64,000 nucleotides of DNA from Oncomelania hupensis. Lineage: Eukaryota > Mollusca > Gastropoda > Littorinimorpha > Pomatiopsidae. The stretch spans positions 59,316,273 through 59,380,272 of the forward strand of contig CM072522.1 in assembly GCA_036898135.1 (NCBI GenBank). Direction: 5' to 3'. The translations under genes were made by a program, and so were the position numbers. The notes under the pieces were generated by a model. It was not told where the DNA came from. It did no database searches and saw nothing but the letters and a program-made list of their open reading frames with translations. Positions 1 to 64,000 of the stretch are shown here, in pieces (the first letter of the stretch is position 1; every line of letters begins with the position of its first letter).

Positions 1-286
1 CCACTGGAAATTGTTCATTTCCTTGCTGTCGCGCATGCGCAGTTGTCGGTTTCTGTACATTCGTCGTTCTTCCGCTCGGTGTACAGAAAGTACGAAAACA
101 GCTAAAAGGACAGCGAAACCACGCAAGTTTGCTTACTGAATGGGTAAAAATGCCTGGAGGCGATTGTGTGTTGAATCCTTTGTAGTTATCGAAATCTGAA
201 TATGCAGGGTGGCTGCTTGAAAAGAAAGGGAACAAGCATGCATGTTTCTGCCGCGTCCGCCAGAAAATGATTGACGTGAAAGTGAT

Positions 287-852
287 TTGTTGGACCAGCT
301 GTTCAGCACACACATGAAAGCAACAAAGGACTATCAAGATCTTTGGGCGGTTGTGAGGCAGCTGTTACTTTTGTATTATGGGCAAGCTAATGTCGAGAGA
401 GGATTCTCAATCAACAAAGAGACCAGCACTGAAAATTTCTTCCAGCAGTCCTTGGTTGCTCGCCGACAAGTGCTGAACGGTTTCAGGAAGATTGGTGGAA
501 TCGACAAGGTAGACATCACCAAGGAGCTGCTAATATCAGAATCTTCTGCAAGGAGAAAGGACCACGACTACCTTGATCAACAAAAGAAAGACCAGGAACA
601 GGCACAAGCAGCAAAGAAGAGGAAGGCACAGGAAGACTGTTGCTGATTTTAGAGAGAAAAAAGGAAGAATGGAGAAGGATGCTCAGCACCTGACTCAGTA
701 GGCAGACAAGCTTTCTGAACAAGCAGAAGAGGAAGGGTGCGCTGAGACTCTTGACTCAGTCAAATGCGCTGAGGAGCAAATCCAAGGAAATAAAGATCCA
801 GCTGGAGAAGATTTCCCGTCAGATTGATGAAGAGATGGAAAAACTGAAATAA
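287..852 (+). pseudogene. hAT-like transposase C-terminal relic
   Basis: A 119-codon open stretch (287-646) carries a segment resembling the hAT C-terminal dimerisation region, with the string VERGFSINKE preceded by a hydrophobic helix (LWAVVRQLLLLYYGQA). A Lys/Gln/Glu-rich coiled-coil tail follows. The tail goes on in another frame (721-852, ending in EEMEKLK and a stop), so a frameshift and stop separate the two parts. No catalytic domain is visible, and a start at 287 would be arbitrary. I read it as the decayed 3' end of a hAT-type or domesticated transposase gene. The family assignment rests on the one motif. Confidence 0.45.
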
Positions 853-1518
853 CTGAAAACTCATTCATCTGTATAAAGTGTATTATATATTAGGCGGTGG
901 TGGTACCTCTTTCTGACTTTTTACAGTTGTATAACTTGTGTCTAAGGACAACATGCTTCACAATTATTGTTTAAATAGGTATAGACTCTGTAATCTGCAT
1001 CATCATTATAGCTGCAACTTCATCGACATGCAATATTTATGTGTATAGATTTCATAATCAATATCAACATCAGTATCACCATCAGATTCATGACTGCAAA
1101 TAATTTATGGATATCGCTGGGTAAGAGATTTTATCCTTTATTTTGACTACTTGTCAATTCTTATGTGCGTTTATAATTTTTTTAAAACTCCTTGAATTTT
1201 TGGAAAAACTATTTGAAATCTCCTTGAAAACTCTTTGAATTTTTTACAAAAATTTGAGTATGAACCCTGTAAACACAATTCATTGTGAGTAGTTGTGATC
1301 AGCAGTTTCTTGACATACATGTGGTATAATATTACTTTTTTTCTAATTCAACACATTATTTTTACAATGTTACAGGAAACCACAAATAGTATAATAACAG
1401 AAACAAAACAACAATGACAGAGACTTCACTTCAAAATTTTAAACACACGACAGAAAGAGGGCAATTGACCATGTACTTAATAGCATCATCAACAGCCATG
1501 TATTTCATGTATTTGCAG
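853..1518. other. AT-rich spacer, nothing recognised
   Basis: No coding signal or repeat could be supported here. The text around 1190-1250 has short tandem-like words built on ctccttgaa and tttgaa. Confidence 0.4.
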
Positions 1519-3005
1519 ATGACCTTGCTCACGAGCAACCACAGTCGCCAGAGCCAGTGGCAGGCCCATCGACCGAAGACCGCTCCAGTAAGTCTATAAC
1601 ATGTGCTGTAATGTCCACCACTTATTCACCACATAATTTTTATTCATCATACAGCAAATCATACAGAATATATAATAAGAGAATTTATTGCAAAAGGGGT
1701 AAACAATTGCAGAGAGTTGCTAGCATCATCAAGATCCACATTTTCCATCTATTTACAGATTCTGTGGCAGCCCCAACCCTCATAAAACCACAACAGGCAA
1801 TAGATGACACCAACAGTAAGTCATTAACAATTTCATCTTATTCCACAAAGTAACAGTAAGACAGCTTCAGCCTCTTGTTCAATGCATACTTAACGACATG
1901 GTAACATAAGTTGATTTACTTCTCTTTGGTTAAAGGTTTTAGTTTTCATATACTTTGTTCTTATATTTACGTAGTTTTATATCTTTTCATAATTGCATTT
2001 CTGGGTTTACCTTATGTTATAGGATTTTATAATAGTCATCTCAATCCAACAGTCACCTCTACCCAATGTGTGGTTCGATTCTTTCCATTTCCGAGGACAA
2101 AGTCCATCGATGGGACGTGAAGATAATGGGTAAATGTTAAGAGACTGGGTGCAGTGGTTCTCGAGTTATTGATTTTATAGGAGGCAAATCAACTATACTA
2201 CAGTTGATTTTACTCCAGGGAAGAATTACCGCAGTTGCTCCCCTTCAAGTCATAGTTATGAAGGTGACGTCACCAAATACGGAGTTGCGTCCCATATTTT
2301 TGGTCATTGCAATAACTTTATTACAGTGCATGCCAATTGTTATTATCATTTTGGTGTTGTGACATGCCTTTTGCCTCTTCGTATCTTATAATAGTATCAA
2401 ATATACCTTGTCACCTTTCAGAAATAGTCCCGATAGTCCTTCTAACAGAAGAAGACGTTACAAGATTGGAAAGCTATGAGAGAGAGACATCTCCATTGAA
2501 GGAAATAGAAGTAAGCCACATTGATGTTTACAGCTTTAGAAGCTATGTCTATGATATATGTTGAATTATTTGGGTTATACTTGTTTAACGTATTCACTCT
2601 TTCGTTGTTATTATTCATTACATTGCAATCTTTCAATGGTCCATTCATCATTTTGGTTATGGATTTATCATTATGTTATACCACTGTGGATATGAAGGCA
2701 TTCAGACAGACATTCATACAGAAATGTTTAAAAATTACTTCAGATCATCAATATTCAGTGTCATAAGCAAACAACATGTTCTGTTTCAGATACCCAAAGG
2801 GGATCGGCTGAAGTGGGGAAAGGAAGAACACAAACTGATTCATAAATATTTCGGGAGATACCGGGGGGAGAAGAGGTCGGGGAGTATTACCAAAGGCGAA
2901 ATTCGATCTGTTCTCCAAATTTTTCCAGAAGCAAAGCAGGGGTTGGCGGGAAAATCGATAGACCAAATTAGGGATAAAATAAGGGGGTGGAAGAAAACTT
3001 TATAA
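1519..3005 (+). CDS. 3' exons of a gene ending in a SANT/Myb-like domain
   Basis: Four exons chain with matching phases: 1519-1587, 1759-1815, 2422-2510 and 2790-3005 (stop TAA). Acceptors are tttgcag, tttacag, ctttcag and gtttcag; donors are gtaagt, gtaagt and gtaagc. The first two exons give a Pro/Glu-rich linker (HEQPQSPEPVAGPSTED, then APTLIKPQQAIDDTN). The third gives VLLTEEDVTRLESYERE. The last encodes about 71 residues starting IPKGDRLKWGKEEHKLIHKY, with Trp near both ends and a basic WKKTL terminus, which looks like a single SANT/Myb-type helix bundle. The 5' end is not identified and may lie outside the window. Function is unknown; DNA or protein binding is inferred. Confidence 0.45.
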
Positions 3006-3502
3006 ATACTACTAAATTTGGGGGGAGGGGGGTGGGTGATGTTAGTTTAGGTCACACTTCAGCCACAGGTCCAATTCATCCATAACTGCGTGGGAGACAA
3101 GCATTTGTACTTGGAATGGAAGTTTTATCAATCAAGAAAGATTGTTAATGATTGGTCACCTTTTTTTTGTCTATTTTTGTGGCCTTCTAATCTCTGGAAT
3201 TATGACCTTGAGTGAAAACACATTGGTTTCAAAGCAGACTGATCAAGCACTATGGCACAAATTTCCACCATTCTGTGTTGAAATTTAATGGTGATTCAAA
3301 TTTTACTTTTGTTTTATTGTCGTTTTGCTTTTAAATTGTCACAGTAAAGTTTGAGTGGTTGAACTGTCAGCTAGCTTTCTTCTTTTTGAAAGAACTTTAA
3401 AAGGAAATATGTGGAGTTAAAAACTATATGGAAATATATTTCATGCATTTGTTGTTGGTCCTGATAATTTGAATTGTTTATGAAGTTTTAATGTTTGTTT
3501 AG

Positions 3503-3800
3503 GTGTGCGCATGTGTTGAAATGTTTGTGTGTGTGAGTGATGCAGTATATTTCTGTGTATGTGTTTGTGCGTGTGTATATATATTATATAAAGGGCAGTG
3601 GGAGGGGATTAATAATTATGAACATTTTGTACATATATGTTGAACAATAAACCATGTGTGTGCATGTGTTGAAATGTTTGTGTGTGTGTGAGTGGTGCAG
3701 TATATTTCTAGGTATGTGTGTGTGCGTGTGTATATATATATTATACACAGGGCAGTGGAAGGGGATTAATAATTATGAACATTTTGTACATACATGTTGA
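3503..3800 (+). repeat. tandem duplication of a GT-rich block
   Basis: A block of about 155 bp with tgtgttgaaatgtttgtgtg, a (gt)n/(ta)n core and ggggattaataattatgaac occurs twice in a row (from about 3503 and from about 3659). A poly-C/poly-A run follows at 3822-3864. Confidence 0.7.
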
Positions 3801-3821
3801 ACTATAAACAAAACAAAAATC

Positions 3822-3864
3822 CCCCCCCCCCCCCCCCCCCAAAAAAAAAAAAAAAAAAAAAAAA
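3822..3864 (+). repeat. poly-C then poly-A homopolymer run
   Basis: About 19 C followed by about 24 A. Length is likely to vary between alleles or assemblies. ORFs crossing it are artefacts. Confidence 0.9.
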
Positions 3865-4023
3865 GAGGCAGGGAGCCCACATGGGGGAGAATACTGGGTG
3901 TAGAGGTCATGTTAAAATCGCTCATCCTTATAGGCTCCCTCATGTGGCGTAAGACAATCATCACAGTGTAGGGTTATATTTCAGCCTCTTGTGTGTGTGT
4001 ATATATATATGTATAGACACTTT

Positions 4024-4298
4024 CACATAAACTTATACATACAAAAGATAAGAATCATGTGTGTAATATTTGTAATAAAGCTTTCATTGGGGCCAATTAT
4101 GTGAAGGTACATAAGGTTATACATACAGGAGAGAAAAATCATGTGTGTGATGTTTGTAAAAAAGCTTTCACTACAGGTAGCAGTTTGAAGGTACCGAAGC
4201 ATATACCTACAAAAGAGAAAAATCTATGTGAAGTTTGTAGTAAGGCTTTCTCTTTGGCTGACTATTTGATGCAACAATATGTTGTTGATACATACTGA
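4024..4298 (+). pseudogene. truncated C2H2 zinc-finger exon (tail of an upstream family member)
   Basis: The frame reads HKLIHTKDKN, then three finger units: CNICNKAFIGANYVKVHKVIH, a second with CDVCKKAF whose first zinc His is replaced (LKVPKHIPT), and a third with CEVCSKAF that loses its spacing (LMQQYVVDTY) before TGA at 4296-4298. The 5' side abuts simple (tg)/(ta) sequence and no acceptor is visible, so the exon is truncated. The decayed last finger matches decayed finger remnants beyond the stop of gene B (34480-34650, minus strand). This is therefore the 3' end of another cluster member lying just upstream of gene A. Confidence 0.7.
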
Positions 4299-4342
4299 AG
4301 TGAAAATATATGTGTAAAATTTGTAGTATTGAATGCTTTTAT

Positions 4343-4500
4343 TCATGCAGACTTGGTCCTGATTTGGCTCGAAAGAGTCCGCTGGACCTAAAGCAATAAT
4401 CTTGTATTGTATTGTATTCATGCAGACAATTTGATAAAACACTTGATTTTGTGGTCCTGATTTGGCTCTTAGCAGTCCGCTGGACCCTGTAAGCAATGAA
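4343..4500 (+). repeat. two fragments of the dispersed 650-bp element 3' end
   Basis: The terminal words ggtcctgatttggctc and ccgctggacc occur twice (about 4345-4410 and 4450-4500), followed by ttgtattgtattg-like tails. They match the 3' ends of the elements at 14984, 15946 and 33361. Confidence 0.6.
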
Positions 4501-4504
4501 TAAC

Positions 4505-4650
4505 TAACAACACTTTGTTGCTGTGTACAGGCTGTGTAATACAGCACTAATTTGTTGATGTGTACAGGCTGTGTAATATGGCACTTTGTTGTTGTGTACA
4601 GGCTGTGTAATACAGCACTTTGTTGTTGTGTACAGGCTGTTCCATTGCAT
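4505..4650 (+). repeat. 34-bp minisatellite, about 4 copies
   Basis: The unit contains ctttgttgttgtgtacaggc. The same repeat, inverted, lies at 33230-33350 upstream of gene C, showing that the duplication shared by genes A and C includes this region. Confidence 0.75.
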
Positions 4651-5203
4651 GTTTCTAACAGCTAAAAGAATATTATGTAAATAAAGTATTAAAGTGTTTA
4701 TAAAAATGCAAAGCTTGAGCATTGTGTTGTTTTTACATTAAAATGTCACTGATAGAATAAAGAAGGAATGAAGAGAGAAGTAGAGGTTACAGGAACAACT
4801 TTAAAATACATGCATTCAGCAAACAAACAAAAGAAGCCAGAAAATAATAAGTTCAACGTTAAAAATATAACATAAATGTAAAAGTCTTATAAAAATAAAA
4901 AATAAAAAAAGTATTCAAAATTGTTACTAATGCTAGGCTTGTTAATCTTTGGAGACATACGAAACTAATTTAGTAAATGACAATCTGGCTTTGTGATCTT
5001 TCTCCTATCCCGAATTAGTTGAATAATGTATAAATAGCTGCTTGTTCTATTCACCTTTGATATAAATAATTTTTTTATGGTAAGCATTATTATATTTTTA
5101 ATAAGTTTTTAAAATCTTCTTTTGCGCCAGGTTTCTTTCTACTAAAACGTTAGCGAATAAATGTATGATAGTATGGAGAGTTTTTCCCCCTTAGCAAACT
5201 TTC

Positions 5204-5219
5204 GGTATTACTTCCCCTG
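5204..5219 (+). promoter_or_regulatory. conserved ETS-like motif upstream of gene A
   Basis: ggtattacttcccctg lies 56 bp before the gene A start codon. It recurs with one change upstream of gene C (32408-32423, inverted) and exactly upstream of gene D (51257-51272). It contains ACTTCC, the reverse of the GGAAGT ETS core. A shared proximal promoter element is inferred from this conservation. Confidence 0.4.
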
Positions 5220-5274
5220 TTCATGTTGAAGTTGTGCAGTTGATTTGCAACGTTGAGTGCTGCATTGATCTGTT

Positions 5275-8200
5275 ATGGAGGACGAAGACAGCCCAGTGCT
5301 GTCTGAGGTGAAGCTGGAGATTGACATTGCTGACGATCCAGTGGTAGACTGGATGAGATTGCAAGCGTGGCATGCGCAAGGTGAGTCTTGCTCCGGTAAT
5401 GAAACATTCGTCATTGAACATGGAAACTGACATTTTAAAACTACAACCAATACAGGACAGTTAAGATCTACATCGTGGTATCAACCTGTACAGAAAAATA
5501 TAATTTCAACGCTCGTCAAAATGAAAGCTTTTTCATTCTCCTATTACTGTTATGTGAATTGAATCGCTCATCGTTTATTTTTTATTTGTTTAAAATGTAT
5601 TTTACTACAATGTAAATTGTATTTTTTTTATTTTTATTGGAGATGTCACAAAGTGGTGGCAAATTTGTTAACATCAGCGCTCCATAATTGAATAATGGTA
5701 TTACAGAAAGGGATTAACATAAAAGTCAGGTTTAGCACACCCACACCCTAACACCAACAAAATAATTTGCTTTTTTCCTGACCTTTTGTGTGGACTGTGC
5801 AGTGAATGCTGGGTGCTGATCTTAACTACGGCAACATTATTTCTGCTGAATTTGTTTAATTGCAAATAGTGAAATAGACCAGTTCCTTGTTCATCCTTGA
5901 TTGCACTTTGGAGGTTTATTTACTGTGTCATCTGTAATATTTAGGTGAGAGGAACAGATTAACATTTTTTATGTGATTGTGATGGTTTTTCAGTTCATCA
6001 TTATGCTTGCTGTCAGGAAATATTCACATGAAAGCTGTTGTTTTGTTTAGAAATTGCAGGAAGAGAAAGCCATCATGTTTCTCACTGCAGCAGTGAACAG
6101 ATTGTCAGAGGTACCGCTAATGTGACTGGCAGTGAGTTCAACATAAAGGAAGAATCAGAAATCAAGACAGCACCTGACAGTGACATGAGGGAGCCACATA
6201 TACCACTGGTGTGTAAAGTGAAGACAGAACCTGACTGTGATACTGAGGGATATGGTAAGTATAATAGCCTATTAAGTCTGGGCACCCTTTTTGTAGTGAA
6301 TCTAAGGAGAGAAATCACTTTCATTTTATAATTTTAAGGAATTTTTCCCTCTCCTTGATAAGCATTGATAAGCATTTTAAGGAGTTGGAAAACCGATGGA
6401 AAAACGCCATGATTGATGGTTTCGTAGCGATACAAGGGAAGTAACCATGACAGACGATGCATCACAAATCTATGTCACATTAAACTATGATGTCACGTCC
6501 TAAGCCTAGTGAGATGATTTAGGAACTTTGTGTTTGGTTGATAGTGCAAAAGATAAACCAATGAACATTAAGCTAATTTTTTAGTTGCATGGCCATGTTA
6601 ATTTTAGAAACAATTATGCGTTCACGATCTTTGCATGCTATAGATTGTTTTTTCAGGTGTGTTTTCAGTGCCAATTGTAAAATTTAAGAAATACTTCTCA
6701 AACGTGTTCAGGATAATTTTGAAGGACTAAGGTGTGATTTTGCCCAATGTCAGCATAATTGGGAGCCCAAATAGTAATGCTTGTTATGTTTAAAAAAATA
6801 TTGGTATTGTAGCTGAAATGCTTTACAGGATTGCTTCTCTAGATATCTCTTAAGTATATTACAGGATGTGAGCTAAACAACTTCCCTTATGTGCCAGCGA
6901 ACCAATGTTTAATTCCACAAGTGTCAAGAACTTTTTTCATTGAAGTGAACGCTTTAGTGATTACAAGTTGGTGTGATCCCCACAGGAATATGGATGTGAA
7001 TGACCACAACTGTTCAGTTTTATCATCCAATATAGCACTCACCCATGACGTGTTTGCTGATTTCTGTGTTACAGAAAGCAGTGGGCCATTGGAAACGAAA
7101 ACAGTGTGGGTGAAGTCAGAGGCATATATAGATGAGGTAATAATCGAGCTTAATGTCTCTTATAAAAAATTTACACACGAACTGTGTGGTACAGTAACCC
7201 AAATGTACTGATAGTTGTAGTAAAATAATATATTCTCATCATTGATTTCAGGAGCCACATGACTCAGAGTTGTGTAAAGTGAAGACAGAGCCTGACAGTG
7301 ACACAGAGGGATACAGTAAGTATATTAGTGTTTTATACTTAGCAATAATTGTGATGTTGTTGTCTATATTGTGATGTTGTTATCTATATTGTGATGTTGT
7401 TATCTATATTGTGATGTTGTTATCTATATTGTGATGTTGTTATCTATATTGTGATGTTGTTATCTATATTGTGATGTTGTTATCTATATTGTGATGTTGT
7501 TATCTATATTGTGATGTTGTTATCTATATTGTAATGTTGTTATCTTTATTGTGATTGTAGCTTAGCTGCTGTACAGTTTCAACTTTCTTGACCTAAAGTA
7601 TAGAATAGGCTCTGAGCTGTGTTACATGCATGTGTGCCAGTGAACAAGGGCTCAGTTCTACTAGTGACAGGAACATTTCTTATGGGTGTTTTTTTGTTGC
7701 TGTTTTTTGTTTTGTTTTATGTGTGGTGTGAACCCCATAGTAATTCAGTCTTGAGTGATTAAAAACTGCTCTTTTGTAAATGTCCCTTATTATTAACTGG
7801 GACAGCATTATTGAAGGAAACCAAAATACCAGGAGAAAACACTTGGTGACCTGACAAGTCTTGTATCTAAGTCATATAAATTCATCCTCTGCAGGGTTTA
7901 TACTCTCCAACTTTGGCATAGAAAACCACAGTCCTAACCAATTGTGCTACTGCTATCACCCATGATACATTTGCTGATTTCTTTGTTACAGAAAGCACTG
8001 ACCCATTGGAAACAAAGATGGTGTGGGTGAAGACCGAGAGGTACATAGATTTACTTCCAATGGAGTCTGAGGTAATAATGGGCCTTTACGTCTCTTTTAC
8101 AAATCTTTAACACAATAACTATCCAATACTTCTACTACTACTACTAATAATAACAATAATAATAATAACAATAATAATAATGGATGCAATATACAGTTAT

Positions 8201-11200
8201 ACCTTTGGTCCCGAACGCCTCAGGTCATGAACAGTTTGGGTTTCGAACAACTTTTTATATTTTTTGTCTCGTGTAAGGAACAGGGGGTTACGAAGGACAA
8301 ATTTCCCTTAATAGTTTTTTGATGCAGACAGATTCCCTAGCAGCTGCCAAGAAACAGGCAAAAAAACTCCTGAAACTAATGATTCACAATAGCTAAGAAA
8401 GTGACACATTTCCCATGATGGTTTTCTTGGTAAGAAAGATAGACAAAATATCTTATTTTTGTTATTTTACATTTAATTTATTTGGTCGTTTTCTTTCTGT
8501 GTATGTAATACAAGGACACATATTCTTTCTCTGTATGTAATACAAGTACACATATTCTTTGCCTTTTGTGAGGTAAATGACCAGATGTAATTAAAAAAGA
8601 AAGATTCTTTCCTCTTGAAACGGATTGTCTCTATTTCATTGATTTCAATGTTTTGGATTATGAACGTTTCCAGAACTTGGTTTGTAACCTGAGGTATCAC
8701 TGTAGGTGATGTTCCCCAAATCACTGATCAGTGCGACGATCTGTACCAACATACACACTGACATGTTTCACCCAGTCTGGAACACACAACAAACACATCT
8801 ATTACTCAAACATGTGGCTCACCCAACAGACACATCTATCACTCAGACATGTGGCAAACACAACAGACATATCACAAGGATATATGGCACACATAACAAT
8901 CACATCTATCTCTCAAACATGTGGCACACACAACAAACATATCTATCACTGAAACATGTGACACACAACAAACACATCCATGACTCAAACATGTGGCACA
9001 CACAACAAACACATCTATCACTGAAACATGTGGCACACACAACAAACACATCTATCACTGAAACATGTGGCACACACAACAAACACATCTATCACTGAAA
9101 CATGTGATACACACAACAAACACATCTATCACTCAAACATGTGACACATACAACAAACACATCTATCACTCAAAAATGTGGCACACACAACAAACACATC
9201 TATCACCCCTACATGTACAAGGGCAGGGAGATCGCTTTTACAAAATTAAAAGGAATTTTTTTTTGGACATTTTCATTGTGACTGCATTATAATTATAATT
9301 TATTGAAGGGAGGGAGGAAACCGGAGTACCCAGAGAAAACACTCGGTGACCTCAATAGTCAAGTAGCTCAGTTACATAAGTTAACACTAGGTGTCCTCAA
9401 TAGTCAAGTAGCTCAGTTACATAAGTTAACACTAGGTGTCCTCAATAGTCAAGTAGCTCAGTTACATAAGTTAACACTAGGTGACCTCAATAGTCAAGTA
9501 GCTCAGTTACATAAGTTAACACTAGGTGACCTCAATAGTCAAGTAGCTCAGTTACATAAGTTAACACTAGGTGACCTCAATAGTCAAGTAGCTAAGTTAC
9601 ATAAGTTAACACTAGGTGTCCTCAATAGTCAAGTAGCTAAGTTACATAAGTTAACACTAGGTGTCCTCAATAGTCAAGTAGCTCAGTTACATAAGTTAAC
9701 ACTAGGTGACCTCAATAGTCAAGTAGCTCAGTTACATAAGTTAACACTAGGTGTCCTCAATAGTCAAGTAGCTCAGTTACATAAGTTAACACTAGGTGTC
9801 CTCAATAGTCAAGTAGCTCAGTTACATAAGTTAACACTAGGTGACCTCAATAGTCAAGTAGCTCAGTTACATAAGTTAACACTAGGTGACCTCAATAGTC
9901 AAGTAGCTCAGTTACATAAGTTAACACTAGGTGACCTCAATAGTCAAGTAGCTCAGTTACATAAGTTAACACTAGGTGACCTCAATAGTCAAGTAGCTCA
10001 GTTACATAAGTTAACACTAGGTGACCTCAATAGTCAAGTAACTCAGTTACATAAGTTAACACTAGGTGACCTCAATAGTCAAGTAGCTCAGTTACATAAG
10101 TTAACACTAGGTGACCTCAATAGTCAAGTAGCTCAGTTACATAAGTTAACACTAGGTGACCTCAATAGTCAAGTAGCTCAGTTACATAAGTTAACCCTAG
10201 GTGTCCTCAATAGTCAAGTAGCTCAGTTACATAAGTTAACACTAGGTGACCTCAATAGTCAAGTAGCTCAGTTACATAAGTTAACACTAGGTGACCTCAA
10301 TAGTCAAGTAGCTCAGTTACATAAGTTAACACTAGGTGACCTCAATAGTCAAGTAGCTCAGTTACATAAGTTAACACTAGGTGACCTCAATAGTCAAGTA
10401 GCTCAGTTACATAAGTTAACACTAGGTGACCTCAATAGTCAAGTAGCTCAGTTACATAAGTTCACACTAGGTGACCTCAATAGTCAAGTAGCTCAGTTAC
10501 ATAAGTTAACACTAGGTGACCTCAATAGTCAAGTAGCTCAGTTACATAAGTTCACACTAGGTGACCTCAATAGTCAAGTAGCTCAGTTACATAAGTTAAC
10601 ACTAGGTGACCTCAATAGTCAAGTAGCTCAGTTACATAAGTTAACACTAGGTGACCACAATAGTCAAGTAGCTAAGTTACATAAGTTAACACTAGGTGAC
10701 CACAATAGTCAAGTAGCTCAGTTACATAAGTTAACACTAGGTGACCTCAATAGTCAAGTAGCTCAGTTACATACGTTAACACTAGGTGACCTCAATAGTC
10801 AAGTAGCTCAGTTACATAAGTTCACACAGTGCGCTGTGTCACGCCCCTTGTGTTTAAGAGTTAATGTAGGACCTGTTCTTTCATGCAAAGAACATCAGGA
10901 ACTCTGAGAAATTTGACGCAAACACAATATTAAATGCTAAACAAACTTTACTTACAAACGGACAATCACCCATTCAACAGATATTGTGTAACATACAAAG
11001 TCAAAATGAAGATGGTGATGTAATCGCTGACCGTGATGATAATGATGATGACGATGATGATTTGTATGACCGTGATGATGACTACTATGATGATGATGAT
11101 GAGATAGTTCATTTCGTCGTAGGCCTTGGCCTTCGTTGACGCCACTACAAATGATTAAAACTGTGCTCTCTCAAAGTAACTACAGGAGGGGCCGGGTAGC

Positions 11201-13269
11201 TCAGTTGGTAAGAGCGTCTTGCTAGTAACCGAAAGGTCGCTGGTTCGAATCCCGGATTGGTCAACGTGTGATCATATTATTTTCCCCTTTACCAACAACT
11301 GGCCCGCTGGTGTCAGTATAAATCGGTCCAGTAGTCACCTATATGTGAAAGTGTCGTGTGACTATAATCTACATACAAACAAACAAACAGTAACTACAGC
11401 GTCGTCGGCTTCCAATTATTTCTGACAGTAATGTTGACCTAGATGACCGATGAACCATGATGAAGTCTGCAATGATGATTAACATGAAGGGCGATTTAAG
11501 CGAAAAGGAATGACAATCCTTTCTTTAGCTCTCCGCCCCGTAAGCCTTTGTGGACCACCAGTAGAGTACTTACGATGTTACTTGTTGCTTGTTACTTGTT
11601 GAGATCTCAAAAAAAATCTAAAATGCTGACCCAAATCATGGATTTTTAAACCGTATGAGAACATCTAATCAGGTTCATACATAACACCAACCAACTACAC
11701 GTGCAAACCAAAAACTAATAACGTTATTTGCAACAGAAGAGTGATTAGCTATAAAACAATCCACATCATAGGCTCCCGAAATGAGAAATTAATGCAGGTC
11801 CACGACAGTCTGGTTGTTATTTGCAAATTAATATATCCTCATAATTGTCAGGACTGAGGTAGGTTCTGTTTTTTACTATTATAAAAAAACTCAACACATT
11901 GTTGTTGTAATAATGGTATAATATTAATAATCGATAATATTAATACAAAAAAATACTAAATATTAGTCATTGTTTATAGGGTCCGGCGGACTGCAAAGAG
12001 CCGAATCAAGACCACTTTGATGTTGATGATGATGATGATGATGGTGATAGTGAACACTTTATAGTTAGTATCTTTTGTAAATCTGTGGTTTTCTTTTTTC
12101 AGATTCCAAATGCATGTGCTACACAACTGCTTACTGTCAACTCAACACCACAGTCTTTATTGGTCAAGTTCTCTTCTGCCTCAGTCACTCCCCGCAGTGA
12201 GGTCAGTCTTAAAGATCATGAGTGTAGAAGAGAGACAAAGCAGCAACAGAAGACCGGAGGGCAAAATAAACTTGTGTGTGATGTTTGTAATAAAGCTTTC
12301 TCTCATGCTAGTGATTTGAATAGACATAAGCTTATACATACAGGAGAGAAGAATCATGTGTGTGATGTTTGTAATAAAGCTTTCACTGGTGCTTGGTATT
12401 TGAAGAAACATAAGCTTATACATACAGGAGAGAAGAATCATGTGTGTGATGTTTGTAATAAAGCTTTCACTCGTGCTAGTGATTTGAATAGACATAAACT
12501 CATACATACAGGAGAGAGGAATCATGTGTGTGATGTTTGTAATAAAGCTTTCACTGGTGCTTGCTATTTGAAGAAACATAAGCTTATACATTCAGGAGAG
12601 AGGAATCATGTGTGTGATGTTTGTAATAAAGCTTTCACTTGTGCTGGTGATTTGAAGGTACATAAGCTTATACATACAGGAGAGAAGAATCATGTGTGTG
12701 ATGTTTGTAATAAAGCTTTCACTTGGGCTTGCCATTTGAATAGACATAAGCTTATACATACAGGTGAGAAGAATCATGTGTGTGATGTTTGTAATAAAGC
12801 TTTCACTGGTGATAGCTATTTGAAGTTACATAAGCTTATACATACAGGAGAGAAGAATCATGTGTGTGATGTTTGTAATAAAGCTTTCACTCAGGCTGGC
12901 AGTTTGAAGTTACATAAGCTTTTACATACAGGAGAGAAGAATCACGTGTGTGATGTTTGTAATAAAGCTTTCACTCGGGCTAGAGATTTGAAGAAACATA
13001 AGCTTATACATACAGAAGAGAAGAATCATGTTTGTGATGTTTGTAATAAAGCTTTCACTTGTGCTGGTGATTTGAAGGTACATAAGCTTATACATACAGG
13101 AGAGAAGAATCATGTGTGTGATGTTTGTAATAAAGCTTTCACTTGGGCTTGCCATTTGAATAGACATAAGCTTATACATACAGGTGAGAAGAACCATGTG
13201 TGTGATGTTTGTAATAAAGCTTTCACTGGTGATAGCTATTTGAAGTTACATAAGCTTATACATAAATAA
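5275..13269 (+). CDS. gene A: modular-exon C2H2 zinc-finger protein, 12 fingers, 560 aa
   Basis: The exons are 5275-5380, 6051-6254, 7075-7136, 7252-7315, 7992-8071 and 12103-13269. Every intron is GT-AG and the phases agree (1,1,0,1,0), giving 1683 nt with stop. The start is the first ATG, with an in-frame TGA nine bases upstream. Exon 1 gives MEDEDSPVLSEVKLEIDI. Exon 2 is an acidic Ser/Thr-rich segment. Exons 3-5 are short linkers. The last exon carries a VKFSSA-type spacer and 12 C2H2 fingers with TGEKN linkers. Six psi-K-x-E tetrapeptides precede the fingers (VKLE, IKEE, VKTE, VKSE, VKTE, VKTE). A nuclear DNA-binding regulator is expected. The stop is not original: a LINE inserted in the finger array supplies it (see 13268-14737). 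The gene is probably expressed but shortened; expression cannot be seen from sequence. Confidence 0.8.
7349..7555 (+). repeat. 20-bp minisatellite in gene A intron 4
   Basis: The unit tgtgatgttgttatctatat is repeated about 10 times with very few changes, just after the exon 4 donor. Confidence 0.85.
7620..7930 (+). repeat. old dispersed repeat shared by genes A and B
   Basis: It contains the word accaggagaaaacacttggt, a diverged form of the molluscan-type ggagtacccggagaaaac repeat. A matching copy sits at the equivalent intron position in gene B (about 46110-46460, inverted), so the insertion predates the A/B duplication. Confidence 0.55.
8194..8702 (+). mobile_element. pogo/Tc1-mariner-like MITE, about 509 bp
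   Basis: The ends are CAGTTATACCTTTGGTCCCG and, inverted, CAGTGATACCTCAGG, flanked by TA on both sides (8192-8193 and 8703-8704). TIRs beginning CAGTGATACCTCGG with a TA target duplication are typical of pogo/Tigger-type MITEs. There is no transposase ORF. A second copy lies in the equivalent intron of gene B (45414-45862, inverted). Confidence 0.7.
8776..9210 (+). repeat. 37-bp minisatellite, about 12 copies
   Basis: The unit includes catgtggcacacacaacaaa followed by cacatctatcactgaaa. A 37-bp period cycles through all three frames, which explains several overlapping open frames that are not genes. Located in gene A intron 5. Confidence 0.85.
9303..10827 (+). repeat. 45-bp minisatellite, about 33 copies
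   Basis: The array starts inside a dispersed repeat (ggaggaaaccggagtaccca, cactcggtgacctcaatag) and repeats a 45-bp unit containing gtcaagtagctcagttacat. Because 45 is a multiple of three, a 534-codon frame runs through it with the 15-mer TLGDLNSQVAQLHKL. Nearly all unit variants change the amino acid (D/V, Q/K, A/T, L/H, L/F, K/T), with one clear synonymous change. That argues against a real protein. It sits in gene A intron 5. Confidence 0.85.
11037..11106 (+). repeat. (gat)n microsatellite
   Basis: Imperfect gat/gac triplets. A second (gat)n run lies at 12019-12047 next to a fragment of the 650-bp element (11972-12018, inverted). Confidence 0.8.
11188..11391 (+). mobile_element. tRNA-derived SINE, most complete copy
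   Basis: The head has an A-box-like tagctcagttggtaagagc (11197-11215) and a B box ggttcgaatcccgg (11242-11255). A tRNA-unrelated body follows (ctggcccgctggtgtcagta) and a (caaa)n tail. Related copies are at 18713-18918 and 19089-19196. RNA polymerase III transcription is the family norm; activity here is unknown. Confidence 0.8.
12103..13269 (+). CDS. gene A terminal exon: spacer plus 12 C2H2 fingers
   Basis: The acceptor is cttttttcag at 12093-12102. It reads IPNACATQLLTVNSTPQSLL, one copy of the VKFSSA..SEVSL spacer, then 12 fingers of the form [28 protein letters not shown]. Fingers 10-12 repeat fingers 5-7 exactly at protein level and differ by one base (aat to aac). The frame ends in LHKLIHK, cut mid-linker by the LINE. 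Confidence 0.85.
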   Translation: MPNACATQLLTVNSTPQSLLVKFSSASVTPRSEVSLKDHECRRETKQQQKTGGQNKLVCDVCNKAFSHASDLNRHKLIHTGEKNHVCDVCNKAFTGAWYLKKHKLIHTGEKNHVCDVCNKAFTRASDLNRHKLIHTGERNHVCDVCNKAFTGACYLKKHKLIHSGERNHVCDVCNKAFTCAGDLKVHKLIHTGEKNHVCDVCNKAFTWACHLNRHKLIHTGEKNHVCDVCNKAFTGDSYLKLHKLIHTGEKNHVCDVCNKAFTQAGSLKLHKLLHTGEKNHVCDVCNKAFTRARDLKKHKLIHTEEKNHVCDVCNKAFTCAGDLKVHKLIHTGEKNHVCDVCNKAFTWACHLNRHKLIHTGEKNHVCDVCNKAFTGDSYLKLHKLIHK

Positions 13270-14737
13270 TAATAATAACGGATTTTTATATAGCGGGTAC
13301 TCCAGCCTATGACCAGACTCACCACGCTTTACATAGTCATACCATATAAATACATGCACTCGATGAAACATCACTCTTGCTACAATACACCAAAAGACGG
13401 GACAGTAAAGGTACAGACTATTTACAGTTATGTACATAAATTACAAAAAAGACAAAAATATACTATTTACAACTATGTACACAAATGACAAAAAAGACAG
13501 AAAGTAGAATAGCAAAAACCTATTCACAGCTATTTATATGCCCGGTTAGGCCCAGGAAGGAAAACAGTATAAATATTTACAGCCGTGTATACACTTACGG
13601 ATCAGACATAGACAAGAGATGAGAGAATGGCAGCAGGACACAAATCAGTCTGAATAATGCAGTTTGAAGAGGTGGGTTTTGAGGGCCTTTTTGAATGCTT
13701 GTGTTGATTGTATGTTGCGGATATGGGAGGGAAGGGAATTCCACTGCTTAGGTGCGGAGTAGGCGAATGCACGTTGGCCGTATGTCTTAGTGCGGGTGAC
13801 GGGAACCTTGAGTGTGCGAGTGTCAGCAGATGATCTTAAAGTGCGTGAAGGGGCGTAGACAGACAGTAGATCAGCAAGGTAGGAAGGACAAGAATCTGTG
13901 AAGAAGTTGTGACAGAGAACAGAGAGTTTGTACTCTATGCGTGCTTGCACAGGAAGCCAGTGAAGGGAATGTAGCAGAGGTGTGATGTGATCACGTTTCT
14001 TTGCTCGGAATACTAGTCTAGCTGCTGAGTTCTGAACCTTTTGTAGTTTGTCAATGATGTGTTTCGGGGAGCCAGCAAGGAGAGAGTTGCAATAGTCAAG
14101 ACGAGAGAGGACGAGAGCGCAGACTAGGGTTTTGGTGGCCGGGACTGTAAGATAGTGGCGAAAGGAGCTGATTTGGCGTATGGCCGTGTATGCAGAGCGA
14201 CAGACGTTGGAGATGTGGTTGTTGAGGGACAGGTCATCGGATAGAATGTAGCCGAGATTTCTTGCAGAGGATGAGAACTGAGTGTTTGTTGTCCCTACTG
14301 TAAGCGATGTTGGGAGAGGCGAGAGTGAGGAGGAGGTGTTGTGCTTGTGAATGAGGAGGGCTTCGGTTTTATCGTCATTAAGCTTAAGCTTGTTGAGTGT
14401 CATCCATGATTTAATGTCTGTGATGCAGTTCTCCAAGGTCTGAACAGTGGAATTAATGAGAGAGGGGGCGGTGGATTTATACAGTTGTGTGTCGTCTGCA
14501 AATGACTGACTCTCAACAGCATGCTTTCTAAGCAGGAGAAGCAGTGGCTTGGTGTACAGAGTGAATAACACCGGCCCTAAAACGGAACCCTGAGGCACGC
14601 CGCACACCAAGTCTGCTGTGCTGGAGAAACAGCCATCGACAGTGACTGCTTGTGATCTGTCAGAAAGATATGAGTGGAACCAAGCCAGGACCGAGCCAGA
14701 GATTCCAAAATAGTGTTGAAGAGTGTTAAAGAGAATG
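13268..14737 (-). mobile_element. CR1/L2-type LINE, 5'-truncated, inside the zinc-finger array
   Basis: The minus strand from about 14737 to 13645 is open and encodes the 3' half of a reverse transcriptase. Visible are [13 protein letters not shown] residues, [13 protein letters not shown], the catalytic SFADDTQLY, a thumb with LDYCNSLL, and the terminal [10 protein letters not shown] motif. About 375 bp of 3' UTR follow, ending in an (aat)n tail at 13268-13278 that abuts finger 12. Fingers resume at 14739, so this is an insertion into the exon with loss of a few dozen bases. Confidence 0.85.
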
Positions 14738-14738
14738 T

Positions 14739-14947
14739 GATGTTTGTAATAAAGCTTTCACTCAGGCTGGCAGTTTGAAGTTACATAAGCTTTTACATAC
14801 AGGAGAGAAGAATCACGTGTGTGATGTTTGTAATAAAGCTTTCACTCGGGCTAGAGATTTGAAGAAACATAAGCTTATACATACAGAAGAGAAAAATCAT
14901 GTGTGTGATTGATGTTTGTAATAAAGCTTTCACTCAGGCTAGAGATT
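14739..14947 (+). pseudogene. severed zinc fingers 13-15 of gene A
   Basis: The fingers resume with [20 protein letters not shown] and FTRARDLKKHKLIH, copies of fingers 8 and 9. A four-base insertion then shifts the frame (gtgtgtgattgatgtttg). A third finger begins and is cut by the 650-bp element. These fingers can no longer be translated from gene A. Confidence 0.8.
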
Positions 14948-14983
14948 AAAGGTACACCCCTTGGGGTCATGAGCAATCTTGCC

Positions 14984-15655
14984 ACTGTAGATTGTTCTAA
15001 CCTATAAAGGGAAAAGTGAAAGCCCCAGTTGAAAACCTGTCTTTCCTTTATAGGCATGACTTTTTCACTGCAGCAACAGCACCCCTGTTGGAGTGCCGGG
15101 GGTTTCAGTATAAATAGTATCCCCACTTTCTGGAAATTTAGTGCTTTAAATTCCCACTGTCGCTGTCTTCCTCATTTGCTCTTTCCCATTCCTGATCTGT
15201 CCTATCACTCTGCTATACTATCTTCTTCTTCGCTAGATCACTGACCTACCTTTTTTCTAGAAAACTCTTCCTGGACAAGACTCCTTGCTTGTGTATGGGG
15301 TCTGTTGGATCAGCTTGGGAGTATTGGACGCTTTCTCGTGGGTGGTCACTAGGGCTTTCTATGATGTTATTATTTAGCAATGTAGGCATTTTATATGTAT
15401 GTGTTTTGTTGATGATGTATAATGATGTTTGTATTCTATTTTGTTTTTGTAACCGGGGGTTCGAGTAGTTGGGGTAAAGCCTCAGCCGTCCCCTGCGTGG
15501 GATGTCTTTATTGTAAAGTGACTGGCCGGTGGAGGGCGTCCAGTTTTCCCACTAGGGTTGTTTCAGCAGATCTTTTATGCGGATCGGGGGTTGTCCGGTC
15601 CTGATTTGGCTCGCATGAGTCGGCTGGACCTAAAGCAACAATCAATCAATCAACG
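14984..15655 (+). mobile_element. dispersed 650-bp non-coding element, copy 1
   Basis: It starts near ctgtagattgttctaacc and ends ctgatttggctcgcatgagt, a cggctggacc box and a (caat)n tail. It has no ORF above noise. The internal text tcctatcactctgctatact is shared with copy 2 (15946) and copy 3 (33361, minus). The caat-type tail suggests a retroposed SINE-like element; its head is not obviously a tRNA. It interrupts the ZF array. Confidence 0.7.
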
Positions 15656-15945
15656 ATCAAAGGTACATAAGGTTATACATGTACATACAAGAGAGAAGAA
15701 TCATGTGTATTAAGTTTGTAATAAAGCTTTCACTCATGCTGGTGATTTGAAGAAACAAGCTTATACATACAGAAGAGAACAATCATGTGTGTGATGTTTG
15801 TAATAAAGCTTTTACTAGGGCTGGCTATTTGAATGGACATAAGCTTATACATACAGCAGAGAAGAATCGTGTGTGATGTTTGTAATAAAGCTTTTACTAG
15901 GGCTGGCAATTTGAAGGTACATAAACTTATACATACAGCAGAGAA
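15656..15945 (+). pseudogene. further severed zinc fingers of the gene A array
   Basis: Between the two 650-bp elements lie about four decayed finger units (aataaagctttcactcatgc, aataaagcttttactagggc). They carry frameshifts: a lost base pair in the linker and a missing gt in aatcgtgtgtgatg. They keep the HKLIHTAEKN linker and end exactly where copy 2 starts. Confidence 0.8.
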
Positions 15946-16614
15946 ACTGTAGATTGTTCTAACCTATAAAGGGAAAAGTGAAAGCCCCAGTTGAAAACCT
16001 GTCTTGCCTTTGTAGGCATGACTGATTCACTGCGGCAACAGTTTCCCCCGTTGAAGTGCCGGGGGTTTCAGTATAAATAGTATCCCCACTTTCTGGAAAT
16101 TTAGTGCTTTAAATTCCCACTGTCGCTGTCTTCTTCATTTGCTCTTTCCCATTCCTGATCTGTCCTATCACTCTGCTATACTATCTTCTTCTTCGCTAGA
16201 TCAATGACTTACCTTTTTTCTTGAAAACTCTTCTTTGACAAGACTCCTTGTTTGTGTATGAGGTCTGTTGGATCAGCTTGGGAGTGTTGGACGCTTTCTG
16301 CCGGGTGGTCACTAGGGCTTCCTATGATGTTATTATTTAGCACTATAGGCATTTTATATGTATGTGTTTTGTTGATGATTTATAATGATGTTTGTATTCT
16401 ATTTTGTTTTTGTAAACAGGGGTTTGATAAGTTGGGGTGAAACCTCAGCCGTCCCCTGCGTGGGATGTCTTTATTGTAAAGTGACTGGCTGGTGGAGAGC
16501 TTTCGGTTTTCCCACTAGGGTTGTTTCAGCAGATCTTTTATGCGGATCGGGGGTTGTCCGGTCCTGATTTGGCTCGGAAGAGCCCGCTGGACCTAAAGCA
16601 ATAATAATGTAGTG
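15946..16614 (+). mobile_element. dispersed 650-bp non-coding element, copy 2
   Basis: It is closely similar to copy 1 across its length and starts at the same ctgtagattgttctaacc. It is inserted directly after a finger linker (catacagcagagaaa) and ends ccgctggacctaaagcaata. Two copies of one family in one finger array, about 290 bp apart, is notable. Confidence 0.7.
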
Positions 16615-16617
16615 TAA

Positions 16618-16992
16618 TGTAACATGTTTAGACTTTGATGACGGATATGTTTAGACTTTTATGACTGACATGTTTAAAATTTGATGATGGACATGTTTAG
16701 ACTTGGATGATGGACATGTTTAGACTTTGATGAGGGACATGTTTAGACTTTGATGATGGATATGTTTAGACTTTGATGATGGACATGTTTAGACTTTGAT
16801 GATGGACATTTTTAGACTTTGATGATGGGCATGTTTAAACTTTGATGATGGACATGTTTAGACTTTGATGATGAACATGTTTAGACTTTGATGATGGACA
16901 TGTTTAGACTTTGATGATGTACATGTTTAGACTTTGAAGATGGACATGTTTAGATTTTGATGATGGACATGTTTAGACTTTGATGATGGATA
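16618..16992 (+). repeat. 23-bp minisatellite, about 16 copies
   Basis: Unit ggacatgtttagactttgatgat minus or plus small changes. Each unit contains GGACATGTTT, which fits the p53-family half-site RRRCWWGYYY. Confidence 0.85.
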
Positions 16993-17535
16993 TTTGACCT
17001 AGTTTTTCCTAACTGTGTATTGTCAGATGTTAAAGTAGGCACAACGTGATATCTATTTATAGTATTTATATCTTGCTATGAATGATAGGTTGTAAGTTAA
17101 CGTTATAGTGGTTCATCTTTTTTTTTTAATTTCTACATCACATTTAACGTTAATATTCTCTTTGCTTAATAATATGATTTATTGATCATTGATAATTTAT
17201 CAGTCAGTCAGGTTGAAAGATGTTTATATTTTGTAAAGCGTATTTATATGTAGTAATCATCTTGTTAGTTATAATCAAAAGTGTAGATGCAAGCACTTGG
17301 TTGTACATAGGAGGTAATTGCTAACATTCCATTCTTTGACATTCCTCAGCTTATACCATTGTTTTTGTTTGATTGTTCTCGAGTAGTTTTTTTTTATAAT
17401 TAAAGTTGAATCAATAGAGAATTGCTTGTAAACCGTCATGGACTTGTTCTTGTGTTCGTCCATCTTCTTTTTCCCTTTCCCTATTCCTTGTCCTCACCTC
17501 ACCTGCCACTCACCACACCCACACTAACGAGGGGT
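16993..17535. other. AT-rich spacer, nothing recognised
   Basis: No supported feature. The end (about 17455-17530) is C/T-rich and leads into the next minisatellite. Confidence 0.4.
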
Positions 17536-17667
17536 TTTCCTCGTCTTAACCCAACCCTTAAACACTTAGACATCTTAACTGCTGGTCTTAACCCAACCCT
17601 TCAACACTTAGACATCTTAACTGTTGGTCTTAACCCAACCCTTCAACACTTAGACATCTTAAATGCT
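17536..17667 (+). repeat. 42-bp minisatellite, 3 copies
   Basis: The unit contains cttaacccaacccttcaaca and ttagacatcttaactgctgg. Confidence 0.8.
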
Positions 17668-17675
17668 GGTCTTGT

Positions 17676-18125
17676 TTGTCTAATCTTGTCATGCATGTTT
17701 GGTGGAATATTCTTCCTTTTGCCCCCTCCTCCATGTAGTTTTAACCTTCTCACTGGTACAAACTTTTGTGTAGCCTCTCTCACCATCAACTTTATTCTAT
17801 CTCAGCACTCATTCACATTTAAACCCTCATGCCAGTCTCTCTTCCATTCATCATTTCGTACAAACCTCCTCATACTATTATAATCGACCTTCACAAACAG
17901 GTATTTTACAGAATCAGGCCCTGTATTGGCGTTGTCACCGCTAAGAAGGGAAAATCCTATCAGCAAGTGATGGCTGTTATCTAGGGGCGGGAGAAGGTTG
18001 ACAGACGATACAAATTCACCATTGGTTAAAATTAAATCAACAACATTTGCTGTTTGCAAAGCTCTATAGCGGGAGCCTAATCTTAAAGTCGTTCCACATA
18101 TCATTCACACTCACATTTTTCAATA
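17676..18125 (-). mobile_element. CR1-like LINE fragment (endonuclease to RT linker)
   Basis: The minus-strand frame 18104-17802 reads ANVVDLILTNGEFVSS, NSHHLLIGFSLL and HEGLNVNEC. These are the end of an AP-type endonuclease (the conserved SDH is altered to NSH) and the linker. The linker matches the element at 51498-53728 (EWKRELHEGLNVNECWDKIK). It is broken on both sides, and frameshifts follow after 17802. Confidence 0.7.
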
Positions 18126-18128
18126 TTC

Positions 18129-18132
<4 letters not shown>

Positions 18133-18166
<34 letters not shown>
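18133..18166 (+). repeat. (ga)n microsatellite
   Basis: Seventeen or so ga units. Confidence 0.9.
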
Positions 18167-18171
<5 letters not shown>

Positions 18172-18288
18172 GTGTACAGAGGTGTCCATGGTGCAATCGC
18201 AACATATCACAACAGCAGACAGCTCTATTCAGTCATTGCCAAAAATCGGGTAAGGGGCAAATGGACCCACTGCGGTTTCAAATGCTTC

Positions 18289-18355
18289 TTTTTCTTCTTC
18301 TTTTTCTTCTTCTTTTTCTTCTTCTTCTTCTTCTTCTTCTTCTTCTTCTTCTTCT
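18289..18355 (+). repeat. (ttc)n microsatellite
   Basis: ttcttcttt and ttc triplets. The homopolymer Phe/Lys frames across it are artefacts. Confidence 0.9.
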
Positions 18356-18712
18356 CATTTTTAGTCCCGACGCCGAGGCGCATTTGAACTGTTATAATCA
18401 CACACAAAAATCTAATGTTATTTTAAGACCATTATTATAAGAAGTGTAAAAAGAGATTAAGAAAGTAGACGTTATTAAAAATACCCTTTCTGTGAACAAC
18501 TCAGGACTAGGTCTATAACACTAATATATAACCAATACCAGCCTCTCCATAAATAGCCATGTTGCGGGTATTTTACATGGAAGAAGGGCCTTCAGCAGAA
18601 GAGCCATGTAGGTAGACGATCCTCCATGTACGCTATATTAAGAACACACCGACAGCCCACGGCCATCCTAGAGACTAGGGCCAGACGAGTCACCAAAAGC
18701 CGCCTGGGCGGG

Positions 18713-18918
18713 AGCGGCTTACTAGTAACCGAAAGGTACCTGGTTCGAATCCCGGATTGGCCAACGTGTGACCATATTATTTTCCACTTACCATCAGCTG
18801 GTTAGCTGGTGTCAGAATAATGTGACCAGTAGTCGCCTATAAGCTTCAGTGTCGTGTGACTATAATGTGACCAGTAGTCGCCTATAAGCTTCAGTGTCGT
18901 GTGACTATAATCTACATT
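18713..18918 (+). mobile_element. tRNA-derived SINE, diverged copy with internal duplication
   Basis: The B box ggttcgaatcccgg is at 18742-18755. The A box is eroded. A 45-bp body segment with tgaccagtagtcgcctataa is present twice in tandem (18819-18907). Confidence 0.7.
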
Positions 18919-19088
18919 TACCCGCAGACGGCCAAGGCCCTGGCACGAAAGGCCGCCACGCAGTCCATCTATGGTCCCAGGACGCCCGCGGCCACACACT
19001 TCTCCCTCAGCCCAACAACCCCCGGGGAGGGACAGCGACGCTGAAAAAAACAGTGTTGATAGGAGATGGCGGCCCCACAGTGAAAGGC

Positions 19089-19196
19089 CCCTTTACCAAC
19101 AACTGGCCCGCTGGTGTCAGTATAAATCGGTCCAGTAGTCACCTATATGCGAAAGTGTCGTGTGACTATAATCTACATACAAACAAACAAACAGTG
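19089..19196 (+). mobile_element. tRNA-derived SINE, 3' half
   Basis: Body and (caaa)n tail only, from tttaccaacaactggcccgc to acaaacaaacaaacag. Confidence 0.7.
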
Positions 19197-19239
19197 AAAG
19201 CAGATATCAACGTATTTGTTCCTCCAATGACCTGAATTT

Positions 19240-19640
19240 AGTCTTAAAACTATACATTTAAGGTGTAATGGATAATCTGCCTTAAGCTCGGGTGGGTAAC
19301 GGAGAAACTCCGCCTGCCAGTCCGACCACGCAAGGCGGTTGAGTCTACTCTTGATCTCGCTACCAGAGGAGGGAACAAAGTCCATGCCTTTCCTCCACCT
19401 TCCGCTCCCAGTCTGGCGGCCCGATCAGCCTCCTCATTACCGGGGAGGCCGATGTGTGAGGCAACTCACGTAAACGTAAAAAGGGACCCGGTGCCACTGA
19501 AGTGCCCCACAGTGATGATCACGTCCAGGACCAACTCCGGACGGGCTTCAGTCCGATCGGCACCAGACACTGTAGGGCGCCCAGCGAGTCAGAAAAAAAC
19601 AACGATCGTAATATTCAGGGAACTCAGGGCCATCCGGACC
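19240..19640 (-). pseudogene. LINE RNase H domain, 3' half (I/Jockey-like element)
   Basis: The minus strand gives RMALSSLNIT, IVVFF and later HIGLPGNEEADRAARLG, the C-terminal part of a LINE-type RNase H with its last acidic residue (EEAD). Frameshifts are present. It joins the 5' half at 21844-22750 once the inserted TIR element is removed. Confidence 0.7.
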
Positions 19641-19822
19641 GCGAACTTGTTTTTTCCAACCTATTTCCAGTCATTCGCCGAAAAAGGCAATTACCGAAGT
19701 CGAACGAAGCTCTTCGAGTCGAGCGAAGCTATCCGATGTTTGACGAACAAAAGCTTGCAGGACTACGTGAAACCACAGGCTGGGAAGTCTCGTCTTTCGT
19801 AGGCCTCAATTACATACTATCC

Positions 19823-20941
19823 TGGGGTCGAATTCATGGCCCGTTAAATTATAGGCGATGGTTAACGTTACCAACATTGGTTTTGTAACCAACACTGGTA
19901 TCGTTAACCATCGTTTAGCAGATCGCTATTCATGAGCGAGTGTCCACCCATTAGGTACTTAACCAAGGCTATTTTTGGGCTGTGCGGGAATATCCGTAAG
20001 GGGGCATTATCCAAGCAGCTGTTTTCCTTCTTTCGTCAACAAAATAGGCCTATAAAAATGGCTGTGGCAATGGCAAAGAGAAAAGCAATTTTTTCGTTAA
20101 CTGAAACTAATGTTCTCCTTGAGAAAAGACCATCGGAATCGTGCAGCCGCACGATTAAAGTCTGGCAATGGTGGCGTGATTATCATTAGCAAGCCTACCG
20201 ACAGCATGCTGGATATCATAGTGAGCAAGGAGAGCGAGCTTTTTGTTGGGGTGAAAGGAGAGAAATCACTTTTGATCACTTTGTAGTTTGTAATGTTAGG
20301 CCTACATTTTGTTTTTAGACTGAGGTGTCAATTTCTGCCGTTTCTGGGTAGTTTGGAACTTGAAATGTTGTCTTTATTTCGTAGGGTTGCATTACCCTAC
20401 GAGTATAAACTATACAGATACACAATAAGCCTACACATCACCAGTCAAAATCCAACAACAATATTTTAATAATAATAATATTAACCCGTTTTATTAATAT
20501 GACAGATTATTAAAGGTGTCAGAGGCATAAAAACAAAGAGTGAGACACACATGTAAAAGTGGTGACAAAACGCCTTGCCGATCACACAGTTTCAGTCTGT
20601 CTACCGCGTTCGTTAACGTGATGATATCATGCCGACGAAAACGAAATTTTGATACCAGTTCCACATCATCAAATTTGTCAAGTGGATTACTTCTGTCGCG
20701 AAATACTCTCTCTCTCCTCGGAGCTCGTCTCTGTCGAAGTTGCCACCAAACGATGGCCGCCATTTTTAACCAGTGTTCCATTGGTTATCGGGTGGTCCCC
20801 CCTCCGTTAAAATAACCATGGTTAGCAACCGTCGTTAACTCTGCTAAGGCCTCATGAATTTAAAATTTCCAGCTTAACCAACGTCGTTAATTTTACCAAC
20901 ATTGGTTAAGCCTTAACCAACGGTCATGAATACCACCCCTG
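19823..20941. mobile_element. PIF/Harbinger-like relic nested in the TIR element
   Basis: The ends ggggtcgaattcatggcccg and, inverted, ggggtggtattcatgaccgt are similar inverted termini. Inside are a fragment resembling the Harbinger Myb-like protein (+, about 20058-20290: KRKAIFSLTETNVLLE, then IVSKESELFVGVK after an insertion) and one transposase fragment on minus (20781-20494). The 3-bp target duplication could not be confirmed. Confidence 0.6.
20494..20781 (-). pseudogene. Harbinger transposase N-terminal fragment
   Basis: Ninety-five codons from an ATG, with DDVELVSKFRFRRHDIITLT and GVLSPLLHVCLTLCFYASDTF. This is the helical region preceding the DDE nuclease in HARBI1-type transposases. 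The DDE part is missing, so it is non-functional. Confidence 0.65.
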
Positions 20942-21843
20942 TACTACATACGTATGTAGGAGTTTACAAAAACAAAAGCAAAGACTTAGAACCTGTGCTG
21001 AAACATCCGTGCATAAAAATAGCCGCTGTTGCTGTTGCTTCTAGATCTAATTCTGTTTCGATCTGCACAGCTTCAAGCTGTAAGTCAAGTCGAGATTCGC
21101 ATATTGAAGCATTTAGTATTATTTTTATTTTATGATGATTAATATACTGACACAATTAGTAATAAAGAGTAAAAGTAATACATAACACATAATGCACACA
21201 TACAACGATTTCACATCTATATCAACAATAAAACCATGACAAAACTTCAAAGCGCTATGGATACGTTGATGTCCCTTCAGCACAAGGCAAAGCAAGTTTA
21301 TAATGGTCTAAAAAAACAGTGACATTTATATTGCAGGCACCAAAGCAATTATTTATTTAACTAATATTATTCTTTTTAACTGATACAGTAAATTTGTTAT
21401 AAGTACTTCAATGATATGTATTTTAATGAGAAACACATATTAAAAAAATGTTGCGGAAATTTCCATAAATCATCTCATATAATATATAATGTAGATTAAG
21501 CCTATGTATACTGTATAACAGTGTTTACTTGGTTCTAGGCAGGAAATGGGGAATGCTATTATTAGCCTACTGCTGAGAACTAACAAAATGCAAATCAAGG
21601 AACGCAACTATTAAATATGGTCGATAATAATTATGCTCATATTAACAAAGTATACCGTTGCGCTATTGCGAAATGCTAAATCTGTGTAAATCGAACAGAA
21701 TTAGAAGCACAGCGATCATTTTTAATGTCAACTAGTCACAGTCATGCAAGCATCATTTCGTAACACATCGGAGAGCTTCGTTCGACTTCGGTGCTTGTCT
21801 TTTTGGGCGAATGACTGGAACTAGGTTGGAAAAAACAAGTTTG

Positions 21844-22750
21844 CATCCGGACCATATATAGTGCTCTCCTAATAGCCAAGAGCTCCACCGTGAGGGTACT
21901 GGAGCCACCGTGAGGGTACTGGAGCCACCGTGAGGGTACTGGAGACACCGTGACAGTACTGGAGACACATGGGGCTCCAAAGGACCAGGACCCCACCCCC
22001 TCTATTGTAAATCCGTAGCCCGATGCTCCTCCCTCTAACACAGCCATCGGTAAAACTGTTAGATCTTCTTGGAATGAAGCCACCCTCTCTCTGGCCAGCT
22101 GGGGCAAAAGGGGCAAGTCCCTTTCCTTGCTGAGGTTATCCACCCCCAAAAGCAACTTAAATCTCGGTAATTCCCAAAGAGAAGGGGGAAGTATGGGAAA
22201 TTCAAGCGCCACATCACCCACGCTGTAAAAAAAACCGTTGGAAGTCTCCGCAATCCCGACAACCACCCTCCGACCCCTGGACCAATAGAACTAAGGGCAG
22301 AGCTCCCTCGCTGTGGAGTTTGGAACGAAACCCGCTCTAGCCACATATCTCGCGCAGGCAAGCCTAATCCGGTGCCCCAGGGGCACAATGCCAGCCAGTC
22401 TGTAGACCATATGGGCCGGGATCGACCCCTACAACCCCAAGGACCCTCTGAGTATCTTACATTCTACCGGGATCAACGCATCCAGGGAGGAGGGGAGGGG
22501 TGAATGTCATACATCAGCTCGTCACCCACTAGTAATTGGGATCGCACCAAGGCGACACAGAGGGACACCAGAAGACCTGGGTCACCACCCCAGGACTCAC
22601 CCTTAACAAAGCGCAACATGTGCCCGGCCCTTCGCGCTCCCCTAATATTATGCTCGACCTGGGAGCAAAGCGACCCGTTAAACGAGTAGTGCACCCCCCA
22701 AAACCGGATCTCCCTGGACGCGCCGATCTCCCCTCAAAGTTTTATTTTGA
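21844..22750 (-). pseudogene. LINE fragment: RT thumb to RNase H start
   Basis: The minus strand reads GARRAGHMLRFVKGESWGGD and LLVSLCVALVRSQL (RT thumb, 22694-22473), then VLEGGASGYGFTIEGVGSWS and ELLAIRRALYMVR, the first half of RNase H. Frames change several times. A 20-bp unit with gtgagggtactgg repeats about four times (21885-21962) inside the RNase H frame and shifts it. Confidence 0.65.
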
Positions 22751-22805
22751 GTGCGTCAAAGCAGGGTCACCACCCCGAGAAAAAGGTATAAAGACAGGTT
22801 TGACC

Positions 22806-22984
22806 GGCGAGGGCCTAAGACCGGTCTGGCTCAGCTTGTGTGCTGACACCGCGCTGTTATGTGGCGAGAGCCTAAGACCGGTCTCGCTCAGCTCGTGTGC
22901 TGACACCGCGCTGTAATGTGGCGAGAGCCTAAGACCGGTCTCGCTCAGCTCGTGTGCTGACACCGCGCTGTAATGTGGCGAGGA
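22806..22984 (+). repeat. 57-bp minisatellite, 3 copies
   Basis: The unit contains cctaagaccggtctcgctca and gtgtgctgacaccgcgctgt. The 57-bp length keeps frames open, so the apparent ORFs (for example GLRLSPHYSAVSAHELSET) are repeat artefacts. Confidence 0.8.
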
Positions 22985-23265
22985 AAGGAACGAACTACGT
23001 GAGGCAAGGCCTATCCTCTTCAAAACGTGAGTAAATGATAGTACCCGAACACCTGAAGCGTAAAGGGGGCTCTTGAGTTAAGAAGGCGGAGGAGTGATGC
23101 CTAACGTCGAAGGAAAATACTGCGTGCTGTAGATGAAGAGTTGAAGAAGTGGTATAGTGGCGGGCGCTGCAGGCGGTACTGGAGAGAGGTAGTGGACTGG
23201 CAAGTAGGAAGGTGCTCCCCGACATGGAAAGGGGGCCCAAGGAAGACGGGTGACCGTGGGGAGAG

Positions 23266-23775
23266 ATGCAAGCTGTCTATCAGTAAGGGACAAGCTGTCT
23301 ATCAGTAAGGGGTAAGCTGTGTATCAGTAAGGGGTAAGCTGTCTATCAGTAAGGGACAAGCTGTCTATCAGTAAGGGACAAGCTGTCTATCAGTAAGGGA
23401 CAAGCTATCTATCAGTAAGGGGTAAGCTGTGTATCAGTAAGGGACAAGCTATCTATCAGCAAGGGACAAGCTATCAGTAAGGGACAAGCTATTTATCAGT
23501 AAGGGGTAAGCTGTCTATCAGTAAGGGACAAGCTATCTATCAGTAAGGGGTAAGCTGTCTATCAGTAAGGGACAAACTATCTATCAGTAAGGGGTAAGCT
23601 ATCTATCAGTAAGGGACAAGCTGTCTATCAGTAAGGGACAAGCTGTCTATCAGTAAGGGGTAAGCTATCTATCAGTAAGGGGTAAGCTATCTATCAGTAA
23701 GGGACAAAACATCTATCAGTAAGGGGTAAGCTATCTATCAGCAAGGAACAAGCTGTCTATCAGTAAGGGAAAAGG
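23266..23775 (+). repeat. 22-bp minisatellite, about 23 copies
   Basis: The unit is acaagctgtctatcagtaag plus gg, alternating with a ggt variant (ggggtaagct). Confidence 0.9.
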
Positions 23776-24542
23776 GAGTAACTGGTGCAGATATAAAGAG
23801 CTTTTCTATAAAAGTCAGACCAGGTCTGAAATGCTATTGTCAAATACAGGAAGAAGCCGACGAGATATAAAAGGCTAAAAACATGAGAAAAAAAAAGGAA
23901 TACATTCGGATTTAAAACTATCACAAGAAATTATTATTAAAAAAACGCAATATACACACAAAAAAAATTGTAGTGAAAGAGTTACTGAAGGACTATGTAC
24001 AAGACTAAATGTCCAAATTGATACTAGACGCAGCCGGATGCACACACACATGAAAATTTAAAAAAAAAAAAAAAAAGCGGTTGAGAATTGAACGCCAGGC
24101 GCTTAGCACCAAACTGGTGTAAGACAGTCATGCTCAGCCGGATTTCTAAAAAAAGAAACAAAACAGAAGTTATAATTAAGTTTGATGAAAATGTACAGGT
24201 AAAGCTGATGGAGAGCTTAACGCCTAAAGAAAAGCAGAATATTACAATCAAGACTTAAAGATTTAATCGGAGTGGCTAGAGCTGAATTCTGAGTCCACAA
24301 AATCGGTAATCCGGCGAAGCGGGTCAACTGAGACTACGGATGCAATCTGGTCAAGAAACTCCTCCCGTGCAAGGAGGACTGCAGGGTGCGAAATGGGTAC
24401 TGGGGGAGTGGACGGCCGGGGAAACATTCCCCCTCCAGGGGTCCATGGGGACAAGTCCCCGTCCAGGGGCCGAGCCATGGGAGTTCACAAATGCTCAGCC
24501 TCAGAGGCGGTTGACGCAGCGTGCGCCTGCCCAGGGGCGGTT

Positions 24543-24865
24543 AATGTGTGTACAGTGTCGACCAAGGGTGTGACTAGCTTAGTAAGATGTTCTATCATAG
24601 TGTGTGTACAGTTTCGACCAATGATGTAACTAACGTAGTAAGATTTTCTATCATAGTGTGTGTACAGCTTCGACCAAGGATGTGACTAACGTAGTAAGAT
24701 TTTCTATCCTAGTCTCAAGTCTGTGGATGGCCACCCAGGGTTCAGGCCCTTAGTCCGGCATGGGTTTATTATAGTTGATCGGTGTATCTGACTCGCCCAG
24801 GGTCTAGGCCCTAAAGTCAGGCATGGGTTTATTACAGTTGATCGGTGTACCTGACTCGCCCGGTC
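24543..24865 (+). repeat. 59-bp (x3) and about 66-bp (x2) tandem repeats
   Basis: The first units share gtgtgtacag, tcgaccaagg and tagtaagattttctatc. The second share aggcatgggtttattacagt and tgatcggtgtacctgactcg. Confidence 0.65.
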
Positions 24866-25079
24866 TAGTCCGAGCCAAGACGGGCACTCCGCCAATTTTG
24901 CGCTCTGTCGCCAGGCGACGAGGCGTTCCGGGTGGGGGACGGGGTGCTGGTCACAACTGTTCTAGACCGAGCTCTGAGTGGAGAAGATCATATTACTTTT
25001 GACCCCTGACCCAGCAGACAAGCCTAACCCCTTGGCAGCCATCATCCAGCCGACTGCAGCTGAACACTAATATACACAG

Positions 25080-26544
25080 TTGTTTATTGATAGCAGTCAG
25101 AGCGTTCCACTCTCTGTTTGAGTCAAGGCTGGGCTGGATTTCCTCCCGTCCTGCTCAATCAGAAAATGATAAAATCAATACACTGTGCAAGATTTTTGCT
25201 AATTTTGCTGTAGTGTATGCAAGTGTGAAAACATGTTGACCTAAACGTACAAGATTTGACCCCCCACGCCGCCCCCCCCCCCCCCAAAAAAAAAAAAAAA
25301 AAAAAAAAAAAGCATAAGCTGCGTTAGAAAATGAGACCAAAAAATGTTTACTCATGTGTACATTTCAAAATTTCTTTCTTTCTTTCTTTCAATTTAGGAT
25401 ATTTGTGTTTTTCCCCAAAACAGTCTTTCAATCTAGTGAGTTCAACAAGCAAGGCAGAGTATGCACACTTTCTGTCATTGTTAGAAATAATTAATAATCT
25501 AAAACAATATGTAGATAAATATATGTAGATAAAATATGTACAAACAAAAAAATAATATTAAATAAATACAAATACATATATGCATGTAAATGTATACAAT
25601 TATTATTAAAATATACAATCATCTATGTAAACTAACAGAATAATGTGCAAGCAGGAAAGCAAGTGGTGGGGTGGGGGGAAGAGGAGAAAGAGAGAAAGTT
25701 GTGCAATTTAAAATGAAACGAAAACAATACTCAAACAATGATACAAAAACACAGTGTGAGCTGCATGTGAATGCATGAAATAAATGATCCTACCAGAACT
25801 TATGTGTCTGTCCTCTGCCAAACTGGTAAAATATCCATTTAGTGCACATGAAAAATCCTCCGGCAGTACTGTCAATGATCAAGTATCTTAACTTTTGTAG
25901 AAGATATTTGAACAAGTTAATGCATTAAATTTCATGCTGTTTGCATAAGTTGTTCAGAGCTTCACACAGTCAACGGAGCCTGGTACTGAAACCTTAAAAA
26001 ACGCCACACTTTTAAATCACTAATAACATCTTTCACAATTAATCAGTCATTTCGTTTCTTATATTTTTCAATGCACAAAAGTTATATCTTACAATGTTAA
26101 CAACTTTCAAAGCACTTAAAATGCAAGTGATCACAGAAATTGAAGTCAAACTTCACCAAAAATGTGTTCTTACCATTCACAGTAACAGAGAAAACAGTAC
26201 CACAAAGTACCACACCACACCACATTATATAGCACGTTTCTTCTTAAATACCACAACAGTCAACAAAATATAACTCTTACTCGGTGCTTCAAACACTATA
26301 GAAACCAAGTTTTAAAAAATAATTGTCAGAAATATGCAATTCTTCTGAATAAAATAGAAAAACAGATGAAAACATTCCAAGCACAACAGCAGCAATGTGC
26401 CAGTTAACAAAGACAAAGAGTCCAGCCCGCTTAAAAAAGGGGGGAAGGGAAGCCTGGCATCGTAGCTAAGAGCAGGTGGCAGGCAGATCAGATTTCATGC
26501 TGAAAGGGACTGAAGGCTTGTAAACAGAGCCTACAGTATCAGCT
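25080..26544. other. no gene recognised; poly-C/poly-A and AT-rich sequence
   Basis: It holds a (c)n(a)n run at 25266-25311 and short AT-rich repeats (about 25500-25600). I see no coding or element boundaries. Confidence 0.4.
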
Positions 26545-27690
26545 GTGACCTAAAGCACAAAAACATCATATCATGTGTTCATAGACTTCAAAAAGTCGCT
26601 TGACCGAGTCTGGCATGCAGCTCTGTGTGCAACCATGAGAGTGTACAACATCAGCCCTACAACTATTGAAGTCATCAAAAGCCTGTATGACAAGGCTACC
26701 AGTGTAGTCCTCCACAACAGCGCCATCGGAAACTGGTTTAGAACAATCAGTGTGCATCAGGGATGCCTACTCTCTCCAACACTCTTCAACATCTTCCTAG
26801 AGCGCATCATGTCAAATGCCCTTGCAGACCATGAAGGCACAGTCAGTGTAGGGGGAAGAGCAATCAACAGCCTCCGTTTTGTGGATGACATTGACGGATT
26901 GGCTGGAGAGTAACAAGAACTTGAACAGCTGGTACATAGGCTTGACACCACCTCCAGAGCCTATGGATTGGAAATAAGTGCAGAGAAGACCAAAATGATG
27001 ACCAACAACACCAATGGCATCAACATAGACATCAAAGTCCAAGGCCAATCCCTCAACACAGTGCATATCTTCAAATATTTAGGAGCCATTGTATCAGACA
27101 TGGGTCCCGACAGGAAGTCCTCTCCATGATCGCACAAACATCTGCTGCCCTGGCGAGATTGAAGCCAATTTGGAAAGACAGGACCATCAGTCTACATTCC
27201 AAGGTAAGGCTGCTGTGCTCCATTGTCATCTCCATCTTCCTATATGCTTGCAAAACATGGACCCTCACAGCAGATCTCCAACGAAGAATACAAAGCATGG
27301 AGATGGGGTGCTACAGAAAACTTCTGGGCATTTCATATACCCAGCACATCACCAATGACAAAGTCCAACAGACCATCACACAAGCCATTGGACAACACGA
27401 TGACCTGCTCACAGTGGTGAAAAAACGGAAACTCCAATGGTATGGCCACGTCACCAGATTATCAGGTCTTGCAAAGACCATCCTGCAAGGCACAGTGCAA
27501 GGAGGTAGAAGAAGGAGACCGAAAAAGAGGTGGGAGTACAACATTCGAGAATGGACTGGCTTGACACTGAGCGAAACAATCAGGGTTGTTGAGGACAAGA
27601 AAAGATGGAGGACGATGGTTAAACGATCATCTGTGGTGCCCCTACAACCTCCGAATTATGGGATAGGATAGGTTAAGATAGGATGTGTGT
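26545..27690 (+). pseudogene. RTE-type LINE, 3' half, frameshifted
   Basis: The frames encode RT palm (VFIDFKKSLDRVWH), HQGCLLSPTLFNIF and FVDDIDGLAGE, where the catalytic FADD is FVDD. After a stop come the thumb (LEISAEKTKMMTNNTNG) and the 3' segment WYGHVTRLSGLAKTILQGTV to PPNYGIG. It ends in a ggataggata-type tail. It matches the element at 56437-60141 throughout. The start is 5'-truncated. Confidence 0.85.
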
Positions 27691-27789
27691 GTGTGTATTT
27701 ATTTAATTTAATCTTTTCTTTATTTTGTTTGTTTGTGGGGTAATTTCTGTGCTTTGTAGGACCTCCGGCCTCCCTCCCCCATAATGCAT

Positions 27790-28288
27790 CCATGTACAGT
27801 TAATGTGTTGAAGACTTGTAAGACAGTGAGCCAAGCCATGTACAGTTAATGTGTTGAAGACTTGTAAGACAGTGAGCCAAGCCATGTACAGTTAATGTGT
27901 TGAAGACTTGTAAGACAGTGAGCCAAGCCATGTACAGTTAATGTGTTGAAGACTTGTAAGACAGTGAGCCATGTACAATTAATGTGTTGAAGACTTGTAA
28001 GACAGTGAGCCATGTACAGTTAATGTGTTGAAGACTTGTAAGACAGTGAGCCAAGCCATGTACAGTTAATGTGTTGAAGACTTGTAAGACAGTGAGCCAA
28101 GCCATGTACAGTTAATGTGTTGAAGACTTGTAAGACAGTGAGCCAAGCCATGTACAGTTAATGTGTTGAAGACTTGTAAGACAGTGAGCCAAGCCATGTA
28201 CAGTTAATGTGTTGAAGACTTGTAAGACACTGAGCCAAGCCATGTACAGTTAATGTATTGAAGAATTGTAAGACAGTGAGCCAAGACA
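27790..28288 (+). repeat. 46-bp minisatellite, about 11 copies
   Basis: The unit contains atgtacagttaatgtgttga and agacttgtaagacagtgagc. A single diverged unit is present in the introns of genes A and B (for example cagtttatgtgttgaagatt at 42400), so the array grew from cluster intron sequence downstream of gene C exon 4. Confidence 0.8.
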
Positions 28289-28390
28289 TGAGGGTTGCTG
28301 AGGACAAAGAAAGATAGAGTACACTGGTTAGACAATCATCTGTGGTGCCCCAACGACCTCCGAGTTACGGGGATAGGATAAGATAGTAAG
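28289..28390 (+). mobile_element. RTE 3'-end fragment
   Basis: gttgctgaggacaaagaaag through tctgtggtgccccaacgacc to a ggataggataagatag tail, about 100 bp. Confidence 0.75.
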
Positions 28391-28417
28391 AAGAGAGATA
28401 TTAAGTTCGATTATTAC

Positions 28418-31400
28418 CTCAGGCTCCATTGGATTTATATAACTCTCTGCCTTCACCCATACTGTTTTCGTTTCCAATGGCCCACTGCTTTCTGTAACAA
28501 AGAAATCAGCAAACACATCGTGGGTGAGTGCCACAGTGGACGATACAAATGAACAGTTGTTGTCACTCACATCCATACTCCTGTGTGGATCATACCAACT
28601 TGTAATCACTAAAACGTTCACTTCCATGAGAAATGTTCTTGTCACTCCTGGAATTAAACATTTTCTCACTGGCACATAAGGTAAGTTAATTTAGCTCACC
28701 GACTGTAATACACAGAAGTGAGATCTAGAGAAGCAAAACTGTAAATCATTTCAGCTACAATCACAATATAATTTGTATTTTTAAATGACACGCATCACAA
28801 TCAGGACTCCCAATTATGCCGGATTTGGCTAAATCACACCTTAGTCCCTCAAAATCGTGCCTTAGAATTGCTGATCAGGTGTGAGAAGTACGTCTTAAAT
28901 GTTACAATAGGTGCTGAAAACATTCGTGAAAAATCAATCTACGTCATGAGAAGGTCATGAAAGCGTAATCATTTCTGAAATTAGCATGGCTATGTGACAG
29001 AAAAATTAGCTCAATGTTTATTGGTTTATCTTTTGCCCTATCAACCAATCAAAAAAACTAATAAATCATCTCCCTATGCTTAGGAAGTGACGTCATACTT
29101 TGATGTGAGTATGAGGTAGGTTTGTGACACATCGTACACAGTATTTACTTCCCTTGTTCCACTACAAAACCATCTATCATGGGTTTGTCTATGTTGTTTT
29201 TTTAAAAATAATTTGAAACTCTTTAAAATGCTTAACAAGGAGTGAAAAAAAAATCCTCAAAATTGTAAAATGATAGTGATTCCACTCCTTAGATTCATTA
29301 CAAATGGGGAGCCCTGACTATAATACGCTAATGTACTTACCATATTCCTTAGTTTCATAGTCAGGTTCTGTCTTCACCTTAGACAACAGTGGTATATGCG
29401 GCTCCCTCATGTCACTGTCAGGTGCTGTCTTGATTTCTGATTCTTCCTTTATGTTGAACTCACTGTCAGTCACATTAGCGGTACCTCTGACAATCTGTTC
29501 ACTGCTGCTGTGAGAAACATAGTGGCTTTCTCTTCCTGCAATTTCTAAAAAAAAAAACAACAACTTTCATGTGAATAGTTCCTGACAGCAAGCACAGTGA
29601 TAAACTAAAAAGCCATCACATATGAAATCAGCAAATAAATCATGGGCGAGTGCCAACGTGGATGATAAAACTGAACAGTTGTTGTCACTCATATCCATAT
29701 TCCTGTGTGGATCACACTAACTTGTGACCACTAAACATTTGTCACTGACATCCTGTGTGGATCACACCAACTTGTGATCACTAAAGAGTTGTCACTGACT
29801 GGCAAGTAATTGAGCTCACAGCCTGTAATATACTTATTTGAGATCTAGAGAAGCAAAACTGTAAAGCATTTCAGCTACAATCACAATATAGTTTTTTTAA
29901 TACTACAAAAAACAAAAAGAAAACATGAACAGTATTACTATCAGGGTTCTCCATTATGCTGAGATTGGGTATAATCATGCCTTAAGACCCTCAAAATCAT
30001 GCCTTTGAATCGCTGGTCAGGTGTGAGAAATATGTCTTAAATGTTACAATTGGTGCAGAAAACATGCCTGACAAAACAATCTACAGGGTGAAATGATCGT
30101 GAATGCATAACATTTATAAAATTAACATGGCCATGCGACTGAAAACTTATCTCGATGTTCATTGGTTTATCTTTAGCACTATCAACCAATCCCGAAGCTC
30201 CTAAATCATGTTCATTGGTTTATCTTTAGCACTATCAACCAATCCCAAAGCTCCTAAATCATGTTCATTGGTTTATCTTTAGCACTATCAACCAATCCCA
30301 AAGCTCCTAAATCATCTCGCTACGCTTAGGAAGTGTCTTCATAGTTTGCTGTGATGTAGGTTTGTGATGCATCATGAGCCGTGGTTACTTCCATTGTTTC
30401 ACTACAAAACTATCAATCATCGCGTTCTTCCATTGGCTTTTTCCCACTCCTTAAAATGCTTAACAAGTAGAGAAAAAATCCTTTAAATTATAAAATGAAA
30501 GTGATTCCAGTTCTTAGATTCACAGCAAATGGGGAGCCCTGACTATAATACGCTTACCATATTCCTCAGTGTCACAGTGTGGTTCTGTCTTCACTTTACA
30601 CAACAGTGGGATATGTGGCTCCATCATGTCAATGTCAGGTGTTGTCTTCACTTTACACAACAGTGGGATATGTGGCTCCATCACGTCACTGTCAGGTGCT
30701 GTCTTGCTTTCTGATTCTCCCTTTATGTTGAACTCACTGCCAGTCATGTTAGCAGTACCTCTGACAATCTGTTCACTGCTGCTGTGAAAAACATGATGGC
30801 TTTCTCTTCCTGCAATTTCTAAACAAAACAACAGCTTTCATGTGAATATTTCCTGACAACAAGCATAATGACGAACTCAAAAACCATCACAAAAGAATGT
30901 ATCTTTTCCTCTCACCTAAATATTACAGATGACACAGTAAATAAACCTCCAAAGTGCAATCAAGGATGAACAAAGTACTGGTCTATTTCACGATTTCCAA
31001 TTAAAACAAATCCTGCAGAAACAACGTTGCCGTAGTTAAGATCAGCACCCAACATTCACTGCACAGTCCACACAAAAGGTCAGGAAAAAAACAAACTATT
31101 TTGTTGGTGTTAGGGTGTGGGTGTACTAAACCTGACACTTATTTTAATACGTTTCTGTGATACCATTCTTCAAGGAGCGCAGATGTTAACACTTGCCACC
31201 ACTTTGTGACATCTCAAATGAAAACAACAAAAAAATTACATTGTAGTAAAATACATTTTAAAAAAATGATGAGGCATTCATGAGTGTAAATGGCACTACC
31301 AGAAAAATTACTACTTGTGTAGAAGAAAAAGACCTGGGGGTGACGTTTGATACAGGATTAAAATTTGATGTGCATATTCAAAATGCTATAAGTAAAGCTA

Positions 31401-32352
31401 ACAAGATGGTTGGGCTGATTAAAAGGACCTTCACGTTTATTGATAGAGATGTATTTGTCAAGCTATATAAAGCTTTGGTCAGACCACATCTAGAATATGG
31501 TAACGTCATTTGGCACGCTCACTTAATACGTCAATCAGTGGCAATAGAAAAAGTGCAACGTAGAGCCACGAAGCTCGTAAAGGAGTGTAGTAACATGTCG
31601 TACAGTGAGCGTTTACAGTTCTTAAAGTTGCATTCTCTAAAAGGTAGACGTGTGCGTGGTGACCTCATCGCGACATACCAAATTTATCATAACCATGTAG
31701 ACCTGAGATGGGATTATTTCTTTGAGAGTACACACAGTTCAAAAACAAGAAACGCTGAGGGAAAGGTCTTTATTAAACAATGTGATACTAACTTAAGGAA
31801 ATATTGCTTTAGCTATCGGGTTGCTAATTTTTGGAATAACCTACCACCAAATTTTAAAAATGCACACTCAACTAACATCTTCAAAAATCTGCTTGATGCC
31901 AATGCTAAATTTGTTAATCTATTTAACGAATTCGATTGAATTCAAGAGAGGAAAATTTTAGCACCGAATGACCATGACTGCTTTAAGAATGTATAATACA
32001 AACATGGGGCGTACACAGGCTTCACAGCCTATACCCAGCCTCTACTACTACTACTACTATTCAATTCACATAAAAATAATAGGAGAATGACAATGCTTTC
32101 ATTTTGACTGGCATGGAATTTATATTTTTTTTTTACAGGTTGATACCACGATGTTGATCTTAACTGTCCTGTATTGGCTGTAGACTTTGCAAAATATCAA
32201 GTTTCCATGTTCAAGGATGTATGTTTCATCACCGGAGCCAACTCACCTTGCGCATGCCACGCTTGCAATCTCATCCAGTCTACCACTGGTTCCTCAGCAA
32301 TATCAATCTCCAGCTTCACCTCAGACAGCACTGGACTGTCTTCGTCCTCCAT
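28418..32352 (-). CDS. gene C: 5' exons of a modular zinc-finger gene, finger exon missing
   Basis: Minus-strand exons are 32352-32247 (start), 30818-30558, 29544-29341 and 28491-28418, with GT-AG borders and compatible phases (1,1,1,0). Exon 1 gives MEDEDSPVLSEVKLEIDI. Two copies of exon 2 follow each other, the first carrying an internal 57-bp duplication. The last exon reads GPLETKTVWVKAESYINPME. SUMO-like sites are VKLE, IKGE, VKTE, IKEE, VKTE and VKAE; one copy has become VKTT. No minus-strand finger exon exists below 28418 in the window, where RTE fragments and minisatellites stand instead. It is a truncated gene, unless it splices beyond the window. Confidence 0.65.
30558..30818 (-). 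CDS. gene C exon 2 with internal 19-residue duplication
   Basis: 261 nt against 204 nt in its four paralogues. The extra 57 nt duplicate the segment MEPHIPLLCKVKTxPD; one copy reads VKTTP, the other VKTEP. Phase is unchanged. Confidence 0.8.
31265..32059 (+). mobile_element. CR1-like LINE, 3' fragment in gene C intron 1
   Basis: The frame 31280-31939 encodes the RT thumb and C-terminus (EEKDLGVTFDTGLKFDVHI, LVRPHLEYGNVIWH, VANFWNNLPPNFKNAHS). A short UTR and a (tac)n tail at 32041-32059 follow. ATTCA flanks both ends. The same intron in gene A (about 5575-5600) has the empty site, so the boundaries are well defined. Confidence 0.8.
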
Positions 32353-32407
32353 AACATAGTAATGCAGCACTCAACGTTGCGAAACAATTGCACAACCTCA
32401 ATATGAC

Positions 32408-32423
32408 CAGGGGAAGTCATACC
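32408..32423 (-). promoter_or_regulatory. conserved ETS-like motif upstream of gene C
   Basis: The inverted counterpart of the gene A motif, read on minus as ggtatgacttcccctg, with one change. Confidence 0.35.
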
Positions 32424-32878
32424 GAAAGTTTGCTAAGAGAAAAACTCTCCATACCGTTATAAATTTATTCACTAACAATTAAGTAGAAAGACGCCTGGCG
32501 CTAAAGAAGTTTTTAAAAACTTATCATAAATATAATAATGCTTACCTGTGAAAAATTATTTATATCAAAAATGAATAGAACAAGCAGCTATTTATAAATT
32601 AATCAAAGATTTAATTCGGGATAGGAGGAGGAGTTACCGAAAGAGATAAATGCAAAGCCAAATTGGCATTTACTAAATTAGTTTCGTATGCCTCGAAAAA
32701 TTAACTGACATGGCATTAGTAAAAAATTGGAATACTTGTGTTATTTTGATATGTCTTTTACATTTATCTTACATTTTTAAGATGATACTTGTTATTTTGT
32801 GACTTCTTTTGTTTGTTTGCTGAATGCATGTTTATAAAGTTGTCCCTGTAACCTCCACTTCATCTACCTTCATTCCTT

Positions 32879-33195
32879 CTTTATTCTATCAGTGACATTG
32901 TATTGTACACACAACAACACAATGCTCAGTTTTACATTGTTATAAACATTTTAATACTTTATTCTATCAGTGACATTGTAATGTACACACAACAACACAA
33001 TGCTCAGTTTGACATTGTTATAAACATTCTAATACTTTATTCTATCAGTTACATTGTAATGTACACACAACAACACAATGCACAGTTTTACATTGTTATA
33101 AACATTTTAATACTTTATTCTATCAGTGACATTGTAATGTACACACAAGAACACAGTGCTCAGTTTGACATTTTTATAAACATTTTAATACTTTA
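32879..33195 (+). repeat. 78-bp minisatellite, 4 copies
   Basis: The unit contains attctatcagtgacattgta and cacacaacaacacaatgctc. The matching place upstream of gene A (about 4690-4765) has one inverted copy, so this array expanded after the A/C duplication. Confidence 0.8.
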
Positions 33196-33229
33196 TTTAT
33201 AGAGTATTCTTTTAGCTGTTATAAACATG

Positions 33230-33350
33230 CAATTACATAGCCTGTACACAACAACAAAGTGCTGTATTACACAGCCTGTACACAACAAAGTGCTGTATTA
33301 CACAGCGTGTACACAACAACAAAGTGCTGTATTACACATCCTGTACACAA
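33230..33350 (-). repeat. 34-bp minisatellite, about 4 copies
   Basis: Inverted counterpart of 4505-4650 (cctgtacacaacaacaaagt). Confidence 0.75.
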
Positions 33351-33360
33351 CATTACATGG

Positions 33361-33935
33361 TTATTGCTTTAGGTCCAGCGGACTCTTCCGAGCCAAATCA
33401 GGACCAGAGAAGTGAAAGAGGACTCACACTGATCTGCATAAAAGATCTGCCGAAACAACCCTAGTGGTAACACTGAAGGCAATCTACCAGCCAGTCACTT
33501 GACAATGAAGACATCCCATGCAAGGGATGCTGAGGCTATACTCTAATTTATTGAACCCCCATTTACAAAAACAAAATAGAATACAAACATCATTATACAA
33601 TAACAACAAAAAACATACATATAAAATGGCTACATTGCCAAATAATAACATCATAGGAAGCCCCAGTGACCATTTGGCAAAAAGCGTCCAATATTCCCAA
33701 GCTGATCCAACAGACCTCACACACAAATCAGGAGTTTTGTCCCAGAAGAGTTTTCAAGAAAAAAGGTAGGTTACTGGTCTAGCGAAGAAGAAGATAGTAT
33801 AGCAGAGTGATAAAACAGAGCAGGAATGAGAAAGAACAAATGAGAAAGACAGTGACAGTGGGAATATAAAGCACTAAATTTCCAGAAAGTGGCGATACTA
33901 TCTATACTGAAACCCCTGACACCCCAACGGGGGTT
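33361..33935 (-). mobile_element. dispersed 650-bp element, copy 3
   Basis: Inverted relative to copies 1 and 2, running from tattgctttaggtccagcgg to actgaaacccctgac. It lies between the ends of genes B and C. Confidence 0.7.
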
Positions 33936-34464
33936 TCATGGTATGTGATAACAAGTGATACCTCAAACTCCTAGCATAAGCGTTGTATGCTTTACATTCA
34001 ATGGTTAAATGTCACACACAATATTAACTGACAACATTCAAAATATTACATACATTGCATGCCATTCTCATTCCAGGTAACATTTGGAATACAATGTACA
34101 TATTTTAATTATTTTAATAATGTTGGTTTTACTTTGAGGAAAAGTTTCAAACTAAACTCGAAAGAGTGGTTTTTATCTGATCACAAGTTCTGTTGTTTTT
34201 AATTGTCTTTTTGTGACCCTAGCTTATGTTACTTTAAGCTCCTTCATCACAGCTTATGTTACTGTAAGCGCCTTCAAGTTCTCCATTTTAATGAAAGTAT
34301 CATTGCACAAGTGCAATTTGTCTTGTCTATATGTACTAACATGTGTTTCATCAAACTGTCTGCATGTACCAACATGTGATTCACCAAACTGTATGTACCA
34401 ATAAGTGTTTGATCAAACTGTCTGTATGTACCAACACGTGTTTCATCAAATTGTCAGAAGGTAC

Positions 34465-34658
34465 AAAAGCATAAAATATTACAAATATTTCACAAAACTG
34501 CTCACTTCAGTGTATAAAAACATTTGTTGCTTCAAATTGTTAGCCAAACATAAAGCTTTATTATTACAAACACCACACTCATGATTTTTATATTCTGTAC
34601 ATGTAACCTTACAAAACTCATCAAATAGCAAGCTGAAAAAAATATGTTTTTACAAACG
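34465..34658 (-). pseudogene. decayed finger remnants after the gene B stop
   Basis: The minus strand still shows finger-like words (gtttgtaataataaagcttt, tggctaacaatttgaagcaa) without an open frame. They match the decayed last finger at 4230-4298. Confidence 0.55.
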
Positions 34659-36203
34659 TCAAACACATGAATTATTTTGTTCAGAATGTGTCAACTTGTG
34701 TTTCTTCAAAGTGCCTACCAAAGTGAAAGCTTTACCACAAACATCACACACGTGATTTTTTTCTCCTGTATGTGTAAGCTTATGTAACTTCAAATCGCTA
34801 GCTCGAGTAAAAGTTTTATTACAAACATCACACACATGATTTTTCGTTCCTGTATGTATAAGCTTATGTACCTTCAAATTGGCAGCACGAGCAAATGCTT
34901 TATTACAAACGTCACACACATGACTTCTCTCTCCTGTATGTGAAAGTTTATGCCTCGTCAACTTGGTACCATCTGCAAATGCTTTATTACAAACGTCACA
35001 TACATGACTTCTCTCTCCTGTATGTGAAAGCTTATGCCTTCTCAAATTGCTAGCATCAGTAAATGCTTTATTACAAACACCACACACATGATTTTTTTCT
35101 CCTGTATGTAACAACTTGTGTGTCTTCAAATTTCCTGCCTGAGTAAAAGCTTTATTACAAAACTCACACACATGGTTTTTCTGTCCTGTATGTGTAAGCT
35201 GATGTACCTTCAAGACATCAGCCTTAGTGAAAGCTTGATTACAGACATCACAAACATGTTTTCCTTCTCCCGTATGTGAAACATAATGTAACTTCAAGTA
35301 CTTTGCCAAAGCAAAACCTTTCTTACAAATCTTACACCAATGGTTTTTATTTCCTCTATGAGTACGCTTATGTACGTTCAAACTGCTAGCCCCAGTGAAA
35401 GCTTTATTAGCAACATCACACACATGATTTCTATCTTTTGTATGTGAAAGCCTATGTCTCCTCAAATTGCAATTCTGAGTAAATACTTTATTACAAACAT
35501 CACACACATGTTTCTTTTGTTCCCAAGTCTTCTGTTGCTGTTCTGTCTTTTTTCTTTTCTTCTGATCTCCGAGACTGACTTCACCAAAAGGAATGCCTAA
35601 GGCAGAAGAGAACTTGACAGATGATGACTGTGGTGTTGTGGAGTTGACAGTCTTTGTTCTTTTCTCATGATGTCTGAGACTGACTTCACTAAGAGTATTG
35701 TCTAAGGCAGAAGAAAACTTGACAGATCGCTGTGGTGTTGTGGAGTTGACAGTCTTTATTCTTTTCTCACGATGTCTGAGACTGACTTCACTGAGAGGAT
35801 TGCTTAAGGCAGAAGAGAACTTGACAGATGATGACTGTGGTGTTGTGGAGTTGACAGTCTTTGTTCTTTTCTCAAGATGTATGAGACTGACTTCACTGAG
35901 AGGATTGCTTAAGGCAGAAGAGAACTTGACAGATGATGACTGTGGTGTTGTGGAGTTGACAGTCTTTGTTCTTTTCTCAAGATGTCTGAGACTGACTTCA
36001 CTGAGAGGATTGCTTAAGGCAGAAGAGAACTTGACAGATGATGACTGTGGTGTTGTGGAGTTGACAGTCTTTGTTCTTTTCTCAAGATGTCTGAGACTGA
36101 CTTCACTGAGAGAAGTGCCTAAGGCAGAAGAAAACTTGACAGATGACGACTTTGGTGTTGTGGAGTTGACAGCAAGCAGTTGTGTAGCGCATGCAGTTGG
36201 ATC
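34659..36203 (-). CDS. gene B terminal exon: six spacer repeats plus 10 C2H2 fingers
   Basis: The acceptor is tttttacag, read on minus. It opens DPTACATQLLAVNSTTPKSS. A 35-residue unit (VNSTTPQSSSVKFSSAL, then SEVSLRHLEKRTKT) is repeated six times, where gene A has one. Ten fingers follow. Finger 2 has lost its second zinc Cys (CDVANKAF) and finger 3 is divergent (CKICKKGFALAKYLKLH). It ends LTHSEQNNSCV and stop. Confidence 0.85.
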   Translation of the reverse strand, partial: DPTACATQLLAVNSTTPKSSSVKFSSALGTSLSEVSLRHLEKRTKTVNSTTPQSSSVKFSSALSNPLSEVSLRHLEKRTKTVNSTTPQSSSVKFSSALSNPLSEVSLIHLEKRTKTVNSTTPQSSSVKFSSALSNPLSEVSLRHREKRIKTVNSTTPQRSVKFSSALDNTLSEVSLRHHEKRTKTVNSTTPQSSSVKFSSALGIPFGEVSLGDQKKRKKTEQQQKTWEQKKHVCDVCNKVFTQNCNLRRHRLSHTKDRNHVCDVANKAFTGASSLNVHKRTHRGNKNHWCKICKKGFALAKYLKLHYVSHTGEGKHVCDVCNQAFTKADVLKVHQLTHTGQKNHVCEFCNKAFTQAGNLKTHKLLHTGEKNHVCGVCNKAFTDASNLRRHKLSHTGERSHVCDVCNKAFADGTKLTRHKLSHTGERSHVCDVCNKAFARAANLKVHKLIHTGTKNHVCDVCNKTFTRASDLKLHKLTHTGEKNHVCDVCGKAFTLVGTLKKHKLTHSEQNNSCV

Positions 36204-39200
36204 CTGTAAAAACAAGACTTACAATAAAAACTGACTATAAAGTGTTCACAGATATAGATAAAACAAACAGGAGTGTGGAGGGAGGGAACTGAATTAGTTC
36301 CTACTTCATCAATAAGAAAATGAGACTGAAGTCAGATTACAGTAAGAAAAGTGTTGAACATTTACAATTCCTGAATTAACAGTGTTACATGATTTATAAT
36401 AGTCGATACAGCTCTGATGCTTGAATCTTGATATGTGTAACTCAAATACGTTTATCCACGCCTACTGTTCACTCAGCAACAAGGCATGATTTGTCATATA
36501 AAGTTTTCCAACATTATTCAGCAAACACCAACATCACAGAAGATCGCTTTATGAAAATCACTACTCGCAAGCAAAGAATGCATTACTTATATAGTCTCTC
36601 AACAATTCAGAGAAACTTCGGACAGTCCAGAATGATGCAATAACACCTAATCAAATTAAAACTCGTCACCAGAACAACGCACCATCTTACGTCATAGAAC
36701 ATTATACAGTTTACAAGCTATCGCCAGACAGATATGGAAATTCGATCAAATAATAAAAAAGTAAATCCAGAAAGTTATCAACAATACTTCAACAATATCG
36801 ATCAATGAAAATTATCAACTTTATGCAAAGCATTTACTACCAACAGTGCAGAATCAAATTAAAGGTAAAGACATGCCATCCTCACATGCTTTGCAAAATA
36901 AAATGTTGGGAACTATCATACGTGTCTTAATCGTAGAATTATAGCATAGTAGTGATGGCATGTAGGCTATCAGCCTGTTGCCCTCTAGGTAAACATGAAG
37001 ACAAGTTCCATTATTACCTCAGACTCCACCGAGAGTATATCAATGCATCTCTCTGTCTGCACCCACACCATCTTTGTTTCTAAAGGGTCAGTGCTTTCTG
37101 TAACAAAGAAATCAGCATATGTATCAGGGATGAGTGGGTGATAGCAGTAGCACTGTTAGGTCTGGGGTTTTCTAAGGATGCAGAGGTTGAACTGTTGTGA
37201 CCAAGTGTTTTGTATGAGTGGGTGATAGCAGTAGCACTGTTAGGTCTAGTGTTTTGTAAGGATGCAGAGGTTGAACTGTTGTGACCAAGTGTTTTCTATG
37301 AGTGGGTGATAGCAGTAGCACTGTTAGGTCTCGTGTTTTGTAAGGATGCAGAGGTTGAACTGTTGTGACCAAGTGTTTTGTATGATTGGGTGATAGCAGT
37401 AGCACTGTTAGGTCTAGTGTTTTGTAAGGATGCAGAGGTTGAACTGTTGTGACCAAGTGTTTTCTATGAGTGGGTGATAGCAGTAGCACTGTTAGGTCTA
37501 GTGTTTTGTAAGGATGCAGAGGTTGAACTGTTGTGACCAAGTGTTTTCTATGAGTGGGTGATAGCAGTAGCACTGTTAGGTCTGGGGTGTTGTAAGGATG
37601 CAGAGGTTGAACTGTTGTGACAAGAAGTGTTTTCTATGAGTGGGTGATAGCAGAAGCACTGTTAGGTCTAGTGTTTTGTAAGGATGCAGAGGTTGAACTG
37701 TTGTGACAAGAAGTGTTTTCTATGATTGGGTGATAGCAATAGCACTGTTAGGTCTAGTGTTTTGTAAGGATGCAGAGGTTGAACTGTTGTGACAAGAAGT
37801 GTTTTCTATGAGTGGGTGATAGCAGTAGCACTGTTAGGTCTAGTGTTTTGTAAGGATGCAGAGGTTGAACTGTTGTGACAAGAAGTGTTTTCTATGAGTG
37901 GGTGATAGCAGTAGCACTGTTAGGTCTGGGGTTTTGTAAGGATGCAGAGGTTGAACTGTTGTGACAAGAAGTGTTTTCTATGAGTGGGTGATAGCAGTAG
38001 CACTGTTAGGTCTAGTGTTTTGTAAGGATGCAGAGGTTGAACTGTTGTGACAAGAAGTGTTTTCTATGAGTGGGTGATAGCAGTAGCACTGTTAGGTCTG
38101 GGGTTTTGTAAAGATGCAGAGGATGAACTGTTGTGACCAGTGTTACCATGGCTACTTCACTTTCCTCCCTTCCTTCCACACCAGCTCACTTCCTACATCA
38201 GCACTTTTTCCTGCCTCCACCTTTCACTTGCTGCGGGCTATTTATAGCTTGCCTGCACCCTCCTTCCAGTGAAAGGAAGCATCGGCGAAGCTATTTATAG
38301 CTAGCCTGGCTGACCTAAACTCAAAATGAGTTTGACCAACCAAGATGGCGCCGGCATATGGCGACACGGTGTGGCGGCAGCTGATTGTTGCTGTGTTTGT
38401 GTGGGCTGTGTTGTGTGTAGGGACTGAAAGTGTTGTTGTATATAGCCGTAAGGACCTACTAAACATTCTTGCCACATCCAATTGTGAGTACATGCCACAT
38501 TTTCTCTACACATCGGAGGATTTTATTGCCTCCGAGTCGAACAGTTCAAAATGGCGTACCGGCGAAGCAAAGCACACGCGCACGACACGAAAACGGGGTA
38601 GCCGCGGTGGTGTCTTGGTTCGCTTTCGTCGACGCGCCCACCGCCCTTCTCTCCCTGCGGTCGTTCTTGCCAACGTACGATCCCTCAACAACAAGACTGA
38701 TGAACTTTTTAATCTGCTTACTTTTAATCGGGAATTTCGGGACTCTTCTGTTGTGTGTTTGACTGAGACATGGCTGAAACAAGACAAGCCTGACGCAGTG
38801 GTTACTCCCCCTGGTTTTACGATATGCAGAGCAGACCGTGTGCCTGTGCAGTCAGAGAAGGAGGATGGTGGTGGTGTTTGTTTCATGGTAAACAACCGCT
38901 GGTGCACGGACACAAAAGTATTCTCTCAGTCGTGCTCTCCCTTCCTTGAACATCTGACTATCAACTGCAGACCATTCTACTCCCCTCGTGAATTTTCCTC
39001 CTGCATTCTCATCGCTGTGTATATACCATCCGGCGCCAACGCTACTGCTGCAATCAGTGAACTGACTAGGCATGTTGTTGCTGCCGAGTCTGCCTTTCCT
39101 GATAGTTCTATCATCATACTCGGCGACTTCAACCAAACGAACCTGCATAAGACTTTGCCTCGGTACTATCAGCATGTGCACTGCCCCACTAGAGGAGAGA

Positions 39201-42200
39201 ACACTCTTGATCACTGCTACACTACGCTGAAGTCTGCCTATCGCGCTACTACAAGGGCTCCCTTGGGGGAGTCAGACCATGCTATGGTTCTGCTCACTCC
39301 GACCTATCGCCAGAGACTGAAGGTTGTGAAGCCTATTACCAAGAGGGTCAGGATGTGGACCAGGGAGTCGACGGAGGCGCTGCAAGGGTGTCTAGAGGTG
39401 ACGGACTGGAGTGTTTTCAGAGAGACCAGCAGTAGCCTGGACGAGTACGCAGACGCAGTGACGTCGTACATAGGCTTCTGTGAGGAGGCCTGTATTCCTA
39501 CCAAGACCGTCCGGATCTTTGGCAACAGCAAACCGTGGTTCAGCCGCTCAGTCAAGGTAAAACTTGACTGTAAGAACGAGGCCTTCAAGAGCGGCGACCG
39601 GGAGCAGTACAGGAAAGCCAAGGCTGCGCTACGTCGCGAGATCAGCAGAGCGAAGGCGACCTACAGGAAGAAGATCGAGGACCAGTTCTCCTCCAACAAC
39701 ACACGAGAGGTGTGGCGGGGCCTGCAGCGGGCCACTGGCTACAAGCAGAGGGCATCAACCCACGACGACCCAGACCCGGAGCTCCCGGATAGGTTAAACC
39801 TGTTTTACAGCAGGTTTGACCAGAAGAACCCCTCTCCTGGCTACCGTCCTCTGCTTCCTGAAGACGCGGCGGCTGCGACGCCACCCTTCAGCGTTCAGGA
39901 GGCGGAGGTGAAGCGTCTCTTCCAGAGGCAGAATCCCAGGAAAGCTTCTGGTCCCGACCACGTGTCTACGGCTACCTTGAGGTCCTGTGCTGACCAGCTC
40001 GCTCCTGTCTTCACCGACATCTTCAACAGCTCCCTACAGCAGATGTCGGTGCCGCGGTGCTTCAAGTCGTCCGTGATCGTCCCTGTTCCTAAAAAATCCA
40101 AGGTCACCCAGCTGAACGACTACAGCCCCGTGGCGCTGACGTCTGTTGTCATGAAGGTTTTGGAGCAGCTTGTTCTTCGCTACCTGAAGGCCTCCACGGG
40201 TCACTTGCTTGACCCACTCCAGTTTGCCTACCAAGCGAACAGGTCAGTTGATGATGCAGTCGCTCTTGGCCTGCACTTCATCCTGCAGCATTTGGAGAGC
40301 CCACGTACCTATGCCAGAGTTTTGTTTATCGACTACTCCAGTGCTTTCAACACGATCATCCCTCACAAACTTTTTGACAAACTCTCCCAACTCAATGTTC
40401 ACCCCTCTATCTGTCACTGGATTCTTGACTTTCTTTTAGACCGTCCTCAGGTCGTCAGACTGAACAACTCATTCTCTGCCTCTGTAACACTGAACACTGG
40501 CGCTCCACAAGGATGCGTTCTCTCTCCACTACTCTTCACTCTGTTCACAAATGACTGTGTATCTGCAACCCCGTTTGTGAAAATGTTAAAATTTTCCGAT
40601 GACACTACCCTCGAAGGTCTGATCTCTGATACGGACGAGACGGCGTATCGGGAAGAGGTTCGAAGAATGGTTGGCTGGTGCTCGGACAACGACCTGGAAC
40701 TGAACGTCTCGAAGACAAAAGAGGTCGTGATCGACTTTCGCCGAATAAAGGTCCCGGTATTGCCCCTTGTCATCAATGGGGAAACCGTTGAGCAGGTCGA
40801 CTCGTTCAAATTTCTCGGTTCCGTCATCTCGAGCGACCTGAGTTGGAATAATAACACCACCTCTATTGTAAAAAAGTGCCAACAGCGTCTCCACTTTCTG
40901 AGACAGCTGCGAAAGTTCGGTATGTCTAGTAAAATTATGGCACAGTTCTATCGCGCGGTGATAGAGAGCATTTTGTGCTTCTCTATCACTGTCTGGTACG
41001 GCAGCACAACCGCGATAGAAAAGAAACAGCTCGAGCACATTGTTAAGACTGCCTCCAAAATAGCTGGTTGCGACTTTCCATCTGTCGCCTCCATTTTCAC
41101 AACGCTAATGAAACGGAAAACGAAAAAGACAGTCTGCGATCCATCACACCCAGCCAATAGTCTCTTCGAGCTTCTGCCCTCTGGCCGTCGGTTCCGCGCT
41201 TTAAGAGCCAGAACTTCTCGATTCAGAAACAGTTTCTTCCCTGACGCTGTCCTCAGTACATCACCAAACATGGAATGATCTGTATAAACTGAAAACTCAC
41301 AACCATTGCTTGATTTGTACCTTTGTGAAATAGGAGTACGAGTATGCTATGCTGTGTGTGTGTGTGTGCGTGTGTGTGTGTGTGTGTGGTGTGTTGTGTG
41401 TAGATTTGGATGTGAATCCTAACATTCGTAATAATTTTCATTTTATTTAATGCTGTTAAATTGTTTTAATGCTGTATTTTGTTTTACCTGCAGGGTGTGT
41501 TTTACTCCATAACTTTATATGACTGATGAGTGATGTATGTTACTGTGGTTACCTATCCTTTAGTGCTGTATACATGTTATAGGCCAATGAAGTGTATGAC
41601 ACGATGAATGACTGTGCAAGAAAGGATGTATTTCACTGTCGCCATGCCACACCAAAATCCTTGTAACGTTTTTTACTTGGTAAATAAATATTCTTATCTT
41701 ATCTTATCTTAATCTAAAAAGCTTTGGAAGAGCTGCTGTGCTTCAATAATGTTGTTGGATTCTGTCAATTTTTGCAAAAATAAATAAATCCCTGATTAAA
41801 ATGTGATTTCTCTTCCGTCATCTAATAACCACTTTCCCACATGTTTGAGAGATGAATGTGTGTTTGTTGTGTTGGTAGGAGTGTGTGTAGCATGTCAGCA
41901 TGTATGTTGGTTACAGACCACCACTCTTTGAGTCTGATTTAATAATAAGGCATGTTTAGCATCCATTATTGTAATATCATTATCAATATTATTCATCTGT
42001 ATTTATTTAATCATAAAACTAAAGAGCAGTTTGTATTACTTAAGTATAAATTACTATGGGGTTCACATCTGAAAAAAATTCACACCCTTAAGAAATATTC
42101 CTGCCACTAGTAGGATTGAATCCTTGTTCATTTGCACACATGCATGTACCTTAGCTCATAGCCTATTCAATACTTTAGGTCTAGAAAAGAATAAATTGTC

Positions 42201-45200
42201 CAGTAGCAAAGATACAATAACACTATAGATAACCACATGACAATTGTTGCTAATTATAAAACACTAATACTTACTGTATCCCTCTGTGTCACTGTCAGCC
42301 TCTGTCTTCAATTTAGATAACTGGTGCAGCTCCTGAAATCAATGATGAGACTATTTTACTTTACAACAATTAAAGTACATTTGGGTTACCGTACCACACA
42401 GTTTATGTGTTGAAGATTTGTAAGAGATATCCACAATATTACCACAGGCTCCATTGGATGTATGTCAATAAAGTGTTGACAGATGTACATAATAAACACT
42501 AACTATAAAGTGTAGACAAATGTATCTAAGAAACACTTACTATAAAGTGTTGACAGATGTATATTTACTATATATTACCGGCAATGTGTGAAATCCAGGT
42601 ATTGTATAGAATGTCTAGGTAAAGTATAGAATGCATTCTATATTTTAAATAGGTATTATACAGAATACATTCTATACTTTACCTAGGCATTCTATAGAAT
42701 GCCAGATTTCACACATTGCCTGTAACATATATAAGAAACACTACCTATAAAGTGTTGATATGTATATAAGAAACACTACCTATGAAGTGTTGACAGATGT
42801 ATATAAAAAAACTAAAAGACTAAAGTCAGACTACAGTTATTGCCTGATGAGTTCCTACTTCATCACTAAGAAAATGAGAATAAAGTCAGACTACAGTCAT
42901 TGCCTGATGAGTTCCTACTTCATCACTAAGAAAATGAGACTGAAGTCAGACTACAGTCATTGCCTGATGAGTCCCTACTTCATCACTAAGAAAATGAGAC
43001 TGAAGTCAGACTACAGTCATTGCCTGATGAGTCCCTACTTTATCACTAAGAAAATGAGACTGAAGTCAGACTATAGTCATTGTTTGATTAGTTCCTACTT
43101 CATCACTAAGAGAATGAGACTACAGCCATTGCCTGATGAGTTCCTACTTCCTGTCCTATCCCATAACTAGGAGGTTGTAGGGGCACCACAGATGATTGTT
43201 TAACCAGCACCCTCCATCTTTCCCAGTCCTCAACAATCCTGATGGTTTTGCTCAGTGTGAAACCAGTCCATTCTCGAATGTTGTCCTCCCACCTCTTTTT
43301 TGGTCTCTCTCTTCTTCTACCTCCTTGAATTGTGCATTGCAGGATGGTCTTTGCAAGACCTGATGATCTGGTGACGTGGCCATACCGTTGGAGTTTCCGT
43401 TTCTTCCCCACTGTGAGCAGGACATCATGTTGTCCAATGGCTTGTGTGATGGTCTGTCGGACTGTCGTTGGTGATGTGCTGGGTATAGGAAATGCTCAGA
43501 AGTCTTCTGTAGCACCTCATCTCCATGCTTTGTATTCTTCGTTGTAGGTCTGCTGTGAGGGTCCATGTTTTACAAGTGTATAGGAAGATGGAGATGACAA
43601 GGAAGCATGCAGCAGTCTTACCTTGGAATGTAGACTAATGGTCCTGTCTTTCCAAATTGGCTTCAACCTCGCCAGGGCAGCAGTTGTTTGTGCGATCCTA
43701 AAGAGGACTTCCTGTCGGGACCAATTGTCCGATACAATGCCTCATATGAGATGAACAAAACAAACAGCAACACCCAGCCTACTTACTTCTGAAATAGCAG
43801 CTATTTTCAGTCCTCTAAAATCACCATGAAAATCAGTTTGTTGAACACCACACTTGTTTTACTCTAAAATCATCAAGAAAATCAGCTTGTTGAACACTAC
43901 ACTTGTTTTACTTAAAATGAATGATAGTGATAGTCTTTCCAATAAAAGCAATGTCAGCAACAAAACAGTTCTATTGTTTCAAGGGCTTAGCAATTGCCTT
44001 TTTCAGAAGTGTTGGAGAGAGTTTTGTTTTGTAGCAGTCAATATATTTGAATTTCTTGATTTCAACTCACAACGACTCAACCAAAGCTTTTAGGTTTTGA
44101 GGTTAGTTCAGCCAGGCTAGCTATAAATAGCTTTGCCGATAGCTTTGCCGGTGCTTCTTTCCTTTCCTTTCAATGGAAGAGAGGGTGTAGGCAAGCTATA
44201 AATAGCCCGCAGCCAGCAAAATGTGGGGGCACCAAAGAGTGCTGCTCATATAGGCATTGAGCCAGTGTGAACTGCAGCATGGCATTCAGTGTTTTACTTC
44301 CCATAGACCCTCTAAAGTCAGTTTTATTTTTTCTAACCAGAGAAAAGACCCTTTCACATGAACAGTTGGACACAGGGATCAGGAGAATCGTCAGTATGAT
44401 CTTGGACAGTAAGTAAGCTTTGTGTCTAGCAGATGCAACATGCCTGGCAACATAGTCAAAGCCACCATGACTTATAAAAAAATCAAAGCCACAGACAGTA
44501 CAGCGCGCGTACTTTGTAGACAGTTTGATGCAATGATGCATTGATGTGCTTCTGTGTATGAATGCAGAAAATCTTGCAGTCGTTTAGTTGCAGGCTTTGT
44601 TTTCTTTGATGAGGAATCAGCTTCACCATCAGACTTAGCAGCTTTTCCTTTTCAGGGTCTACCACGTCCTGCCATTATCCCGATTTTTAAACACTCTGAA
44701 AGGTGGTGAAGACTATTACGGAGGGAACTCGTACATGTCTATTTTTAGATTAGGGTTAAGGTACGGGTAGGGTAGGGCTGGGTTGGGTACGGTAACCCTA
44801 ACCCAACCCTACCCTAACCCCAGTTGACGTCAGTTTAAAAATAGATCTGTACCAGTTCCCTTCATTATAGTCTTCCCCCTGAAAGGCTAATAACGAGTGT
44901 TTTCATTGGACAAATGGATCACGTGTTTTCATTGGACAAATGGATCACGTGTTTTCATTGGATACATGGATCACGTGTTTTCATTGGACAAATGGATCAC
45001 GTGTTTGATTCAGGTCACGCGTGCTTGATTCGGCTTTCATCACGTGATTGATTAGGGTACAGTCCAAGGAGCACTGGTACAGTCATGAATCGAAAAGTGT
45101 GTCGGAAAATACCGCAGGCACACAGCGACGTTCAGTGAGTGCATGAGTACTATTCTGATACCAGAAACCGGTACAGAAGCAGCGTTGGCAAAGATAAACG

Positions 45201-45861
45201 ATCGGCAACGTCTCCTCCGTATTCTTATAAAAGCTACCGTATTTCCTTATTTAATTTACTTCGCCGGAATTACATACGGTCAATTCGTACAGGTTGGCAC
45301 CTCTGTGTCAGTGTGTATGTTGGTACAGATCGCCGCGCTGATCGGTGATTTTTGGAACAGCTGTTACAGTGGCACAACGGGTTACAAACCAAGTTCTGGA
45401 AACAATCATACCCTACAGTGATACCTCGGGTAACAAACCAAGTTCTGGAAACGTTCGTAATCCGAAATATTGAAATCAATGAAATAGAGGCAATCTATTT
45501 CAAGACAAAAGAATTGTTCTTTTTTATTTACATCCAATCATTTACCTGACAAAAGGCAAAGAATATGTGTACTTGTATTACATACGGAAAAAAAAACAAC
45601 CAAATAAATTAAATGTAAAATTAAAAAAAAAAGATTTTATCTATTTTTCTTACCAAGAAAACCATCATGGGAAATTTGTCACTTTTTTTGCTATTCTGAA
45701 TTATTAGTTTCAGGAGTTTCTTGTCGCTGTTTCTTGGCAGCTGACTGGGAATCTTTCTGCACGAAGAAACTATCAAGGGAAATTTGTCCTTCGTAACCCA
45801 CTGTTCTTTACGCAAGACAAAAAAATTAAAAAGTTCTTGTTCGTAACCTGAATTGTTTGTG

Positions 45862-45896
<35 letters not shown>

Positions 45897-48800
45897 TAAT
45901 TTTTTTAAATTATTGGATTACTGTACCACATAGTTATTGTGTTAAAAATTTGTAAAGAAAACGTCAAGTTCAATTATTACCTCAGATTCCATTGGAAGTA
46001 TATCTAGGAATCTCTCTGTCTTCACCCACACCATCTTTGTTTCCAATGGGTCAGTGCTTTCTGTAACAAAGAAATCAGCAAATGTATCATGGGTGATAGT
46101 AGTTGCACTGTTGGTTAGGACTCTGGTTTTCTATGTCAAAGTTTGAGAGTTCAAACCCTGCAGATGAACTTCTATGACTTAGAATATACAAGACTTTTCA
46201 GGTCACCTAGTGTTTTCTCCTGGTATTTTGGTTTTGTCCCTCCCTATATAATAATGGTGTCCCAGTTAATAATAAGGCACATTTTGCATCCATTCATTTC
46301 TTTACTTTTTAATCATAAAACAAAAGAACAGTTTTTAATCACTCAAGACTGAATTACTATGGGGTTCACACCATAAAAAATTCCCACCCATAATAAATGT
46401 TCCTGTCCTATGAATGTAACATAGCTCAGAGCCTATTCTACATTTTAGGTCTAGAAAGTTTAAACTGTACGACAGCAAGGTCACAATTGCAATATCGGTA
46501 ACAACATGACAATTCTTGCTAAGTATAAAACACTAGTATACTTACTGTATCCCTCTGTCTCACTGTCAGGCTCTGTCTTAACTTTACACAACTCTGAGTC
46601 ATGTGGCTCCTGAAATTAATTATGAGCATGTATTAGTTTACAACAACTATCAGTACATTTGGATTGCTGTACCACACAGTTCACATGTTGAAGATTTGTG
46701 TAAGAGACATCAAGCTCGATTATTACCTCAAGCTCCATTGGATGTACCTCAATATATTTCTCTGTCTTCACCCAGACTGTTTTCGTTTCCAATGGCCCAC
46801 TGCTTTCTGTAACAAAGAAATCAGCAAACACATCATGGGTGAGTGCCATAGTGGATGATAAAACTGAACAGTTGTTGTCACTCACATCCATAGTCCTGTG
46901 TGGATCACACCAACTTGGAACCACTAAAACGTTCACTTCCATGAAAAATGTTCATGACAATTTTTGGAATTGTTCACTGGCACAAAAGGCAAGTTATTTA
47001 GCTCACAGCCTGTTCTATACTTAAGCGAGATCTAGAGAAGCAAAACTGTAAAGCCAGGGTTCATACAGATTTACCACACTGACTCAACCAAAGCTCTTTA
47101 GTTTTGAGGTTAGGTCAGCCAGGCTAGCTATAAATAGCTTCACCGATGCTTTTTTTCCATTCCTTTCACTGGAAGCAAGGGTGGAGGCAAGCTTAAAAAA
47201 AGGCCGACAGCCAGCAAAATGTGGAGGCACTAAACAGGCAGCTGTCCACTCCCGCTGACTTCCCCTTCTTCAGCGATTGCACTGCTGCTTTAACTTCTCT
47301 GAGAATTGGGAGGATTTCTTCTTCTTCTCTGGGGACATGCTAGAACTGATAAGTCTCCGTTTGGTGTGTGATTGTAAAGGTCAGAGCAGAACTCTGTCCA
47401 TCTATCCAAAACTTATTCTTCTGTAAGTTACAAGCCTGACTTGCTTTGGATAGTGGAGGCTTTGGGCTGTTTTTCACCCCTCTAGGCCTCTTCACAACAA
47501 AAAAAACAAAACAAAAAAAAGACAATCATTATTATAATATACTAAAATACTTACCATATTCCTCAGTGTCACAGTCAGGTTCTGCCTTCACTTTACACAA
47601 CAGTGGGACATGCGGCTCCATCATGTCACTGTCAGGTGCTGTCTTGCTTTCTGTTTCTTCGTTTGTGTTGAACTCACTGCCAACCATATTAGTGGTTCCT
47701 CTAACAATCTGTTCACTGCTGCTGTGGGAAACATAATGGCTTTCTCTTTCTGCAATTTCTAAACAGAACAACCGCTTTGATGTGAATGTTACCTAACATC
47801 AAACATAGTGATGAACTGAAAAGCCATCATGTAAGACTTTATATATTTTTCTCGCACCTAAATATTAGAAGTGACAGTAAATAAAGTTATAAACTTCCAA
47901 AGTGCAATCATGGATGAACAAAGTACTGGTCTAGTTCACGATTTCCATTTAAAACAAATGCAAAAACAACTTTGTCATCAACGCCAAGTACTCACAGTCC
48001 GCATACAAGGATAGAAAAAACCAACAACTACTAATTGTTAGTGTTAGGGTGTGGGTGTGCTAAGTGCTATAACGTATAAGCTGTAATAATTCAATTTTCT
48101 TGTTTAAGAAACTGTCAATACAGGAATACAGCAAAGTGCAGGTTTGAACACATATGAGCTTAATACTACAATTAAACTCCTTACAATCTATGCAATCTTT
48201 GTGTTGTGTAAAACTATATACAGTGTGACAGTCAAGTCAATGTTTTGTATTTGCATCCCTCCCCCCCTCCCGCTCTATCCTCCCCCTCTTCCCTGCCCTA
48301 TGTCTTTACCCTGTAGCTGATTCCTCTTCACTATCCTTCCCTGCCCTATGTCTTTACCCTGTAGCTGATTCCTCTTTACTATCCTTCCCTGCCCTATGTC
48401 TTTACCCTGTAGCTGATTCCTCTTCACTATCTTTCCATTTCTAATCATCCAGTCATGTTCCCCTGTGTCTTCCTTTTTCTGTTCAAGCTGTTCTTTCAGT
48501 TCTCTATGCTTTTGTCTATGTTTTGGAGTGAAGTCTTGATTAAAGAAAACCCTCTTGTTATGTTCAACCCCTTTGTTCAAGTTGAAGGAACATCTCAAAA
48601 TGCTTGATTTTGCTGCCTCATTTTTAACTTTAAATTTTAACAGGCATTACCTGCCAGGAGCGTTTGAGCGCAGATGGCCTTATTCTACAAGAGTCTCATC
48701 AGCAAGACTTGAATCCATCTTCGTTATTATGCTTTTAATTTCAGCCTGATCAGATCATCTTTCAACTGATTTTATTCGCCCTACTTGTCGCTTTCTAACA

Positions 48801-50936
48801 ACCCCACCACCATCACGTTGAGCTTTCTTTTCTCCACCTCAGCGCGCTCATCCTGTGCCTCCACCAACTTTCTCTCAACGGCTTTTTCTATCTTCTCTTC
48901 AAGAGAAACGCCTGTGTATCCTGACTCCAACTTTACAAGCCTCTGCTCCATGCTTTCAATCTTTTTGATCAATGCATCAATTTTCACCTCTAAGTTAAAT
49001 TTTTCTGTCCTTTTCCCTCTTCACAAGTGTGACAGCCACTGAATGTTCTCGCTGCTATCGACCATGAAAGAAATCTCAAGTTTGCTCAAACTAGTGCATT
49101 TACAGTGAAACCAGTAAATTTGCAATCGTAGCACTGCACAACATCGTGCTCTGGAATCTGCTGTTTTCACTTTCATGGTTTGACACCGAATTGTCACGCC
49201 GGCGAAACGTCCATAATTTTTTGTAAAATGTGAGTTTCCATATTCAGTGAATTCTTTATTGCCGGTGTGGCGGTCTGAGATAGGGCCGGTCTGAAACAGG
49301 GTGATCGGAGTTGTGCGCATGCGCGGTAGCAGACGACTTGTGGTGCCCAGTTTAACTCTTCCGCGCCGGGAAGCAAGTTTTCCAGTAGCCGCCATGCATC
49401 TCTACCTGTCGGGAGGCAGGTATTCCAGTATCCCACACTTGCATATGGTCCAAGAGAGAAAACTCTGCATTGCAAAAATATATTGAAAGCACTGTTATTT
49501 CCCATGTTAATAAAACATACGGTCACTTCCGCCAGGTCGAATTTTCTTGTTCTGGTGAGAATTTGGCGTGCAATTTGATTTTTAAATGACAAAAAATCGA
49601 GGACTATCAAGATCTTTCTCTCTCTCTGCTATTTTTGTGTTGAGCTGCTATAATATTTTGTGGAAATTTACCAAAAGAAATATCTAAATACTTTAATGTT
49701 TACCTAAATAGCTAAAAAAAACGTACATAAATGCTTTTTTTCAATGTTATTGTGAAAATTCAAGAACAAAAATGCAAAAGAGGCTTTCATTTAGGATTTT
49801 TTTCAGTTTTTATTATTAAACAAACATAAAATTTATATAGTTTTGTAAAGAAATTAGTTTTCTATAAGTATAAGTATGCCAAATTTCATATCAATAGGCC
49901 TGCACTGACTGACTGAGCTAGGCAAGAGCCGATTTTGTACAACTAGTGGTTTTCACAACAGTCTGGCCCTGCAGGCTCAGGCCAGCAGCGATGCTTAGCT
50001 GCTGCACGCTCAGGCAGAATAGTAAGACCGCACCTGTGGCGGTCTCAGAATCAGATAGGGCCAGTCTGAAATAGGGTGATCGTTTTTGTGCGATAGTAAT
50101 GTCTTGTTTCACTTTGAAATAGGTTGTATAGTTCAAATCCTAGACTGTTTCTAGTTGCTAATACTAGTTATTAATTATTATTTATTACAACGCACATTGA
50201 CTTTTGATATCACATAGGGCCAGTGCAATAGGAATGTCTTGTTTCACTTTGAACTAGGTTTTATATTTCAAATCATAGACTGTTTCTAGTAGACCGACCC
50301 TATCTGAGACCGCCAGAATTAAGATGGTCTGAGATAGGACCAGGCTGAAATAGGGTGGTCGGTGTTGTGCGATAGTAATGTCTTGTTTCACTTTAGACTG
50401 TTTCTACTTTAGAGTGTTGTTGAAGCCCCCTCGGTTAATGCTTTTAAGGGCAGGCTGGATGCACACTGGCTTTCCCTCCCCACCCTCTATGACCCAACTT
50501 GCTACCATTAGTATTTGGAGCCACCACGCGCAGCGCACAATACTAATGACAGTTTGTTAGAATAACCCAGGAACTATGTAAAGGCCATCTATGGCCTACA
50601 CCATAGAAAATTTCAAGTTCAAGTTCAAGTACTTCTAGTAGTAATACTAATGATTATTATTTATTACATTATAAAAATAAAAACTCAAGCGAGCAGACGG
50701 ATCCTATCTGAGACCGCCAGAATTAAGACGGTCTGAGATAGGACCAGTCTGAAATAGGGTGATCGTTTTTGTGCGATAGTAATTTAGTAATCACTAACTA
50801 GTGTAATGTCTTGTTTCACTGCCAACTCACCTTGCGCATGCCACGCTTGCAATCTCATCCAGTCTACCATTGGTTCCTCAGCAATGTCAATCTCCAGCTT
50901 CACCTCAGACAGCAGTGGCCCGTCTTCGTCCTCCAT
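34659..50936 (-). CDS. gene B: modular-exon C2H2 zinc-finger protein, 10 fingers, 738 aa
   Basis: Minus-strand exons are 50936-50831, 47758-47555, 46806-46727, 46609-46546, 46060-45981, 42332-42275, 37097-37018 and 36203-34659. All introns are GT-AG, phases agree, and the total is 2217 nt with stop. Exon 1 starts MEDEDGPLLSEVKLEIDI. The exon pair types 4 and 5 occur twice (46609/46060 and 42332/37097). SUMO-like sites are VKLE, VKAE, VKTE three times and LKTE. The IKEE of exon 2 is TNEE here, and the last small exon has VQTE, losing the lysine. The terminal exon holds six 35-residue spacers and ten fingers. Intron 6 contains an intact LINE on the other strand. It is the best-preserved gene of the window. 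Confidence 0.82.
36204..37017 (-). other. gene B last intron, no element recognised
   Basis: It contains one unit of the 60-bp repeat found expanded at 42790-43150 (about 36293-36345). Otherwise unremarkable AT-rich sequence. Confidence 0.45.
37129..38135 (+). repeat. 84-86-bp minisatellite, about 12 copies
   Basis: The unit contains gagtgggtgatagcagtagc, ctgttaggtctagtgttttg and gatgcagaggttgaactgtt. The first units are 84 bp (keeping a frame open on minus); later ones are 86 bp with an extra ag. It grew from sequence just upstream of gene B exon 7, which is single-copy in gene A (about 7930-7980). Confidence 0.85.
38170..41711 (+). mobile_element. full-length Rex1-like LINE
   Basis: The 5' leader has two gctatttatagc palindromes. 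Then the 977-codon ORF, a 3' UTR with a (gt)n run at 41355-41390, and a tail of ttatcttatcttatctta. The exact 5' end is uncertain because the leader resembles a separate dispersed repeat found at 44090 and 47090. Confidence 0.75.
38345..41278 (+). CDS. intact LINE polyprotein: AP endonuclease plus reverse transcriptase, 977 aa
   Basis: One open frame from ATG (GCCAAGATGGCG-like context). After about 110 basic residues comes the apurinic-type endonuclease (NVRSLNNKTDELFNLL, LTETWL, LGDFNQTNL, ESDHAMVLL; residues about 115-320). The RT core follows (residues about 530-800), with FIDYSSAFNTI, GAPQGCVLSPLLF and FSDDTT at the catalytic box, where FADD is usual. The thumb carries LRKFGMSSKIMAQFYRAVIES. 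Layout and tail resemble Rex1/Babar relatives in the CR1-Jockey group. It lies antisense in gene B intron 6. The uninterrupted frame implies recent insertion. Confidence 0.9.
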   Translation: MAPAYGDTVWRQLIVAVFVWAVLCVGTESVVVYSRKDLLNILATSNCEYMPHFLYTSEDFIASESNSSKWRTGEAKHTRTTRKRGSRGGVLVRFRRRAHRPSLPAVVLANVRSLNNKTDELFNLLTFNREFRDSSVVCLTETWLKQDKPDAVVTPPGFTICRADRVPVQSEKEDGGGVCFMVNNRWCTDTKVFSQSCSPFLEHLTINCRPFYSPREFSSCILIAVYIPSGANATAAISELTRHVVAAESAFPDSSIIILGDFNQTNLHKTLPRYYQHVHCPTRGENTLDHCYTTLKSAYRATTRAPLGESDHAMVLLTPTYRQRLKVVKPITKRVRMWTRESTEALQGCLEVTDWSVFRETSSSLDEYADAVTSYIGFCEEACIPTKTVRIFGNSKPWFSRSVKVKLDCKNEAFKSGDREQYRKAKAALRREISRAKATYRKKIEDQFSSNNTREVWRGLQRATGYKQRASTHDDPDPELPDRLNLFYSRFDQKNPSPGYRPLLPEDAAAATPPFSVQEAEVKRLFQRQNPRKASGPDHVSTATLRSCADQLAPVFTDIFNSSLQQMSVPRCFKSSVIVPVPKKSKVTQLNDYSPVALTSVVMKVLEQLVLRYLKASTGHLLDPLQFAYQANRSVDDAVALGLHFILQHLESPRTYARVLFIDYSSAFNTIIPHKLFDKLSQLNVHPSICHWILDFLLDRPQVVRLNNSFSASVTLNTGAPQGCVLSPLLFTLFTNDCVSATPFVKMLKFSDDTTLEGLISDTDETAYREEVRRMVGWCSDNDLELNVSKTKEVVIDFRRIKVPVLPLVINGETVEQVDSFKFLGSVISSDLSWNNNTTSIVKKCQQRLHFLRQLRKFGMSSKIMAQFYRAVIESILCFSITVWYGSTTAIEKKQLEHIVKTASKIAGCDFPSVASIFTTLMKRKTKKTVCDPSHPANSLFELLPSGRRFRALRARTSRFRNSFFPDAVLSTSPNME
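42790..43150 (+). repeat. 60-bp minisatellite, about 6 copies
   Basis: The unit contains aaaatgagactgaagtcaga, ctacagtcattgcctgatga and ctacttcatcactaag. The multiple-of-three unit keeps a 136-codon frame open, with no sign of a gene. Confidence 0.85.
43149..43745 (-). pseudogene. RTE-type LINE 3' fragment in gene B intron 5
   Basis: The minus strand encodes LQRYGHVTRSSGLAKTILQ and REWTGFTLSKTIRIVEDWER, the same 3' segment as in the RTE at 56437-60141, with frameshifts. Upstream text includes cattggacaacatgatgtcc. Confidence 0.8.
44090..44230 (-). repeat. dispersed repeat with paired CTATTTATAG palindromes, copy 2
   Basis: Read inverted: gctatttatagcttgcc, then gctatttatagctagcctgg. Copies are at about 38225-38315 and 47085-47235, the last with one palindrome eroded to aagcttaaaaaaagg. 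Confidence 0.6.
44170..44675 (-). pseudogene. hAT transposase fossil, N- and C-termini joined by internal deletion
   Basis: From minus 44675 the frame starts MAGRGRP, hits a stop, and continues in frame as KRLQDFLHSYTEAHQ. Another frame carries a BED-like segment (TKYARCTVCGFDFFISHGG, RHVASARHKAYLL) joined directly to the C-terminal dimerisation motif (CERVFSLVRKNKTDFRGSM). The catalytic core between these is deleted, so it is a non-autonomous relic. Confidence 0.65.
44688..44895. mobile_element. palindromic foldback/MITE with telomere-like centre
   Basis: The left arm (ctctgaaaggtggtgaagac, tattacggagggaactcgta, tctatttttag) is the imperfect inverse of the right arm, which ends ctcccc-like tcttccccctgaaaggc. 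The centre carries degenerate ttaggg/taaccc words on both arms (44751-44822). No ORF. Confidence 0.6.
44896..45048 (+). promoter_or_regulatory. 26-bp repeat with E-box and CCAAT motifs
   Basis: Four units of gtgttttcattggacaaatg plus gatcac. Each junction creates CACGTG (44920, 44946, 44972, 44998), and each unit has ATTGG, the inverted CCAAT box. A fifth CACGTG is at 45041. It lies about 95 bp before a 92-codon ORF. A promoter role is only inferred. Confidence 0.35.
45143..45421 (+). CDS. possible small hydrophobic protein, 92 aa, uncertain
   Basis: ATG at 45143. It reads MSTILIPETGTEAALAKIND, a basic stretch RQRLLRILIK, then a long hydrophobic segment (ATVFPYLIYFAGITYGQF) and a second (VSVCMLVQIAALIG). 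The 3' part (from about 45290) falls in a dispersed repeat (gtgtatgttggtacagatcg, also near 8740 inverted), so at least the tail is repeat-derived. I do not recognise it. It could be a chance ORF or a first exon. It sits inside gene B intron 5 on the opposite strand. Confidence 0.2.
   Translation: MSTILIPETGTEAALAKINDRQRLLRILIKATVFPYLIYFAGITYGQFVQVGTSVSVCMLVQIAALIGDFWNSCYSGTTGYKPSSGNNHTLQ
45414..45862 (-). mobile_element. pogo-like MITE, gene B copy
   Basis: Inverted counterpart of 8194-8702. One end is tacagtgatacctcgggtaa; the other is eroded into an (aat)n run. An extra partial copy of the terminal repeat lies at 45364-45413. Confidence 0.6.
48240..49045 (-). pseudogene. LINE ORF1 relic in gene B intron 1
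   Basis: Minus-strand fragments read a coiled coil (MKIDALIKKIESMEQRLVKL, then EKAVERKLVEAQDERAEVEK), RKLNVMVVGLLESDK, and after frameshifts LNKGVEHNKRVFFNQDFTP with HRELKEQLEQKKEDTGEHDW. This resembles CR1/L1-type ORF1 nucleic-acid-binding proteins. A 48-bp repeat (48286-48440) makes three copies of GRIVKRNQLQGKDIGQ at the C-terminus. Confidence 0.6.
49265..50790. repeat. cluster of repeats with ggcggtctgagatagg ends
   Basis: Copies of ggtctgagatagg with gtctgaaatagggtgatcg lie at 49270, 50043, 50326 and 50729. Two perfect hairpins, CCTATCTGAGACC with its inverse (50299-50338) and a 14-bp version (50703-50742), mark head-to-head junctions. It lies in gene B intron 1, next to exon 1. Confidence 0.55.
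50408..50637 (+). mobile_element. LINE 3'-end fragment
   Basis: It reads VVEAPSVNAFKGRLDAHW, the usual C-terminal motif of CR1-like RT proteins. A short UTR and a (caagtt)n tail at 50617-50634 follow. Confidence 0.7.
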
Positions 50937-51334
50937 TACAGAGCAATGTAAGGAATATTCAATGTAAAGCTCAACGTGCAAAGCAACCGCATAAAATCAA
51001 CAGGAATCATACGATACAAGACCGGTTTGTGCCAAGGTCAAGGTCACTACAATGTAGCCTGAAATATTTCTTTGAATTATGTATAAGTTGCTGCTTGTTA
51101 TATTCCTCTTTAAATTAAGACGTTATTAATAGTAAGCATAATTATATTTATAATAACTTTTTGAAAACATATTTTGCGTCAATTGCCTTTCTATAATGCT
51201 AGCGAAGAAAATTATGTTGGTGAAGAGATTGTGTTTTTATTAAACTTCCGGTGTAAGGTATTACTTCCCCTGACTTCCATGTTGAGTTTGAAAAGGCAGT
51301 TGTTTTACTCGTCGAGTGCTTATATTGCTCTGTT
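50937..51334. promoter_or_regulatory. bidirectional promoter region of genes B and D
   Basis: 398 bp separate the ATG of gene B (minus, 50936) and of gene D (plus, 51335). The D side holds ggtattacttcccctg (51257-51272) and a second ETS-like aacttccgg (51244-51252). The B side reads, inverted, a diverged form (tatgattcctgttg). No TATA box sits at a convincing place. Confidence 0.5.
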
Positions 51335-54300
51335 ATGGAGGACGATGACAATGCAATGCTGTCTGAGGTGAAGCTGGAGATTGACATTGCTGAGGAACCA
51401 GTAGACTGGACAGTATTGCCAGCGTGGCATGCACAAGGTGAGTTGGCGCCGATACATTGTTGCTTTGTTTTGAAATACGCCAAACTTGGTGGCAAATAGC
51501 ATAGCATAGCATAGCATAGTTCGGCGTGCAGGCTAAAAGCCTTTGGCCCTCATAATTAATCTTAATGAGGGTCCACGACCCACCCCCCTGGCATCAGTGC
51601 CTACCAATTTAGAATTTTTTAACCTCCAACTTGGTGGAGTAGATGCTATCCTTAAACAATTTGTCCAAACTATTTTTGAACGCATTAAGTGATCCAGCAT
51701 CCACAGCCTCGGCAGTCAGGTCATTCCAAGGGGTTACCACTCTATTAGTAAAATACTTATTAAATTTGCGAGTATTATTAAAAGTTTTAGTAAGTTTAAA
51801 TTTGTGACCTCGTGTTAAACCAACATCATTAAAATTTAAAAGAGAACAAGTGGTTAAAGGATCATACAATTTGTGTACAATTTTAAAAATTTCGATTAAA
51901 TCACCCCGCTGTCTCCTATATTCTAAACTGGGTAAGCTCAGTGACTTCAGCCTCTCCTCGTAGGAGAGCCCTGACATTCCACAGATCTTCCTGGTGAATC
52001 TGCGCTGGACACCCTCGATCAAGTCAACATGCCTCCTTAAATATGGGCACCAGACAGGGTTAGCGTACTCCAAGATGGGACGTATAAGGGCCTTAAAGAG
52101 GGGGACCATAATGTCCTTGGATTTGTTACTTATAGTTCTTACAAGCAGGGCTGATATTTTGTTTGCTTTCTTAACAGTACTCTCAATGTGATTCTCAAAG
52201 CTGAGCTCTGTATCCACTATCACTCCAAGATCCCTCTCTGCACCAGTCGTCTCAATCTTACACCTTTCTTTACCATCATTCATAAAGTACTCATGCTGGG
52301 GATTATTTTTGCCCAAATGTAACACCTTACATTTTTCACTGTTTAATTTAAGTAGCCATGTCTCCGTCCATTCAACCAATTTGTCAATACATTGCTGCAT
52401 TCTCTCCTTAGACTCCTCACTTTCATCAACCTCTGTATATGCCTTTGTGTCATCAGCAAATATCTTTATGTCACACTCTACATTCTCTGGCATGTCGTTT
52501 ATGAAATATATAAATAATGTCGGCCCCAACACGCTCCCCTGAGGGACACCGCTTGTAACACTTATTTTGTCAGAGCTGTTACCGTTAACAGTCACATACT
52601 GGGTCCTGTCAGTCAAGAAACTCCTTATCCATGCAAGTGGGCTGCCACTTATGCCATAACCTTTTAGTTTCTGTAAAAGTCTGCGATGTGGTACAGTATC
52701 GAATGCCTTCCTAAGGTCAAGATATACAGCGTCGACTGGGTGGCCTTCATCCAAGGAGGACATCCAGTCATTTATTGTCACCAACAGCTGAGTGACACAT
52801 GACCTACCCTTGGAAAAGCCAAACTGGTCATCAAGCAGAAGGCCATTCTTGACAAAGTGAGAGCACAGTGCATCTCTGACGAATCCCTCAAACACCTTAC
52901 AGACAACCGAGGTGAGGCTAACAGGACGATAATTACCCGGTAAACTTTTGTCTCCCTTCTTATAGATGGGTTTAACCTCTGCTTCCTTCCACTCATCAGG
53001 TATCATGCCATCCCTCATTGTTCTATCAAAAAGTAACTTGAGAGGCAAAGCCAATTCATTTGCTAATTCTTTAAGCACCCGAGGATTAATTTCATCTGGT
53101 CCCGGTGACTTATTAATTTTCAACTGCAACAGGGCCTTACTCATCTGCTCTTCACTAACATTAATGACATCCAGTTTTAGATTCATATCACAGTCAAAGT
53201 TCGGCACATTTCTTCATCTTCCAGTGTAAACACACTAGCAAAAAACTCATTTAGGGTCTCTGCTTTCTCGAGGTCTGTCTTCGTCAGTGTGCAGTCGCAT
53301 TTTAATAGATTAGAGACAGTCTCCCTAGGCTTGGTTTTGTCTGAAACATATTGATAAAAACATTTTGGATTGTTTTTAGCTTCTTTTGCCAGATACATTT
53401 CCTTTGCCATCACCAACTTACGAGACAACCATTTCACCTGGTTACGAGACTTTGCATAGGCATCGTAATTAGCTTTAGTAGGGTATTTTTTATACATCTT
53501 AAAGGCTCGTCTTTTTTGTCTAATCTTGTCATGCATGTCTGGTGGAATATTCGTCTTTTTGCCCCCTCCATCATGTACTTTAAACTTTCTCACTGGTATG
53601 AACATTTCTTTGGCCTCTTTCAGCATCCTCTTTATCTTATCCCAACACTCATTCACATTCAAACCCTCATGCAATTCTCTCTTCCATTCATGCTTTCGCG
53701 CAAACCTCCTCATACCCTCATAAATCCCGCAAATGTTAACATCAGCGCCCCTTGAAAAATGTAAGATTCACAAAACAATATTAGGATAAGGATTGGGTTG
53801 GCCTCGTGGCGCAGTGGATAAGTCGCCGGTTTCCTATGCGGGTTTCGCGGGTTCAATTCCCGCAAGGGGCTAACGTATGCATGGGTGCCGCCTTTCCGCC
53901 TACAGTCGGAAAATCAGATTTTTGCTGAAGCCTACAATCGGAAATCCGATTTTTCGAAAAAAAAAATCGTTAAAAAAATTATATAAAAGTAAACGAAACA
54001 AGATTTGTATCAGATTAATTTTGTGTAAAGATGCACAGCTGAAAGGGGCATAACCCGCGTATCCGGTTGATGACTTCCGGCGGTCTGAGACTGAAGCATG
54101 ATTATTGTGACTTTGTGTTCCAATCATGCCGTTTTTAGAGGAAAATACCGATACTGGAAAGAAAAAAGCGTGAGAGGTAGATAAGGGAATGAAGAATAAG
54201 TGGAGGTGGGAATGGATGTCAGATAAGTTTGATCCTGATGGCGATGAATGCCGGTTGTGGCTGAGAAAATTGGATCAGCCTGGTTTGAAAAAAAAACAAA

Positions 54301-55707
54301 ATAATGCTTTTTGTTCTTGTGCAGGGGCGGATCTTGTTCTTGTGCCACTTGTGCACGTGCACACCCCCCTGGCGGTCAAAAAAAGAAAAAGAAAAGGAGA
54401 AGAAAGAAGAGAAAAAAATTACTAATTCTCACTCACCACACAGTTTCTTGTACCTCCAAATTAGTTGCTTTTTTTTTTTTTTTTTTTTTTGTGTGACCAA
54501 ACTTGTACATGCATCAGGTCAGTTTTGAATAAAACTGATGTGAGTGGCTATTTCTTGTTTTATTTGCAGTAACTTTGTCTTTGTATAAGCCTTTATGCAA
54601 GATGTTCTGCTATTGTAAATTTTATCATCAGAGTTTGCAGAGGGGTGTTTGTGTGTGTGGGGGGGGGGAGGGGGGACTAAACTTAAAGAGGACTTTTAGC
54701 ACAAAACAATACTATTTTCAGTCCTTAAAATAATGCCCAAAATGCACCAGATTGCACAGATTTTAACCATTATTTTCAAATTTAAAATAGGGACCCCCCC
54801 CCCCCCCCCCTAGTACGCCTACGAGGTAGAGTTATCGTTCGTGAATTAGGACTGGCTTCGCACGAACTGCACAATGGTAAAGAAGCGCTCAGTCAGATCA
54901 GCAGATAGATCGACAGTAGTTTTCGGTTCCTTTTGTCCTCAAACACACACACACAAAAAGAACTGGAAGAACTGACAAGAAACCAAAAGTAGCAATGATG
55001 AGTAGGCCTACTCGTCGAATTAATTTGATGCCAGAGGCAGAGGCAATGAAACGGTATTCCGAAAATAAAATAACAAGTTAAACCATAGGCACTAGCTACA
55101 TACGAAAGAATTAGTTCAGAAATACATTGGAAATACAGATTTGATGAATAACAAAGTGTCTCCTATTCGTCTAGGATTGTAATTAAACCAAAGAGGGGTT
55201 GTATGTGGGCAGGCGAGCTTGTGTTTTGACTTCACTTGCTTCTTGATGTTTGTTGTTCATTTGTTTACTAACCTCCACATTCACCAATTCTTATTGTATT
55301 AAAATATGTAATTTATATTTCGATTTTAAAAATTCTTATGTATGGTTTTGAGTACCGGTTGTTTTTTTTAAACTACTATTACAAACATATATATTTATAC
55401 TATTTTGTAATTGTATCATTGTGTAGTGCTTTTATTTTTAAATATTTTTTTAATCATTGCTTCATTATGACTGTATTCTTAACGTTGGTGTCTTTGTTAT
55501 GTGGTGTGTGTGTGTGTTTGCATGTGTGTAGTATGCTTTTTATACTTAGAGGAGATGATGCTCGTTATTATTTTGTGTGATGTCCAACATGTTTATATGT
55601 CATAATGTTTAAATACTGTATATAATTTTTATGTGCGATATTTATTCTTGTGAATGTGTGTATATGTGTGCGCGCTTAGACCAGACTTTGGTTTTGCATT
55701 TTAGAAA

Positions 55708-55746
<39 letters not shown>

Positions 55747-58700
55747 GGGGAACTTGAGAAAGCGAATTATGGTACTTATATCACAACAGAAAACAAGAAC
55801 CATAATACAGAGGGTCAATTAAAAATATTTACTGATGGCTCTGTTCTAGAAAATGGTATACTGCAGCTTTTTTATTCCGTATTATAAAGTTACACAATAA
55901 TACACTATTTAGGAAAAGGATTTTCACTGCAAAGCTGAGAGCAGAACTAATGTCTTTAAATAAAATTTGAAGTATGCCATTAACTTTATTTAGTATTATA
56001 ATATAGGTGTTTTTTTCTAAATCTGTTTTAGAGGCACTGAATTCCAATAATAAGAAAGAAAGAAAAGAGATTATATTAGAAATCAAAACCTTGGTTCATA
56101 ATCATATAAATAATGGTACACAGGTAATGTTTTATTGATTCCTTCACATTGAGGTTTTCATTTTAATGATTGGGCTGATTGAGTTGCCAGAAACTGGGCT
56201 GTACATATTAATGCAATATCTCTACATATTTCACTGTCTGTTAAACTCTACATATTTCACTGTCTGTTAAACTACATATTTCACTGTCTGTTAAAGAGGT
56301 TCATAATCACATTATGCATGTGTCTGCTTATACCTGCGACGAGTTTAAGGCCTACAAGAGTTTGCAAACATGCAAGCTCTTTGTCACCGGTTATTATTAT
56401 TATTATTATATTATTTTTATTATTATTGTTATATTATTATTTCCGTTTCTTCACCACTGTTAGCAGGTCATCGTGTTGTCCAATGGCTTGTGTGATGGTC
56501 TGTCGGACTTCGTCGTTGGTGATGTGTTGGGTATAGGAAATGCCCAGAAGTCTTCTGTAGCACCTCATCTCCATGCTTTGTATTCTTCGTTGGAGATCTG
56601 CTGTGAGGGTCCATGCTTCGCAAGCATATAGGAAGATGGAGATGACAAGGGAGCGCAGCAGTCTTACTTTGGAATGTAGACTGATGGTCCTGTCTTTCCA
56701 AATGGGCTTCAACCTTGTCAGGGAAGCAGTTGTTTGAGCGATCCTAGAGAGGACTTCCTGTCGGGACCAATTGTCTGATACAATGGCTCCTAAATATTTG
56801 AAGCTATGCACTGTGTTGAGGGATTGGCCTTGGACTTTGATATCCGTATTGATGCCATTGGTGTTGTTGGTCATCACTTTGGTCTTCTCTGCACTTATTT
56901 CCATTCCATAGGCTCTGGAGGTGGTGTCAAGCCTCTGTACCAGCTGTTCAAGTTCTTGTTCCTCTCCAGCCAATCCATCAATGTCATCTGCAAAACGAAG
57001 ATTGGAGATTGCTCTACCCCCTATGCTGACTGTGCCTTCATGGTCTGCAAGAGCATCTGACATGATGCGCTCTAGGAAGATGTTGAAGAGTGTTGGAGAG
57101 AGTAGGCATCCTTGACTCACACCGATTGTTGTTCTGAACCAGTTCCCGATGGCGCTGTTGTGGAGGACTGCACTGGTAGCCTTGTCATACAGGCTTTTGA
57201 TGACTTCAATAATTTTAGGGCTGATGTTGTACACTTTCATTGTTGCCCATAGAGCTGCATGCCAGACTCGGTCAAACGCCTTCTTGAAGTCTATGAACAC
57301 ATGATATAGATGTTGTTGGTGCTGTAGGTATTTCTCACAGATTATTCTGAGGTTGAAAATCTGCTCAGTGGTACTTTGCCCTGCCCTAAATCCTGCTTGT
57401 TCTTCAGCTATGATCTGTTCAGCTTGGGGTTTCAACCTGTTGAGTATTATTTTCAGGAGGACCTTGCTGGGATGGCTGATGAGGCTGATGGTCCGGTAAT
57501 TTTCACACTCCTGAAGGTTACCTTTTTTGGGAAGAGTGATGACAAGCGACTGGGTCCATGGTATAGGCCACTCCCCACTCTGCCAGATCTTGTTACAGAT
57601 AATGGTGAGGGCATCAATCATCGCTTCTCCTCCTGCTTGTAGCAGTTCCGCGGGTATGTTGTCCACTCCCGCTGACTTCCCTTTCTTTAGCGCTTGCACT
57701 GCTGCCTCAACTTCTTCCCGGAGAATTGGGAGGATTTCTTCTTCTTCTCTGTTCTCGGGACATGCTAGAACTGATGGGTCTCCATTTGGTGTATGGTTGT
57801 AAAGGTCAGAGCAGTACTCTGTCCATCTGTCCAAGACTTCTTGTTCTTCTGTAAGGCATATGCCACACTTGCTTTGGATCGTGGAGACTTTGGGCTGTTT
57901 GACACTTGTCAGCCGCTTCACTGTCTGGTAGGCCTTCTTGCTGTCGTTCTTGTTCAGACTGTTCTCTATTTCATGGCATTGATCTTCTATCCAGTTCTCC
58001 TTTGCTGTGCGCATGCCTTTTCGGATGTCATTGTTGATTTTTCGGTAGACATCAGCTCCCTGTGAGGTGTTCTTTTTCTTTTTCATCTCTCTTCGTTTAT
58101 CACACAGATCCAAAAGTTCAGGTGTGATCCATGGCTTCTTCTTTGGTCGGTGCTTGCCAAGGATCTCAGTGGCGGCATCTGTCACAGCTGAGTTGAAGGT
58201 GGTGGTCATGGTGTTGACATCTACTTCACCAGTCCCTAAAATGAGCAGTGGTGCAAATTTCCCTCCAATTGTGGCCTGAAATAGTTCTGCCACCTCCGGG
58301 TCTTGCAGTTTGTCCAGGTCGAACTTCCGTCTCGTGCACTTTGCTGTGTTTACTCTCTTCAAGTGATGCCGGGAAGACATCATCATGAAATCGTGGTCAC
58401 TTCTGATGCCTGCTCCTAGAAAAGTGCGCATCCTGCCAGTGTTGATGCTTGATCTGAAGCGTTTCTTGACCATGGGGATAAAAGAATACACCATCAGACC
58501 AAGTCCGAATCACAAGCCTATCTAGGTGACTGTTTAGATGACTGTTCAGATGACTGTTTAGGTGAAATCTGTCGAACATAAACACCTATGTTAAACAACG
58601 TAACATAACATAGAATATATGAAAATAACATACATGCCAAAATTAACATGTCATACACTGCATGAAAATAATTTCTTTAAACCAAGCATAACTCCAAAAA

Positions 58701-61066
58701 TGTTCACATGAGCAGACGGCATCAAAACTCCAAAATAGACCATACAAACACTTCCGATTTCTGCTCCTGGAAAAGTGCGTGTCCTGCCAATGTTGATGCA
58801 TGATCTGAAGCGTTTCTTGACCATAATGTAGTCTATTTGGTTGTGATGCTCCCCGCCAGGACTGTGCCATGTCCATCGTCTGGAGTTTTTGTGGAGACCA
58901 AGCGTGTTTGCCAGTACCAGATTGTTATATCTGGCAAACTCCAAGAGTCTCAGACCCCTGTCATTTGTCTCGTTGTTGCAGTGGGGTCCACATGTGTCTC
59001 CCCAGTTGTGGTGCGCATCTTGGCCAACCTTGGCATTCCAGTCGCCTTGCACTATGACTATGTCCTTCTTCGGCACTTGGTCAAAGGCCGCCTGTAGATT
59101 TTCATAAAAATCCTCCACTTCGCTGTCGTCATAGTCTGATGTTGGGGCATAGGCCTGGATGATGGTGATGTTGAAAGGAGCTGCTCTCAGGCGGATGGTA
59201 ATGAGTCTACTGGAGACTGGGCGGCAACCCATGACAGTGGCTAGAATGTTCTTGTGGACCAAGAATCCAACGCCGTGTTCGTGCCTGTCATCTCTACCGC
59301 TGAAATAGAGCTTGTGGCCTTTGTCGGTCGTTGTTACCTAGGCCTTTCCAGCGCAGTTCGCTGATGCCTAGAACGTTCCATCGATAGTGGTCCAACTCGT
59401 GGGCCAGTTTTTCTAATTTTCTTTCCGCAGTTAGGGTCCTGACATTCCAGGTTCCTATGACGATGTTGTTTCTCGTGCAGATCTTGCTAAATTGTCCATC
59501 AGTAGCATACTTAACACCTCCGTCCTGGTGGCCAACGGAAGGCGAGGTCCTTGTGCCGGGCGACGACCGATCCGGAATGGAATTATTGGATTGTGTCATC
59601 ATGTAGTGTGTCTTGGGCAAAAAAGACCTGGCGGTGCCCAATCCAAAGCCACAGCCGAAATCCACGAATACAGTGTGGCTCGCCTTGGCCCTGAGCACAT
59701 GGTCGTTGAACCTGTAGTAACGTGAGGTTCCTCCGCCCTGGCCGCTGACTTCTGTGTAGAAGACTTTCGCCCAGTGATGCCGTGCTAACATCACCCCTGT
59801 TAGTCGCCTCTTACGACACGCCGGGAAACGTTGGGTCTATTCTATTTAATGCCCGAACCCACAGAGCAAGTGGTGAAGAAACGGAAACTCCGATGGTATG
59901 GCCACGTCACCAGATCATCAGGCCTTGCAAAGACTATTCTGCAAGGCACAGTGCAAGGAGGTAGAAGAAGAGGGAGACTGAAAAAGAGGTGGGAGGACAA
60001 CATTCGAGAATGGACTGGTTTGACACTGAGCGAAGCCATCAGGGCTGCTGAGGACAGAGAAAGATGGAGTATGCTGGTTAAACGATCATCTGTGGTGCCC
60101 CTACGACCTTCGGGTTACGGGACAGGATAGGATAGGATAGGATTATTATTTAAAACGCCTAATCTGACAGCTATAAGCGTGTACAATAGATACAATAACA
60201 CATGTGCACAGAAAGTAAAATAATTGTAACAATGACAATGATAATGATGATATAAAGACCTACAGGCCTTGGAAAGCCCAAATGTCATTGTATCTCCCAA
60301 GGTTAATACTATATATATGATTAAGTTTTTGTTATGAATCATGTCACACAGGGTGCGTTTTGGACACACTAGACTAGGCATGTGAATGTGTTAGTTGTAT
60401 AGACTGCTTGTGCTGGTAATGTAGTGCAGTGATTTTGTATTTCTCATAGTGTAACATCCTCAATATTAATTATTATTTGTTTTTAAATTTAACTATTTTA
60501 GTATTTAGTAAGAATGATAAATAATAATAATAATAATAATAATTTTAACTATTTTAGTATTTAGCCCAATAATTCTAACTTTTGTATTGGTTGGCATAAA
60601 CAGGCTTTTACCCACTGAACAGTACATTTAATAAATAATAAAACAAAAACACACACAAACTGTGACATACATGTTTGTTATGTGTCTGTGTGTTGATGAC
60701 ATGTGTGTGTGTGTATGTTCACTCGCAATACCTAAATGAAAAATGCCTGCCTATATATATACCCCTGGTAACTGGGGTATTTTCATAGTGAGACTGACTT
60801 CTTCCTAATGTGAACTTCTTAACGGGTGTCTTTGTGACTACCCATGCAGTACATTTGGACTGCACTTAGTGTAGTCTATGCATTCAGGGCCAAACCTCCT
60901 CTGATGAGATATTTGGTAAAGATCGAAACGCGTCAGGAGAACCAGGCTTTATGAATGCAATTCTACTGCTTATTGAGCTCTTTTAGCTCATTAAAGAAGC
61001 ACATGGAATTGAAAGTCACTATGTCTCACTTTTGTCCACCTTTGAGAGCAGGATAATTATATTTCT

Positions 61067-61151
<85 letters not shown>

Positions 61152-63089
61152 GGAGAGAGAGAGAGAGTGGAGAGAGAGAGATAGAGAGAGATGTGTGAGT
61201 GCATGTTATCATTACTTTATTAAATGTAAGGTTGAGGAGGTAAAAACTACATTTGTATATATAGAGAGAGTACATTTTTTTCCCTTTCTTCTTTCATCGT
61301 GTTTGTCTTTTCTTACATTCTTTTAGTTTACTCTGCCTTGTCTTTACAAATTACAGCCTTTTAAATGTAAGGCTCAGGGTGTAAAACATGTTTATAACTT
61401 TATACCAACCATTACAAAAGTTAGAATCACGGGCTAAATATTTTAAACAAATAATAATTAATACTGATGATGTTACACTTGAAAAGCACAACTCAAAACA
61501 GTTAACTTCATGCACTGCACTAAATTACAACACAAGCAGTGAACACACGAAATAGTCTTGAGTCTAAACTACTAACACATTCACATGCCTAGTCTAGTCA
61601 CTAGTTTTGAGCCTAAACTGCTAACACTTTCACATGCCGCAGTCTAGTGTCATGGTGTGTCCAAAACGTATTCTGTGTAACATGATTCATAGCAAAAAAA
61701 TTTATCTTGGCAGATACAATGACATCTGGGCTTCCATGAGGCATGCAGATCTGTATATCATGCACACAGCCTGTGACAAAGAGCTTGGAGGCATCAAATT
61801 TGATGCATACTATTCATTGATACACTAGGCTTCTGCGTTGTTACGGGTCAGAGTCCTAATTCAAGGGCAATAATTCTAATGTACTTTTTATGTCAACGAA
61901 GACCATAGAGGTGCAACTCTAGGCTATTACTAAAAGTATGTTTTCGAAAATTAGTACGGCTATGCTTAATAAGTAATATGTTAACAGAGTTTCTTGTTGT
62001 ATCAAATTTGTTTAATTCAAAAAATTTGTTAGTATCTAATTCATCAATGTTATTTAAAATTGTATAAGCTTGTATTAGGTCTCCTCTCACTCTTCTGGCT
62101 TTTAGGCTTGGCAGACATAATGATTCCAGTCTGTCTCTGTAAGAAATATCTTTCAGTCCTGGAACCATTTTAGTTGCTTGTCTTTGTACACGCTCAATAG
62201 CAGCGGACTGTCTCTTTAATAAAGAGTACCAAATAATATTGCCATATTCTAGAAGAGGTCTAACCAAGAACTTGTAAAGTTGTACAAATGATGATCTATC
62301 TAGATACAAAAAACATCGCTGTATAATTCCGAGAGTTTTATTTGCCTTATTAATTACTTCACTAATGTGACAGTCAAAAGTTAACATGGAGTCAAATGTT
62401 ATTCCTAAATCTTTTTCGCTATCACATTTAGTCACTAATACCTGCCTGTACCTTGTTCACAGTCATGTAATAATCATTTTGGTGGTTGTTTTTGCCTATG
62501 TGAAGGACCTTACATTTGGTAGTATTAAAATATAGTTACCAGGTTTCTGTCCATTTCTGTAGTTCATTTATATCATTTTGTATAATCTGACTATCTTTTG
62601 AAAAACAATATAATCTTGTGTCGTCTGCAAATATTTTACATGAACTTTGCACAGATTCTGGCAAGTCATTAATAAAAAGTATGAACAGTATTGGTCCAAG
62701 AATGCTACCTTGAGGAATACCGCTGAAAACTTGTTTTTTTATAGAATATTCATTACCAACTCTAACTTTTTGTGTCCGGTCTGTCAAAAAATTTCTTATC
62801 CACTGTATGATACTTAGGTACGAGACTATTGAGGTCACCGAGGGTTTTCTCCGGGCACTCCGATTTCCTCCCTCCCTTCACTAATGGTACATGATGCAGT
62901 CAATATAAAAAATTCAAAAATTAAAATTCGATTTTCTTCCGTCTTCTAATAGCGATCTCCCTGCCTTTACACCACCTGTTTGAGTGATGTATGTGTATTT
63001 GGTGTGTGTGAGGGTAAATGAGACAAGTGTGTATGTTGGTATACATCGCCGTGCTTTGAGCCTTGGGGAAAGGCATGTACATAGCATCC

Positions 63090-63132
<43 letters not shown>

Positions 63133-64000
63133 GGTTTACCATGCCCACACCCTAACAATTTGTAGTAGTTGTTTTTTCTGACCTTTTCTGTGGACTGTGC
63201 AGTGAATGAGTACAGGGCGTTGATCTTAACTATGACAAAGTTGTTTTTGCATTGTTTGTTTTAAATGGGCCTCAGGAAATAGACCAGTACTTTGTTCATC
63301 CTTGATTGCACTTTGCTTTGGAAGTTTATTTACTGTGTCACCTGTAATATTTAGGAGAGAGGAAAAGATATAAAGTTTATACATGATGGCTTTTCAGTTC
63401 ATCACTATGTTTGCTTTCCGGTAATACATGTAGTCACATCAAAGCGGGTGTTCTGTTTAGAAATTGCAGAAAGTGAAAGCGTTCATGTTTCCCACAGCAG
63501 CAGTGAACAGATTGTCAGAGGAACCACTAATAGGACTGGCAGTGAGTTCAACATAAAGGAAGAAACAGAAAGCAAGACTGCACCTGACAGTGACATAATG
63601 GAGTCACATATCCCGCTGTTGTGTAAAGTGAAGACAGAACCTAACTGTGACTCTGAGGAAGATGGTAAGTATATTAGTGTATTATAGTAATTATTATCAT
63701 GTTTGTTACTATATTGTGATTGTAGCTGAAGTGCTTCACGGTTTTGTTTCTCTAGATTTTACTTGTATAGAACAGGCTGTGAGCTAATAACTTGCCTTAT
63801 GTGTCAGTGAATGCGTTTTCAATTCCAGAAGTGACAAGAACATTTTTTTAAATGGAAGTCAATGTTTTGTTGGTTTGAAGTTGGTGTGATCCACACAGGA
63901 ATATGGATGTGAGTGACAACAACTGTTTAGTTTTATCATCCACTCTGGCACTCATCCATGATTTGTTTGCTGATTTCTTTGTTACAGAAAGCAGTGGGTC
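51335..64000 (+). CDS. gene D: modular zinc-finger family member, 5' exons, runs off the window
   Basis: Exons are 51335-51437, 63461-63664 and 63988-64000 (cut by the window end). Donors and acceptors are gtgagt-like gtgag, tgtttag/gtaagt and gttacag. Exon 1 reads MEDDDNAMLSEVKLEIDI and is one codon shorter than its paralogues. Exon 2 has FNIKEE and CKVKTEPNCD. Exon 3 starts as the GPLETK-type module. Intron 1 is 12 kb against 670 bp in gene A, all the excess being inserted elements. Finger exons must lie beyond 64000 if present. Confidence 0.7.
51498..53728 (-). mobile_element. CR1-like LINE, 5'-truncated, in gene D intron 1
   Basis: The minus strand encodes the linker (53713-53183, HEGLNVNECWDKIKRMLKE) and then RT (53207-51609): [40 protein letters not shown], and C-terminal VVTPWNDLTAEAVDAGSLNA. 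A one-base frameshift separates the two frames near 53200. The tail is (catag)n at 51498-51519. GCAAAT flanks both ends. Gene A intron 1 (5660-5680) shows the empty target (ggtggcaaatttgttaacat). Confidence 0.85.
53799..53910 (+). mobile_element. tRNA-related SINE head
   Basis: A cloverleaf-like segment: A box tggcgcagtggataagtcg, T arm gcgggttcaattcccgc (53848-53864). The acceptor strands are imperfect. Downstream text (gcatgggtgccgcctttccg) is unrelated to tRNA. It resembles an arginine tRNA head but is unlikely to be a working tRNA. Confidence 0.55.
53911..55700. other. low-complexity sequence, no gene recognised
   Basis: It contains poly-T (54470-54490), poly-G (54656-54676) and poly-C (54796-54812) runs and an A-rich (aaagaaa)n stretch near 54378. 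Confidence 0.4.
55829..56205 (+). pseudogene. decayed LINE RNase H domain
   Basis: Plus-strand frames together give KIFTDGSVLENG (first catalytic Asp), KLRAELMSLNK (catalytic Glu), a SVLEALNSNNKKERKE helix, and GFHFNDWAD with ARNWAVH. This is the order of an RNase H fold. Many stops and frameshifts interrupt it. No RT is adjacent; an (att)n run precedes it (55709-55745). Confidence 0.5.
56437..58494 (-). CDS. RTE reverse transcriptase frame, 685 aa (disrupted upstream)
   Basis: Open from 58494 to the inversion point, where it runs into (att)n sequence. It holds the complete RT palm with FADD and most of the thumb. Upstream, a duplicated 25-bp word (ctgatctgaagcgtttcttg region) brackets about 350 bp of filler (58480-58830). 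Another frameshift near 59280 breaks the endonuclease, so the element is dead. Its C-terminal 90 codons lie at 59866-60130 on plus. Confidence 0.75.
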   Translation of the reverse strand: MVYSFIPMVKKRFRSSINTGRMRTFLGAGIRSDHDFMMMSSRHHLKRVNTAKCTRRKFDLDKLQDPEVAELFQATIGGKFAPLLILGTGEVDVNTMTTTFNSAVTDAATEILGKHRPKKKPWITPELLDLCDKRREMKKKKNTSQGADVYRKINNDIRKGMRTAKENWIEDQCHEIENSLNKNDSKKAYQTVKRLTSVKQPKVSTIQSKCGICLTEEQEVLDRWTEYCSDLYNHTPNGDPSVLACPENREEEEILPILREEVEAAVQALKKGKSAGVDNIPAELLQAGGEAMIDALTIICNKIWQSGEWPIPWTQSLVITLPKKGNLQECENYRTISLISHPSKVLLKIILNRLKPQAEQIIAEEQAGFRAGQSTTEQIFNLRIICEKYLQHQQHLYHVFIDFKKAFDRVWHAALWATMKVYNISPKIIEVIKSLYDKATSAVLHNSAIGNWFRTTIGVSQGCLLSPTLFNIFLERIMSDALADHEGTVSIGGRAISNLRFADDIDGLAGEEQELEQLVQRLDTTSRAYGMEISAEKTKVMTNNTNGINTDIKVQGQSLNTVHSFKYLGAIVSDNWSRQEVLSRIAQTTASLTRLKPIWKDRTISLHSKVRLLRSLVISIFLYACEAWTLTADLQRRIQSMEMRCYRRLLGISYTQHITNDEVRQTITQAIGQHDDLLTVVKKRK
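56437..60141. mobile_element. RTE-type LINE inserted by twin priming (5' part inverted)
   Basis: The 5' part runs on minus (about 59856 to 56437): endonuclease (GTWNVRTLTAERKLEKLAHE, QGDWNAKVG, NQIDYIMVKKRF) and RT (VFIDFKKAFDRVWH, GVSQGCLLSPTLFNIF, FADDIDGLAGE), ending at VVKKRK. The 3' part runs on plus (59866-60141): VKKRKLRWYGHVTRSSGLAK to the stop and a (ggata)n tail. The parts meet at the same element position, sharing gtggtgaagaaacggaa. ATTATTATTT flanks both ends (56433-56442, 60142-60151). Confidence 0.85.
60246..60420 (-). repeat. left arm of a long inverted repeat
   Basis: Read inverted it matches 61565-61790: acacattcacatgcctagtc, gtgtccaaaacg, acatgattcata, agatacaatgacat and tgggctt. 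The arms are about 1.1 kb apart and flank the hammerhead region. Confidence 0.65.
60745..61060 (+). mobile_element. Penelope-like or retrozyme-type fragment carrying a hammerhead
   Basis: Non-coding text around the ribozyme, from ctggtaactggggtattttc to the AT microsatellite. Minimal type I hammerheads are known mainly from terminal repeats of Penelope-like elements and from retrozymes. No RT or GIY-YIG frame is seen here, so the element is partial or non-autonomous. Boundaries are approximate. Confidence 0.5.
60879..60959 (+). ncRNA. type I hammerhead ribozyme
   Basis: Core CTGATGA (60901-60907) and GAAA (60925-60928). Stem II is G60908 to C60924 (GATATTT, loop GGT, AAAGATC, one A-G mismatch). 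Stem III is minimal: A60928-C60929 pairs with G60932-T60933 around a two-base loop. The cleavage triplet GTC ends at 60934. Stem I is CTCCT (60896-60900) with AGGAG (60935-60939), extended after an internal loop by TGCATTCA (60879-60886) with TGAATGCA (60952-60959). All invariant core bases are present, so self-cleavage after C60934 is predicted. Confidence 0.85.
61069..61146 (+). repeat. (ta)n microsatellite
   Basis: About 39 TA units, followed by (ga)n at 61154-61190. Confidence 0.95.
61565..61790 (+). repeat. right arm of a long inverted repeat
   Basis: Partner of 60246-60420. Its start is locally duplicated (taaactactaacacattcac and taaactgctaacactttcac). Confidence 0.65.
61880..62838 (-). 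pseudogene. CR1-like LINE fragment in gene D intron 1
   Basis: Minus-strand frames 62838-62536 (FLTDRTQKVRVGNEYS, SGIPQGSILGPILFILF, KIFADDTRLY) and 62435-61893 (EKDLGITFDSMLTFDCHI, LVRPLLEYGNIIWY) cover RT from motif 4 to the C-terminus, with a frameshift and stops near 62450-62540. Related to 31265-32059. Confidence 0.8.
62819..63133 (-). repeat. dispersed repeat with ccggagaaaaccctcggtga, ending in (att)n
   Basis: It reads, inverted, the same core as the sequence that seeds the 45-bp minisatellite at 9303. It ends in tattaat-type (att)n at 63089-63132, after which gene D intron sequence (cccacaccctaac) resumes. Confidence 0.6.

Follow-up and report, generated by a model that had tools for sequence, protein, structure and literature searches.

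Features of the locus

The window analysed here is a stretch of 64,000 nucleotides from the genome of the snail Oncomelania hupensis (contig CM072522.1, positions 59,316,273 to 59,380,272 of the forward strand). Near its right-hand end lies a type I hammerhead motif within a partial copy of a non-coding repeat unit. Unit positions are numbered from U1, the first base 3' of the cleavage site. They refer to a 446-bp unit of locus L162, which was used as blastn query on the window locus (L180). The features are:

60879..60959, + strand: type I hammerhead with extended stem I (sequence, descriptor, covariance model R1 at 22.5 bits)
60896..60900, + strand: 5' strand of the inner stem I, CTCCT, pairing with 60935-60939
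60901..60907, + strand: CTGATGA core, which by its letters agrees with the core of PMC3088659
60908..60924, + strand: stem II and GGT loop; A60911 lies opposite G60921, where the main family sequence has C-G
60925..60934, + strand: GAAA, palindromic ACGCGT (stem III) and C17 (letters, dimer evaluation); predicted cut after 60934
60935..60939, + strand: 3' strand of the inner stem I, AGGAG, pairing with 60896-60900
60763..61068, + strand: 5'-truncated partial retrozyme unit, U275-446 followed by U1-133 (blastn of the L162 unit)
61069..61145, no strand: (TA)n tract at the 3' junction (window letters), a type of flank found at 45 of 63 outward ends
60752..60761, no strand: short TA stretch on the 5' side of the insertion (letters), possibly the other half of the target

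The surroundings are rich in repeats. Reverse transcriptase was the only Pfam domain found over ten nearby frames, and the LINE proteins of the window have relatives in Pycnogonum, Petrolisthes, Amphiura and Lamellibrachia. Duplicated gene segments occur at 5713-6274, 30541-31149, 47490-48054 and 63116-63731, with further segments at 6771-7085, 28481-28770, 46796-47054 and 63684-63998. They adjoin C2H2 zinc-finger ORFs at 12085-13269 and 34659-36215, and a zinc-finger protein query returned nothing at E ≤ 0.001. At the right edge, a gene segment occupies 63355-63684 and resumes from 63822 onward, with homology to the other copies from ~63116. A 534-aa frame at 9303-10907 consists of the tandem repeat LNSQVAQLHKLTLGD, and its Pfam matches are probably artefacts of the repetition. 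A tRNA-like neighbour was rejected, as ARAGORN reports only a tRNA-Arg at 53800.

The window copy is flanked by inverted arms (~60266-60625 and ~61399-61761) that are ~75-95% alike in pieces. These arms had no match at E 1e-10 in the other compared loci (L154-L179). We therefore rejected a foldback element and regard the arms as belonging to the site of insertion itself, probably a fold-back repeat that was already there when the copy was inserted.

A type I hammerhead above chance

The type I hammerhead that had been recognised from the sequence alone is confirmed, with all letters in place. The criteria for type I, i.e., the core letters and three base pairs, were taken from PMC3088659. The window motif has the exact core C3 U4 G5 A6 N7 G8 A9 and G12 A13 A14 A15 U16 H17, and the pairs 10.1-11.1, 1.1-2.1 and 15.1-16.1 are present. 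Stem II is formed by GATATTT and AAAGATC (60908-60914/60918-60924), with a single A.G mismatch at A60911. It is followed by GAAA (60925-60928), by ACGCGT (60928-60933), which shares its first A with GAAA, and by C17 (60934). An outer helix, TGCATTCA/TGAATGCA (60879-60886/60952-60959), extends stem I; in such flanks an 8-bp helix by itself is not very rare (582 of 20,000 random placements).

Descriptor, fold and covariance model all place the motif above chance. A relaxed structural descriptor matched once in the window and 32 times in 2527 dinucleotide shuffles of the window. The fold has a z-score of -3.41, and none of 200 shuffles was equally stable. In a scan of the window with covariance model R1, which was built from 14 unrelated phage type I hammerheads and gives rough E-values only, the motif came top at 22.5 bits (E 2.3e-5). 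The runner-up, at 54529, reached 12.2 bits and lacks GAAA.

The phage hammerheads came from IMG/VR viral contigs matching CTGATGAGTC-N4-14-GACGAAAC, in at least 120 stretches. By descriptor, 94 of the 130 matches in these stretches fit type I and 24 fit type III, with at least one (L121) fitting both. The phage type I motifs have the same core as the window motif; they differ in their longer stem III and unrelated context. Four viral contigs (L139, L140, L050 and L120) carry 3-5 type I motifs each, some hundreds to 2000 bases apart. As a negative control, we took the pattern CTGATGA-N10-30-GAAACGCGTC in 32 viral stretches, none of which had at least four pairs in both stem I and stem II. On the shuffled windows, this control and the R1 score, we rejected a chance motif.

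The sequence-only reading had proposed the Rfam hammerhead model as a check, and here the outcome was negative. Rfam gave no hammerhead match at the window motif at the gathering threshold, nor at E ≤ 10 in 241 nt around it; R1 is the model that does match. The silence at gathering carries little weight, because Rfam at this threshold also missed the hammerhead in all 10 phage type I loci tried, which are others than the four contigs with several motifs. At E ≤ 10, however, Rfam named a hammerhead family in 4 of 4 of these loci. Hence, the window motif fits the Rfam models more poorly than the phage motifs do, which counts mildly against it.

A retrozyme family with a 446-bp unit

The hammerhead belongs to a large family. 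The family hammerhead 34-mer has 277 exact copies in the 1.45 Gb genome, and 377 copies when the 17 stem II positions are left free; the controls, a reversed sequence in the first case, gave 0 each time. The exact family core did not occur in the prokaryote collection. In a search of the snail's own genome that scored the best 40 of 939 candidates, 41 matches were obtained, 40 of them with 99-100% identity across all 121 bases.

Tandem copies, which a genome search had been predicted to find, are indeed present. Six successive units in L162 measure 446, 437, 446, 446, 446 and 446 bp, and 26 of the 34 same-strand neighbour pairs within 3 kb are exactly 446 apart among the 100 places listed. These 100 places (contigs C1-C4) form 51 loci, of which 28 hold a single exact copy. 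The median segment identity to the L162 unit is 98.3% (124 segments). The unit has a GC content of 39% and no ORF: the longest frames from ATG have 18 codons on the sense strand and 39 on the opposite strand.

Our results thus show 446-bp tandem repeats with a type I hammerhead (L162, L175 and others), GC below 50%, no coding region and many copies, as expected of a metazoan non-LTR retrozyme. The retrozymes of coral, mussel and axolotl described in PMC7229834 likewise combine a type I hammerhead, GC below 50%, many copies and no LTR, and form non-coding tandem repeats with units of a few hundred bp, in their case 150-450. They differ in that the RNAs reported there are ~170-400 nt, against a unit of 446 bp here. 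Any target site duplication would be masked by the (TA)n flanks. On these sequence features, we assign the family with good confidence to the non-autonomous metazoan non-LTR retrozymes, with a non-coding unit of 446 bp.

The 446-bp periodicity and the high segment identity might also be explained by satellite DNA that spread through rolling circles at the DNA level and recombination, in which case the hammerhead would be a passenger. This explanation is at odds with the dispersal over 51 loci, 28 with one exact copy each, and with the fixed 3' and variable 5' ends described below, which are marks of reverse transcription. We consider a satellite origin very unlikely, and the family is discussed as a retrozyme in what follows.

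The window copy

The window holds a single partial unit, one-sided and truncated at its 5' end. Blastn on L180 aligned U275-446 and U1-140, the final bases being TA; TTCTTG ends at U133, and in the window it is followed directly by TATATA. No second copy of 60763-61068 was found by blastn of 60000-62000, and tandem hammerhead copies were not seen elsewhere in the window.

The window hammerhead is also a variant. In 20 fetched loci, 51 hammerheads matched a core pattern, to which this set is restricted. A single 81-nt sequence accounts for 44 of these, and the remaining seven, with the window motif among them, are variants that occur once each. A60911 stands where the family has the C of a C-G pair, a stem II mutation that is shared by none of the other motifs in the set; among the matches listed with stem II left free, the same A occurs together with one further change at C2:87277254. 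Because the copy starts at U275 and bears this mutation, a reading as a complete functional unit is unsupported. The suggestion of a retrozyme-like, non-autonomous unit holds for the family with its 446-bp non-coding unit, but the window copy is only part of one.

The sequence-only reading placed the motif in the first intron of a 'gene D'. A domesticated intronic ribozyme that regulates this neighbouring gene of zinc-finger type might be envisaged, since the motif lies on the same strand as the gene segment at 63355-63684 and conserved intronic type I hammerheads are described in amniotes (PMC6155905). However, homology among the paralogous segments begins only at ~63116, and the sequence upstream of the hammerhead gave no recognisable exon, which leaves the intronic position unsupported. 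Moreover, the motif is not a single conserved intronic copy of the amniote type but a member of a family of hundreds of copies, and in the window it carries a damaging mutation. Domestication is therefore extremely improbable, and we regard the window motif as part of a retrozyme insertion.

Stem III, folding and dimers

The monomer has no stable stem III. It can form either an A-U and a C-G pair over a 2-nt loop, or an A-U pair over CGCG. The helix had been described as a stem of two pairs; it is indeed weak, and ACGCGT is palindromic, but two pairs would imply a loop of 2 nt. The palindrome may make better sense in a dimer, where it would form a stem III of 6 bp. The proposed resemblance to dimeric hammerheads is borne out by both properties, the weak stem and the palindrome.

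Similar designs are known from other animals. The minimal type I hammerheads of Penelope-like elements (PLEs) and Terminons, as presented in PMC7761336, also combine a very short stem III with possible activity as dimers and with dispersal in non-coding DNA. In contrast, the window motif lies in a retrozyme unit, with a stem II of seven positions and a long extended stem I. In the account of PMC7229834, HHR_Amex1 of the newt and axolotl satellite hammerheads has a helix III of one pair with a palindromic tetraloop cap. Those satellite hammerheads are reported to be more active as dimers; their units are 330-350 bp and their hosts vertebrates, and we liken them by description (PMC7229834).

Nearest-neighbour energies, which exclude tertiary contacts, differ strongly between the window copy and the family copy. 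The probability of the pair that closes stem II is 0.0004 in the window copy versus 0.62 in the family copy; for comparison, the 93 phage type I motifs, preselected for a GTC/GAC stem II, have a median of 0.977. Relative to the MFE, the ribozyme fold costs 7.5 kcal/mol in the window copy and 1.4 kcal/mol in the family copy (-25.3 versus -26.7 kcal/mol). In the family copy, a dimer hammerhead formed through ACGCGT is more stable than two monomers (-58.5 versus -53.4 kcal/mol), whereas in the window copy it is less stable (-45.7 versus -52.8 kcal/mol). An alternative pairing of two copies is lower still, at -63.8 kcal/mol for the family and -56.8 kcal/mol for the window. The window ribozyme is probably weak owing to A60911.

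Compensatory change, one of the proposed checks on the hammerhead, is weakly represented: stem II contains one two-sided change, in which a U-A pair is replaced by C-G in seven exact copies. This comparison used 21 distinct rows, drawn from the window and roughly the first 100 of the 377 places. Since column shuffles reached the same count in 410 of 500 cases, we make no claim of covariation.

Insertion anatomy

The ends of the insertions were read in 40 loci, i.e., the 20 top matches of the own-genome search, including the window, and 20 from the 34-mer list on C1-C3. The loci were picked for a hammerhead similar or identical to that of the family and contain no copies without one, so that statistics on 5' ends are biased. 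They yielded 39 clusters; L183, in which no cluster exceeded 180 aligned bases, was dropped. Both orientations occur in 24 clusters, with minus followed by plus, which is a head-to-head arrangement; nine clusters are minus only and six plus only. Likewise, where neighbours among the 100 places listed lie on opposite strands within 3 kb of each other, they are head-to-head in 15 of 15 cases.

The outward 3' ends concentrate in two zones. Of 63 such ends, 28 lie at U128-141 and 28 at U226-240, together 56 of 63, and seven elsewhere. The zone limits were chosen after looking at the data, and probabilities attached to them are therefore merely illustrative. At typical 3' junctions, TTCTTG or TTCTT gives way to TATATA, or ATTTTATA does, and the interval between the two positions (~U133 and ~U234) is 101 nt. 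At least 80% of the steps are TA/AT in 45 of the 63 outward flanks, against 12 of 12,791 45-mers in the window and 416 of 19,656 45-mers drawn at random from these loci with their tails.

Both ends lie in the zones in 18 of the 24 head-to-head clusters, and 17 of these 18 have one end of each kind; in the exception, L178, both ends are of the same kind. The other six have one end out of zone. An end in L172 runs into N, and L168 resembles site A with an internal deletion. At the joint the two arms overlap by 1-20 nt in 16 of the 24 clusters, abut in one and leave a gap in seven.

The 5' ends are variable. The cut site has no 5' end within 5 nt on either side (0 of 63), and the copies run across it. 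Hence, the templates would mostly have been continuous at this site, either as circles or as uncut multimers. In 13 of 63 cases the 5' end lies in U266-290, beside the GC-rich CCCTGGTAACTGGGG. The window copy starts here too, and this sequence could form a hairpin, a possible stop for reverse transcription.

Two loci, L187 and L188, have identical junctions and an additional internal block, and probably represent one insertion that was later duplicated. In L185 (2239-2325), the plus arm ends at U445, within one base of the cut site and next to a non-TA neighbour. In this single case, reverse transcription perhaps started at a cut RNA end.

Could LINEs have produced these insertions? The window has many frames for reverse transcriptase of the LINE type, and the end of a LINE at 60121-60144 bears a short simple-repeat tail. 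Target-primed reverse transcription with twin priming, which in LINEs yields an inverted 5' part, would give a retrozyme with a microsatellite tail and an inverted 5' portion. Yet, our clusters have outward 3' ends on both sides, most of them at one of two fixed points inside the unit and with one of each in 17 of 18, and both arms may be multi-unit (L161). Such marks are published for PLEs (described in PMC3846280 and PMC11167929). Mobilisation by a LINE is thus unlikely, although less so than a satellite origin.

Earlier work already describes retrozymes, hammerheads of PLEs, and minimal type I hammerheads dispersed through the non-coding DNA of animals (reviewed in PMC7761336). On our reading of the junctions, the new part would be a pair of fixed 3' ends, usually one on each side, in head-to-head copies at (TA)n. 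Open-access literature, covered mostly short of full-text depth, yielded no description of this anatomy for retrozymes. Head-to-head arms with two fixed (TA)n ends are apparently undescribed in PMC7229834 too, since its main text does not use the words inverted, tail or AT-rich.

Penelope-like elements

The published insertions of PLEs offer a close parallel. In the Pen families of Adineta vaga, as documented in PMC3846280, PLE insertions comprise inverted copies, mostly head-to-head; one inverted pLTR may carry a tail, the joint shows microhomology and the targets are AT-rich. An inverted, mostly head-to-head layout and a tail on one side are shared by Poseidon PAc of Anolis (PMC11167929). 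The Anolis protein, in purified form, cuts both strands of the DNA, extends each of them and prefers AT-rich DNA; reverse transcription starts internally, downstream of the hammerhead, at two RNA sites, and the interval between them corresponds to the tail (PMC11167929). The retrozyme insertions bear a similar signature of PLE machinery, namely inverted head-to-head copies, a one-sided tail and an AT-rich target, and share the microhomology joints.

There are differences as well. A PLE has an ORF with reverse transcriptase and GIY-YIG endonuclease, whereas the retrozyme unit has no ORF. The published PLE tail is 30-40 bp, whereas the interval in the retrozyme is 101 nt. For the Anolis PLE, top and bottom strands showed no difference in where reverse transcription starts (PMC11167929), whereas the two retrozyme ends differ in 17 of 18 clusters. 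Furthermore, the start in the Anolis PLE is non-homologous to the cut DNA (PMC11167929), whereas the retrozyme joints contain TA-like letters.

The snail has PLE-like elements of its own. A GIY-YIG search of the genome gave 11 matches, two of which lie within open frames of 793 and 850 aa. With 95% identity over 3.1 kb, these two loci belong to one family, and they were labelled PLE-like from the C-terminal GIY-YIG domain, the frame of ~800 aa and the inverted or tandem end repeats. Both copies have inverted repeats, and their outward end CTGGGTTGATNATATACTAA stands at (TA)n, which spans 122 bp (after TTT) in one and 142 bp (directly adjoining) in the other. Pfam found GIY-YIG only in both frames, and reverse transcriptase in neither; the ORF has no relative of solved structure at E ≤ 1. 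A YRDDG stretch was noticed by eye only. No hammerhead was found in the 4.2, 4.4, 0.8 and 1.8 kb searched in the two copies, which have no convincing similarity to the retrozyme unit. At L202 3649-4378, the Penelope-like copy has tandem repeats of ~266 bp downstream of its ORF.

The link to Penelope that had been drawn from the hammerhead thus survives in part: the insertions carry marks like those of PLEs, but no adjacent Penelope reverse transcriptase stands behind it. From these marks and the analogy with published PLEs, copying of the retrozyme by a PLE appears the best-supported inference, in which we have moderate confidence.

A proposed mechanism

We consider it likely that the family is a non-autonomous retrozyme that is processed by its hammerhead, circularised, and copied by the endonuclease-reverse transcriptase of a PLE at (TA)n from both ends. 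Transcripts of the arrays would be cut by the hammerhead, either as a dimer through the ACGCGT palindrome or, in intact copies, as a monomer. A host ligase would close the monomers into circles. The PLE enzyme would then break a (TA)n microsatellite, and both broken ends would prime reverse transcription within the RNA, at ~U133 on one side and ~U234 on the other. It might travel around the template more than once, and the two cDNAs would join head-to-head at short microhomologies. The window copy would be a one-sided, 5'-truncated product of this process, starting at U275 with its 3' end at ~U133. The (TA)n could also have grown at the priming site, instead of being a pre-existing target.

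An alternative that overlaps with this mechanism, and differs in the template alone, is that uncut multimeric transcripts are copied and the ribozyme is irrelevant to insertion. It would agree with the passage of copies through the cut site and the lack of 5' ends there, which circles fit equally well, and with the Anolis PLE, where hammerhead mutants had no effect on insertion in vitro (PMC11167929). However, uncut templates leave the retention of the hammerhead unexplained, though a sample of copies chosen for having one gives no measure of how well it is retained. We regard this as a real possibility, more credible than copying by a LINE but less likely than copying of processed circles.

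A more general proposal starts from the processed, PLE-copied retrozyme. Animal retrozymes may be copied by Penelope-like machinery in a two-sided manner, with a break in (TA)n, starts at ~U133 and ~U234 on the same RNA circle or on two, reverse transcription around the circles, and head-to-head joining. Two starts, one per broken end, would then be the rule and not a variation. We put this forward tentatively, with less confidence than the mechanism for the snail family and slightly more than the model of uncut templates.

For the window itself the outcome is modest, namely one damaged copy. For retrozymes in general, a 2020 review (PMC7761336) states that the metazoan repeats have no conserved motif that reveals their autonomous partner. 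PLEs were proposed as the partner because they co-exist with retrozymes, are also tandem and also contain type I hammerheads (as argued in PMC7229834). The insertion ends described above form a motif of this kind. The question of who copies retrozymes thereby becomes testable, with an RNA of 446 nt, two predicted starts of reverse transcription and a defined target.
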